From positions 2,066,982 to 2,130,981 of the forward strand of contig NC_045134.1 in assembly GCF_007655135.1 (NCBI RefSeq): 64,000 nt of DNA. The letters are read 5' to 3'. The position numbers and the translations under genes were made by a program. This DNA comes from Punica granatum. Taxonomy: Eukaryota > Streptophyta > Magnoliopsida > Myrtales > Lythraceae. Under the pieces are notes generated by a model. That model was not told the origin of the DNA and did no database searches. It saw only the letters and a program-made list of their open reading frames with translations. Positions 1 through 64,000 of this stretch are shown here, piece by piece. The stretch's first letter is position 1. Each line of letters begins with the position of its first letter.

Positions 1-546
1 TCAAGGGGCACGCGGCTGTTGGTGTTGAATGTGGCGAGCTCAGCACAGCACGGGTGCATGTTCAAGTCCTTGTTTTCCGTGGTCTGAGCGTGATAGCTGT
101 AATGCCTGATGGGCATCCCGCACACCAGACAGTTCTTGGCCCATTTCTTATTTTCGGAATTCCTCCCTGTTTTTCATTTCAAACTTATAATGTTAGGTTT
201 GGGAAAGGAAACACGAAAGGAAAGGAAAAACGAAGCTCCAAGCAAAACCAGTGAATTATTGATACAGATTCAGACGACAACCTCTCCGTGGATTATCAAA
301 AACCGTGAAAACGGGGCTCGTGCTGAATATGTTGTTGGGCCCAGGGCCAAGTTCGATTTCATCAGCAAGTCGAATGCAGCCTATGTGACGATCCTCGCCG
401 CAGTGATCGCACCGATATCTTCCAGTATCGTAACTTTTGACCCTGCAAACCTCGCATTTGAACGCCGCGTTGTATTTCTTCAACTCAAACCTGCAGCGGT
501 GGCTAGCGGCTGGTTTTGCATCCGGGCCAGTAACAACAGCAGCCAT
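1..546 (-). CDS. DC1-like Cys/His-rich zinc protein, copy 1 (3' end cut by window edge)
   Basis: Exon 1 is 546..282 and exon 2 begins at 166 and runs off the window at base 1. The intron is GT-AG and phase 1 as in the two other copies (21,126-21,921 and 40,916-41,793). The ATG at 546 (MAAVVTGPDAK) is used because the longer frame opens with TTG. Exon 1 carries C-x2-C, C-x2-C and H-x2-C ligand sets (CEVCRV, CDHCGEDRHIGC). Exon 2 carries CGMP and the H-x3-C set MHPCCA. These spacings fit plant DC1/C1_2 zinc domains, which bind zinc and often lipids or partner proteins; the function of this protein is not known. It opens duplication unit 1, whose remainder lies beyond the viral island. No stop or frameshift is visible in the part present. 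Confidence 0.62.
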
Positions 547-1357
547 CCCTCCCAAATGGAAATTTATCGAGAAAAGAGACGATGGCAAACTCTTTAGGGA
601 ATTTGTTTGGTTGAACCAAGCTTCGGCCGGAAGAGACTTAATTGGCCTCCGTAAGAAGGAATGAGGAATGTGAATTTGTGGAGAGAAAAAACTTTGGTTT
701 GCACAAGGAGGAAAGGAGAGCCCTCGTTAATATATATAGCGCAGATGCATATGCATGCAGTTGTATGAAATTTATAGGGCAAACACAAATGGTTAGTGGA
801 AAAACAAAGGAAATTTACGTTGCATTACATTGCAGGGCATTGGATTGCAGGCACTCTCTCTACGCGTGGATTTCTCTCTGCATTAGTTGGTAAAATATGT
901 ACGTAGCATAGAACCGGCCGGTGAAATTAGTAGTTTTCAAAGGTCATTTAATCAAAATCACAAATAGATTTATTTAAATTAAGTTTATTTAAATAAATTT
1001 CCACCCAAAATATTTTTAGTATTCAAATTTCATTAATATATATAAATATATATGTAAATCTTCAATATTTAATGTATTATATCCAATCATTGGAAGTTTT
1101 ATTCAAGAAACTAATGTATCATACTTAAAACTAATTGAAAGTGTTAAATTTAATATTTCGTGCTTAACACAGCATAATGGTGTTTAACAAAAGCAATGTA
1201 ATATAATAATTAATAAGAAATATATAATATAATGCTCATATATTGTAATCGGGCTGTCGCAGCGAAGCGCAGCCTTTCGCCCAATATAGATACAATTGAA
1301 TAGTCTAGCAAATTTATGGAGTTGTAAGCCATACATACATATTTATATATATATATC
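1..1357. repeat. Segmental duplication unit 1, left part (upstream of viral insertion)
   Basis: Bases 1-950 align with 41,248-42,197 and 21,374-22,325, covering the DC1 gene and its promoter side. Bases about 1,130-1,357 align with 44,565-44,760. About 2.3 kb present between those points in unit 4 is replaced here by some 180 bases of AT-rich DNA (955-1,130). The unit breaks off in the TA-rich stretch at 1,331-1,356 and resumes at 19,041. No other gene is seen between 600 and 1,356. Confidence 0.8.
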
Positions 1358-2063
1358 AGATCCCGGTTCTGAATATTTGTTTTACTCTGTTTGAGGAGCC
1401 AGGAATAAGGTGGTGTTTGAATTCAACTGAACCTGTATCACTCAAAATTTTCTCATAGTATTCCCGGGTTTTTGAAATGTCCATGGGCCGGTAATACCAA
1501 TTTTCAGGAAACAATTTTGATGCTGCGAAGAAGGGATTTTCATGGTAAAAACCTTCTTCCATAATTAAAACAGTTTGAAATAGTGTTTTTGGAAACCATG
1601 GTGCTGTTTTTGAAGAGCTGGTTTCTTTATCGGAAAATGTTGCGAGACTTTTTTTTGCTCTTCTGGCGATTTGCCTAGAGCTCTCTCCCATGCTTGTCTC
1701 CAGCAGAGGAGGAGATATCTCAGATAGCACTTGTGCTAAATCTGGTTTATCTCTTAATACTGTAATCCATTGCTGAACTACTGCATCATTATCGAGATTA
1801 GGAGATGAACTCTGTTTTTGTTTCTCCTTTATGGGTTTAGGAATTTTACCTGGCAGGGTTTGCATGCAGTCCTGCTTATCGATCTCCTGTTGGAAAGTCT
1901 GTCGATAGGTTTTTATTTGGCTATCGACGGTGATCTGTCCAATGGAGGGACAGGTGGTAGCCACCTGTTTTGAGGATTTCTCCTCTTTTTTTATCGACTG
2001 GCTGGGAACCAGCTGTTTTGAGGCCGAGGCCTCTTTTTTGGAGGAACGAGTCCTCATGCTCAT
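1356..2063 (-). pseudogene. Block A ORF 2, unknown function, 3' truncated at host junction
   Basis: A 235-residue frame starts at ATG 2063, overlapping the TGA that ends the RNase H frame in an ATGA arrangement, which suggests coupled translation. The N-terminal 40 residues are rich in Lys and Ser. A compact region (residues about 150-235: PWFPKTLFQT, NPFFAASKLFPENWYYRP, KTREYYEKILSDTGS) looks folded. Similar C-terminal ORFs occur in plant endogenous pararetroviruses, but I know no function. The terminal stop (1356-1358) appears to be made by the junction with host TA-rich DNA, so the true C-terminus is missing. It differs from the coiled-coil ORF of blocks B/C. Confidence 0.55.
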
Positions 2064-3445
2064 GGTGGTACCTGCAGAAATTCTCTTGTCAGGAAATCAG
2101 GGAGACTGTTAGCCTCACCTTTTATGAATTCAATGTCAAAATCAAATAAACTCAAGATTGCTTGCCATCGAGCAAAAATCTGTTTTGATGCAATGTTTTG
2201 AACATCTTTTTGAAGAACTTCTTTTGCAGATTTGCAATCAATCCGAAGTAAAAACCTTTGGTTTAAAAGATCAAATTGAAATTTCGAAATGCAAAGGACT
2301 ATAGAAAGAATTTCTTTTTTAATGGTTGAATAATTCTTCTGGGTCGGGTTCTAATGTTTTAATGTGAACTGGACAACTTGTTCAGTTCCATTTTTTTATT
2401 GTTTCAGGATTCCTCCGTATCCTTCTTCAGAGGCGTCCGTTTCAACAATCTTTTTTGCAGATGGGTCTGCCAGGTGAAGACAAGGCAGGGTTTTGATCTG
2501 AAGCTTGATTTGCTTCACAATTTTGGTTTGTTCATCCGTCCATGGTGGAGGAGAATTCTTTAACCTATTATGGAGGGGTTTGCAGAGTCTACTTAGTCCT
2601 GAGAAAAAGTCTACAGCATAGTTGAGGCTTCCTAAGAACCTTTGTAGCTGCTTTTTATCATGGATGTTGTCAGGGAATTTATCAGCAAACTGGATGAACC
2701 TGTTGATGGGGATTATGGTGCCTCTGCTGATATTGTGCCCTAAAAATCGAATTTTTATTTGGAAGAGGCATACTTTAGTTGGAGACACAGTCAAGCCATT
2801 TATCGAAGTGATTCTCATAAAATGTTTCACATGTTTAAAATGAGAATCAATGGTTTTGGAAAATATGAGAACATCATCAATGTACACAATTATGAAATCG
2901 GAGTATGCATCGAAGATGTCATTCATGATTTTCTGAAATTCAGATGGGACATTTTTTAGCCCAAAAGGCATCACATTCCATTCGTACTGGCCAAAAGGAA
3001 CTGTGAATGCAGTTTTGTATTTGTCCTTTTCGGTAATTTGAATTTGCCAAAAACCTGACTTCATGTCGAATTTTGAAAATATTTTTGAATCATGAAGTTT
3101 TTGGAGCAAATCCTTTTTGTTAGGTATTGGGTACCTAATCCATCGTAAGGCTTGGTTCAAGGGCTTATAATTGATGACTAACCTGGGGACTCTTCTTTCT
3201 AGCTCAGCGTTTTTATTCACGTAGAAAGCTGAACAGCTCCAAGGAGACTTGCTAGGTCTAATCAATTTTTTGTTCAAGAGTTCCTGGATTTCTACCTTGT
3301 AATGTTTTTCCAACTCCTGATTCATCTGAATGGGCCTGGCTTTTGTTGGGATATTTTTCTCATCAAAATCCTTTTCATAAGGTAGGTCGATGACATGCTG
3401 CTTTATATCCCAGAAAGCGTTTGGGGTTTCTCCGCAAACTGACTC
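2060..3445 (-). pseudogene. Block A reverse transcriptase - RNase H (degenerate)
   Basis: This continues in frame from the movement-protein/protease ORF after a TAG at 3446-3448. The first part ends in a Pro/Lys/Arg segment typical of the protease-RT link. RT motifs follow: FSKFDMKSGFWQIQ, FTVPFGQYEWNVMPFGLKN and the catalytic box VYIDDVLIFS, then FLGHNIS. RNase H starts with VETDASEEGYGG (first catalytic Asp). Two further in-frame stops (TAA near 2,396 and TAG near 2,363) interrupt RNase H before its second half (LRIDCKSAKEVL, then a C-terminal Asp segment FLTREFL). The frame ends at TGA 2060-2062. RT of this type copies the terminally redundant viral RNA into DNA in the cytoplasm. It is inactive here because of three nonsense codons. 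Confidence 0.85.
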
Positions 3446-5641
3446 CTAAATCAGCCTGTTGAGATTATCGATTTTTTGTTTCAAATCTAGTTTTTGGAGC
3501 ATATTTTCAACATTATGGTGTGAGATCTCATCTTTTACCCAGCCAATTTGCCTTTCAGTTGCCTGTATTATGTCCAGATTCTTGGTTACAGGTTTTGTGA
3601 TGAAAGGAAAAAGGGTTTTGTTTCCTAAATACACCGTCTTTATGCCAGAGTTGGTGAAAAGAAAGGGTTTGATGAGCTGAATGAATGGGGTTCCTAGTAT
3701 GACTTCATTTTTAAAATCTTGGACAACTAGGAAACCAGTTTTGTAAGTTGAATCTTCATTTTTTACTTCTGCTTCTGCAATTTTGTATGAAATTTTCAAT
3801 TTGTTATTGCTTGCAGATCGTAAAGATTCATGGATTTTCTCACAGTATTTTAATGGGATTAATCCTTCCCTCACACAATTGGCGTCTGCACCTGTATCCA
3901 ACAGGGCAGTTGCTTCCAATTGGAAGTCGTGCACCTTAATGGTAGGTTTTATGAGGTATTTCTGATGGGTGAATTCCTGGCTTTTACACTCAGGTTTGGG
4001 TTCAGCATTATCCAAGGTCTGAACCAGCTTTTCATCATTTTTTAGAGTTTTCACTTCTTTTTGCAACTCATGGAGCTTTTGGCGAAGTTCCGACTCTGCT
4101 TGTCTTCTCTCCCTTTCCCGGTTTTCATGCTCTAAAGCGCGGGTGTTTTTGATCATCATGTTGAGTAACCTAAGGTTTTTGGTTTGCTCAGGTTCTTTGG
4201 GCTCAACATATTTTGGAGGAGGTTTTGAGGAAACTGTGGCTTTGTTAAAAGGCAGTTTCCAGGTTATGGTTTTTTCAGTGAATTTGATGGCCTTTTCTTC
4301 CATGTAGACTTGGTAAAACCAGTCCCAGAAAAGGATATTTTTCTCATTTTTCTCCATGAAATGGATCCACTGATTTTGTATTATGGTCTCTACGTATTTC
4401 TTTGTAAAGACTCCATGCAACCAATTCCTCTTGTTTTCATTTTCTTTGGAGCAGAAATCATTCCTAAGGATGTTTGATGCTAATGTGAAGGGTTTCTCAA
4501 TCACATAGATCTCAGGGTTAGGATTGATCCTGGTTGTATCGGTTATGGATGAAAATGTGGGTGAAGGGGGTGAAGACTCAGTTTCATCTGTGTTTGGGAC
4601 AGAATATACTAGCCTAGGAATATCGGTGGCGACACTACTTATTCCTCTAAGGTTGGCAGACCTAGGAGGGTTTTCAGTAGTTGTTTGAAAAGTGTTTGCC
4701 GATGGGGCAACACTGAATGATCTCCTTCTTAGCTCAGGGCTTCTAAAGGAAGAACTTATCGAAGGGGTTGAGGTTGACTGTATGTCGACTGATCTCCTAT
4801 GGCGAAAGCTTATGGAAACTCTCCCATCTTGGAACTGGCTCACTCGACTAAGTTCCTCATTTTGGATTTTTTCAGGTGCAACTGCGTCTTCTAAGACCCA
4901 TTCTTCAGGAAGAGTTACCTTATTCCACCTAATTGGTATGGGGACAACAGTGTTTGACCTGACAATGGCTGTTTGGAAAAGGAGGGTTTCTCCTTTGGGG
5001 CTATGGTTGAAGGCTTTGGTTGCAAACGCTGAGACCATCGTCTTGTAATGGACTCTGTACACAAGGGCTAAAGGGATAAAGCCTAAAGCAATCTTGTAAT
5101 TATGCGTCTTAATTTGCAATGTTAAGCCATGAGTTATGTTTTGGTCTTTGAGGGACATGGTAAAATTTGGGAAACAGTTGAAATGGACCGGTCCGTCGCA
5201 CAGACTAGTCTCGACTGTCCCAAGGATGGATTCATGGTAATTCAAAAGCCTAGCATCCCTAAGTACTAAGAGCACTGAGGTATCTAAGCCTTCTCTGGTT
5301 AGGGGTTTTATGCCCACTTGGACGAGCCCTATATGGATGAAATTATATTTATCATTATGTTTTTTTAATGACTCTTGGTTCAAGAGTTTTATGGTTTGTG
5401 AAGAGTTTTTTAGGGGAATATCCCGCTCCTCAGTGGTTATGGTGTAATTGGTTTTTGAAAATATTTGTTGGAATTTTGAGTTTTTATAAATCTGTTTTGA
5501 GGCGATTCTTGGGATTTCCCAATCGTCAATAGATCTATCAAAACATTCCAAATTGACTTCTTCTCTGTTGAGAATAGAATCGTTATCGAAATTATTTTCA
5601 GAAGAACATGTACTCGAAGAGCTTGCTTTAAACCAATCCAT
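3446..5641 (-). pseudogene. Block A movement protein - N-domain - coiled coil - aspartic protease ORF
   Basis: ATG at 5641 (MDWFKASSSS); a longer frame starting at TTG 5653 is not used because blocks B and C start at the matching point (MGLFK). It is 731 residues long with no internal stop. Residues about 60-290 look like a 30K-superfamily movement protein, which would widen plasmodesmata. Residues about 395-470 carry a domain with the core NILFWDWF that recurs near the N-terminus of the block B/C capsid polyprotein. A charged coiled coil follows (about 500-560). A retropepsin-type protease has the catalytic LLDTGAD motif and VILGTPFI. No capsid domain or CCHC knuckle lies between, unlike in one-component relatives. 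A TAG at 3446-3448 splits it from reverse transcriptase. This is the least damaged ORF of block A. Confidence 0.8.
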
Positions 5642-5795
5642 ATTTAAAAACAATAAATCTTCCAGTCTTTCAAATATTTTTCAAGATATTCAAACAGCAT
5701 ATCAGTTCCTTATCTTTTCGGTATTCCAATCTAATCCTAGACGAAGTCTCTAGAGCTCTATAGAACCATTAGCCTAGTGGTTTGAAGATGTTAAG
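5642..5795 (-). repeat. Block A leader, inverted copy of the block B leader
   Basis: The 150-odd bases in front of the block A start codon are, on the minus strand, almost identical to 6,754-6,906 in front of the block B start codon on the plus strand. By eye there are about five differences. The match starts at GACTTAACATCTTC and runs up to the ATG. Block C has a clearly more diverged version at 18,159-18,320. Beyond 5,795 the block A leader is truncated: no primer-binding site in A's orientation is found. Confidence 0.85.
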
Positions 5796-5824
5796 TCCTC
5801 GTTACGATAGATCTTGGGTGTAAA

Positions 5825-5837
5825 TGGTATCAGAGCC
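5825..5837 (+). promoter_or_regulatory. tRNA-iMet primer-binding site, first of two at the A-B junction
   Basis: TGGTATCAGAGCC matches the 3' end complement of initiator tRNA-Met, used by caulimovirids to prime minus-strand DNA. It is preceded by CGATAGATCTTGGGT, the same bases that end block B (12,480-12,493), so this is a short tail-plus-PBS fragment of a B-type genome. It lies 234 bases before the PBS that opens block B. Confidence 0.7.
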
Positions 5838-6051
5838 TATAAAGAGCCCCGATCCTCTATTTCATGACTCGACCACGAAGTGAGGCTCTCCGTAGGGGAC
5901 GTCTGGTTTTGGGTGCAGCCTAGAAATCAAAGCGGCCCATTGATCCAGATGGCAAACTAATAGGTACCCTTGGATGTGGTTACCAGCCGGCCACTCTGAA
6001 AATCGGGTGCGGTTCCGTGTTGGGGGCAAGGTCCGAGACCCGGGTTGCGGG
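5838..6051. other. Unassigned segment between two primer-binding sites
   Basis: About 214 bases, GC-richer than the surroundings, that I cannot match to leaders of B or C or to the host flanks. It is bracketed by two copies of GTGTAAATGGTATCAGAGCC (5,818-5,837 and 6,052-6,071). It may be leader DNA from a third viral variant, LTR-element DNA with the same primer, or repair filler. No ORF of note. Confidence 0.5.
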
Positions 6052-6058
6052 GTGTAAA

Positions 6059-6074
6059 TGGTATCAGAGCCAAG
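6059..6074 (+). promoter_or_regulatory. tRNA-iMet primer-binding site opening block B
   Basis: TGGTATCAGAGCCAAG is followed by GTGGGGATAGGATGTATATT, which matches the block C leader read from 19,030 downward, apart from six bases missing in B. The site marks the start of minus-strand synthesis and here also the physical left end of block B. Confidence 0.85.
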
Positions 6075-6906
6075 TGGGGATAGGATGTATATTCCGTTTT
6101 GATTTTCAGATCCAGTAGATCTCGTAGGTCATATCATATAGGACCGCCTTCATGGCTGGTAGAAACTCATATAGTTTTCTCTTCAGGTGTGGCAAGGTAC
6201 ATATCTATACAATGAACTGAAGCTGGTAAACATAGTAATTAGGCAGCCATAGCGTAGGTCTCTTTAGAAATCTAGATCCGATATCACAATGAACTGATGC
6301 TAGCATAAGAAGTAATGTTAGGAGGCTCTAATGTCCATCCAGTCGCTCTAATGGACCCTACACATTCACCGTTCATAGGAACCCGGGGGGAGTCCTAAGG
6401 TGTTCCCGTTTTGTAAGTCCCGACGGTTAGGGCAGTTTTCAGGGAGAAAATTGGACAATGGCCCGGTAGTGTTATGAACACCGTCTAAGTAGATGGAGGT
6501 TATCGACTGGAGTAGAGTTATCCTCGTGCATTATCGTTCGTCTAGGTACAACAGTTGGGGGATAGGAGATAGATCAATAGAGAATCTTACTGAGTTTGTC
6601 TGCCTACTATTATTGTTAAATCCAGGTACAGCAGTTGGGTAAGGTATGTGCTAGATCTTGAAGGGAAACACAGTGTGAGGCTTCTTCCGTTCGTCCATGT
6701 ATGTCTTAGATCTTGATCTTGAGAGAAGCTGGGTAGGAGAATTAGAAACGACTTAACATCTTCAAACCACTAGGCTAATGGTTCTATAGAGCTCTAGAGA
6801 CTTCGTCTAGGATTAGATTGGAATACCGAAAAGGTAAGGAACTGATATGCTGTTTGAATATCTTGATAAATATTTGAGAGACTGGAAGGTTTATTGTTTT
6901 TGAAAT
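6075..6906 (+). other. Block B 5' leader
   Basis: An untranslated leader of about 830 bases between the primer-binding site and the capsid start codon, collinear with 18,159-19,014 (minus strand) of block C. Long leaders with short ORFs are usual for caulimovirids, where they fold and hold the packaging signal. The last 150 bases are the part shared with block A. Confidence 0.75.
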
Positions 6907-9844
6907 ATGGGTTTGTTCAAAATGACTCCCTCTCATGCATGTGGCTCTTATAGCCAAAAAACCGATAAGTTTGCTTCTCTCCATAAAAAACTCGATAATC
7001 TAAAACCTAAATTAAATGCCCAGAAAACATCCTCTGAATCGGGGAGATCCACTCTGATTAGGATAATTAGGGGATTTAAGATAGATTTCGATAACCTTAG
7101 GAAGGATTTCCTAGGAACCCATAATGATGACAAGAGAAGGTGGCTCTTCGAGTCCTTCTCTGAAGAACTAATCAAGTCTCACATTCAGGATAGTTGGACG
7201 GCATTCATGCTAAAAAACTCCACAAATATCCTGTTTTGGGATTGGTTCAAAAACCATTTTGTACCTGAAAGAATGGTATGTGTAACTTAGAAAACCATAA
7301 AATGGGATCTTGCTAACGCAAACCCGGTTGAGTCAACACATCCGCCCTTAGGTACCCTCAAAATAACCCATCAAAAAGAGGAGATCAAAGCTTCTCCTTT
7401 CAAAAAGAAAGTGGATGATTCACTAGCCCCCAAAGATATTAAAAACATCTTTGAACAAAATAATTTCACAAACCAGTGTCTTTCCACCATAGGTTCCCAA
7501 TTGGATAGGATAGAACAAGAAGTCACCAAGCCTGTAACCAACCAAGTAGGGACCTCTAGTCGTCTGAACCTACCAAAACCTGTACTCATGGAATCTCTCA
7601 GAAAACCTCCTTTTAAACCCCATAAGATCCCAGTCTCTAGGAAGAAAGAGTTTAATCAGGAGCTAGAAAGAAAAATAAAAAATATAAATCTTCGGGAAGA
7701 ATCCACATCCAAGAGTCTGCCAAAAATGATCGTCCTAGACACTCCTTTGTCAGGAATAGAGCCTGGAACACCATTAAAAGTAGCCAAACATAAGACACAA
7801 GAGTCTGAAGGCTCAAATGTCAACGCCATTGATAAATCTGGAAATTTTGACAAAATAGTATGGCAGGAACCCCAAAAACCCTACTACACTACCATAAGTG
7901 CACCAGACCTAGTGCTAGAAGAAAAACCTAGCATTGTCCAAAATAGGTATAGTGCCAATGCCATCTATGAGTGGAACATAGACGGGCAGTCCGAATATAA
8001 CATTCTGAGCGTCCTACAGCAAATGACGATGGTGTCAAATGCCTACAAGACCCAGACCCAATTGTCTGACCCAGTCATAGCACACTTACTAATAGCTGGG
8101 TTCACTAGTCAACTGAAGGGATGGTAGGATAACTACCTATCACCCTTTCAACAAAATGAAATCCTGACCAGCGTCAAGACTGATGAAATAGGTGAGATCA
8201 TATGGGATTCAAACAATGAGGATATCCCTGATGCCGTAGCAACCCTAGTCTTTGTCATCTCCCAACATTTCGTAGGAGACCCTTTCTCACCTCAAAGACA
8301 AAAACCTAGAGTTGCTCTCAAATCTAAAATGCAAAAGACTGTCTGATTTCAGACAGTACAAAGATACCTTCCTCACTAGGGTCATGTCTAGGGAGGATTG
8401 TAACCAGCCGTTTTGGAAAGAAAAATTCTTAGCAGGTTTGCCAACCTTGTTAGGAGAACAAGTCCGAAACGAAATCAAATCCATAAATCATGGCCAGATA
8501 CCTTACAAAGAACTGAGTTATGGAGAGCTCATTAGCTTCATCCATAAAGAAGGTATCCGAATGTGTACTCAGCACAAACTTCAAAAACAATTGAAGAAAG
8601 AAAAGGCCCAGACTAGGAAAGAGCTTGGCAATTTCTGCCAGCAATTCGATCCCTCTTTTCAAGTCGACAAAAAGGTCGAAAAAACCAAAACCTGCAGTGG
8701 GGACTGCAACAGAAAACATAAGCCCAAACATTTCCATAAAAAATCTAGGTTTCCCTCAAAAGCACAAACCACTGACAAGAGTGAGAAAAAATTCAGCTCC
8801 TCTTACAAGTGTTTCAAGTGCGGGAAAACTGGCCATACCCAGAGGTATTGTTAACTCAACAAAAAGATTCATCAACTGGAAATTGATGAAGAAACCAAAA
8901 ATCAGGTCTGCAACCTGTTGATAGAGTCTGATGACTCTGAGGCAGGATCCTCAACAGAGGATGAAGATGGCCTGCAAATGGATGAACTTGATTGGTCATC
9001 CGATGAAAAATCGATAAATGTCTTAACAAAAGATCAGGAATTCCTGCTAGAAATAGAAGACCAAATCCATAACCCCTTGTTAAGAAAACAATATCTCGAA
9101 AAGTTGAAACAGGGCACTCTCGAAGGAGAGATCAAAATCCCTAATTACAACCTCTCTGAAATCCTTAAAAGGCACGACAAGAAACGAGCTCATAAAACCT
9201 CGTTTGATGCTCAAAAGGAAGTCGAAATCCTCAGGAGTGAAATTGATTGTCTCAAGTTTGAGACATAACAACATTCCATGATAATTGGTCGATTGGAAGA
9301 GCTCATTATTGAGGCATCAAAACCCTCAGCCTGCTCTGACAAGGTCCTCATGAACCAGGATAAAAACCCATATGAAAGTCTGGCCCTGGACCAAACAAAA
9401 AAGGACCAGCATGAAACTCTAACCATGATAGGGAAACCTTCTCCTAACAGATGGTTGATCAAAATCACCCTAGTCATAAACCATAATCTGCTTATTGATG
9501 CAACTGCTCTGTTCGACACAGGCGCAGATGAAAACTGCATCAATGAACAAATCATTCCTCCCAGATTCTATGAAAAAACAACTGAATCACTTTCTTCGGT
9601 TAGTGGTACCAAACTTGACATCAAATATAAGTTGAGTGAGGTAGAAGTTGAACAGAATAGAGTCCGGTACAAAACGTCATTCTTGCTAGTAAAAAACCTT
9701 AACCATAAGGTTATACTAGGCACCCCATTCATCCAGCTTTTAAAACCGTTCCTTGTCACCTCATCTGGCATAGAAACGCATAAGCTTGGAAACAAAATAA
9801 AATTCCATTTCATCTCTGATAAATGTATTTACAAAACAGACTAA
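6907..9844 (+). pseudogene. Block B capsid - CCHC knuckle - aspartic protease polyprotein (degenerate)
   Basis: ATG at 6907 (MGLFKMTPSH). Order: N-domain with NILFWDWF (residues about 60-125), linker, capsid core (7,860-8,500; EWNIDGQSEYNI, YKDTFLTRVMSREDCNQPFW), basic Lys-rich tract, zinc knuckle CFKCGKTGHTQRYC (8,812-8,851), acidic Ser/Asp/Glu stretch (LQMDELDWSS) and protease with the LFDTGAD motif near 9,516-9,536 and VILGTPFIQLLKPF. There is no reverse transcriptase downstream. Breaks relative to block C are TAG at 7,288-7,290, TAG at 8,125-8,127, an extra base near 8,284, TAA at 8,852-8,854 directly after the knuckle, and TAA at 9,266-9,268. It would have supplied virion protein and its own processing enzyme. 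Confidence 0.82.
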
Positions 9845-10212
9845 TTCATTCTATGCAGGAAATGGCCATGGAATCCGCTCAAGAATGGTTACACCAATGG
9901 CTGTTTGAACTATTGCATGATGACAGTCTTGAAAAAATACAAAATGATATACAGGACGGGGAAACAGACTCTATGGATCGTATCTGTACTTCATATATCC
10001 ATAACATCTGTGCCCTCATCGATCATCCTGTATCCCATGTTCTTTGTGCCTATTTTGACAGGCATTGCAAGAGTCTTCCTCGTTGCAATAAAAAATCCTG
10101 TTTTTTGCATATTAATTCCACTTTAAAAACCCGGGAAGATTATGAGCTAGTTATTGGCCATTATCTCTACCAGGAACCAGTGGTGGTTGATTTAAACATA
10201 AACTTGCCATAA
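9823..10212 (+). CDS. Block B small Cys/His-containing ORF, unknown function
   Basis: A 129-residue intact frame overlaps the protease frame by 22 bases and ends just before the coiled-coil ORF, so it sits in a compact viral gene order. Block C has an intact counterpart of the same length (14,834-15,223). Conserved features are an acidic, Trp-containing N-half (AQEWLHQWLFELL), a DHPVSHVLCAYF segment and a Cys cluster (CKSLPRCNKKSC) that could bind a metal. No known family recognised. Survival as an open frame in two copies suggests a real viral gene rather than chance. Confidence 0.6.
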   Translation: MYLQNRLIHSMQEMAMESAQEWLHQWLFELLHDDSLEKIQNDIQDGETDSMDRICTSYIHNICALIDHPVSHVLCAYFDRHCKSLPRCNKKSCFLHINSTLKTREDYELVIGHYLYQEPVVVDLNINLP

Positions 10213-10221
10213 CCCTTGTTC

Positions 10222-11811
10222 ATGTCTACATACAGGAACATGGAACTCCCTTGGTTTGACCAGGCTTGCGAAGGCTCCTCTTCTAGGAGCAAAACACATA
10301 AACATCAGAATCTGCCTCTACCTCCAAAGAAGCGGTTCTGCATAAAGTCTAGCCTCACGGCTTGGCAGCCTGACCCCAGGCAACAACTCATCTTGGATGA
10401 CTTATGGGCTTCCATAAAGAATCCTCAAAAGGGTGAGGAATCCATAGACGCATTGGTACTCCATATGGAGGAACAAAGCAACAGCAAAGCATCCTTGCAG
10501 CAGGAACATTGTCTGAAAATCGATTCGCTGCAACAAGAGCTATCCCTCCAAAAAGCTCAGACTCAAGCTTTCCTCCAGAATAGGTTAGTTGAGTTCGATA
10601 AATTCAAAGAGCACTTTGCAGAAATGCAAAGAGAAAACCATGCTCTAAAAAAGAAATTAAAAAAGAGTGAAAAAATGAGAGGTGTTCTAGAAAAAGAAAA
10701 TGAAGGCTCCAAAAAAGAAATCGAGAGCCTTTGTGCGGAAAGAATAGAAGTCTTAGAGTTTTCTGAGTCCTGCCTCAGAGAAAAAGACGCTCTTGAAAAA
10801 GAAAATAAAAAATTAAAGCAGGAACTGGAGTCATCTTTAGCTCCATCGATAAGTCGGTTACAGGTTCCCCCCATCGGAAGTGTGACTGAAAAATTGTTTT
10901 CCAAAAAACCCATTGAGGTAACTCTCAGTGGCATTTTTCCCCAAGCAGGAGAAATCATGTTTCTTTCAAAACTTCCTGATGACATTGTCTTAAAAATTTC
11001 TGAGATAAGCCTTCAGGATTTTACTACTAATATGATTTCCTTTTTCAAAAGACTCCTTCAGTTTTGTGCTTGCACACAAAAAGGAATTGACTGATGGTTC
11101 TGGAATTGGGAAAGAAAAAACCATTTTCAAAATGATTTTCCACAACCTTGCGACCAACACAATGAGGACGATGCTTTTGAAAGGGCTGATATCTTACTCA
11201 TGGATGGTTGCAGGCATATCCTGGAATTCCCGATCCCTAGGATAAGTTTTTATGTTTTCCCTTTAAAAGATAAATTTTATAATCACCATTTCGATTTTTG
11301 TGATCTTCTGAAATACGGAGTCCTCAAATCCATAATTTTAAAACCAGAGGATGAACATCGACCAGAGTATCAATCCCTTTTTGGGGATAATGCTTGGGAC
11401 CTGATTAAGAAGTCCTTACGACGATCGTCCAGCCTCTTCATCAGCATTGAATCCTCTCCTCCAAAGTGGATTTCCCCCATAAAAGTCCAACCAGCTATCC
11501 ATTACGTTTTCATCTCTCCGGTAAGTTCAAGAAGCATTCTCACTCCGGAGGCAAAGTTTTGGGCAGCAAATGGACAAATCACTACACAGATTAGCAAATG
11601 GCGAGCTTGGGTTCAGGTCAACGAATGGCACTGGCGTAAATACCCATAGCATATTCTCCAGTTCTCAGGTAATTGCCAGAGGGTTTTCCTACATATCTCT
11701 CTCATCGACAAGCCAATCCAACCAGGGTTCAACACCCGTCATGATTTCTGGCTTGATAAGATCGAAGAAGAGTTTTTATTGGATTCCCAGATTGCCCATC
11801 GACAATACTAA
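10222..11811 (+). pseudogene. Block B coiled-coil ORF with conserved C-terminal domain (two stops)
   Basis: ATG at 10222, ten bases after the previous stop. The first third is basic (KTHKHQNLPLPPKKRFC). The middle (residues about 85-215) is a long heptad coiled coil rich in Glu, Lys, Leu and Gln. A TGA at 11,092-11,094 and a TAG at 11,647-11,649 break a frame that is continuous with block C at those points. The C-terminal domain (FYVFPLKDKFYNHHFDFCDL, WRAWVQVNEWHWRKYP) is well conserved between B and C. Coiled-coil proteins of caulimovirids can be virion-associated or aphid-transmission factors; that role here is only a guess. Confidence 0.65.
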
Positions 11812-11870
11812 TTGCTAGCCTCTATATCCGAAAGCGTCCGCCCACTGTTTCAAGGCACGTGGATCATTAC

Positions 11871-12137
11871 CGGACAAAAAACCTTTCGACATTAAAGGCT
11901 ATGCCCCACATTATCAGCGCAATCTCCGGAAGCGTCCCACTACTACTCACAGTGATACCATAACGGACAAAAAACCTTTCGGCGAGCGTGCCCGACATAA
12001 AACAGCAATCTGTCACTATTTGCTACAAAAAAGGTCACTGTAGCTACAGTTTTTCCACTGAGCTCAACAGTTCCCCGCATGTGAGTGTACAGTTCAAAGT
12101 TGCACAGCGACAAGGCATCCACCATTGCCTATAAGAG
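11871..12137 (+). promoter_or_regulatory. Block B viral promoter: repeated 18-mer plus TATA box
   Basis: The motif CGGACAAAAAACCTTTCG occurs twice in direct orientation (11,871-11,888 and 11,964-11,981), followed by a TATA box CTATAAGAG at 12,129-12,137. The same arrangement is kept in block C. Position near the 3' end of the unit, ahead of a poly(A) signal and the leader, is that of the caulimovirid full-length-RNA promoter. A pyrimidine-rich stretch (12,180-12,205) follows, where transcription may start. Confidence 0.6.
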
Positions 12138-12389
12138 GGGTCTCCTTCCATCATCGGAGGACACCACTCATCCACCACAACACTCTCTTTCTCTCTTATT
12201 CTTCTTCTCATATGTAAACATCCGGTTCCCAGAACCCGGATCCTCCAACCCCCATTCTGTGTATAAGTTCCAGTGTAAGCATGGGTTGAGTTCTTTCAAA
12301 CTCTTCCCCTTTTTTTTTCTTTTTCATGTCTTCTTCTGTTTTCTTGAACATCATGTACTCCCTTCAGCCCATCATGAGCTAAGTTTCTG

Positions 12390-12395
12390 AATAAA
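12390..12395 (+). terminator. Block B poly(A) signal AATAAA
   Basis: AATAAA about 255 bases downstream of the TATA box, kept in block C (12,649-12,654). In pararetroviruses the signal lies shortly after the promoter, giving a terminally redundant RNA. Confidence 0.55.
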
Positions 12396-12479
12396 TCTTC
12401 CATGTTGATCTTATATTTATGTTGATATTCTCAGCATATCAGATCCTTATCCTTCCAGTATTCCATGGTTATCCCTTAC

Positions 12480-12517
12480 GATAGATCTTGGGTATATATA
12501 TATACCCAAGATCTATC
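12480..12517. repeat. 38-bp perfect palindrome at the B-C tail-to-tail junction
   Basis: Centred between 12,498 and 12,499. The left arm reads GATAGATCTTGGGTATATA and the right arm is its exact reverse complement. The left arm is the end of block B, which elsewhere (5,808-5,823) runs straight into a primer-binding site. The right arm follows the block C primer-binding site and GGTGGGGATAG. It marks where two inverted genomes were joined. Confidence 0.85.
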
Positions 12518-12530
12518 CCCACCTAGTCTT

Positions 12531-12543
12531 GGCTTTGATACCA
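12531..12543 (-). promoter_or_regulatory. Second primer-binding site of block C (one mismatch)
   Basis: On the minus strand TGGTATCAAAGCC, then AAGACTAGGTGGGGATAG, as at the start of block C (19,030). Block C therefore contains one whole genome length plus about 30 bases of terminal redundancy. Confidence 0.75.
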
Positions 12544-12648
12544 TTTTAACCCAGAGACCTATCCGTAGGGGACAACCATGGAATACAAGAAGAACATGGA
12601 TCTGATATGCATAGACTGTCAAGATAAATATGAGATCGACATGGAAGA

Positions 12649-12654
12649 TTTATT
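12649..12654 (-). terminator. Block C poly(A) signal AATAAA
   Basis: Counterpart of 12,390-12,395, about 265 bases downstream of the block C TATA box on the minus strand. Confidence 0.5.
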
Positions 12655-12916
12655 CAAACACTTAGCCCATGATGGGCTGAAGGGAGTACATGAGTTTGAA
12701 ACAAACAAAAGAAGAAAGCATTAAAATAAAAAGGAAAGAGTCTGTAAGGACTCAATCCATGCTTACACTGGAACTTACACACAGAAAGGGGGTTGGAGGA
12801 TCCGGGTTATGGGAGCCGGATGTTTACATATGGGAAGAGATAAGAGAGGAAGAGAGGAAGAGTGAATTATGTGTTGCGGATGTGTGTCTCCCCCCTCGAT
12901 GCTGGAGGAAGAGCAC

Positions 12917-13182
12917 TCTTATAGACAGTGGTGGATGCCTTGTCGCTGTGCAGCTTTACACTGTGCACTCACATGCGGGGTACTGTCGAGCTCAGTGGAA
13001 GAACTGTAGCTACAGTGCCTTTTTTGTCGAAAAAGGTGACAGGAGGCTGCTTTATGTCGGGCACGCTCGCCGAAAGGTTTTTTGTCCGTTATGGGACCAC
13101 TGTGAGTAGTGGTGGGACACTTCCGGAGATTGCGCTGATTATGTCGGGGCATAGCCTTTTGAGCCGAAAGGTTTTTTGTCTG
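12917..13182 (-). promoter_or_regulatory. Block C viral promoter: repeated 18-mer plus TATA box
   Basis: CTATAAGAG lies on the minus strand at 12,925-12,917. Upstream are two copies of the 18-mer CGGACAAAAAACCTTTCG (13,088-13,071 exact; 13,182-13,165 with one change). Spacing of the copies is 94 bases here and 93 in block B. Confidence 0.6.
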
Positions 13183-13234
13183 GTAATGATCCACGTGTCT
13201 GAAGCAGTGGGCGGACGCTCTCGGTTGCTGGGGG

Positions 13235-14823
13235 CTAGATGCCGTATTGGCGGTGATCACGCTGAGCTTCTAGCAAGAACTCCTCTTCGAACTTGTCAAT
13301 CAGGAAAGCATGTCTTGTGCTGAACCCTGGTTGAGCTGGTAAGTCGAGGAGAGAGATATGCAGGAAAACTCTTTGGCAGTTACCTGAGAACTGGAGAACA
13401 TGCTCTGGGTATTTACGCCAGTGCCATTCGTTTACCTGAACCCAGGCTCGCCAATCGCTGATCTGGTTTGTTATCGTTCCTTCTGCTGGCCAGAACTTTA
13501 CCTCCGGAGTGAGAATGCTCCTCGAACTTACCGGAGAGATAAAAATGTAATGGATAGCAGGTTGGACTTTTATGGGGGAGATCCATTCCGGTGGAGAGGA
13601 TTCTATGCTGATGAAGAGGCTGGACGATCTTCGCAGGGATCTTTTGATTAATCCCCAAGCATTTTCTCCGAAAAGAGACTGATACTCCGGTCGATGCTCA
13701 TCCTCTGGTCTCAGAATTATGGATTTGAGAACTCCATATTTCAAGAGATCACAAAAATCAAAATGGTGATTATAAAATTTATCTTTTAAGGGGAAAACAT
13801 AAAAACTTATCCTGGGGATTGAGATTTCCAGGATATGCCTGCAACCATTCATGAATAGGATGTCAGTTCTTTCAAAATCATCATCTTCCTCGTGTTGGTC
13901 ACAGGGTTTTGGAAAATCATTTTGAAAATGGTTTTTTCTTTCCCAATTCCAAAACCATCCGTCAATTCCTCTTTGTGAGCATGCACAGAAATGAAGGAGT
14001 TTTTTGAAAAAGGAAATGGTGGTTGTAGTAAAATCCTGGAGACTTGTCTCAGAAATTTTTAAGACGATATCTTCAGGAAGTTTTGAAAGGAACAGGATTT
14101 CTCCTGCTCGGGGGAAGACGCCACTGAGAGTTACTTCAAGGGGTTTTTCCCAAAACAGTTTTTAAGTCTGGCTTCTGATGGGGAGAATCACAGACTGATT
14201 TATCGATGGAGTTGATATGGACTCCAAATCCTGCTTTAATTTTTTATTTTCATTATCAAGAGCGTCTTTTTCTCTGAGGCAGGACTCAGAAAACTCTAAG
14301 ACTTTTATTCTTTCCGCACAGAGGCTTTCTATTTCTTTTTTGAAGCCTTCATTTTCTTTTTCAAGAATACCTCTCCTTTTTTCGCTCTTTTTCAATTTTT
14401 CATTAGAGCATGATTTTCTCTTTGCATTTCTGCAAAGTGCTCTGTGAAATTATCGAACTCTACTAACCTGTCTTGGAGGAAAGCTTGAGTCTGGGATTTT
14501 TGGAGGGATAGCTCTTGCTGCAGCAAATCGATTTTCAGGCAAAGTTCCTGCTGCAAGGACTCTTTGCTGTTGCTTTGTTCCTCCATGTGGAGAACCAATG
14601 CATTTATGGATTCCTCACCCTTTTGAGGATGCTTTACGGAGGACCATAAATCATCCGAGATGAGTTGTTGCCTGTGGTCAGGCCGCCAAGCCGTGAGGCC
14701 GGACTTTATGCAGAATCGCTTTTTGGGGGGCAGATCCTGGTGTTTATGGGTTTTGTTCCTGGAGGAGGAACTTTTATCGACCTGGTCAAACCAGGGGTGA
14801 TCCATGTTCCTGTATACAGACAT
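13235..14823 (-). pseudogene. Block C coiled-coil ORF with conserved C-terminal domain (two breaks)
   Basis: ATG at 14823. It aligns along its length with 10,222-11,811. A one-base loss near 14,395 shifts the frame inside the coiled coil, and GAA has become TAA at 14,163-14,161. After that the frame is open to the natural stop at 13,235, including the two places where block B has stops. The C-terminal domain (residues about 330-530 of the aligned frame) holds FYVFPLKDKFYNHHFDFCDL and WRAWVQVNEWHWRKYP. Because B and C are broken at different places, both descend from an intact gene and decayed independently. Confidence 0.65.
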
Positions 14824-14833
14824 GAAACAATGG

Positions 14834-15223
14834 TTATGGCAGATTAATGTTTAAATGGACTCTTACAGGAGCCTGTAAAGCCAGGTGGCCTATGAATAGC
14901 TCATAGTCCTCCCGGGTTTTTAAAGTGGAGTTGATGTGCTGAAAACAAGGTTTTGTATTGCAACGAGGGATTTGCTTGCAATGCTTGTTAAAATAGGCAC
15001 ACAACACATGGGATACAGGATGATCGATGAGGGCACAGATTTTGTGGATGTATGAAGTGAATATACGATCCATAGAGTCTGTTTCCCCGTCCTGTATATC
15101 CTTTTGGATTTTCTCAAGACTTTCGTCTTGCCACAGTTCTAACAGCCAATGGTGTAACCACTCTTGAGCAGACTCCACAGCCATTTCCTGCGCAAAATAC
15201 ATCAGTCTATCTTGTAAATGCAT
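14834..15223 (-). CDS. Block C small Cys/His-containing ORF, unknown function
   Basis: An intact 129-residue frame from ATG 15223, overlapping the protease frame by 22 bases as in block B. It shares AQEWLHHWLLEL, DHPVSHVLCAYF and a Cys cluster (CKQIPRCNTKPC) with 9,823-10,212. No family recognised; a zinc-binding accessory protein is possible. Confidence 0.6.
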   Translation of the reverse strand: MHLQDRLMYFAQEMAVESAQEWLHHWLLELWQDESLEKIQKDIQDGETDSMDRIFTSYIHKICALIDHPVSHVLCAYFNKHCKQIPRCNTKPCFQHINSTLKTREDYELFIGHLALQAPVRVHLNINLP

Positions 15224-18158
15224 TTGTCAGAGACAAAACAGAATTTTATTTTGTTTCCAAGCCTGTGCGTCTCAATGCCAGATGTTGTGACAAGAAACGG
15301 TTTTAAAAGCTGGATGAATGGGGTTCCTAGTATGACCTCATGATTAAGGTTTTTGACTAGGAGGAATGATGTTTTGTACCGGACTCTATTTTGTTCAACT
15401 TCTACTTCGCTCAACTTGTGCTGGATGTCGAGCTTAGTACCACTGACCGAAGAAAGTGATTCAATTGTTTTTTCATAGAATCTAGCAGGAATGAGTTGTT
15501 CACGAATGCAGTTTTCGTCTGCACCTGTGTCAAACAGAGCAGTTGCATCAATAAACAAATTATGGGTTATGACAAGCTTGATTTTGATCAACCACCTATT
15601 AGGGGAAGGTTCTACTAACATGGTTAAGGCTTTCTGCTGGTCATTTTTTTGTTGGTCCAGGGCCAGAGTGTCCTCTGGGTTTTTGTCCTGGTTCATGAGG
15701 ACTTGTCTAGAGTTCCCTGCCTCTGCAACGAACTCTTCGAGACGTCCAATTATGGTGGAGTGCTGCTGTTGTTCAAATCTGAGACAAGCAAGCTCACTCC
15801 TGAGATTATCGATTTCTTTTTGGGCATCAAACGAGATTATGTGAGCTCGTTTTTTGCCATGTCTCTTCAGAATTTCTGATAAGTTATAATTAGGGGTTTT
15901 TGTCTCGGCTTCGAGAGTGCCCTGATTTAACTTCTCAAGGTATTGTGTTCTTAACAAAGGGTTTTGGATTTCTCCTGCTATTTCAAGCAGGAATTCTTGG
16001 TCCTTAGTTAAGACATTTATCGATTTTGACTCTGACGACTGTTCATCAGTCGACCAGTCAAGTTCATCCATCTGCAGACTCTCCTCGCTGGCAGTCGAGA
16101 AGTCCGTTTCAGAGTCGGATAACTCTGTCAACAGATTGCAGATTTGATCTTTTATGTCATCATCAATCGCCAGTTGATGAATCTTTTTATTGAGGTAACA
16201 ATACCTCTGGGTATGGCCAGTTTTCCCGCACCTGAAACACTTAAAGGGGGAGATGGACTTTCCCTTATCCTTTTCAGTGACATGTGGTTTTGGGGGAATC
16301 CTAGATTTTTATGGAAATGTTTGGGCTTATGTTTTCTGCTGCAGTCCCCACTGCAGGTTATGGGTTTATCGGCCTTTTTGTCAACCTGGAAAGAGGGATC
16401 GAATTGTTGGCAGAAACTGCCAAGCTCTTTCTTGGTCTGGGCCTTTTCTTTTTTCAATTGTTTTTGGAGTCTGTGCTGAGTACACATTCGGATACCTTCC
16501 TTATGGATGAAGCTGATGAGTTCTCCATAACTCAGTTCTTTGTAAGGTATCTGGCCATGATTTATTGTTTTGATTTCGTTTCGGACTTGTTCTCCTAACA
16601 AGGTTGGCAGATCTGCTAAGAATTTTTCTTTCCAAAACGGCTGGTTGCAATCCTCCCTAGACATGACCCTAGTGAGGAAGGTGTCTTTGTACTGTCTGAA
16701 ATCAGACAGCCTTTTGCATTTTAGGTTTGACAGCAGCTCTAGGTTTTTGTCTTTGAGGTGAGAGGGGTCTCCTACAAAGTGTTGGGAGATGGCAAAGACT
16801 AGAGTTGCTACGGCGTCAGGGATGTCTTCGTTGTTAGCATCCCAGATGATCTCACCAGATTCATCTGTCTTGACGCTGGTCAGGATTTCATTTTGTTGGA
16901 AGGGAGAAAGGTAGTTGTCCCACCATCCCTTCAATTGGCCTGTGAACCCTGCTATGAGCATGTGTGCTATGGCTGGGTCCGACAATCGGGTCTGGGTCTT
17001 GTAAGCATTTGACACCATCGTCATTTGCTGTAAGACACTGAGTATGTTATATTCAGACTGCCCATCTATGTTCCACTCATAAATGGCATTGGCACTATAC
17101 CTATTCTGGACAATGTTGGGTTTTTCTTCCAAAACTAGGTCTGGTGCACTTATGGTAGTGTAGTAAGGTTTCTGGGGTTCCTTCCACACTAATGCTTCTA
17201 AATCTCCAGAGTTATGTATGGCGTTGACGACATTCGAGCCCTGAGACTCTTGTGTCTTGATTTTTGTTGCTCTTAATGGGGTTCCTGGCTCTTTTTCAGA
17301 AAGAGGAGTTTCCGGGATAACCATTTTTTGCAAGCTTATGGATGGGGAATTTTCATGGAGATTTATGGATTTTAATCTTCTCTCTATTTCCTGTCTAAAC
17401 TCCTGTTTCCTAGAGATAGGAATTTCATGTGGTTTAAAGGGAGGTTTTTTGAGAGACTCTATGGCTACAGGTTTCAATTGGTTCGACTGACTAGAGGTCC
17501 CTACCTGGTTGACAACAGGTCTGGTGACTTCTTGTTCTATCCTATCCAATTGGGAACCTATGGTATGGAGACACTGGTTTGTGAAATTATTTTGTTCAAA
17601 GATGTTTTTTATGTCTTTGGGTTCCAGTGAATTGTCCACTTTTACTTTGAAGGGAGAGGCCTTGACCTCTGCTTTTTGATGGATTATTTGGATGGTTCCT
17701 AAAGGTGGGTGTGTGGACTCAACCGGGTCTGCATTCGCAAGATCCCACTTTATGGTTTTCTGAGTCACGCATACCATTCTTTTAGGTGCGAAATGATTTT
17801 CAAACCAATCCCAAAATAGGATATTGTTGGAGTTTTTTAGCACGAATGCTGTCCATTCTACCCTGATATGAGATTTGGTATATTCTTCGGAGAATGTCTC
17901 GTGGAGCCATCTCCTTTTATGGTCATTATGGGGTCCTAGGAAATCACTCCTAAGCTTATCGTAATCTATCTCAAATTTCTCGACTATTGTGTCTACCCTA
18001 GGGACACCTGACACAGACAGTGCTATTTGAGATCTACATTCAGCTAATTTTTGGTTTATTCTATCCTGAAAAGAATCTTTTTTGTTGATAGAATAATTAT
18101 CGTTTATGTGATGAGAACCTAAGCATGCATGTGGAGGAAAATTTTTAAAAAGACCCAT
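15202..18158 (-). pseudogene. Block C capsid - CCHC knuckle - aspartic protease polyprotein (one frameshift)
   Basis: ATG at 18158 (MGLFKNFPPH), matching block B; the longer frame to 18197 is not used. The capsid part is open for about 620 residues: N-domain with NILFWDWF, linker, capsid core (EWNIDGQSEYNI; GWWDNYLSPF) and a Lys-rich basic tail. A five-T run (16,306-16,310) has one base fewer than the matching run in block B and shifts the frame just before the knuckle CFRCGKTGHTQRYC. Beyond it the frame is open through the acidic stretch and protease (LFDTGAD, VILGTPFIQLLKPF) to the stop at 15,202. This single lesion makes C the best preserved capsid copy. No reverse transcriptase follows. 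Confidence 0.82.
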
Positions 18159-19030
18159 ATTTTTTAAAAGCAATAAACCTTCCAGTCTATCAGACATTTA
18201 TCAAGACTTTCTATACTTTTGCATATCAGTTCCCTATCCTTAAGGTATTCCATACCTATCCTAGACGAAAGCTCTACAGATCTAATAGAACCATTAGCCT
18301 AGAAGGTAGTTCAAAGATGCTATACCGTATCAGATACTCCTACCCAGCTTCTCTCAAGATCAAGATCGGATCTAAGACGTACCTTATTGGCAGAAATCCC
18401 ACCTCACACAGTGTTTCCCTGCAGCATACCTTAAACATACCTTGCCCAACTGCTGTACATGGTTTTAACAATAATAGTAGACAGACAAACTCAGCATGAC
18501 TCTCTATAGATCTATCTCCTATCCCAACTGCTGTACCTAGACGAACGATAATGCAAAGGATAACTCTACTCCAGTCGATAACCTCCATCTATTTTGACGG
18601 TGCTCGTAACACTACCGGGATTCTTTCCAATTTTTCCTCTGAAGACTGCCCTAACCGTCGGGACTTACAAAACGAGGACACCTTAGGACTTCCCCCCGGG
18701 TTACTACAAACGGTGAATGTGTAGGGTCCATTAGAGCGACTGGATGGACATTAGAGCCTATTGCATTACTTCTTATGCTAGCATCAGTTCATTGTGATGT
18801 TGGATCTAGACTTCTACAGAGTCCTGCGCTATGGCTGCCTAATTACTATGTTTACCAGCTTCAGTTCATTGTATAGGATATGCAAGAATACACTATTGGG
18901 AGAACGCTACATGAGTTTCTACCAGCCATGAAGGCGGTCCTAGATGATATGACCTACGAGATCTACATGGATCTAAGTAACTTGAACGGAATATACATCC
19001 TATCCCCACCTAGTCTTGGCTCTGATACCA
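18159..19030 (-). other. Block C 5' leader with primer-binding site at 19,030-19,015
   Basis: The minus strand starts with TGGTATCAGAGCCAAG (19,030-19,015), then runs about 860 bases to the capsid ATG, collinear with the block B leader but more diverged. The right edge of the viral island is within 10 bases of this site. Confidence 0.8.
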
Positions 19031-19869
19031 TTTCTTCTTATAACCGCATACCAAATTATATCTCAGAAAATCAATACTAGGTATAATTTGCTTTGTGTTG
19101 ACTGTTCATCTAAATTAATAATGAACCTGCAAGTATGCAACGGCAATTTCTCTGAACTGCTTCATGCATGTATTATGTATATATTTAATTTATCTTATAT
19201 TTTACTAAAAATTAGGTTGGAAAAATGAGTCCTCGGCGCAATTCCCCAACATTTTCGGTTGAATAATATCTTTAGTTCTTTAATTGTTGCTTATATATGA
19301 TAAATTCTTCTTCGTAAATGTGGAAACATTTTTCAAGTATTTCTTCCCCTTTCCATTGATTTTACGTCTCCAAGACGTTGTTTTGACTCTACAAAACCGC
19401 GTGAGGTTGGAGTTTTAAGAGCCACAAAAACAAATCCCACGAAGCTGTTACCTTGTAAATGTTGCACCTAATACTTTCTCCATAGGTCCTCTTGACTTAC
19501 GAGAAAATTTACATGTGTAATGTGATATGCATAGATATAATTAAATGACACCTATATAAATGACGAGTATATATTGCAGTGACAAATGCTCTCAATCTTA
19601 TTTTTATTTGCGAACACTATTGCTGGTCAGTCAGAATCAGGTGCTGGAATGGGCCTCTGCCCATGGGCCTCATGGAACTCAAATCAAATGATCCAAGCCT
19701 CAAAGACCAAACAGTTCTCTGGCCCGAAATTAAGCCCAAACGTGTAATTAATTTCGCACAGAGGGCGGCCGAGCGGTTCTATTTTGCCAAATTGCACGAG
19801 AGGAGGACTGTTGATTTTATTCGAAATCCATCCCTGATCTTTCCATTATCTTGCAAATGAGACCATAAA

Positions 19870-20140
19870 GAGTAAACCCCCATTTGATTTCATAATTTAA
19901 TTTTAAAATTTTAACTTTAATTTTAACCCACTCATTACACAACAAAAATCAATAATACAATTATTACTTTTTTATTTTTTAAAATTTTTTAATCATTTAA
20001 TTCAATTTTTAATAATAAATTCTCTCAATTATTCATTATTTTTCACATTTTTTCTCATAATTCAACACCACAATCACTACAAATCAATTAAAATCAAAAT
20101 TTAACTTTTAACTCAACTCTGAAATAAAACATATTTCATG
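19870..20140. repeat. AT-rich MITE-like repeat (copy 1)
   Basis: Begins near CCCCATTTGATTTCATAATT and ends near GAAATAAAACATATTTC. It shares long stretches (TTAAAATTTTAACTTTAA, CAATACAATTATTAC, AATTCAATTTTTAATAATAAATTC) with 23,680-23,970. No coding content. It replaces the gene-bearing segment of the duplication unit. Confidence 0.5.
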
Positions 20141-20272
20141 TACGCCCCATTTCTTGCTCTGGGTTCCTAGATTTCTGCGACCCTCATAGACATCCGCCCC
20201 AAATCGGAAGGGTTCACAGAGTCCTACAAGCTTTTACATAGAATTTGGGTGGGTCTTTGATTCTTGCCCGTC

Positions 20273-20800
20273 ATGAAGGTGACAGTGGTGTCCCGCGGTG
20301 GGAGAGAAGTCATCAAGGGAGGGTTCAACCTCAATGACTCGGTACCCTCTCACTTCCTTCGCTGCCTGCAGATCTACTTTCGGTTCTATCACTGTTGTTG
20401 TCTGTTTGTTTGCCTGTCTGGTTCTTTCGGATTTGAGCTGAATGAAAATGAGATTCGGTCGGGAAGATGATGTCTTTCAGATCTCGATCTGGCCCGAAGC
20501 TCAGCCTCGGAGTTAGGGTGCAGTCCGTTGTGAGGAGCTTTCTAAAGTTTTCATTTTCCTTCTTCATATTTCTGTCACGAAGCAAGTTTGAGCAGTGAAC
20601 CCCAACAACTGCGGAAGCCTTTCAACTTGAGGGCAATGCCCAGATAATCTTTAGAATTTTTAGAATGAATGCCCTGCTTGATATCAATATGTTTCAAGTT
20701 ATCGGTGCCCGGAATTTCATATGGCTCACATTATCGTGCATGTAATCTGTTCTGATTTGCAGTACGGTAGCAGATCTGCAGGAGGCAATACATAAGCGAA
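20273..20800 (+). pseudogene. Truncated enoyl-CoA reductase (CER10/ECR) pseudogene
   Basis: Exon 1 (20,273-20,341, [17 protein letters not shown]...) is intact and differs from the functional copy (47,103-47,171) by only a few bases. Exon 2 (20,763-20,800) has lost two bases right after the acceptor, shifting the frame. The large catalytic exon and the last exon are absent because the unit ends at about 21,078. It can give no enzyme. Confidence 0.85.
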
Positions 20801-21125
20801 GTGAGTTTTTCTATTTACACATTCACTTTTGGCTAGAAACGGATCAATCGTCATTCACTGAGAGTTTAAAGCTTCCATTCAATCTCATGAATAGCATTAA
20901 ATATTTTTGATCTGATGGTCTGGAATTCATTTGCTCAATGAGATCGAGTGATCTCTGGCTACCATTTGTTAGTGCTGTTGATAGTTTGATGTGAGGAACA
21001 TTTTATTTTGTCGTGTTAGCTAGTCAGAGCTCCTGCTATTCGATGAAGGAAGCCCCTAAATGAAACTCATGTTCATGTCCAGTAAGGTTTGCGTGAATCC
21101 TATTCCAGAAATGTCCAGGGCAATA

Positions 21126-21921
21126 TTAAGGTGATTCCAAATCATTTCTATCAGAACTCCTCCTCCGTTTCAGGACGATATGTATATTGTCATCGTCGTC
21201 CAACTGCTCCAAGGCCTCAATCACCATTTCTGTGTAGCAGTGCACATGGATGCGGTTCTTGCCCTCTGTCAACCTGTATGACCAACAGTAGAAATCTGTC
21301 GGGCCATACTTGGATGCTTCCTCAGGCCGCTTCTTGCCACACCACACACAGCTATGTCTTTCCCCCGTCTGGAGCTCAAGGGGCACGCGGCTGTTGGTGT
21401 TGAATGTGGCGAGCTCAGCACAGCATGGGTGCATGTTCAAGTCCTTGTTTTCCGTGGTCTGAGCGTGATAGCTGTAATGCCTGATCGGCATCCCGCACAC
21501 CAGACAGTTCTTGGCCCATTTCTTATTTTCGGAATTCCTCCCTGTTTTTCATTTCAAACTTATAATGTTAGGTTTGGGAAAGGAAACACAAAAGGAAAGG
21601 TAAAACGAAGCACCAAGCAAAACCAGTGAATTATTGATACAGATTCAGACGACAACCTCTCCGTGGATTATCAAAAAGCGTGAAAACGGGGCTTGTGCTG
21701 AATATGTTGTTGGGCCCAGGGCCAAGTTCGATTTCATCAGCAAGTCGAATGCAGTCTATGTGACGATCCTTGCCGCAGTGATCGCACCGATATCTTCCAG
21801 TATCGTAACTTTTGACCCTGCAAACCTCGCATTTGAATGCCGCCTTGTATTTCTTCAACTCAAACCTGCAGCGGCGGTTAGCGGCTGGTTTTGCATCCGG
21901 GCCAGTAACAACAGCAGCCAT
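21126..21921 (-). CDS. DC1-like Cys/His-rich zinc protein, copy 2 (shortened C-terminus)
   Basis: Exons 21921..21657 and 21541..21126 give 226 residues from the ATG at 21921. The intron is phase 1, with exon 1 ending before GTTGTCG and exon 2 starting GGAGGAATTCC. Zinc ligand sets are all present: CEVCRV, CDHCGKDRHIDC, CGMP, MHPCCA, CVWCGKK and HVHC. Compared with copy 3 (253 residues), four residues are missing near EALEQLDDDDN and the frame ends early after RSSDRNDLESP, so the last 27 or so residues are lost. It may still be expressed; function unknown. Confidence 0.65.
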
Positions 21922-22837
21922 ACCTCCCAAATGGAAATTTATCGAGAAAAGAAACGATGGCAAACTCTTTAGGGAATTTGTTTGGTTGAACCAAGCTTCG
22001 GCCGGAAGAAACTTAATTGGCCTCCGTAAGAAGGAATAAGGATTGTGAATTTATGGAGAGAAAAACTGTGGTTGCACAAGGAGGAGAGGAGAACCCTCTT
22101 TAATATATATAGCGCAGATGCATATGCATGCAGTTGTATGAAATTTATGGGCAAACACAAATGGATTGTGGAAAAGCAGAGGAAATTTACGTTGCATTAC
22201 ATTGCAGGGCATTGGATTGCAGGCACTCTCTCTACGCGTGGATTTCTCTCTGCATTAGTTGGTAAAATATGTACGTAGCATAGAACCGGCCGGTGAAATT
22301 AGTACTTTTCAACGGTCATTTAATATTGGGGTTTGGTATATGTCTCCATCCAACTAAGACCAGGAAGTCCTACCACGGGGATGTCCCGCCCATACATTTT
22401 CTCCCTTCTATTTATTAATTTGTAGACCCATAAGACTCCTTTATGAATAAAAAAATACTATAAAATTATAATATATATATATATATGTAAACGGTGCATT
22501 TTCGAAAAAATACGAGGAAAATGAAGGCAATGTTGATAGAAATTGTATGGAAATAACAGCCCTGATCGTTTGACAATGGGGATAGATAACTACTCCCAAT
22601 TTTCCAAACACTTTTTCGATCAACGCGTATACACGGCCAAATGACCCCATGACCTAGCAATTTACATATGCATGTATATATATGTGTGTTAATATATGCA
22701 TATATGTGTAGGTAGAAATGGTGAAGTAGGCAACGGCATTTGATAAGGAGGAAAGTACTGCGGAATTTCTTGCATATGAGTTCCAAATGTAAAATAAAAT
22801 TGTACAACAAGAAAAGAAGTAGACTGTCAACGTAGGT

Positions 22838-23013
22838 TGGTTCAAGTAGTTTAGCTCTTATTCTTTTTGAAAAAGATTTTGAGTTCGAATCTTTTGAATG
22901 AAGAAAATTTATTGTAAAAGATTTTTAATTCTTAGTGAGCCAATCTAGCTCAAACAGAATTAATTGGGATCCACCGAATTTTCGGATGCCATAATGCACA
23001 CTAACAAAAAAAA
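22838..23013 (+). mobile_element. tRNA-derived SINE-like repeat
   Basis: Starts with an A-box-like TTGGTTCAAG and has a B-box-like GAGTTCGAATC, then a body ending in an A run (AACAAAAAAAAA). Diverged copies of the body are at 35,740-35,920, 39,265-39,400 and 55,880-56,010. Confidence 0.5.
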
Positions 23014-23059
23014 AGTATAATAAAATGGCAAAAACAAGGAAAATATGAAATCTCCAGAC

Positions 23060-23660
23060 TGCATGATGACGGGCATGACTAGGCACAAGCACGGGTGTTG
23101 GCGGGCACGTCCATGGGCGGGCCTCAGGCACGGGAATGGGCGTTCATTAGCTTGTCCATGGGCATAACTTGGGCATGTCCACAAGCGTGAATTCGGATTT
23201 CAGGGGAGTAAAATCCGGATTTTTCGCATCACGGGCTTATCTCGACTGCCGGGGGATACACATGGGTGTTCATTGGGGGTTGAAATCCGGACTGGGGTTC
23301 TCAAATTTGGATTTTGGGCATCCCCGAGTCATGTGGTGCAAACTTCTCCGAGCATAACTCGGGCACATCCACAAGCGTGACGGGCACATCCAGGGTCATG
23401 ACTTGGCCACATCCACGGGCATGTCCTGGGCACATCCATGGGCGTGAGTCGAACATGTCCACAGACATGACCGAGGCACGGGCACATCCATGGACGTGAT
23501 TTAGGCACATCAACCAGCGTCAAATCCGAATTTTGGGGTTTGAAATCCATATTGGGGATCTGAAATCCGGATTTTGGGTGTGTCGAGGACGTCTGTCGAC
23601 TCTCAGGGACGTTTCTGGCGCTCACTGGGCGCTGAAATCCGAATTTTTGGGTGCTCAAAT
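23060..23660. repeat. Degenerate GC-rich minisatellite-like block (copy 1)
   Basis: Irregular repeats around GGCACATCCACGGGCATG, mixed with repeats around TGAAATCCGGATTTTGGG. The same mosaic occurs at 42,815-43,275. Long open frames here follow the repeat periodicity and are not genes. Confidence 0.6.
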
Positions 23661-23679
23661 CCGCACATGAATATTTTGT

Positions 23680-23970
23680 TTGATTTCACAATCTGAATTT
23701 AAAATTTTAACTTTAACTCTACTCACTACACAACAAAAGTGAACAATACAATTATTACGTTTCATTTTTCTTCAACTTTTTTAACCATTCAATTCAATTT
23801 TTAATAATAAATTCTTTTAACTATTCATTATTTTTTCTATAATTCAACAATACAATCATTATTTTTTTTCAACTATTCATTACTTTTTTACCATTTTTCT
23901 CATAATTTAACAACACGATCATTACAAACCAATTAAAATTAAAACTCAACTATAAAACCAAACACATTCG
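23680..23970. repeat. AT-rich MITE-like repeat (copy 2)
   Basis: Same family as 19,870-20,140, beginning GTTTGATTTCACAATCTGAA and ending near AAACCAAACACATTCG. Non-coding. It is absent from the matching place in unit 4 (43,272). Confidence 0.5.
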
Positions 23971-24024
23971 AAATATGCAATCCTGCATGAAATAATGCCA
24001 CAAACTCTAGAATAGAGTACTTCT

Positions 24025-25743
24025 CAGTGTTATCAAAACCGAACCGGACATTGAACCGGTCGAGGCATGGGTTCATGGGTTTATGGGTTCAACCGGGGGT
24101 TCGATGGGTCGGACCTCACGTTTAATTATAAAATAAATAAATAAATATTATTTTTTTAAAATAATATAAAATACAAAAAAATAGTAATATACATTAGATA
24201 ATAATTAATATGATGTGTCAAAAAAATACAAGAAAAAAATTATTTGCATCTGATTGTAAATGACTCATCGAAAAGAACTGATAGTCATTTGACATTGAAG
24301 TCACAGCTAACCAAAAAAAAATTTGAAGTCCCAAACTGGTTTCAACATCGGTAGCACAGAAAGGGTAGTTAGCTTCATGGAGCCAGCAGAGAAATAATCC
24401 ATATATGGAGAATGAACAAGTAACAACATTCGACAGCTAGTATAATTTCACTAAAGTGCATAGAACAGCAAGTTCACATGATAACTACCTCATCTAAAAT
24501 TCAAGCACGACATGTCACAATAGCTTATTGCCGTGCTTACCAAGGTTCTTATCCAGTGTCTTTGTGAACTGGTTAAGAGTAGGTGGGACCTTCAACCTCT
24601 GCTTCAGAATCCAACTCTTCCTCTGGATTTGAACAGTCTTGGGGAATTTGACAAATCGGGTCAAGTTCCTCTTTGGAGGCAGAGCCCCTCCAATTCCAAA
24701 TTGCATTGGCCTTTTTTCAAACAAGGGATTCGTCACCTTCTCCTGAAATAAACGACAAATTCATTAGACAAGCAAGCCAAAGTTTTGAAACAACCCCGGT
24801 AATGGCTTCCACTTTGAGCGGATGATCATTCTACAAGAATCACCTAAATTGAAGATCATGCATCCATGCCACATTCCTATAGCAGTAGCGAATGATAGAG
24901 TATGCACGTTTCCATGACAAACTATCCCCACAAACAAAAATCGAGACTTCAGATTCTCTAAAGCAATTTCTTTTACCAAGTTCAAGTTCTAACTCGACAA
25001 GCAGTCGTTAACAACCAACATTATGCATGAACGTATCGGAATTCCTATCACTTCACAGAACATTCCGCTTAGCATCTACATATGATCTAGCCAAATGATA
25101 ACCAACTGCTTGTCCTATTAACAGCAACTCTAATTTTGTATAAGTAACTACAATTCCCCGCTAATTTCTTTGCAAAGCATGACAGTAAACTTACCTACTT
25201 CTTCTTAGCAGCAAAAGAATAAGCAGATTCAGCAGACTTGTCGAAAATCGAGGATAGAGGGGAGGATGGTTACCGGTTGATTGAAGAACAACGAGTGAGA
25301 TTGAGGAAACTCGTCTAGACTCTGCCTGTCGAAGGAGAAGAGGAATTAACTGTGCTCAAGCTCGAAGGAGAAGAGCCGATTGAAGTCACTGAAGATGAAT
25401 CCGATGAAGAGGAGTCAGTGATTGAGCTCGAAGATGAAGAGGAATCAGATGAAGAGGAGCTCGAAGATGGAGATTGAGTCACCGAGCTGGAACTGGAAGT
25501 CAAAGGTGAAGAGCAAACTGAGCTAGGGTTTCCTTCCAGGTCCAATTAGGCCGATTTCGATTCGGGTCAAGAGATTCGGGTTGGGTTTTCTTTAAAAATT
25601 CAGAACCCATCCAACTGGCCGGTTCGAATGGGTTCGATGGGTTTATCAAAAAACCGACCGATTTTTTGAATTTACCAATTTTTTTTGCATTTTCGGTTTT
25701 TAATAGAACCGGACCGGTCATAGGTCCGGTTCTGATAACAATG
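24025..25743. mobile_element. Non-autonomous hAT-type element carrying a captured gene fragment
   Basis: Terminal inverted repeats begin CAGTGTTATCAAAACCG on the left and, on the other strand, CATTGTTATCAGAACCG on the right. An 8-bp target duplication GTACTTCT flanks it (24,017-24,024 and 25,744-25,751). CAGTG-type ends and 8-bp duplications are hAT signatures. Its subterminal sequence (GAACCGG-rich, GGGTTCGATGGGTCGGACC) matches the 503-bp element at 30,581. Inside is part of a ribosomal protein gene. No transposase is present. Confidence 0.85.
24541..25235 (-). pseudogene. Captured fragment of ribosomal protein eL8 (RPL7a) gene
   Basis: Exon 24742..24541 encodes [19 protein letters not shown] and continues to [12 protein letters not shown], the N-terminal third of eL8/RPL7a, a large-subunit ribosomal protein. 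It is bounded by an intact acceptor (TTTCAG) and donor (GTAAGC). An upstream piece near 25,190-25,235 resembles the preceding Lys-rich exon (AAKKK) with its GTAAG donor, but an in-frame TAG precedes it. Introns are kept, so genomic DNA was copied, not mRNA. The rest of the ~250-residue protein is absent. Confidence 0.8.
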
Positions 25744-26699
25744 GTACTTCTACACAATATAATTGTTTAAATCTAATTATAACTTTTTTAAATAATTTTT
25801 TGCCTCTTCGCGATAGTAATTTTAATATGTAGTTTAAACAAATTTCAAAAGTGTTATGATCCCGTAAGTAGCACAGGCACAACATCAAGTTTATATATAG
25901 CAAAATTTACCTCGTTCGAATTTGAGTTAATTGGAACTCCTCGTGGTTTTCTAATATTAAACGGTCTATATTGGATATATATATTTATATATATTATTAG
26001 TAAATATATATGCACGTTCATATTCATATTATATATGTAATATAATTTTTTCAATACGCAGAGTTAGATGTGATCGCGTGATGTGTCTCTCAATCATAAG
26101 GAGGTTTGTCATGCATATAATATATACCATATCTTTTGTTTAAGGATATGATATATGCTGTGACCCGGTCAATTCATGTTGTAGGGTTGGTTTGTTTGTT
26201 TGCTTGTTTAAATCTCATAAAGAAGACAAATGGATCAGATCTCGGCGACATTAACGGCACCAGTCTCCGCTCCAATTTCTCTGCAATTGTCTACCCTCTG
26301 TGTCTGATCTGTTTTGGTCTTCCTGTATGTATACAATGATTCCCAGGTGATAATGGCATGGGTGGCCCCCCTTACTATGCGGTCACGGTATAATTATCAT
26401 TATAATGTTATATGCAAGTATAGTAACGCAAGAAGTCTGCGTCATGCTGGTGTGGTAAAGTCTCCGCCGCTTTCCCTTCTTCACGTCTCCATGAGTCAAG
26501 TCCATGACGACGTCTTTTGACCCTAAATATTAAGTATTAGGAATAAATTGAACCCCTAATCGATGTGACCAAAAATAAAACTTAATTATATGTTAAGGGA
26601 AACTGTTTCGACGTCGGAGTCATTAACTAAATCGCAGATCCTACCTTTAGTAACTTCCCTTTTCCTTTGGTTCAACTTGCATATAATATTGAAACAAAT

Positions 26700-28650
26700 A
26701 TTCGGTGAGTATCACATAATCACTTGGCTGTGTAACACCAAATCATGATATTTGTAAGTGAAAAATTATCACCACAATGAGCTCATAAATTTCTATTTAT
26801 AAGTATTTTGATTAGTTGTTACTCATTCAAAATGAATGAGTAATTTTTAACCGATATTTTCTTATGACTTCAAGGGAAGCCAAAGTATTGGAAGGCAGTG
26901 GTCATTCCCAAAAGTCTTGAAAAAGATAAAGAATAATTGCACACAAAATCAACCGAGATTTCATTGGAAAATTCTCAATCTCTCATATTGGCAACCATCC
27001 CGCCTAATACTTATTTAATCTACAGCTCAATAGATACAAGCGCTCTTACAGTATTTGTAATATCAATTTATTCAATTATATCACCTAAAAAATTTAATAT
27101 GAAAAAACCCCTATTGCTTTTATTTACCTTAATTAATGAAAGTGCTGAATAAAATATAAAAAAAATGATAAATAAGATAACTTACAAGACGGGTAAAAAC
27201 CTACAAAATGTTGCAGTGCCGTTGTCTTCTTGTAGTTTTTGTTATAACTTTATAAAGATAGATTGTGACTTGTGAGAGAAAACATGTATGGAATGACTCG
27301 AAGAAATATGTGAAATTAATTCTCAATGAGAATTGCTTCGAGTCAGGAGTCTAATACTTCAAACGGGATACGAATCAGAGTTCGTACGAAGGAATAATAA
27401 TCAGTCAAAATTTATTGTGCAGCTAGCAAATGACTTGGTGCCGCAGCGTTATAATTCAAGTGCTGTAGCACCAAAGTTGCTATTGATTTTCAGATCAGTC
27501 GATGTCGCAGCACCGAAATCGATGTTGCGGCACAGCGGTGGTTACCATGTTTCAGTTTAGTCGGCGCTGCAACACCAATGCAACACGACGGCGATTACCA
27601 TTTAAAAGTTGCAAACATTGGCTGTAAGGACATCATCATTCGAAAGAACATGACTACTCTTATTATAAATAAACTTATGAGGGATGAACATACATAATAA
27701 CAACACATCAAACACATTTTCTCCCCTCATTGTCTATGTTCTTCTTCTCCCCAGTGCCCTTAGGAGAAGTCTCAATGAGAGATCTCTGCTCTTGTTGCAC
27801 GAAGATCTCAGTGGTCATGTTATATCCTAGAGGTGATATTGCAATTAAGGTTATCGTGACAAACTCTTCGTATTGGGGGGCAATAATCATCTTAAGAAAA
27901 GTAATCTTCACGCCTTTGACCACACTTTCCGATCTACTCTCCGACCCTCTTCTTCAACAGTTTTAACAACACATATACGTATATACACTGTCCATATGCA
28001 TTTTGATAATAAGCTGATGCTAGAGAGTAGGAGTAGGTCATCATGAAGTCTAGGTCAACTCGGCACCGAGTAGACATCGCGTGTTGTGATGCCATGTCCA
28101 ACACATCACACTATTCGGTTTTTTTTTTAAATACTGTCGTCCTCTTGATTGGTATTTCTTATCAAGTTGAAATGGTTCATGTTTAAATTTCTTTAATGAA
28201 AAATCACATTTTGCTTAAAAGATTCAATACTATAATGGATAGGCTAAAAATTTTCGGTACGACCCATAGGGACATTAATGAAAGTTTACATTTTACTTAA
28301 ATAGGAAATTTATTTTCGTTTAAAATACTTTTTATGAACCAACCAGCACTTAAGTTACAAACATAAGATAATGCTCCTCATTAGATCAATCAATGATCAT
28401 TTTGGAGCAGAAAGCACAAACAAAGGAATTTACTGTCTCCAATCAGCCGAGACCAACCAATCCGATCAGTATTGATCATCAGATCAGGTCTACCAAATTC
28501 TGGGTTAATCCTAACCCAGCAGCCACCAGGGCAATATCGAAGGCTCCCTTCAGTGTGTCTTCCCATCCAGTTCCATCTGTACTCCTCTTCCGCCTCAGGA
28601 CGATGCGTGTCGGAGGAAAGTCTTTTGTCCTTTCTCCCATGAATTAAAGC
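26700..28650. other. Intergenic DNA without recognisable genes
   Basis: AT-rich DNA. Short frames at 27,333-27,560 and 27,730-27,966 have no recognisable domains, introns or promoter context. I see no RNA gene and no clear transposon ends. Confidence 0.5.
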
Positions 28651-28658
28651 CTTCCACG

Positions 28659-29408
28659 CATAGTGATTAGAATCGTGATTCGAATAGTAAAATCTTATAA
28701 TTTTACAATTCAAGGGGTGACTAGCGATTCCGATTTCATGCCAGGTAGAATCACGGTTGAATCGCGATTTGAATCATAAACAGATTCTACGAATCTGGTT
28801 TCAACCCAGAGTTGTATGCCCCCCTCTCTCCCTCCTCATCTCTCTCATTGTGCGACAGTATTGCTCATTGATTCTCTCATTTTATGAAAAGTTTGAAACC
28901 TGTTTTTTGGCTGTAAGTGATAGGGACCTGGAAAGTTTCTAGAACTGCTTCGAATTGGATTCTAGCCGATTCCTGATTGCCGTCTGGTTTAAGATGACTT
29001 AGGTTGGAATTTTTTTCGACTTTTTTAAGTGTAGAGAAAGATGATTTCAAGAAGGAACAGACCAAGAAGAAGTTAGGGAGGAAAAGTAGCTTCGCTTATA
29101 GGATCCGTGACCACGGTACTATATCAATTTTCACTGGAGGTTATTATAATAGGAGCGCTCTCTTGTGAAGACTAAGTACCATCAGATTTTGACGAATGAA
29201 GTAAGAAACAGCAAGATTTATCATTTGATATTTACTACTACTATTTCTGATATGGGATTTGGTATATATCTATATATGTTATTTTTTTAATTACAGGTAA
29301 AATCTTACGATTCACGATTCGATTCTACGATTCACGATTCAATTCTACGATTCACGATTCCACAACCCTCGATCGATTCTAGGTAGAATCGCGATTTTAA
29401 CCACATTG
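28659..29408. mobile_element. Second hAT-type family, non-autonomous, 750 bp
   Basis: Ends CATAGTGATTAGAATCGTG (left) and, reverse-complemented, CAATGTGGTTAAAATCGCG (right). The 8-bp flanks are CTTCCACG (28,651-28,658) and CTTCCACA (29,409-29,416), one mismatch apart. Subterminal repeats of ACGATTCACGATTC lie at 29,308-29,360. No coding region. Confidence 0.65.
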
Positions 29409-29584
29409 CTTCCACATTATAATATGTCTCCTGGTTATCATACAATGCTCTTCCAATTTTCGATCGCACCCACCCCCCCCCCCTCCCTCCCACCCATAAA
29501 TTGATCGTATTCACGGGGCGACTGCTACTAATTATAGCCGCACTCCTCCTCCCCAAGGACGCATCATCCTTCGGACCAGTAACA

Positions 29585-29702
29585 GTATAAACTTTTCACA
29601 TTATAATAATTATAGTACGAATTTTTTTTATTAATCTAAAAATGTATAAACTTTTCACATTATAATAATTATAGTACGAATTTTTTTTATTAATCTAAAA
29701 AT
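29585..29702. repeat. Two tandem 59-bp units
   Basis: GTATAAACTTTTCACATTAT... is repeated exactly at 29,585 and 29,644, with a third partial start at 29,703. They form the outer part of the left arm of the fold-back below. Confidence 0.9.
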
Positions 29703-30110
29703 GTATAAACTTTTCATTTGATAACAATTCTAACACGGTGTCAACTTTTCCGTTAATTTGGACAGAAATTGCTGACGAGTAGGTCGAGTGGGACCCACCA
29801 TATTTTCTTTATAATAAAATTATTTCAGAAATTAACAAAAGAAATTTAAAAAGAAAAAAAAAGGCAAAAAACAAAATCGGAGAGGAGGGGCAGTGGGAGC
29901 CTCCTCAACTGTCACCATTCCCCTTAATTGGAGTTGCTGGCAACCACAAAGGACGCCACTCGACCTATACTTCAGCAATTTCTGTCCAAATTAATGAAAA
30001 AGTTGACTCCGTACTAGAATTATTTTCAAATTGAAAGCCTGTATATGTTTTTTATTAAGGAAAAAAGTCCATGCTAAAATTATTAAAATGTGAAATGTGT
30101 GTATTTTTTT
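29640..30110. mobile_element. Fold-back (long inverted repeat) element
   Basis: The left arm 29,640-29,793 pairs with the right arm about 29,955-30,110 (TTTGGACAGAAATTGCTGA and its complement, then the AGTACG and TATAAAC blocks). A GC-richer 160-base centre lies between. Non-coding; consistent with a MITE or fold-back transposon. Confidence 0.7.
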
Positions 30111-30329
30111 TTTTTGTTATTAACTCTATATATGACAATGACAGGTCCTGGAGTGCATATATTTGAGGATTCATAAAGATTAACGTGTATATATACTTTT
30201 AATACGTATACACATAAAGGTTTCTCTTGTAATTAACAAGTAGTAAAGAAAGCACTATTGTAATGATAATTCATAATTAAGGTCCACGTTTATGAGATTT
30301 TTATCATATTCTATCTATCCAACGCATTC

Positions 30330-30416
30330 TTTTTTTTTCCCGGTGCAAAGGGGCTAAACGTCCGCTACAATGAAAAGAAATTAAGTTACACAAAGGCATG
30401 GTAAGGAGGCCTCAGA
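30330..30416 (-). mobile_element. Short 5'-truncated retroposon tail with 17-bp target duplication
   Basis: An 87-base insert begins (plus strand) with nine T, i.e. a poly(A) tail on the minus strand. It is flanked by exact copies of ATCTATCCAACGCATTC at 30,313-30,329 and 30,417-30,433. This is the signature of LINE-mediated insertion. Confidence 0.85.
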
Positions 30417-30580
30417 ATCTATCCAACGCATTCACCATGTTTTATTACGTACAGCATCTAAAATGCAGTGCCCTCTCTTTACATACATATATAGGAGTTA
30501 TCACCAACCATCTCCCCGTCAAAATATCTGCCATTTTCCTTATTATAATTAATTATATCGTAAAATGTTTCTCTAATAAG

Positions 30581-31083
30581 CAGTATTATCATAATCGGAC
30601 TTGACGTTGAACCGGAAAGAGCATGAGTTCATGGGTTTACGGGTTCAACCGGGAGTTCGATGGGTCGGACCGCAAGTTTAATTAAAATTAAAATTAAAAT
30701 TTTATTTATATCATTAAGAAAATTGATATTTAACATAATTATTCAATGACTATAAAGCTTTTAAAGTCGAGTACGTAGACCAAACAAGAAGCATGGCTTG
30801 TGTGATTAGTGAGTGGTGCATTAATGGTGGGTAGTGGGAGGTCAAGAGTTTGACTCTTGCCTCAAACATCTTAATTTTGAACATTTTCAAACACAAAAAG
30901 CAAAGCCACAAAATCCATTAAACCGGCTGGTTCAAAGGGATTTTGCTTAAAAATCGACAGATTTCTTGGGTTTAACGGTTTAATCCTGTATATCTGGTTT
31001 TATTGAGAACCGGACCAGTGAGGATGCCGATTTCCAATCGAACCGATCGAACCGGCCGGTTCGGTCCGGTTCTGATAACAATG
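30581..31083. mobile_element. Non-autonomous hAT-type element, 503 bp, same family as 24,025
   Basis: Left end CAGTATTATCATAATCGGAC; right end, reverse-complemented, CATTGTTATCAGAACCGGAC. 8-bp target duplication CTAATAAG (30,573-30,580 and 31,084-31,091). It shares GGGTTCAACCGGGAGTTCGA-type subterminal DNA with the larger element but has no captured gene. Confidence 0.85.
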
Positions 31084-31189
31084 CTAATAAGCTCTTTTCT
31101 GCAAAAACCTGTATTTTATTTCTTTGTGGGAACGTTGATAGCGAATCTCACCATTCAACAACTCGGTGAGTCAGCATGCCCTATATGGC

Positions 31190-32500
31190 GACGAATTCGA
31201 TATCCAGGGGGGTCCACCTCCGATGCTTTTACCATATGTGGCAAACTTTCACGGAATAGGCCGTGGAAGACCCATCTGATTGGACTGGACCCAAGTTGCA
31301 AATCCGGCCATTCAGTAATTTCACTTACGTGGCACCTTCTTCCCAATGTTTATAAATTATAATTTTTATCACCAACCCTCTGCACATCTTAAAACATAAT
31401 TAATTAGGATTAATTTAATGATATCCAACTCACCGAAGACACGGCCTTTCCGCGTGACCCTCTAGAACCGCCACGAAAGATTTTACAATTTGACCCGCGC
31501 TGCTATCTCAGCACCACCGCACCATCACCGAATGGGTCAAAAGTCAACAAGCCCTATGCTATGTTTTTTTTTTTGATAAATTGCCCTATGCTATGTTAAG
31601 TTCAGTTCGATGTTTTCAGTTGTTTTTTTTTTTGTCAGGGGGTTCCACCTCTCATGCTTTTACCATTATATGGCAAACTTTCACCGAATGGGCCGTCGGA
31701 GAAGAAGACCAACTAGGTTAGGGTTCTGGCGCTGCCAGGAACTCTCTGGAACTGGAAGACTCATTTGATTGGGCTAGACCGAAGTTGCAAATCCGACCAT
31801 TCTGTAATTTCACTTACGTGGCGCTTTCTCTCCGATTTTTATATATTATAATTGATTTTTTTTATGATTTTGTTTTCATGTTGTAGTTCATACGATTGGC
31901 TCATAATTTTCTTTACTCTCTGTTCAATGTTGGATTGAAATTAACTAAATAAATAAAAGTATCACGTAAAACTAAAAATTTTATTTTGATCTAACTTTCT
32001 TTTTTCCATTTTCACCCGTCTCACCATCACCGAATAGCTAAATGCCAACATGCCCTACGTTATGTTAAGTTTCAGTTCGATTTTTGCTCAGTAGGACGCC
32101 CGGGGGGGGGGTCTTTACTATATATGGCAAACTTTCACGGAATGGGCTGTGGAAGAAGAAGACCAACTAGCTTAGGGTTCTAGCGCTGCCTGGAACTTTT
32201 TGGAACTGGAATGCCCATTAAAATTGGGCTGGACCAAAGTTGCAAATCCGACCATTCTGTAATTTCACTTACGTGACACTTTCTCCTGTATGCCCGCAAA
32301 TTTTTATATATTATAATTGATTTTTTTTTTATGATTTTGTTTTCATGTCCTATTCCATACAATTGGCTCATAATTTTCTTTGCTCTCTGTTCAATTCAAT
32401 GTTGAATTGAAATTAACTAAATAAATAAAAATATAATCTATAGTATCACGTAAAACCAAAACTTTTATTTTGATATAACTTTCTTCTTCCATTTTCACCT
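31190..32500. repeat. Three diverged tandem copies, ~450-490 bp period
   Basis: The block GTTGCAAATCCG.CCATTC.GTAATTTCACTTACGTG recurs at about 31,290, 31,780 and 32,240. Each copy is preceded by TATGGCAAACTTTCAC.GAAT and followed by TTTATA.ATTATAATT. The first copy is shorter at its right side. No gene recognised. Confidence 0.75.
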
Positions 32501-35500
32501 GTATCATTTTAGTTTCATTATTTAATAACCATTATATTAAGAGTAAAATAGTAAATTCTATATATTAGCCGCTACTCACCGACCTCTTTCTCACTCTCTC
32601 TCTGCTTCTCTGGCAGTTCCCTTCGACAACCAAAATCAAGAGACACGTTCTCCAATTTGCGGACATGGCAGGCAAATGGATTAGGTGGCAAACAATGGCA
32701 CACCATGTCATTGGATGATTTAAAATAATAAAATGTAAGAAATTATCAAAAAGAGAGTGTCGCGTAATAGCGCACACTCTCGTCTGGTCACTAAGAGATT
32801 CAAGATTCGTTACTCAATAGAACTACTCATACTCCTTTATTAACCATTAAGATTTATGTTTCATTGCACTTAACCCATGGACTTTCCCTGTAATTGGAGG
32901 GAAAAAAAAAGTAAGAAATTCAAGAAAGGAAAATAGTGGTGTTTTTAATCAGAGAGGGGGTGGTATGTGTCCCATGGGTCCCGTGGACAGATCAGAATGT
33001 TACAATGGGCCTCAGCCCATGGGCTCCATGGAACTTAATAATATTACCGTCTGCTCTAAGCCCAATCATTTCTCTTGCCCCAAATTAAGCCCAATTCTAT
33101 TTATATCCATGGATTCAATCAATGAATTGTAACAAATCAACCGATCATTCGCACGTGTCGAATGGATCCGAGAAGGTAGGATTCCTCTACAAACCATGCA
33201 AGCGGCTAATCCCATGCATATTGTGCGCACATCATGTTGTACAAGATAATATGGATGTTATTGTTTATAACAATAGACAAACGGACAATCCACCAATCCA
33301 CATGTGATGTCTCAACAACGATAAAATTGATTCGTGTAATAAATTAGGTACAAGTCTGCGGATTACGCAAGTTTGAGAATTCATTTAAGTTATGTAATTT
33401 TTTAATATTTTTTAGAATACATTCAGGCTCTGTTTAATTGCAGATTTTATTTTTTAATGTTTTGAAAATTTCTCATTAAAATAAAGAACCGTAAAAGTCT
33501 AATTAAAATGGAGTACAATTTTACAGGAAAAGTTGGATTAAATGGGTTGTCTTAACAAAATTCCCTTATTTTCTTCTTGTTGGAAGACCGCCTTTTCTAA
33601 TTACGCTTTTCTTTTTCACTTTTGATTTAATTCTGAACTATATATAAGAGTAATCAGCATAAAAAACAATATGTTGTTATTTTATTTTATTTTCTCTGTA
33701 GATATAACATAGTTGTTATTTCGTTCATGATTCAATACTTAGCTGTGGGCCTTATGGAAGCCTTTCAAATGATTAACTCCTTAAAGCCCAAATATGTCCG
33801 CTTATTAATTTATTTTTTTTGTTACAAGGAAGATGAATGAGCCTAGAACTCTGCTTATTAGTTTTAGTTTAACTTCGCTTATCCTCGTGGAATCCTGCAG
33901 GACTCAGGTATGTGACATGGAAATAATAATCTTCATTTTTCTTCGATTACGACGGAGGCTTATGGGTTTAATGCAATAAAATAGAATTCATAATAATTAA
34001 TAAATGAGCATGAGTAGATAGTGCTATCGAATATCAAATATGGAACTTTTTGATTACCATGCGAGGGCTTTTCGCCACTGCTCTATACCTTCACTTTCCT
34101 TGTGTGGTTTGGGCTTCTTGGAGCATTAGCCGCGGCCCCTCATGGGTTTCATGCAGGCAAGGCAGTGTTTGACGTCATTACCGGAGCCTAAGCCATGTTG
34201 CAATTTTTCAGCACAGAAGATTTATCGGTCGGGTCGGCCCACAGTTGCTGCTGGTGACATGCGGCTGTGGTGGAGGACCCGAGCAGGCATAGGAGCTGGG
34301 GACGGACACTCCGCATGCAGGCGGACCGTGCAGTGCTCAGAGCCGCAGCAGGAGCCGAGAAGCCGAACTCCTGGCAGGCCGCGTGTTAGAACAGATCCTC
34401 GTTCCTCAACGGCTTGAGCTCACGCTCCGGGTGAATCGTTTGAGCAGAATCCATTGAAAGATGAGTAATTGATGAACATTGTGTATGTACGGTACTCTCA
34501 ATGTATATATTTACGTAAATAGAAATGATCAAGCAGCAAAGAAGTGACAAGCTCTATATATAGCTAGCTTCAGTTAGACTACGACACGACCAAGATATCG
34601 ACATGTTTGACCCGGTCTAAGCTCTTTGCAAGTAGCCCAATACCAAGACAACAAGGTTTCTTTGAGGTTACAATACGTCTATGATTGGAACTTGTAATGA
34701 TTCATTTCGTCGAATTCGACAGGGAGTCAATTACAAATTGAGTAATGAGTATGATCAGTTACAACAATTTAATTTCATATGACACATCCATATCTATATA
34801 TGATTATGCCCTATCATTATTTTTAGAGCGCTGTACTTTAGGAGAGGTGAAGGGACGATGCGTTGGCTTATAAATGTTCTCCTCTTGACATGCGCAAAAC
34901 TTACATAGCTAGGCACGTAATACACATATAGATCATATAATAACACTTCAGGAATTCTGAGCAAATATTGGGTGTAATATCCAATGAAAATGCCTAAAAA
35001 AGAAAAATTGGCCCTACAATAGACTCATAGATTCTCATTTATAAATATTTTGATTAGTTCTTATTCATTCAACGTGAATAAGTATTACTCATTTAATATT
35101 TTCTCCAGAAATTCTATGATTTTGGAAAGTCTTCTAGCTATACATATATCGGAATTCGTCTTTCAGCAGCAGTGGCTCATCCCAAGAATTATTGAGGCCA
35201 GACATGGCATTCCACTATTTTCTCTTTTTTAGAAATTGAAATTCTTTGGTCGGTTTTTGAGTTGTATTGGTGAAGCAACTCTCCGATAATTTCACTATGA
35301 GTTCCTATGAACGTTCAGTTAGCTAAAATCAAAACCATGTGTGAGTTCCTAACTTCGCTCGTGCATCGACCCCGTTCTCCTCCTATCCATGATCTTCAAG
35401 TACCTAGCTAGCTCCTTAACTGTGTTCGCAAAGTTCTCTATCATCGACCCAGTCGACTTGAAATGATCAAAGAAAAAATTATTAATAGAGGCTGTTTTAG

Positions 35501-36440
35501 GTTCATTAATGAAGGGGAAAATTGGCATGAGTATGAGCTTAGTTGGAACGATAGATGAATGAGCTACGGGCCAATTTTTCAATTTTTAAGTATCTTGATT
35601 GATCCGGTTATAAAAGGGAAAGGAGAGAGGAAGAGACAATACGTACATGCATGCAGACATTTCCACTTGACGTAGGCTTTATTCTCTTTGATCACTTTCC
35701 CAATTAAGAGGGTCCAGGTTGAAGAGAGTATATCAACGTGACTTGGTTTAAGCGATTTGATACTTGTTCTGTTTAATTAATGTTTTGGATTCGAATACTT
35801 GTAAATGCAGAAAATTCACTGTAAGAAAATTTTACCCTTTAGTGAGCCGACCCGTCTCAACTGAATTAATTAAGAGCTCAATTAGGCTTCTAAATACCAA
35901 AATTCACACAAAAAAAAGACAATTTGAGCGTGTAAGTACAATAACACACGTATTTGTTTGATAATTAAAAATTTTTAAATTAGATACTTATTGTGGCACT
36001 TATTGTGGTTTTTTTTTAATCTATGCTATGGAATGCAACATGAATTTCCTTTGCCTTTCCACAAAGGACAATACGAGTACACCAACCAGTCATCGGATTT
36101 CGGATTTGGATCTAAACCATGCACCCTTTGTTTTTAAAAAGAAAAAAAATACAATGAAAATGATCCAGGCGCGTTTTCCAAACTACTCTAATATCTATAT
36201 AATTTTATATGAATGAGAAACATATATCTATATCTATACTATATATACAAGTATGACAAGTTTGTATAATTTTTTGATATTATAAAAATATCCTTATATC
36301 CTCGTGACTTTTCCTCTTATATTTTCGACTCATAATTTTTGATCGTACATTTTTACTATATATATAAATCGACTCTTTCTATTCATTATTAATTTTCGAC
36401 GCTTTATTGCCTCACATTTCTCTCAACCGAGTTAGCCCTT
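32500..36440. other. Intergenic DNA, no supported gene
   Basis: Mostly AT-rich. It contains short stretches related to the promoter region of the membrane-protein gene (33,005-33,095 and 33,745-33,810; GGGCCTCAGCCCATGGGC resembles 45,539-45,556), a GC-rich patch at 34,120-34,440 with a 91-codon frame of no known family, and a SINE-like repeat at 35,740-35,920. I could not support any coding gene or RNA. Confidence 0.5.
35740..35920 (+). mobile_element. tRNA-derived SINE-like repeat (diverged copy)
   Basis: TTGGTTTAAGCGATTTGATAC, GATTCGAATAC, the AGAAAATTCACTG body and a terminal A run parallel the copy at 22,838-23,013. Confidence 0.45.
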
Positions 36441-36470
36441 CATCACATAAAACTCAAGCTAAATAATATC

Positions 36471-36639
36471 AGGGTGGTGGCCAAGCGGCCCCGATAACTA
36501 TCTTTTATTCTGTCCCTAGCTTTTTAGGTCTCTTCCTCTCTTTCAGGATGCTATGGGGATTAAAATTCCTCGGTTTGTGGTCGACTCTACTTATGCTTAA
36601 TTTATGAATGATCTTTTTCTAGCCAAAAAAAAAAAGAAG
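36471..36639 (+). mobile_element. 5'-truncated LINE tail with poly(A) and target duplication
   Basis: A 169-base insert ends in an A-rich run (36,625-36,639). It is flanked by AAGCTAAATAATATC (36,456-36,470) and AAGCTAAATAGCATC (36,640-36,654). Unit 4 has the uninterrupted site GCTGAATAATATCAAATGC at about 40,669, which confirms the insertion. Confidence 0.75.
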
Positions 36640-38322
36640 AAGCTAAATAGCATCAAATGCAATTGCCGTGCAGTCGATAAATACGATAATTAACATAACA
36701 TGCAAAGCCCTTTACAGAAAACATATAGATGCATATGCATGCGGTAGTTGTATGAAGTGTAGAGGGCAGACACAAATGGTTTGTGGAAAAGCAAAGGAAA
36801 TTTACTTTGCATTGCATTTGGATTGCAGGCACTCTCTACGCGTGGGATATTTTCTATATTAGATAAATAAATAAATATATATATATATATATATATGTAC
36901 ATAAAATAGAACCGGCCGTTGAAATTAATACTTTGAAAGGTCATTTAATTGGTGTTTAAGGAAGCGACCGGAGACAGCATGAATAAAGTACAAAAGATAG
37001 AGAAATGTGATTTAGTACAGTGACATCACTCTCCACATGAGACTAATATGAGTCTTAGATTCGATCCTCACCGTGAGATGTGCCACCCCTACATTTGCTC
37101 TCTTCTTCTATCAACTTCCAAACTCGTGAATAAAAGTGGGTTGGTTCAAGTATCCGGCACTTATTATCCTAAATCAAGGTGTCCGATTCGAGTTTTGCAC
37201 ACAATATATAAATATATATGAATTTACATTTAAATATTATATAAATAGATGAAGTTTTGCACACAATATATTTCCTTTCAATTTGAACTTTTTGGTTGGA
37301 TTTATAAGCTCAAGTACTCTATATTATGAGAATTGATCAACGAACCTCTGATAGAGTTCTATCTTCGTTGAGCATTGTTTTTGGGATAGATATGCTCGGT
37401 CATTATTTCTTTGTTCACGTTACGGTCTGCTTAGTTCGACAGATATTGTGGAGTTGGTGCGATTTAAAGTGCATCTCTTCCAAATTTTTGCTTTGAGGGT
37501 AACAAATCAGTGCCCGGCCGCTATATGTTTTGTTAAGTTGAGGGAATCGATGTAATTAATCCGTCATCGAACTTTTGTATGTATTATTGCACAGTTAATA
37601 GCACCAGCATAATTACCGATAAAAAATAAAATAAATGTTATAGTCGTCACTGATTGTGTATATGAATCAGAAAAAAGTTTAGTGTAAATTTATATATCTG
37701 AGCGTTTCGTGTAAATTTATATATATGAACCTCTAGCTCAGAGATATGTTACATTGACCTTTTTCATAATTAATTTTTCAATGATTGTTGTATTCATTAA
37801 AGAAAATAAATATGATTTTGCTCGTAATTAAATTCGTGCTCGATTATAGATTCACAGCTCTGGCTGTAGTTAAATTTGTAGGTGTAAGGAAGAAAAAGTT
37901 CCAAGTATATATATTAGCTATCTGATCAATTTATGCCAATATCTATACAATATATGTATGATCGCTATATAAATTAGTATTTGTTAATTACCGATGGCAT
38001 GCATGGTGGGTATTAGTAATACCTTTTTGTTGAAAAAGCAATGGAAATTTATGTTGCATTAATTAATTTCATGCTTCATGCAATATCCATCGAAACCTTT
38101 ATAATTACTTTCTTGTTAATAAATTTTCCAGAATTTTTTGAGAAGTTGATGAGGAAAATAAGGGAAATAGTTTATAGAAATTGCATGGAAAGAGGGTCAG
38201 TGTTAAAGTATATATATGGAATAAGTGCTTCCGAACCTCTTGCTCATTTTTTTGAGAAAATTGCACTATGTTTCCCAACATTTACATGTTATTTTAGTTT
38301 TATCTCAATGTCTATTTTTTTC

Positions 38323-38856
38323 TGAGGTATGCTAAAGTTAAAGGCTTGATGTCAAATCTATCCCACCGTAAACATCCCGTCTATTTTTAATGGAAATGAT
38401 GACGTGGCGCGTTAATTGCTTGGCAATGCTAACGTGGAGAGTGTGTGGATCCCAATATAAGGAAAAATAACACTATGTATCCCAATCATTTAATATTTTC
38501 TCAATTATATTTTAACCTTTTTTTCTCAATTTTATCCCTATCTTTTCATAATTTCTCAAATTTATCCCAATATATTGGGATAATATTGAGAAAACAGTAA
38601 AAAATTGTAATAAAACTAAGAAATTGTCAAAATGTTAGGATAAAATTGGAAAAGCATCAAAAGATTATGGTAAAACTGAAAAACAATAAAAAAAATTGTG
38701 ACACATGGTGTAATTTTTTCTTAAATTAGAACTCACACACTCTCTACATCAGCTCTGTCAATCAATTAATGCATCATGTCAGCATTTCCGTAAAAAATGG
38801 ACGGAACTTTTACGGCGGGATAGATTTAAAACTAAATCATTAGCGTTAGGATACCT
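38323..38856. mobile_element. Non-autonomous element with ~115-bp terminal inverted repeats (MULE-like)
   Basis: The left end GAGGTATGCTAAAGTTAAAGG pairs with the right end (reverse complement TAGGTATCCTAACGCTAATG). Pairing continues through AAATCTATCCC.CCGTAAA and GAGAGTGTGTG. The centre is AT-rich with repeated internal inverted motifs and no ORF. Long terminal inverted repeats suggest Mutator-like origin; I could not define the target duplication. Confidence 0.6.
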
Positions 38857-39264
38857 AAAAAAAAATTCGACGTCGGAATAAATATGAATAGATAAATATA
38901 GCATTATTTCCTTTCATTTGTCTACGTGTTATCACCCATCGACCCATCATCTAACCATCTATCTGTCTCCGTCTATATCTTATCTATACATGTATATATA
39001 TGTATGTGTGCATATATATGGATAGATAAATTGCTGTATTGATCAACGACATTTGACAAAGGAGGAAACTACCATGGAATTTCTTGTATATGAGTTCGAA
39101 AGACCAATCACAAAATGCTATAATTAAAAGGAAATCATCACACCGGGCTTTGGCCCCGTCTTCAATAAATAAATAAATAAATCATTACAAATCTTCAAAC
39201 TATGTGAAATTCATAATTAAATAGCAAAATTTTCCCAATAACATTATTCAAAATCTTTCTCTAT

Positions 39265-39400
39265 CATGATCTCGGATTTGAGTTCTTATGAATATAGAAA
39301 ACTCACGTTGGGAGAGTTTTATCCCTTAGTGGACAAATCCAGCTCGATTGAATTAGTCGGAGCCTAATTGACTTTCGAATACCATGGTTCACACCTAAAT
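39265..39400 (+). mobile_element. SINE-like repeat fragment
   Basis: GAATATAGAAAACTCACGTTG, TTTTATCCCTTAGTGGAC and GAATTAGTCGGAGCC parallel the body of the SINE-like family; the A-box end is not clear. Confidence 0.4.
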
Positions 39401-39974
39401 CTTTCTCTATCCAAATGAGAAACACATACATAGCTATGTATCATATATGCGAAACCTGGTGATGATCACATATGGTTACAAAGAGGTCCAAAACACATAC
39501 ATATTATGCGATATGTCCATTGCATTATTTTTAAAACGGAAAAAAATGAGGAAAGATTTGCACATAAGCAATATTAGAGAGGCATTCAATTTTGAATAAT
39601 TCATAGGTTTATTTTGCTTCCGATCTAGGTTTATTTAGAAGACAATAAGAAGAAGTAATTTGTTAGAGGAAATACATAACAGATACAGATACATGTACGC
39701 TAACTAGTCCAGCAAACACCGTCCCAAACTATATATCAGAAAATCAATATATATATTATTTGTTAAATTTTTTTTACTATTCATCTAAATTAATTAATAA
39801 TGAACTCTGCAACTGCAATTTCTCTTAACTGCTTTGGCATGCAAGTATGATATATTTCTACCAAATATTAGGTTGAAAAATGAGTCTCCGGCAATTTTCC
39901 CCAACTGTTTCGGTTGAATAGTATCTTTAGTTTGTCTTTTAGCTGTTCGCTGATATGTGATAAATTCTACGAAG

Positions 39975-40146
39975 TGAGTATCTTTTTTTTCTAGCTAACC
40001 GGAGCGTACAGGCGTTGCCCGACTAATCCCAAGACTCTGTGAACTCCTCGCGATGTACATGGCGCTCTTATGGCTCTAGCGGGTTTCGAGCCCAAGATCG
40101 AGTAGATACTTATACTCTTCCTTACCATTGGGCTAAACCCCTTGAA
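39975..40146. mobile_element. ~170-bp insertion within unit 3
   Basis: Absent from the matching place in units 1 and 4 (19,317 and 45,070), where the flanks are joined. GAAG occurs at both edges as a possible short target duplication. It contains a B-box-like GGTTTCGAGCCC. Class not determined. Confidence 0.5.
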
Positions 40147-40915
40147 GTTTGCGGAAACATTTATCAAGTAGTTTCTTCCCCTTTACATTGGTTTTACGTC
40201 TCCATGACGTTTTTTTAAATTTTGACTCTGCAATATTATGTTGAATATATGCATGGAATAAAGAAACAATATTGCTGTGTGCATAGAGAGAGACATGTAA
40301 ATTCAGTAGTCTATAAATATACTAATCGTGAAATCCGCGCGTTGCATGGGGTAAAATGTGATATGTTTCAATTGGATTATATATCATATATATGCTTATT
40401 TTAACAATAAGATAAGTAAAACTATATAATCATTCTAAAACTATATAATCATTCTATATATGAATATATATTTATTTTAATGTTAATATCTATATATTCG
40501 ATTAGATATTAAATTCATCTTAAATAAAAAAATTCAAGATTATCAAATATTATATAGATGATAAAATTTTCTAGAAAGTTTATCATAATTAGGTTATGTC
40601 ATCGGTACGGTCCACATACATGAAGATCAAGGCAAAAAGAAAAATATAGCTAAAAGGTAAAACCCCAGCTGAATAATATCAAATGCAATTGCAGTACAGT
40701 CGATGAATACGATAATTAACATAACATGCAAAGTCCTTATAAGATAATTTACAAGACAAACAGAAAATACGTGAGTACATACAGAAAACATATATATGAT
40801 GTGGGAAGCGTACATACAAAAACAAGACAACTCACACAAACAGTCTCCACCTACATTCCAGAAATTCAGTTTACGGAAATGAAGCAATTGTCATCAGTTT
40901 GAACTGATCACTCGA

Positions 40916-41793
40916 TCAAGCTAAGTCTAGAAAGATATCCGTGAATCCTATTCCAGCAACGTCCAGGCCAATTTTAAGAACTTCGCTTAATATTGATTCC
41001 AACTCATTTCTATCAGAACTCCTCCTCCGTTTCAAGACGATATGTATATTGTCATCGTCGTCCAACTGAGCAATGCTCTTCAAGGCCTCAATCACCATTT
41101 CTGTGTAGCAGTGCACATGAATGCGGTTCCTGCCCCCTGTCAACCTGTATGACCAACAGTAGAAATCTGTCGGGCCAGCTGGGGACGCTCCCTCAGGTCG
41201 TTTCTTGCCGCACCACACACAGCTATGTCTTTCCCCCGTTTGAAGCTCAAGGGGCACGCGGCTGTTGGTGTTGAATGTGGTGAGCTCAGCACAGCGCGGG
41301 TGCATGTTCAAGTCCTTGTTTCCCGTGGTCTGAGCGTGATAGCTGTAATGCCTGATCGGCATCCCGCACACCAGACAGTTCTTGGCCCATTTCTCATTTT
41401 TCGAATTCCTCCCTGTTTTTCATTTCAAACTTATAATGTTAGGTTTGGGAAAGGAAACACAAAAGGGAAAGGAAAAACGAAGCTCCAAGCAAAACTAGTT
41501 AATTATTGATACAGATTCAGATGACAACCTTTCTGTGGAGTATCAAAAAGCATGAACACGGGGCCCGTGCTGAAGATGTTCTTGGGGCCGGGGCCAAGTT
41601 TGATTTCATCAGCAAGTCGAATGCAGCCCATGTGCCGATCCTCGCCGCAGTGATTGCACCGATATCTTTCAGCATCGTAACTTTCGACCCTGCAAACCTG
41701 GCATGTGAACGCCGTCTTGTATTTCTTCAACTCAAACCTGCAGCAGTGGCTAGCGGCTGGTTTTGCATCCGGGCCAGTAACAACAGCAGCCAT
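40916..41793 (-). CDS. DC1-like Cys/His-rich zinc protein, copy 3 (full length)
   Basis: Exons 41793..41529 and 41412..40916 (GT-AG, phase 1) give 253 residues from the ATG at 41793 (MAAVVTGPDAK). Zinc ligand sets: residues about 30-60 (CQVCRV, CNHCGEDRHMGC), then CGMP, MHPRCA, CVWCGKKRPEG and HVHCYTEM. An acidic run (LDDDDN) and a basic run (KRRRS) lie near the end, followed by an amphipathic tail that copy 2 has lost. The protein resembles plant DC1-domain proteins in ligand spacing, but I know no characterised orthologue. Upstream sequence (41,840-42,170) is conserved in all units and probably holds the promoter. Confidence 0.72.
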
Positions 41794-42814
41794 ACCTCCC
41801 AAATGGAAATTTATCGAGAAAAGAGACGATGGCAAACTCTTTAGGGAATTTGTTTGGTTGAACCAAGCTTCGGCCGGAAGAAACTTAATTGGCCTCCGTA
41901 AGAAGGAATAAGGATTGTGAATTTATGGAGAGAAAAACTTTGGTTGCCCAAGGAGGAGAGGAGAACCCTCTTTAATATATATAGCGCAAATGCATATGCA
42001 TGCAGTTGTATGAAATTTATGGGCAAACACAAATGGATTGTGGAAAAGCAAAGGAAATTTACGTTGCATTACATTGCAGTGCATTTGATTGCAGGCACTC
42101 TCTCTACGCGTGGATTTCTCTCTGCATTAGTTGGTAAAATATGTACGTAGCATAGAACCGGCCGGTGAAATTAGTACTTTTCAACGGTCATTTAATATTG
42201 GGGTTTAAAGAAACGACCAGAGACAGGATGAATAGAATATGAAAAGATAGAGAAATAGGATTGGTATATGACTCGCTCTCCATCCACCTAAGAGCATGAA
42301 GTCCTACCACGGGGATGTCCCTTCCCTACATTTTCTCTCTTCTATTTATTAATTTTTAGACCTATGAGACTCCTTTGTGAAAAAAAATGTAAAATTATAT
42401 ATAATATATATAAATAGTGCATTTTCGAAAAAATATGAGGAAAATGAAGGGAATGTTGATAGAAATTGTATGGAAATAACAGCCCTGATCGTTTAACGAC
42501 GGGATAGATAACTGCTCCCAATTTCCCAAACACTTGTTCGATCAACGCGTACACACGGCCAAATGACCCCATAACCTATCAATGTACATATGCATGTATA
42601 CATATATATATATATATATATATCTCTGTGTGTGTATACATATATCTATAGGTAGAAAATGGTGAAGTAGGCAACGGCATTTGATAAGGAGGAAAGTATT
42701 GCGGAATTTCTTGCTTATGAGTTCGAAATGTAGAATAAAATCATACACCAAAAAAAGAAGTAGAACGTCAACTTATGTTAGTTCAAGTAGTTTAGAGCTT
42801 ATTCTTCTTAAATC

Positions 42815-43275
42815 CGGATTTAGTTCTTGAAATCCGGATTTTGGACATCAAGGGCGTGTCTCGACTCTTGAGGATACTCGTGGGTGTTCATTGGGTGTTG
42901 AAATCCGGATTTGGGTGCTCAAATTCGGATTTTGGGTATCCTCGAGTCATGTGGTGCAAAATTCTCTGAGCATAACTCGGGCACATCCACGAGCGTGACA
43001 GGGGCACGTCCAGGGTCATGACTTGGTCACATCCACAGGCATGTCCTGGGGACATCCATGGGCATGAGTCGAGCATGTCCACGGGCATATCAATGGACGT
43101 GATTTAGGCACATCAACGAGCGTCGAATCCGAATTTTGGGGTTTGAAATCCATATTGGGGTTCTGAAATCCGGATCTTGGGTGTGTCGAGAACATGTTGC
43201 AACTCTCAGGGACGTTCATGGCGCTCACAGGGCGCTGAAGTCCGAATTTTTGGGTGCTCAAATCCGAACATGAAA
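42815..43275. repeat. Degenerate GC-rich minisatellite-like block (copy 2)
   Basis: Same mosaic as 23,060-23,660 (GGGCACATCCACGAGCGTGA, TGAAATCCGGAT), shorter by about 140 bases at its left side. No gene. Confidence 0.6.
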
Positions 43276-44034
43276 TATGTGCGATACTGCATGAAATAAA
43301 GCCACTGATTCTACACAATTTAATTGTTTAAATCTAATTATAACTTTTTTAATAGTCCTTTACCTCTTCGCTATAGTAATTTTAATATGTAGTTTAAACA
43401 AATTTCAGAAGTATTATGATCCCGTAATTAGTAGCACAGGCACAACATCAAGTTCATATATAGCAAAATTTACCTTGTTCGAATTTGAGTCAATTGGAAC
43501 TCCTTCTGGTTTTCTAATATTAAGTGGTCTATCTTATATATATATATATGCACATCCATATTTATATATATTATTAGTAAAACTTAGCTACCAGTATAAA
43601 ATCAATGGATATCCTTCTTTTTCTCCAAATGAAAAATATTTCTGACGTATATAAACTTTATGTTGATGGGGTAAAGAGTCGCTTAATATAATTTTTCCTA
43701 TACGCAGATTTAGATGTGATCGCGTGATGTGTCTCTCGATCATAAAGAGGTTTGTCATGCATGTAATATATACCATATCTTTTGTTTAAGGATATGATAT
43801 ATGCAGTCACGGTATAATTATGTTATATGCTTGTAAAGCAAGAAGTCTACGTCATGTGGAAAGGTTTGCATGTATACGTCCTCTCCCTTTCCCTTCTTCA
43901 TGTCTCCATGGGTCCTTGACGTCGTCTTTTGACCCTAAATATTAAAAGTATTAGGAATAAATTGAACCCCTAATCGATATGACAAAAAATAAAACTTAAT
44001 TATATGTTAAGGAAAACCGTGTCGGAGTCATTAA

Positions 44035-44275
44035 GGGCTTGTTTGGTTTGTGGATATAATTTTAAAATCACAATTTTAATTTAATTCTACCCATAACAAA
44101 ACAAAATAACTCATACAAAGTCAAAAAGTGGACCTCATTTATACCACTTTTTTCCACAACAAAACAAAATAATTTATACAAAGTCAAACGGTGGATCCCA
44201 TTTATAAAACTCTTTTTCAAAATCAAAATCTAATTTTAAAATCTTACTATGAAATCAAATGGAGCATAAGTAAAT
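44035..44275. mobile_element. MITE-like insertion
   Basis: Starts GGGCTTGTTTGGTTTG with ATTTTAAAATCA inside, and ends with a reverse complement starting GCTCCATTTGATTTCATAG with ATTTTAAAATTAG. It is not present at the matching point of unit 2 (about 26,628). Non-coding. Confidence 0.45.
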
Positions 44276-44744
44276 GGCAGATCCTACTTTTGGTAGCTGC
44301 CCTTTTCCTTTTTTATTTATTTTATTTTGTTTTCCCTTTTGCCTTTTCCTTTGGGTCAACTTGCATACAATATCGCCTAATACTTAGATAATCAATTGTT
44401 ATCTGCATGTCGTATCCTGGACAAGGCTGTTGCCTTATAAGTGTCGGCGTTGACTTGACTTACGGGGAAACTAACATAGTATTTATAATTAATATGGCTA
44501 TGCATATACATATGTATATATATACACACACTAAATATACTAAAATTGTTTTTTGTTTCAAAGAAATTGAATATTTCATGCTTAATATAACATGATGGTG
44601 TTTAACAAAAGTAATGTAATATAATAATTAATAAGAAATATATAATATAATGCTCATATATTGTAATCGGGTTGCCACAGTGAAGCGCGGCCTTCCCCCA
44701 GTATAGATAGAACTAAATGATCCAGCAAATTTATGGCAGTGTAA

Positions 44745-44747
<3 letters not shown>

Positions 44748-44784
<37 letters not shown>
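44748..44784. repeat. (AT)n microsatellite: paralogous empty site of the viral insertion
   Basis: The sequence before it (TTATGGCAGTGTAAGCCATA) matches 1,311-1,332 and the sequence after it (AAACCGCGTACCAAATTATA) matches 19,041-19,060. In unit 1 the 17.7-kb viral island lies between these flanks. Confidence 0.9.
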
Positions 44785-44791
<7 letters not shown>

Positions 44792-45846
44792 TAAACCGCG
44801 TACCAAATTATATCTCAGAAAATCAATATTATGTACGATTTGCTTGCGTTGACTGTCCGTCTATATTAATAGTGAACCTACAAGGATGCAACTGCAATTT
44901 CTCTGAATTGCTTCATGCATGTATTATATATATCTTTAATTTATCTTATATTTTACTAAATATTTGGTTGGAAAAATGAGTCCTTGGCGCAATTCTCCGA
45001 CATTTTCGGTTGAATAATATCTTTAGTTTGTCCTTTAGCTGTTGCTTATATATGATAAATTTTTCTTCGTAAATGTGAAAACATTTTCCGAGTATTTATT
45101 CCCCTTTCCATTGATTTCACGTCTCCGTGACGTTGTTTTGACTCTACAAATATTATTTTGAATATATGCATGCAATAATGAAAACGATATTGCTCAAGCG
45201 TGTGTTGACCGCGTTAAGGTTGGAGTTTTAGGAACCACAAAAACAAATTCCACGAAGCTGTTACCTCATAAATGTTGCACCTCATACTTTCTCCCTAAGT
45301 CTTCTTGACTTACGAGAAAATTTACACGCGTAACGTGATATGCATAGATATAATTAAATGACACCTATATAAATGACGAGTATATATTGCAGTAATAAAT
45401 GCTCTCATTCAACATATGCAAGAGGTTATGGATTCTATTATCACCGGTGGAACAAACACACATGCCTATTGTCTCCTTTCTGCTGCCTCTCTATTGAATC
45501 ATCTTCGTAACCCCAAAAATCAGAATCAGGTGCTGGAATGGGCCTCAGCCCATGGGCCTCATGGAACTCAAATCAAATGATCAAAGCCTCAAGGACCAAA
45601 CAGCTCTCTGGCCCAACATTAAGCCCAAACGTATAATTAATTTCGCCCAGCGGTTCTAATTTGCCAAATTGCGCGAGAGGAGGACTCTTGATTTTATTCC
45701 AAATCCATCCCTGATCTTTCCATTACCGTGCAAATCAGACCATAGAGAGTAAACGCTAAAATCAAGTTTGAGACCATTTCCGTGTTCTGTTGGAGAGCAA
45801 GAAGTCGCAAGCAAAAGAACTGCTCGGAGTATAGTATTATCACAGG

Positions 45847-46246
45847 ATGAACAGGAAATTTGGTGGGGGAAGGCCGCCGACGGGAACGCCATCGCTCGCG
45901 TGGTCATCCGTTGTGGTCGTCGTCTCCCTACTCGCCGGCGCCTCAATCGTCCACAACATCTATAAGCCAAACTTGGTGAGACTACGGCTACCCTTTCTCC
46001 GTTTCTCCCTTCTAATCTTATCTTTGATTATATGGAGCACGAAAGGGCCGATTGCTCCATCTCTTATCTCGGTCGATGGACGTGACCCAGAGGTGTTCGA
46101 CGGAATGCCTGAACAAGTTTTGTTCGAAAGAATGACGCGACTTTTTCGAGTGCTGTGACCGAATTTCGAGTTGTTTGTTTATGCAGACTCTGCCTCCGAT
46201 TGAGAGTGTTGATGGAGACAAGAAGAAAGAGTCCTACGAGGAATGA
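45847..46246 (+). CDS. Small single-pass membrane protein, 62 aa
   Basis: Exons 45847-45975 and 46187-46246 (GT-AG, phase 0). The protein begins MNRKFGGGRPPTGTPSLAWS, has one hydrophobic segment (residues about 21-36, SVVVVVSLLAGASIVH) and a short acidic/basic tail (SVDGDKKKESYEE). Such tiny proteins with this Gly/Pro-rich start are conserved in plants, as far as I recall, but I know no assigned function. The upstream region 45,535-45,640 has TGGGCC and AAGCCCA boxes typical of plant housekeeping promoters. The gene is missing from unit 1. Confidence 0.7.
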
Positions 46247-46299
46247 ATGATGATGGAGATCATGCATGCCTTCTAACTGCCAGCACAGTTGCATTGCCA

Positions 46300-47100
46300 T
46301 CAGTCAATTTTGTCAAAAACTCCACTCGAGATCTATGTTCTTTGATCAGGCATTGTAAATTGTAATGGTATCCTCTCCTAAAATCGGCATTGAATGACCA
46401 TATCAAGTTCAGTGTTTCCAACTTTTGAGCTCAATTCCATAACTTTCCGAAACCTTGTGGTTGAACTTTCCATCTCGGTGTCGTGGTATACCAACATATG
46501 GAGGCTCGTTGAGAATGGTACAAGGCAAAATGTGGTATTTAGCAGCCTGTTTAGACGAGAATTTTGTTTGTTTCGAATACAAGTATGTTTGAATTGAAGG
46601 CCGAGCTCGCTTCATCCAAAAGGACTCGGCCCTTCTACCATTACATGAAAAAACGAGTTTCGTTTCATTCTGCAATAATCCAAAATCTCGAGGCGCGACA
46701 TACATGTACGACTGGATCATAGCTTATTCATGGTATATATGTGTCCCGATCCAACCTGACCCGTTTAGTCCCATCGGAAGAGGGACGGCTAGGCACGGTT
46801 CATCAATACATCATGGTTAGCTCTTCAGCCGAACCTAACCCCCAACCGTCGCTTTTACTAAGACAAGTAGCCCATGACATTAATATTGTCGCCCCAAAAA
46901 GGAGTTTCGTACTTCCTTCTACGCTTGAAACTCTCCAACCCGCTTATCCTCGTATCGCGGAGATCTCATGTACGCCCCATTTCTTGCTCTGGGTTCCTAG
47001 ATTTCTGCGACCCCCATAGAAATCCGCCCCAAATCGGAAGGGTTCACAGAGTCCGACAAGCTTTTACATAGGATTTGGGTGTGTCTTTGATTCTTGCCCG
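46300..47100. other. Spacer between membrane-protein gene and CER10
   Basis: Short frames on both strands, none with recognisable content. 46,967-47,100 is conserved in unit 1 (20,135-20,270) and is the probable CER10 promoter and 5' UTR. Confidence 0.5.
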
Positions 47101-47102
47101 TC

Positions 47103-49257
47103 ATGAAGGTGACAGTGGTGTCCCGCGGTGGGAGAGAAGTCATCAAGGGAGGGTTCGACCTCAATGACTCGGTACCCTCTCACTTCCTTCGCTGCCTGCA
47201 GATTTACTTTCGGTTCTATCACTGTTGTTGTCTGTTTGTTTGCCTGTCCGGTTCTTGAGGATTTGAGCTGAATGAAAATGAGATTCGGTCGGCAAGATGA
47301 TGTCTTTCAGATCTCGATCTGGCCCGAAGCTCAGCCTCAGAGTTAGGGTGCAGTCCGTTGTGGGGAGCTTTCTAAAGTTTTCATTTTCTGGGGAAATTTT
47401 AGTATTTTCCTTCTTCATATTACTGTCACGAAGCAAGTTTGAGCAGTGAACCCCCAACAACTGCAGAAGCCTTTGAACTTGAGGGCAATGCCCAGATAAG
47501 CTTTAGAATTTTTAGAATGAATGAATGCCCAACTTGATATCAATATGTATCAAGTTATCGGTGTCCCGGAATTTCATATGGCTCACATTGTCGTGCATGT
47601 AATCTGTTCTGATTTGCAGGCTACGGTAACTGATTTGCAGGAGGCAATACATAAGCGAAGTGAGTCTTTCTATTTACACATTCCCTTTTGGCTAGGAACG
47701 GATCAATCATCATTCACTGAGAGTTTAAAGCTTCCATTCAATCTCATAAATAGCATTAAATAGTTTTGATCTGATGGTCTGGAATTAATTTGCTTAATGA
47801 GATCGAGTGATCTCTGGCTACCATTTGTCAGTGTTGTTGATAGTTTGATGTGAGGAACATTTTATTTTGTTGGATTAGCTCGTCGAAGCTCCTGCTGTTC
47901 GATGAAGGAAGCCCCTCGATGAAACTCATGTTCATATCTGTCTGTAACATATGCTATTTAAGCAGTCTTCTAGTGAAAAGCATATGTTACTGTAAAGATA
48001 AGAAAATGGCCTGCACTATTTGCAGCAGATGGTATCCTTTTTTCTTTTTTTCTCACAATCCCCCTTTTGTAATAAATGATCTAAAAAGAATGCCGAAACT
48101 ATGAAATTTCCACATTTGAATTTTTCGAGTAAGCTTTGTTCGAATTCTTGTTGTGGTTTACCCTGTAATAAACTGTGTCATTCTACTGGCAAAGGTCCAA
48201 ATTCTTATAGCACAAACTATTCAAGAATTTATACTTGTCTCATCGCTGTTCAATTTCATGCAACTTTTTTGTTCGCATTCTCCCTCTGTCTTCCAAGCAA
48301 CAGCCAAGAAGTTCTACCCATCAAGGCAGCGGCTCACACTGCCCATCCCACCTGGGTCGAAGGACCGCCCCATCGTCCTCCACTCCAAGAAGAGCCTCAA
48401 GGAATACTCTGATGGAAACTCTGGAAATCTAACAGTAGTCTTCAAGGACCTGGGCCCGCAGGTCTCATACCGAACACTCTTCTTCTGCGAGTACTTGGGC
48501 CCGCTGCTTCTCTACCCAGTGTTTTACTTCTTCCCTGACGTGTACTGCTTCTTCGGCTACTCAGTCAGTTCTGTGACCCATCACCCGGTTCAAACGTATG
48601 CCCTCTACTACTGGTGCTTCCACTACTTCAAGCGAATCATGGAGACCTTCTTTATTCACCGCTTCAGCCATGCAACTTCTCCTATCTCCAATGTCTTTCG
48701 AAACTGTGCTTACTACTGGACCTTTGGGTCGTACATTGCCTACTATGTGAATCACCCTCTTTACACTCCCGTGAGTGACTGTCAGATGAAGATCGGGTTC
48801 GGTTTCGGGATGCTCTGTCAAGTTTCGAACTTGTACTGCCATATCATTCTGAGGAATCTCCGGGGCCCTGACGGAAATGGAGGGTACCAAATCCCCAGAG
48901 GATTCTTGTTTAACATCGTGACTTGTGCGAATTATACGACGGAGATTTATCAGTGGCTGGGGTTCAATATCGCGACTCAGACCATCGCAGGATACGTGTT
49001 CCTTGTAGTTGCAACTTCTATCATGTCCAATTGGGCACTCATCAAGCACCGGAGGCTGAGGAAGGTAACATGATCTTTCTTTCGTACAATGGCATTTTCT
49101 TGTGTTCGATAATACTCCACTATATCTTTTTCCTTCTTATAGCCAGGCCTTGTTTCATCAATCTGTTACATTTTCACGACTTGTGCAGTTGTTCGATGGG
49201 AAGGAAGGGAGGCCCAAATATCCGCGCCGGTGGGTGATCCTACCACCATTCTTTTAG
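47103..49257 (+). CDS. CER10: Very-long-chain trans-2,3-enoyl-CoA reductase
   Basis: Exons 47103-47171, 47620-47659, 48304-49064 and 49189-49257, all GT-AG, give 312 residues, the usual size of plant ECR. The enzyme is the last step of the microsomal fatty-acid elongation cycle, reducing trans-2-enoyl-CoA with NADPH in the ER membrane; it feeds waxes, sphingolipids and seed oils. A ubiquitin-like N-terminal part ([43 protein letters not shown]) precedes a steroid-5-alpha-reductase-type membrane domain with [43 protein letters not shown] and [20 protein letters not shown], and ends [10 protein letters not shown]. All expected parts are present, so this is the functional copy; 20,273-20,800 is a broken duplicate. 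Confidence 0.95.
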
Positions 49258-49979
49258 ACACGAGAGTAGCTTTAAAGAAGAAGGACGAGAGGGATCCAAG
49301 GCTCTTCAAGATCTATGTTTAGTACTAGTTCTTCTCGAGCTATGGATGCCCTAGCAATTTCGAATCTAGCAATTTCTTTTAGCTCCAAACAGCATTCTTT
49401 TTGTTGTCGGATTAATTCGAGAAGTGCTTACAACCATCTACTTGTCACGCTGGTCCTTCAGTACTACTACAATTGGGATCTTCTGCAATGCGTCATGTTT
49501 TGCTGTGAAATGCTTGAGAATGCTGTGCAAATCTAAACAATCATCGGTCACCGCAATTGACTGCTGTGTGGGTCATGTCGGTTCCGCGATAACCAAACGG
49601 TTATCGCCATTATAGTGTCACGATAATGCGAGTCTCGGATGTCATGTTTTCTGCATATTCTCATGATCATGACGATATGAAACTCATGCTTTCAGAAGAG
49701 AGAGATGCAATGCAAAATGAGTTCTTCGAAAAATAAAAAATAAAAAATAAAAAATAAAAATGAAATCAATATACTATGATTTCATAAGCTATGTGGGACA
49801 ACGTCTACCTGAGCTCAAGTTACAGTGGGGTCCCCTGGGGACCCGCTTGGGCTGTGTGGAGGGACCAGACCAACTCCAAAAGACGAACAAAGCGCGAGAT
49901 GCGGCGCGTGAAGCGGCAATCCACCCATGGGCGCGCGAAGATCCAACGGTCCAGATTGATTTGATCTCCACAGAATGAG

Positions 49980-50732
49980 CTCCACCATCTCATTCCCTTC
50001 CCTTCCATTCAAAAGACGAAAGACTCAGCTCTCTGTTTCTCTCCTTCAATCTTCTCATTCCCTCCCACCATTTGCTCTCTCCGCGAGGTCCCTCCCTCTC
50101 TCTCTCTCTCTCTCCCCGCCATTCTTGATCGTTTTCATTTGCTCGTTCGTTCATTCAATTGGGAAATTCAGATTGTTGATTGCATTGTCAGTGGAATTGG
50201 ATTCTAGTTTCTGTGGTAGTGGCTGTCACATTCATTGCTGTGATTCTGATTGTCTATTCCCTTTTTCCCCATGATTGCAATGAGGATTTGGGTTGATGGG
50301 TCCTGCTTGATTTTGTGAAAGAGACTGTCTTTCCATGAAAGTCTGAACCTTTGCCTGCATTGCCTGCTCTGTAACTCTGTCTGTTATCTTTTTACTCTAT
50401 AGAACATGTCATGTTCTTGCAAAATTTCCAGAATTTATATTCGTAACTTTAGATTAATATTTAGATTTTACTCTCTTCAATTATGGATCGTCCATTTCGT
50501 ATTTTGCATGTGAAAGGACCGTTGAATTGCCGGAATGAACCGTTTCTGTTAAACAACGCAGGATGTACTAGCAAAACTACTAGCTCTTTGTCATGATTGC
50601 ATTTTCATTAGCTCTGTGAATGGGACTTTGAAAAGCGATTGAATGGAGCTGCTTGGACTGATAGTAGTCTGCATAACAAATTGTTGTCCTCGCTGTCGTG
50701 ACTGTTTCATGTCCAATCTGTATAGGTAGAAG
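49980..50732 (+). promoter_or_regulatory. Actin 5' leader region with probable leader intron
   Basis: A pyrimidine-rich leader (50,000-50,120, with CT repeats) is followed by a T-rich stretch and an acceptor TATAG at 50,720-50,724, eight bases before the actin ATG. Plant actin genes usually carry a 5'-UTR intron that raises expression. The donor is probably GAG|GTCCC at 50,098, but this is not certain. Confidence 0.5.
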
Positions 50733-52586
<1,854 letters not shown>

Positions 52587-53126
52587 TGAGTACATTTTAA
52601 ATAATGTTGTTGAGGGAAGAAACTACTGTGCCGGAAAGATGTGCATGATTCAGCAGCTCTTTCTTTCTAGCTAGCTTCTGTATCCTTCTATGTTGTTCTC
52701 ATATCGGAGTGATCATTCTTTTACGAGAAGGCGAGAAATTGGTTCACTTTTTTCGATTCCAAGTTCTATTGAGAGATTTTCTATTGTTTAAACATGAATT
52801 ATATATATGAAATATTGATGTTATTATTGTAATAGCTGGTCAAATAGCTTTTCCTATTGGTTCAGAACCTTATCATTGGCATTTTATCGACTTCCATCCC
52901 GTTTACGTAACGAGGTAATTCTCGCTTATGTCGAGCCCATACGAATCAATTAAATCTCAATGCAGTGATGGGAGACTGTAACAGAAACTATGTAACTATG
53001 TACCCACTTTCTCAAGCACTCCCAAGTCTCAGGTTCCCAACCTAAACCTGCCGAAACGAAACTGAAAATGAACAGAAATTACGAGCTGTAATCGACCATA
53101 TAGAACGCATCGGTAACAAATCAAAT

Positions 53127-53877
53127 CTATCTAAGTTTTTTCGAAAGAAGGGATTCGGTGCCCTGATGCCCATTGTCACAGAAAGGATGATCTTCCATCA
53201 CTGCAAAATACTTCACATCTTCTTGTTTCCTCTCGGGTTCTGAGCTGTCATTCCTTGATCTTGTGCAGACCTCCTCCAAGTTCTTGACCAGTAACTCGTC
53301 TTCCTCGTTGTCATAAGCATTTCCATGAGAGTTCCATCTCCCGTACATTTTCCATACCGAAGGATTCTCGAAGTCTACATCCAATGAACATTGCCTCTGG
53401 CAAAAGCTCCCGAACCCTTTGATTCCTTGAGTCAGCTTCCGAGCTCTCGTACGCTCCTCCTGCCAAAAATGCCTCTCCTGGAGCAGCTTCAGTACCCTCT
53501 CTGACAGTTTTTGAACTCTCAATCCCCAATTGAAACTGTAATGAAAAATAAATAAATAAATACATTGAAATGCTAACAAAAGTTTAAAATGAATGTTAGC
53601 AAAAAGATTTTCCTAAAACCGACGTGTTTTTATTTGTAAGGAAAAAGAAATTATATGTAGAGCTACCCTTTCTCGTCGATGAACTGAAACTGTGTCATCT
53701 CCTTGATGACATCTTTATCGTCCTGAAACTCATCGACTGCACTCTGAGGTCCATGAGTTAGAAGATGTTCCAACAGAATAAGAGCATTGTATGAGATCCG
53801 CCAGTTCTTTCTGTCAAATTGCACCAACCTACACAAAGGTATGTAAACTATGATGTACGAGTCATTGCAGCAAAATG

Positions 53878-53919
<42 letters not shown>

Positions 53920-54516
53920 TTTTTCAACAGTTCAGTTATTTACGACGAAGGAATTTATAGCGAAAGAAACCTTCTATGGAGTATCTCGACAATCCTCCAG
54001 AAATCGTCGACCTCGAAGGCGGCTCGGGATATTATGCCCATAGTTCGGGTGTCTGGTGGCCATGGATTCCCATTTGTAATTTCCTCTGTCAGTCTAGATT
54101 CAAGTCGCAAGAAAATTTTCAGGTTAGAAAATCCGCTTCCTCGGATTATCTCGAGAAAAAGGATGTTCAAAGTCAAGTTTTGCATTTCCAAATAATAAAC
54201 TTCCGAGCTAGTTAGTCCGAAAACAAAACGAAAAGTCGCCATGCCTTGCTCTTTCAATCAAAAAATTACACCACAGAAAAGGCCGCCCAACACGTATCAT
54301 CATATGGAAGAAAAATGAAATATAAGCGATCGAACAACCATTTCCATCGAAGAGGAAGAAAGACGGAGAAAAAGATATGGCATACAGTTGGGCATGAGTG
54401 ACGTCGGTGAGCTTCAACCGAGCGGTCTTGATCTTGTCCCTAAGGAAGAAGGAGGCCTGCCTTTTGAACTCATTGAAAGAGCTGTTCGCCGTGCTTCTGC
54501 TCAACATCATCGACAT
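53127..54516 (-). CDS. ENTH-domain (epsin-like) protein
   Basis: Exons 54516..54386, 54093..53971, 53828..53667 and 53535..53127 (GT-AG) give 274 residues. The ENTH domain covers residues about 15-150: FNEFKRQASFFLRDKIKTAR, KLTDVTHAQL, TNGNPWPPDTRTMG, FWRIVEILHRR, DRKNWRISYNALILLEHLL, then LQERHFWQEER. ENTH domains bind phosphoinositides and help bend membranes at clathrin sites (plasma membrane, TGN or vacuolar routes). The C-terminal part (about 185-274) is short, acidic and without DPW or NPF clathrin/adaptor motifs, unlike long epsins, so this is one of the small plant ENTH proteins. It converges with the actin gene. Confidence 0.88.
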
Positions 54517-54559
54517 CTTCGTCTCTTCGTTCCTCGGATAAATAAAATAAGAGAAAGCT

Positions 54560-56109
54560 AACGAGCAAGGATATATCCAGTTTACAAACGCTCCTTGATT
54601 GCGAATGGCAGAAATATATGAGTCAAAAGATCATTTTCACATGGACGTAAGAACCACAACCACTCCACTATGAAATACTTCAGACCAACTAATCTCTCTT
54701 CAAAAGGGAATTTGCGTATGTAATCTCACGCAATGGAATCAACCCACACGTAACGTTAATATATATGGATATAAATATAATATATAGAGTTTTGAGCCAA
54801 AAAAGAAAAAAAGAAAAAACAGAGAGAGAGTCAACGTGACTGAGGATTTGTGAGAGTGGCACCTGATCAGAAATTTGGGTCAGATGCAATTTTGTATGTT
54901 GTTTTTTCTCCCTTTTTCTGACCGAACTTCAGATAGCACATCAACTTGATTTGACCAATCTTTGAATGATATAATCTAATTAGGTTACTCTGATCAGCAA
55001 ATAATATATCTTAGACATTTCGAGGTACGAAGTAGACTTCTCGGACTATATATTTGGCATCGTAATCTCGAGTCGTTTATATTAAAGAGATATCATTTAT
55101 TCCCCGTAGTTGACGCATTTAGCCACCACGTAGCATATTATTTGTTTTCATATGCGCCCTTTCATCGTGTATATGTTTTATAATTAATTTGTCGCCTCCC
55201 TCTTTCTTAAGTCGGTAAATAGATGACGACGGCAAAGCATCGGGAAAAAATCATGTGGTTATAAGCCATCGGTAAGCGAAAATCGACTCTGATTTGGCTC
55301 GGCGTCTTTATCCATCGTAACATCAAGATCTTTAACGTTCCGTTAATTTTTTTATGTGAATGTTGAGGGAACTGTGTGATTTGATTGTTGACATTCTATT
55401 GATATTCGAATTGTGGAGAGGAGAGCACAATCAAGTGGCCGCAGTCTACGGGTTCGGCGTTGTATTTCGGAAATGACTAATGAGAGCATTTGTTATTACT
55501 AATGGTCCATATCGAATTATCATCGTCTGAATTGGAAGTCCCGGCATTGGTTTTCATTTAAAAGCCGTTGGTCCAAATTTTCAACTTGGAAGTGGAATTT
55601 TTTATTCGTCAAATGGCAGACGAGAACCCACTCAATACTAATTTCAGATCAATAATTAATAAAACATCATTTCGGTAAATTCAGACGACACCACACTTTT
55701 GAACAGGCGTTTATATATGCAAGTAATATTGAACTTTTGGTTGGGTGTTTGTTTCTGCATTCTTCATCTTTTTTTGGGGACTGTATGCGAAGATGCTTAC
55801 GATCCTTTTTTGTGTATTTGTAATTGTGAATTTTCTTTTCTAACAATTTTATATTCTATACCATCGAATACTATTCATATTTGAGTCGAAACCTTGTGAA
55901 TGGAGAAAATATATGTCGAGAGATTTTTACCCCTTGATAAGTCAAGTCGATTCGAATTGAATTATTGAGGCCCATTGGTCTTCCGGTTCCGGATGAATTA
56001 GTGAAGAAGTTCGTCTACTAGAGAGGCTGGCTAGTGCATCGATAATCAGCCCAAAATGAGTCTTGTCTCCGGAATAAATATGAGGTGCAACCGAGGTTGT
56101 CAGAACAAA
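54560..56109. other. Intergenic DNA between ENTH gene and tRNA gene
   Basis: No supported gene. 55,880-56,010 is a diverged SINE-like stretch (GAATGGAGAAAATATATGTC, TTTTACCCCTTGATAAG, GAATTGAATTATTGAGGCCC). The first few hundred bases should hold the ENTH promoter. Confidence 0.5.
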
Positions 56110-56182
56110 GCCCGTCTAGCTCAGTCGGTAGAGCGCAAGGCTCTTAACCTTGTGGTCGTGGGTTCGAGCCCCACGGTGGGCG
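56110..56182 (+). tRNA. tRNA-Lys (anticodon CTT)
   Basis: 73 bases fold into a full cloverleaf: acceptor GCCCGTC/GGTGGGC with a terminal G, D-arm A-box TAGCTCAGTCGGTAGAGC, anticodon loop CTCTTAA with CTT at 56,143-56,145, and T-arm B-box GGTTCGAGCC. No intron. A run of T directly after position 56,183 is a pol III terminator. It reads AAG codons for lysine. Confidence 0.97.
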
Positions 56183-56482
56183 CTTTTTTTTTTTTTCTTC
56201 CAGTTTTGCACAATCTGCTGTCTCGGTTTGTAAATTCAACGTGCGAAATTTTACCACCATAGTCCGAAACTGGCTCTCTGTGGCATGGTACATACAATCT
56301 GTGATGTTCTAGACATGTCGCAATGCTGGACAAACTGAAATCATAAGACGATATGAAGTTTCATAAATCATAATCATCTATGGTGAATCATCAAATTATA
56401 CAATTGATGGTACAAAGTTGCAGAAGCTGATCTCCCTGCACACGTCGCACTGTGCTTAAATTAGTTTCTTTTTCGACTGATC

Positions 56483-58625
56483 TCACATGAACTTACACCC
56501 ACCGTAACCTGCAACAACAACCCGAATCTCAATCCATTAGAATTGGAATACGATGTTATCCTTGCAAAAATCATGTATGGCTGAAAGTAAAACTTACTTG
56601 GGTTAGTAGAAGTAAGCATTCCGGTGCCGGCAAAGTCGCAGTTGTAAGGGAAGAGTCCCTTAGTCTGGTAGTAGGAGTTCATGAGGAAGGAGGCGTGGGA
56701 CCGCAGATTGTTGGGCTCAAAGCATGGTCCACCAGCCTGAACCGGCTGGCAGTTGATGCCCTGGCTGCAGATGTAGTTTACGTTGGACTGAAGCGCTTGG
56801 TCGCTTACTCCCAGTTTAGGGACGCACCACTGCTTCCCTGCTACTGGAACTGGTGCAGCCCCTCTCTTGTGGTGCCCTCCATGGCGAGGCCTAAGGCCGG
56901 GGGCTGGTGTTGCAGGCCCTTGACGTTGAGCTGCCTTTACAGCACGGAAGAGAAGAAAATATGATGTTAGGGAGGGTAAGTTCCATCAAAATCCTATGCC
57001 AATTTGTCAAAAGATCGCACTGCCCCTTCTTCTAAAATAGGACATTTTGCCCCTTTTTGATGACGATATGAAACCTAATACTAATTTTATTGAATGGGTG
57101 TTTCCACGGTGGCGGCCGGTATGCCGTCCTACGGTCACTAACTCAGCCAAGATCACCTTACTACGGTAGAAAGAATAGTAAGAAGTGCCATTTAGGCAAC
57201 GAACGGGGCGGTGATCGTCCAGTTTTAAAAGGAGGGGGTGCTGGTATCTTTTGAGCAATCGGCTTAGGATGCTGGTGGAATTTACCCAACTACTAATTAG
57301 AATCTTAACTCATATCATCGTATATTTAATGCGGACAAAATAGTAATTCACCTAAGACATGGAAACAGAAAATAAAGTAACGGTTTTGCACATCCTGTTA
57401 GTGACATGAGAAACTTGGAAATACTGCATGGGCACATGTACCTGCTCGCTGCGTAGGATGCCAATCTTGTAGACGGGCGAGAAGTTTGGCCAAAACAGAC
57501 CGAAGTTCTTCTCCGCGAGAGGACCCGGTTTCTGGTTCTCATTGAACAGCGCGAAAATGTAGGTCTCAAACCGTCGGTTCGGCATCAGCGGGGTGCCCGT
57601 CGACTGCACGTGCCTCAGCAGGTTCCCGTTATAGGCAATGGCATTGTCCATGCCCGGGGCAAGGCCTGCGTCACCCTGAGAGGCCCACCCGGTCTCACCC
57701 ACAACGATCCCCAATTCACCGTACCCGTAAACGCGCATAGCAATGTGGACTGCATCGAGCAAGGAATCGAACATGTTGGTGTACATCTTCCGGGTGCCCC
57801 TGTCATAGACGCCACGGTTGGGCTTAAACAGGCAGTAGTTAGCCTTCTCGGGACTGTAGCCGAAGTACGGGTAAGGATTGACCATGAATGGCGACTTGGT
57901 TTCACGATGGAATTGAAGCAGCGGCCTAAGGACCCGCTCGTACATCGGCCTGAAGCGGCACATGCTCGGAATGTCGGCGTTCTCGATGAAGCCGAGGGAG
58001 TGTGCTGTTGAGACCTACCAAACGCGAAGCATGTATGTTTATATATAAAAACATAAACTATCATATTGCGAAACTACATAAATGGGATTTGGACCACCAT
58101 ATAGGCAAAAATTTAAAGAGAACAGTTCTCGTATGGTTAATTAATTACCTGAATGGCCCCGTAACCAGCTTGGTTAAGCGCATCGCGAAGGGTCCTCATT
58201 GCCGGGACAAGGTTCGAGACTTGGCTCTCGTCCCCCCAGTGCAGTATCTCATTGCCAACGAGGACCCTAATGATGTTCGTCTGCGGGTAGAAAGGCGCGA
58301 TGTTCGTGGCGACCCACTGGCGAGCATAGCCGATCTGCGTGAGGGCAGGGATGTCACCGTTCGCGGCAGTGATGGTCATGGCGATCCCGCTGTTTGCGAA
58401 GCCGCGGAGGATGTCCGGGTTCGTGTCGAAGATCTTGACGCGGTCGATGATGGTCTGCGTCTTGATGAAGTTGGCGACCTGGGCAGGAGGGGGGAGGTTG
58501 TCCCCGAGGGTGCCGTAGTTGACGCCGATGGCGGAGGCAGCTGAGAGGTGGAGGAGGAGGAGGAGGAGGGCGGCGGCCGGGATGAGGCGGCCGGCCGGCG
58601 GTGCTTTTCTAGTATACCAGGCCAT
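56483..58625 (-). CDS. GH17 glucan endo-1,3-beta-glucosidase with C-terminal X8 (CBM43) domain
   Basis: Exons 58625..58149, 58014..57442, 56934..56598 and 56508..56483 (GT-AG) give 470 residues. A signal peptide (LIPAAALLLLLLHLSAASA) is followed by the GH17 barrel start IGVNYGTLGDNLPPP. The acid/base Glu is in LVGNEILHWGD and the nucleophile Glu in VVGETGWASQG, with AYNGNLLRHV after it. A Pro/Gly/His-rich linker leads to the X8 domain (KQWCVPKLGVSD, CSQGINCQPVQ, GGPCFEPN, CDFAGTG, end SYGGCKFM) with six visible cysteines. It hydrolyses callose or binds it at walls or plasmodesmata. No hydrophobic GPI-anchor tail is present, so it is probably secreted. The last coding exon is only 26 bases. 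Confidence 0.93.
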
Positions 58626-58639
58626 GTGTATTAACTTTA

Positions 58640-60360
58640 GGGGGAAAGGATAAGACAGGCAATAAATAGCAAAGAGGGGGAAGAGGCTGTTGAGGAGCTT
58701 ATATACTAATGCACAAAGAGGGAAAGTAGGGGGGAGGTTAATGTTAAATGTGGGGCGGAGAGCACCTAAGCCATTATGGTACGTTAGTTTCTTTGTCCCA
58801 TTCTTTTCTCAAACTGAATAAGCCGGGTTTACGTATAGAAACAGGTGTCTCGGTCGAACTATACCTCGTGTTAGATTTTGCGAATCGCATGAGCTCGGCG
58901 AAGGTCATCCCGAACCGGGATTGGCCGTTAGCTTAGTGTAAATTACTGGTAGCTGCAGTGAGATTAGCTGAGCATGGAGATCTGGAAAGGAGAAGTGGGA
59001 AAACGCCGTGATGAGTGGTCGGTTGGTTAGCTTTACCATGTGCCTAAGGAATCCAAAGTCCCTCGTTGTGCGGTGTCAGGTATAGTTTTGGAGGACAAGT
59101 CGACAAAGCAAAGGTAAGGATTCTGTCTTTACAGTCAAAAAAAGCACATGTCTTTTTCCTTCTTGGCAGCTTCAAATCAATAGACGCGTAATCGCATTTT
59201 CTTTTTTATTTTTCTTTCCCCCTCCAAGAGCGCGTAATCTGATACGAAATTGCGCGTCCTACAATAGTACACGTTTTTTTTTATGAAAGCAAGATGCCTT
59301 GAATTTTGTTCTCGCTATTTTTCATATTCTTTTATTTATATCATTTCGAATCGATTTCTTCTGAAGATTTAAAACAATCGTGTCAAAACGTGTTATAGAT
59401 GTTGATAGCATTAATAAGGGTCCGAGAAAACCACTAATGGGTTAAAACAGTCCACGTGTGCTGTATTTCATTGAATACTGCACAATGGTTATGCTTTCAT
59501 ATGGGAGACCAACTTTTCTAGTGCAAGCTGTATCACCTTTTGTATTAGCCATCGTATCTGACCAACTTCGTTTCACAAATGTTAAGACAAACAGAATTAG
59601 ACCCACCCGAATATTGTCATGAACAAATGTCAAGACACACAGAATAGACCCGCATCACGTCAACGACTAATGTCAGGGACTTCGGCTTGAGAAGTAAGAA
59701 TTCATTGCCAAAGAGGGAACCTTAATCCTTAATACAAATTCAAATCTCTTAAGTATGTACCGTCAGAAGCTGCAGCAATATATAACTAGAACGTTAGAAG
59801 CACATCGGTATCAGTAACTCGCATATAAATCCTCATTTCTCATGTATTGTTCAATCGACTCTACATAAGAAGTGCACATATCACTTATTTCGCATCCGGA
59901 AATACCCAAAAACAAAAGAAAAGGAAAAGAAGAAAATGAAACATCTAAAAATTAAGAAATCCAAAGACAACAAGCACGGCAAAATTTCCCACCTCAACAA
60001 AATAAAAGAGGCACGGATTACATTCAGCGTGTCACTCACCCGAAAAAGAAAAAACAAAATACCATGTACCTCCCTCCAAGTATATCCCCCTTTCCATCTT
60101 CTTTTTTTCCTAAAAGAAGGCCAAAGAAACGAAACAAAAAAAAAATTGTGTATACAGGTAGACTCAACTTGTTATCGGGCGTATTATTGGTATATTACTT
60201 GTGCCGCGTATGGGACTCTCGTTATTCCTTCGGAGTCTGCACTTATTCATATTATCTTCCTGGGACTAGAAAGAAATTAATCCAAAACCAAAAGCCGCAA
60301 AAGAAGTCTGCTCTCTTTATCACAAGTAAAAGCCGCAATACCCTGTAAACCAGGTTTTTC
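58640..60360. other. Intergenic DNA between GH17 and DUF506 genes
   Basis: 58,626-58,760 is the GH17 5' UTR and promoter side. 59,450-59,650 contains partly duplicated phrases (AAATGTTAAGACAAACAGAATTAGACCC and AAATGTCAAGACACACAGAATAGACCC are similar). No supported gene or RNA. Confidence 0.5.
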
Positions 60361-60365
60361 CTCCT

Positions 60366-62442
60366 TCAAAGAGTTCTGAAGTAAGAGTACCTCCGCCTCT
60401 CGAGCTTCAGTCTTCTGCTACTATTATTGTTCTCAACTTTCTTTGGCTTCAACAGCCGCTCTGCTTCTATCTCGGACAAGAGGGCAGCGTGCAACATCTT
60501 CAAATGCCCACTGCACTGCTTGTGGTCTGAGATGTTTGTGCTGAGTATGTTTTCACTGTCTGGACAGAGCTGTCTCGTGCACTGAGAGTGCCACTTCGCC
60601 TGCAAGTATGCGAGAGATCTCCAAGGAGGAAGAGGCATTGAGTTCTGCTTCAGAGAGAATCTCGCAGCCTCAGCCATTACTTGGAGGAACTGGTTCAGCC
60701 TCGATAGGGATCCCACGTATACAACTGGAAGAGATTTCAAGATTCTATCGTACGATGCAACGGCTCTTGCTATCTCAAAGTGGCTTTGGAAGTCGATATC
60801 AATGATCAGGCGATCAGTAATTCCAGACTTCGTCACGTGGACCACATCGATATATTCGTGATCCCCTGAAGAAAACGGAAAGATGCAAGTATTTAATATA
60901 CCAGTCGAATAATATCTACTAACAAGTCAACTAATAAAAATTGAGATAGAGATGCCTGCAGCAGTAACATGGATTGAAGCACGACCCAGTGGCACATGCG
61001 GTGCATGTCAAAATAATGAGATGAAATAGAATAATATGCTATAGCGACTGAGGTTGATTGATAACAATTTTACAGAATTTACTTAAACCAAAATAGATGG
61101 ATATTTTGGAAGGAAATTATCATTTCAGTGACAAAATAAACATTATGAAAGATTGGTATGTCCCATTAAATGGCTTGCCACTACCCTTATTAACTGGGCC
61201 ATAAATCTCAGACACAGTATTCTCGATGAAGAGCAATATGGAAAGGACCTTATGAAATGAACAAAATGAGATTGCTGCACAGAAATACTTAATCAGCCAA
61301 ATGAATCTAGGATGATCTTTTACGAAGAATTTCATGGTAATCGCTTACCTCCAGGAACCTTGCCCGTGCCAGGCCACCTAGATGAACACACCGCAGCATC
61401 ATATCCTGAACATCTGAGAAGCTTCACTAAGGTGAACCTGATGCAGGTTGCATTACATGGATGTGCCTTGACGAATTGAAGATCGTTCTCACTGATCGAC
61501 AGTATGAGAGAATGAACAACTGACTGCAGATCACTCTCATGTTGATCCATTAAGCGCTTGTGGAACTGTAAACAACAATAAGACTATGTTTCAGCTCTGT
61601 GTTTAGTCCAATCCAAACAATGCCAAAACAAAATTTCAGAATTAAAGGGAGCCCATCAGCTCCAACAGAATTAAAGGGAGCCTAATCTCAGCTCACATTC
61701 AACCTATTTAACAAGAACCCCAATTGCGCCCTCATTCTTTATACAGGAATGCCTCCTCGAGCATCAAGCTATCAATCACCAGCTTAAAATAAGTCCAAGA
61801 TCTAGCTCTACTTACATTCCACCATGAGCTAATTGACGCAGTGCATAGCCTAAAAGAACCACTTTTGTTTCATCAAGTGGTCTGACAGTAACCATCAAAT
61901 TCATCCTTCCAAAAGGAATTGCAGAGACCAGCAGATTGACGAATTTACTAATTTTCAGTTCATATTAAACTTCTATAATTAAGGGGGGGAATCAGTTTAT
62001 TCCATCATAAGCACAGAACCAAATTCAATACAATCTGTACATGAGTAAGCTCATATGGCAAGCAAGAACACCAACGGTTACCACTCAATTCTAATAAACA
62101 AGACCAGAGTAAATTATCCACATAAATAAAAATAAAAATCAAAGTTTTTTTTTTTTCACAAGAACGTATCAACCAAAGAATAAAAACATGGAGGGATGAT
62201 AACGTAATTAAATCAATTACCAAGATATTATCAGCAAGTTGAGCGAGATCGCTGAACCCTGAATCGCTGTCGCTGCTGCACCAAGAATCCCTCCCCCCGC
62301 TCCCACCGTTCTCCAGAAAGTCGCTCACCATCACCGCCAAGTCGTGCTCGCTCTCATGGCTGAACCCACCTCCAATTTGGCTCAATCCACCCACCCTCGA
62401 GAAGAAGTTATTCCCGGCGGCCATGCAAACCGTGCAATCCAT
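60366..62442 (-). CDS. DUF506 (PDDEXK-like) plant protein
   Basis: Exons 62442..62221, 61565..61349 and 60865..60366 (GT-AG) give 312 residues. An acidic Ser/Asp-rich N-part (SDFLENGGSGGRDSWCSSDS) is followed by the family core: LVKLLRCSGYDAAVCSSRWPG, GDHEYIDVVH, DRLIIDIDFQSHFEIARA, YDRILKSLPVVYVGS, then PPWRSLAYLQAKW. DUF506 proteins share a restriction-nuclease-like fold with unknown substrate; members affect root-hair growth and seed traits. The Asp in IIDIDF and the Glu in HFEIARA could be fold-typical acidic residues. Start chosen at the first ATG; a second Met seven residues in is possible. Confidence 0.9.
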
Positions 62443-62882
62443 CAGGCACGGCCTTAATAGGGATCAGATCACAAAGGTTTCTCCTTCTCCCACTCTCCGC
62501 TGTTCATGCCCAAAACCCAATTAATTGGACTGACTTCACACAGACATAGCTGCGCCGAGCTCTAATCCAGCCAGAATTCCGAAGACTGGATCAAAATCGA
62601 TACGTTTAATCGATACCAGGTTCCAAATTGTGAGAAGTCTTCCTTTAACTTGGATTTGCTTGTCTAATTCAGGTGGTTTCCCCAACAATTTTTCAGAAAA
62701 GATGGAAGGATCGAATTGTTCCGTCCAAAACCCTTGCTCAACGACCTTCTATTGAACACGTAACGTTCAAAGACGATCAAAATTGACTCCCTCCCGGCCG
62801 GCCGCGGAACATCACGGAATTCCCTAAAGACCAATCCGACCCAGAGCTGAGGACGAGAATTTTGATTCGAATCTATGGATGG

Positions 62883-62883
<1 letters not shown>

Positions 62884-62914
<31 letters not shown>
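62884..62914. repeat. (GA)n microsatellite upstream of DUF506 gene
   Basis: About 15 GA units, i.e. (CT)n in the transcribed sense, in the probable 5' UTR or promoter of the minus-strand DUF506 gene. Overlapping frames (62,664-63,267) follow this repeat and are not genes. Confidence 0.85.
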
Positions 62915-62917
<3 letters not shown>

Positions 62918-63279
62918 AGAGAGAGAAACAAAAAGGGAAAGGTCTCTTCTTTGTTCGTTCTGTTGCAGAGAGAGCAAATGATAGGAGGAAGGAAGGAAGG
63001 AAAGGAAAATGAGAGGCAATTGGGGAGAAGCCCATATAAAAAGCGTGAGCAGGACGAAATAACGGTTATGCCCTCCTGTGATTTTGTTAGTAATAATCGG
63101 AAATCTCGTGATTTATGGATAAGGTGTCGCGGGTGAGTGGTCCAGTTGAATGGAGACGGTAAAGTAGGAAAGGTTCGTTGGATGCACGAGGGCTTAATTA
63201 CATGCCCAAGCCGAATAAATGAGAATTGCCAGTAAATTAACAACTCTTTCCCCTTTCCCTTTCGCAAAACCCATCCTGT

Positions 63280-64000
63280 TATCTACAGATAGATTCAATT
63301 CATGTGCACATCCCATATGACAAGAGTCGGTTATGTATGGGGTTGGTTTGTCCAGTAGGACCAATCGACGAAAATAATATCACGACCGGTAGTGGCATTA
63401 CATGCGACCAACCTCGATAATTCACGTACTAGCGAAACTGTTATGTGTATAGTAGGCTTCGCTTTGCGTAGGAAAAAGAAAGTCCCCGAAGTATATATAT
63501 ATATATATTAATGAAGATAAAATTTTTGAAATAAAAGGGTGAATTTTATAAATATAAGTCATATTCGCTAGTGTTTTACATTATTGTCATTTCAATGAAC
63601 GTATGAATTTTATCTTTCTTTTGAAACTTCAAAATTTTCGAGAGAAATGAAAAGTCATTTTGTTTGAATGTGACATATATATTAAATGTTGTTGAATAAG
63701 TACATTTAATGGTTGTAATTTCAAATCAAATACTTAGATTCGGACGGCACAAAAACAAGTTAACGTATTTTTTCAGAAAAATGCTTATTAATTGGAAGAT
63801 GGTGCATCTATCTTTGGTAAGCTAACAGTCACCGGCTAATTTAACAAGTTATTAATCTCTTTCCGTTCAAATTGATCCATAATTAAAAAGGGGCAAATTG
63901 GTCAGTGCGTGATCCCTCAGGGGCAACTAGGTGAATTCGAATTTTAAAAACTTGGAGACCAAGTGAGCAAGCAGATATGCTAAATTTTGACATAAAATAA
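63280..64000. other. Right-end intergenic DNA
   Basis: AT-rich, with a short TA run at about 63,494-63,508. I see no gene, RNA or transposon end. Confidence 0.5.

What the first reader, a model, noticed from the sequence alone, without database searches (positions are those of the whole stretch)
1357..18158. Fossil pararetrovirus with two complementary genome components
Block A has movement protein, protease and RT-RNase H but no capsid or zinc knuckle. Blocks B and C have capsid, knuckle and protease but no movement protein or RT over a complete PBS-to-PBS unit. Each lacks what the other supplies, and A and B share nearly identical leaders. That is the pattern of a divided genome. Bipartite organisation has been proposed for some endogenous florendoviruses, but a second component that keeps its own protease plus two extra ORFs is, to my knowledge, not a standard layout.
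Basis: partly seen in the sequence, partly recalled or inferred. Interest (0 to 1): 0.92.

Follow-up and report, generated by a model that had tools for sequence, protein, structure and literature searches.

The report
Two-part fossil virus in pomegranate genome
The window holds remnants of a plant DNA virus whose genes appear to have been split over two separate circles, one with the movement and copying genes and one with the coat gene plus two genes of its own; split viruses of this kind are known, but this division of genes looks new.

Summary
Block A (minus, 5797-1357) encodes MP, DUF7588, protease, RT, RNase H and a truncated ORF2. Blocks B (6056-12494) and C (19033-12513, inverted, 83% identical) encode DUF7588, capsid, zinc knuckle, protease and two extra ORFs, without MP or RT. 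The host is probably Punica granatum. In its genome 0 of 93 capsid hits of at least 100 bits have MP within 3.5 kb upstream or RT within 4 kb downstream, and 0 of 80 MP-RT pairs enclose a capsid. A decayed one-component relative (L033) shows the joined layout, so the test can see it. Strain-matched A and B leaders or intergenic regions match at 95-96%, their shared protein domains at 50-58% nt; nearby A and B share a leader type in 22 of 23 pairs. The extra B genes show dN/dS 0.08-0.19. Best reading: a bipartite florendovirus, a kind published in 2014, but a new variant: B lacks MP and a detectable ORF2 homologue and carries two private genes. One B/A chimaera was found; no one-component copy of this virus was. 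One host genome was searched, with capped lists.

The parts
1357..5797 (-). Component A, truncated copy: leader piece, MP-DUF7588-AP-RT-RH (broken by an in-frame stop and a frame change), 5' part of ORF2A
3449..5680 (-). 744-aa frame: movement protein (PF01107), DUF7588, retropepsin
   Evidence: MP 2.2e-23, DUF7588 1.4e-10, RVP 1.2e-06
2399..3445 (-). Reverse transcriptase frame and start of RNase H
   Evidence: RVT_1 8.8e-33, RT_RNaseH_2 6.9e-10
2063..2350 (-). RNase H
   Evidence: RT_RNaseH 4.8e-10
1359..2096 (-). ORF2A, truncated at the insertion edge; 479-aa frame in L032
   Evidence: 85% identical to L032 ORF2A, which matches ORF2 of the one-component relative L033 (E 2.6e-16 with two stretches, 2e-13 for the better one)
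5627..5797 (-). A leader piece, 95.3% identical to the B leader
5825..6058 (+). Spacer that begins with a tRNA-Met PBS match and ends at the PBS of B; 5837-6050 of unknown origin
6056..12494 (+). Component B, first copy, about unit length, several broken frames
6059..6070 (+). tRNA-Met primer-binding site of B
6904..9841 (+). B ORF1 in pieces: DUF7588, DUF7746, coat domain, CCHC, AP
9823..10209 (+). ORF2B, first copy (129 aa)
   Evidence: dN/dS 0.17 against the C copy; wrong frames 1.23 and 1.37
10213..11808 (+). ORF3B, first copy, coiled coil, interrupted
   Evidence: dN/dS 0.19 (N part) and 0.08 (C part); wrong frames of the C part 1.08 and 2.00
11809..12494 (+). 3' intergenic region shared by A and B
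12480..12545 (.). Tail-to-tail B/C junction, (TA)n palindrome
12513..19033 (-). Component B, second copy (block C), PBS to PBS
16155..18197 (-). C ORF1, 681-aa open frame: DUF7588, DUF7746, coat domain
   Evidence: 3.1e-11, 1.1e-33, 2e-18
15205..16308 (-). C ORF1 continued in another frame: CCHC, AP
   Evidence: RVP 1.5e-09, zf-CCHC 0.022 (below cut-off; motif seen directly)
14837..15226 (-). ORF2B, second copy
13238..14850 (-). ORF3B, second copy, in frame pieces; open frames of 530-538 aa in several other copies
12513..13238 (-). 3' intergenic region of C, 95.9% identical to that of component A in L032
18143..19033 (-). Leader of C; its last 225 nt are 96% identical to the L032 component A leader, the whole 87%
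44561..45150 (.). Uninterrupted copy of the host repeat: shows the empty site for the block

Best explanation
The block is a compound insertion of two genome components of one florendovirus-like pararetrovirus with a divided genome. Component A (6.58 kb in one tandem array) carried MP, protease, RT-RNase H and ORF2; component B (6.49 kb in block C) carried capsid, zinc knuckle, its own protease and two private genes. Each began at a tRNA-Met PBS and shared leader and 3' intergenic region with the other. Inferred mechanism: pregenomic RNAs of both were primed by tRNA-Met and copied by the RT of A, both were packed by the capsid of B, and the MP of A moved the infection; the private B genes probably served packaging, transmission or expression. 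Integration put concatemers of A and B into the plant genome by end joining, here at a TA repeat. Shown: gene content, genome-wide split within the lists searched, shared and largely strain-matched leaders, purifying selection, compound loci, TA at the one locus examined. Inferred: trans-complementation, packaging, roles of the B genes, mode of integration.
For: Split: 0 of 93 capsid hits (at least 100 bits) have MP within 3.5 kb upstream or RT within 4 kb downstream; 80 of 104 RT pieces have MP within 3.5 kb upstream, mode about 2.07 kb, 0 of 80 with a capsid between. Positive control: L033 carries MP-CP-ZF-AP-RT-RH-ORF2 in one unit; Citrus gene models also join A-type and B-type domains. Downstream genes follow the split: of 92 ORF2A hits 72 follow RT, 1 follows capsid, 19 neither; of 104 ORF3B copies 73 follow capsid, 1 follows RT, 30 neither. 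Independent units: A-A 12 of 26 steps at 5.9-6.9 kb, B-B 6 of 11 at 5.9-6.5 kb, A then B 8 of 18 at 5.4-5.7 kb, B then A 9 of 13 at 7.1-7.8 kb. 108 loci = 29 A only, 39 B only, 40 mixed; 42 of 89 B copies within 9 kb of an A, uniform random mean 0.35, largest of 500 was 3. Common region: L032 A intergenic 95.9% and last part of leader 96% to C; window A leader 95% to B; AP and DUF7588 50-58% nt. Same leader type in 22 of 23 nearby A-B pairs, shuffled mean 11.5, 0 of 2000 as high. Selection: dN/dS 0.06-0.36 in nine gene pieces.
Against: One unit (L031) joins B's 5' half to A's 3' half, so recombinants with capsid and RNase H occur; two further irregular arrangements were seen. Only one host genome was examined. 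No virions, RNA or complementation data. Genome searches score only the best candidates (116 of 3456 for RT, 150 of 174 for MP, 89 of 198 for ORF2A, 128 of 162 for ORF3B, 40 of 165 and 40 of 182 for leaders), so counts are lower bounds and weak MP or RT remnants may be missed. The 100-bit cut was set after seeing the data. The B-type leader class is loose: 22 of its 41 members are only 86-89% identical to the query. The AP tree joining A and B has long branches and the program warns of it (support 92/91). The window's own A and C differ in leader type (the one discordant pair). Pairs are not independent: 23 pairs from about 13 loci, and some small contigs may duplicate chromosome loci.
Confidence: 0.85

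Rival explanations
1. A and B are deletion derivatives of a one-component florendovirus whose full copies are lost or unassembled.
For: Domain content is complementary and one-component relatives exist (L033, Citrus); the first ~38 residues of A and B ORF1 are related; one chimaeric unit exists.
Against: No full unit of this virus found: 0 of 93 and 0 of 80. Shared domains differ by 42-50% in nt while strain-matched leaders differ by 4-5%. B's two genes show no similarity to A or L033 and are under purifying selection.
Confidence: 0.06
2. B is a satellite that captured the intergenic region of A and parasitised it, while A used the capsid of another, unsampled virus.
For: B lacks MP and RT; its private genes are unlike A's; A and B share only non-coding sequence at high identity.
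Against: Copy numbers are about equal (about 91 A, 93 B), pairs are mostly strain-matched, and no capsid lies in A units of this family. A and B proteases group together, with moderate support.
Confidence: 0.07
3. One circle of about 13 kb holding both halves, each with its own PBS, rather than two circles.
For: An A-B-A-B array with a 13.06-kb period at C6:4.78-4.80 Mb.
Against: A-A and B-B steps of one unit length, 29 A-only and 39 B-only loci.
Confidence: 0.02

Closest known systems
Bipartite florendoviruses VvinBV, VvinDV, OsatBV, SbicV (Geering et al. 2014, PMC4241990; passages and legends read)
   Same: Component A without capsid; component B with capsid and protease, without RT; components of 5.5-6.9 kb; intergenic region more than 90% identical between components; compound A/B loci; TA repeats; tRNA-Met start.
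   Different: Published B has MP and a C-terminal extension homologous to ORF2 and is matched to A by MP identity above 87% nt. Here B has no MP and no detectable ORF2 homologue, has two private ORFs, and shared coding domains are only 50-58% identical in nt.
One-component florendoviruses (LjapAV type in print; here L033 and Citrus gene models)
   Same: Same domains; ORF2 of 45-58 kDa in print (ORF2A here is 479 aa) after the RNase H.
   Different: All domains lie in one unit there.
Wendovirus (de Tomas and Vicient 2022, PMC9794742; passages read)
   Same: Two aspartic protease domains per virus; a 3' ORF of unknown function.
   Different: There both proteases lie in one 7.7-kb genome in neighbouring ORFs and match different Pfam families; here they lie on different components, both match RVP, and they group together in a tree.
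Bipartite begomoviruses (recalled, no call)
   Same: Works like: two circles joined by a common region kept nearly identical within a strain.
   Different: Unrelated single-stranded DNA viruses.

Membership tests
Florendovirus | ORF1 domains MP, CP with zinc finger, AP, RT, RH1 | tested here: met
   All present over A plus B, not in one unit; in one unit in the relative L033
Florendovirus | ORF2 of 45-58 kDa specific to the genus | tested here: met
   ORF2A 479 aa, homologous to ORF2 of L033; the window piece matches parts of some Citrus gene models at 27-36%; no database hit for the whole ORF2A at E 0.001
Florendovirus | RT falls in the florendovirus clade | not tested
   No named florendovirus reference RT was at hand; RT is 44-58% identical to Citrus pieces of 53-159 aa
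Florendovirus | tRNA-Met start and insertion at TA repeats | tested here: met
   (TA tested at one locus)
Bipartite florendovirus as published | Component A lacks CP | tested here: met
   0 of 80 MP-RT pairs with a capsid between; no CP or CCHC in window A
Bipartite florendovirus as published | Component B carries MP, CP and AP and lacks RT | tested here: not met
   CP and AP present, RT absent, MP absent: 0 of 93; 27 of 30 fetched B loci match the leader query just before ORF1 and 0 of 30 show the MP core
Bipartite florendovirus as published | B has an extension homologous to ORF2 of A | tested here: not met
   ORF3B pieces against ORF2A: best E 2.5 and 8.8; profile and fold comparison not done, so remote homology is open
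Bipartite florendovirus as published | Intergenic regions of A and B more than 90% identical | tested here: met
   95.9% for L032 A against C, leader pieces 95-96%; across strains 79-88%
Bipartite florendovirus as published | Compound A/B insertions | tested here: met
   40 of 108 loci mixed
Wendovirus | Four ORFs in one genome, two proteases of different Pfam families | tested here: not met
   Proteases on separate units, both RVP above cut-off

The most novel reading that the evidence does not exclude
A fully divided pararetrovirus: movement and replication genes on one circle, capsid plus two newly evolved genes on the other, maintained long enough for the shared protease to diverge to about half identity while a common region was kept almost identical within each strain. 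The private B genes would be functions that arose after the split, for example sorting or transmission of two particles.
Probability: 0.6. Interest if true: 0.75.

Novelty: new variant of a known kind. Interest (0 to 1): 0.62.

Why it matters
A divided genome in reverse-transcribing viruses rests on reconstructed fossils of a few plants. This case adds an internal one-component control, downstream genes that follow the split, largely strain-matched leaders, and shared coding domains far more diverged than the shared leader. If true, the divided state can last and gain its own genes, against the published suggestion (PMC4241990) that such genomes may be unsuccessful attempts.

Tried and rejected
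Deletion derivatives: rejected on the spacing tests and the AP/leader contrast. Single 13-kb circle: rejected on A-A and B-B arrays. Wendovirus: rejected on layout. ORF2A protein search: no hit at E 0.001 among 5000 candidates, though tblastn against L033 gave the link. ORF2B and ORF3B: no solved-structure relative (none up to E 1; one chance match at 0.24); seven database relatives of ORF3B among 523 candidates, all Punica granatum. Three lines (CP-ZF, AP, mid) used a wrong frame and were dropped; the right values are. A promoter scan meant for bacteria gave nothing above shuffles.
Full report
What is there. The window lies at C8:2066982-2130981 of a 320-Mb genome. The seven database relatives found for the B-specific ORF3 are all from Punica granatum, so the host is most likely pomegranate. 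Pfam scans put MP, DUF7588, retropepsin, RT and RNase H in block A, and DUF7588, DUF7746, the caulimovirus coat domain, a zinc knuckle (below cut-off, but the motif is plain) and a retropepsin in blocks B and C. No capsid or CCHC was found in A and no MP or RT in B or C (a match of a Citrus 'RT' query to B and C lies in the protease end of that query). Block A is truncated at 1357 and 5797. B and C are inverted copies, 83% identical, each close to 6.5 kb.

Insertion. The host sequence left of 1357 and right of 19041 joins to match an uninterrupted copy of the same repeat at 44561-45150, and the join lies in a TA repeat. So the A-B-C block looks like a single compound insertion; nested later insertions are not excluded. 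The B/C junction is also a TA palindrome.

Is the split real across the genome? Searches gave 119 capsid hits (145 of 145 candidates scored), 121 RT hits (116 of 3456), 150 MP hits (150 of 174), 92 ORF2A hits (89 of 198) and 130 ORF3B hits (128 of 162). I took capsid hits of at least 100 bits as the family, a cut set. Of these 93, none has MP within 3.5 kb upstream or RT within 4 kb downstream; of the other 26, nine do: seven have MP, four RT, two of them both. The two with both (C1:43584610, C4:14431461) have RT 57-65% identical to window A; C1:32013753 has RT only (56%); five have MP only. The ninth, C4:49001, has an A-type RT at 3.1 kb, but the leader of that A unit lies between, so it is a truncated B next to an A. 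Of 104 RT pieces with at least 70% identity (about 91 copies), 80 have MP within 3.5 kb upstream, with a mode of about 2.07 kb, and none of the 80 has a capsid between; the other 24 were not followed. Of 30 fetched B loci 27 match the leader query just before ORF1, three of them only in part, and none of the 30 shows the MP core within the 1.5 kb held upstream; two show only the first 38 residues, which A and B ORF1 share.

Control. L033 (C1:43581600-43590000) is a decayed one-component relative with MP, capsid, zinc knuckle, protease, RT, RNase H and ORF2 in order. Citrus gene models also carry A-type and B-type domains together. The method can therefore see the one-component layout.

Independent but paired units (steps under 9 kb, all 119 capsid hits and the 104 RT pieces). 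A-A: 12 of 26 steps lie at 5.9-6.9 kb, 13 are pieces of one copy (under 0.7 kb), one is 8.6 kb. B-B: 6 of 11 at 5.9-6.5 kb, four are pieces of one copy, one is 8.5 kb. A then B: 8 of 18 at 5.4-5.7 kb, the rest 1.6-5.1 and 7.4-8.2 kb. B then A: 9 of 13 at 7.1-7.8 kb, the rest 3.1-6.1 kb. One tandem A array has steps of 6584 and 6585 bases, and one array alternates A-B-A-B with a period of 13.06 kb. By locus: 29 A only, 39 B only, 40 mixed; 42 of 89 B copies on the eight large contigs lie within 9 kb of an A, against 0.35 for uniform random placement.

Common region. The intergenic region of an A unit in a tandem A array (L032) is 95.9% identical to that of C and 84.5% to that of B; the last 225 nt of its leader are 96% identical to C and 79% to B, while the leader piece of window A is 95% identical to B and 79% to C. 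Of 40 C-type leaders (94% or more) 15 lead into A, 22 into B and 3 into neither; of 41 B-type leaders 17 lead into A, 20 into B and 4 into neither, and of the 19 at 90% or more 8, 10 and 1. Only the best 40 candidates were scored in each of these two searches, of 165 and 182. Taking these as two types, A and B within 15 kb share the type in 22 of 23 pairs from about 13 loci; shuffles average 11.5 and 0 of 2000 reach 22. The one exception is window A against C. By contrast the protease is 58% and DUF7588 50-53% identical in nt between A and B, and the two proteases group together against other florendovirus-like proteases with support 92/91, on long branches that the program warns about.

Extra genes of B. 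ORF2B (about 130 aa) and ORF3B (530-538 aa in several open copies) have no relative in Pfam above cut-off or among solved structures, and no detectable similarity to ORF2A (ORF3B pieces; all pieces) or to L033. B against C gives dN/dS 0.17 for ORF2B and 0.19 and 0.08 for two parts of ORF3B; wrong frames of ORF2B and of the C part of ORF3B give 1.08-2.00. This is what genes kept by selection in a replicating virus would show. The mid, capsid, protease and linker pieces give 0.13-0.36, MP 0.06 and ORF2A 0.26.

Against. L031 is a hybrid: B leader to the protease linker, then the end of A RT, RNase H and ORF2A. One ORF3B copy follows an RT rather than a capsid, and one lies within 1.8 kb of an ORF2A on the same strand. 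These are rare and look like recombinants or junctions; the last two were not read. Only one host was searched.

Comparison with print. Geering et al. 2014 (PMC4241990; passages and legends read) described bipartite florendoviruses in Vitis, Oryza and Sorghum; their component B has MP, CP and AP and an ORF2-like extension. A 2023 review (PMC10377300; passages read) adds sugar beet. The sugar beet paper was not held, so I cannot say how its components are laid out. Searches for pomegranate or Punica with pararetrovirus or caulimovirid terms listed no paper whose title or abstract start treats this virus; in searches on bipartite caulimovirids I saw listings and the passages named (also PMC9719215, PMC5766536, PMC13308828) and met no component B without MP. 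The case is therefore, as far as I could see, a new variant of a known kind.

Noticed in passing
L031 (C8:15038759-15047549), 2105-8049: Chimaeric unit: component B 5' half joined to component A 3' half, with a few bases shared at the join.
   Followed up: yes
L033 (C1:43581600-43590000): Decayed one-component florendovirus-like unit, RT 57% identical to window A; further MP pieces lie on the other strand beside it.
   Followed up: partly
G000 C4:9.74-9.87 Mb, C7:15755331-15776785, C5:22.23-22.24 Mb: Other MP-bearing families, many with frames of about 310-370 aa; the C7 ones are spaced by 6.99 kb. No listed capsid or RT hit of this virus lies near; they may be other endogenous caulimovirids.
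   Followed up: no
window 1-952, 21376-22324, 41247-42196: Three copies of a host repeat, 94-97% identical where compared, carrying a cysteine- and histidine-rich reading frame.
   Followed up: no
window 5837-6050: 214-nt stretch between two tRNA-Met PBS matches, with no other copy in the window or the loci compared.
   Followed up: partly
window 56110-56183: tRNA-Lys (ctt) gene.
   Followed up: no
G000 C6:13.81-13.84 Mb and C55; C1:29.93-29.96 Mb and C73: Matching arrays on a chromosome and a small contig, possibly duplicate assembly of one locus; this would slightly inflate copy counts.
   Followed up: no
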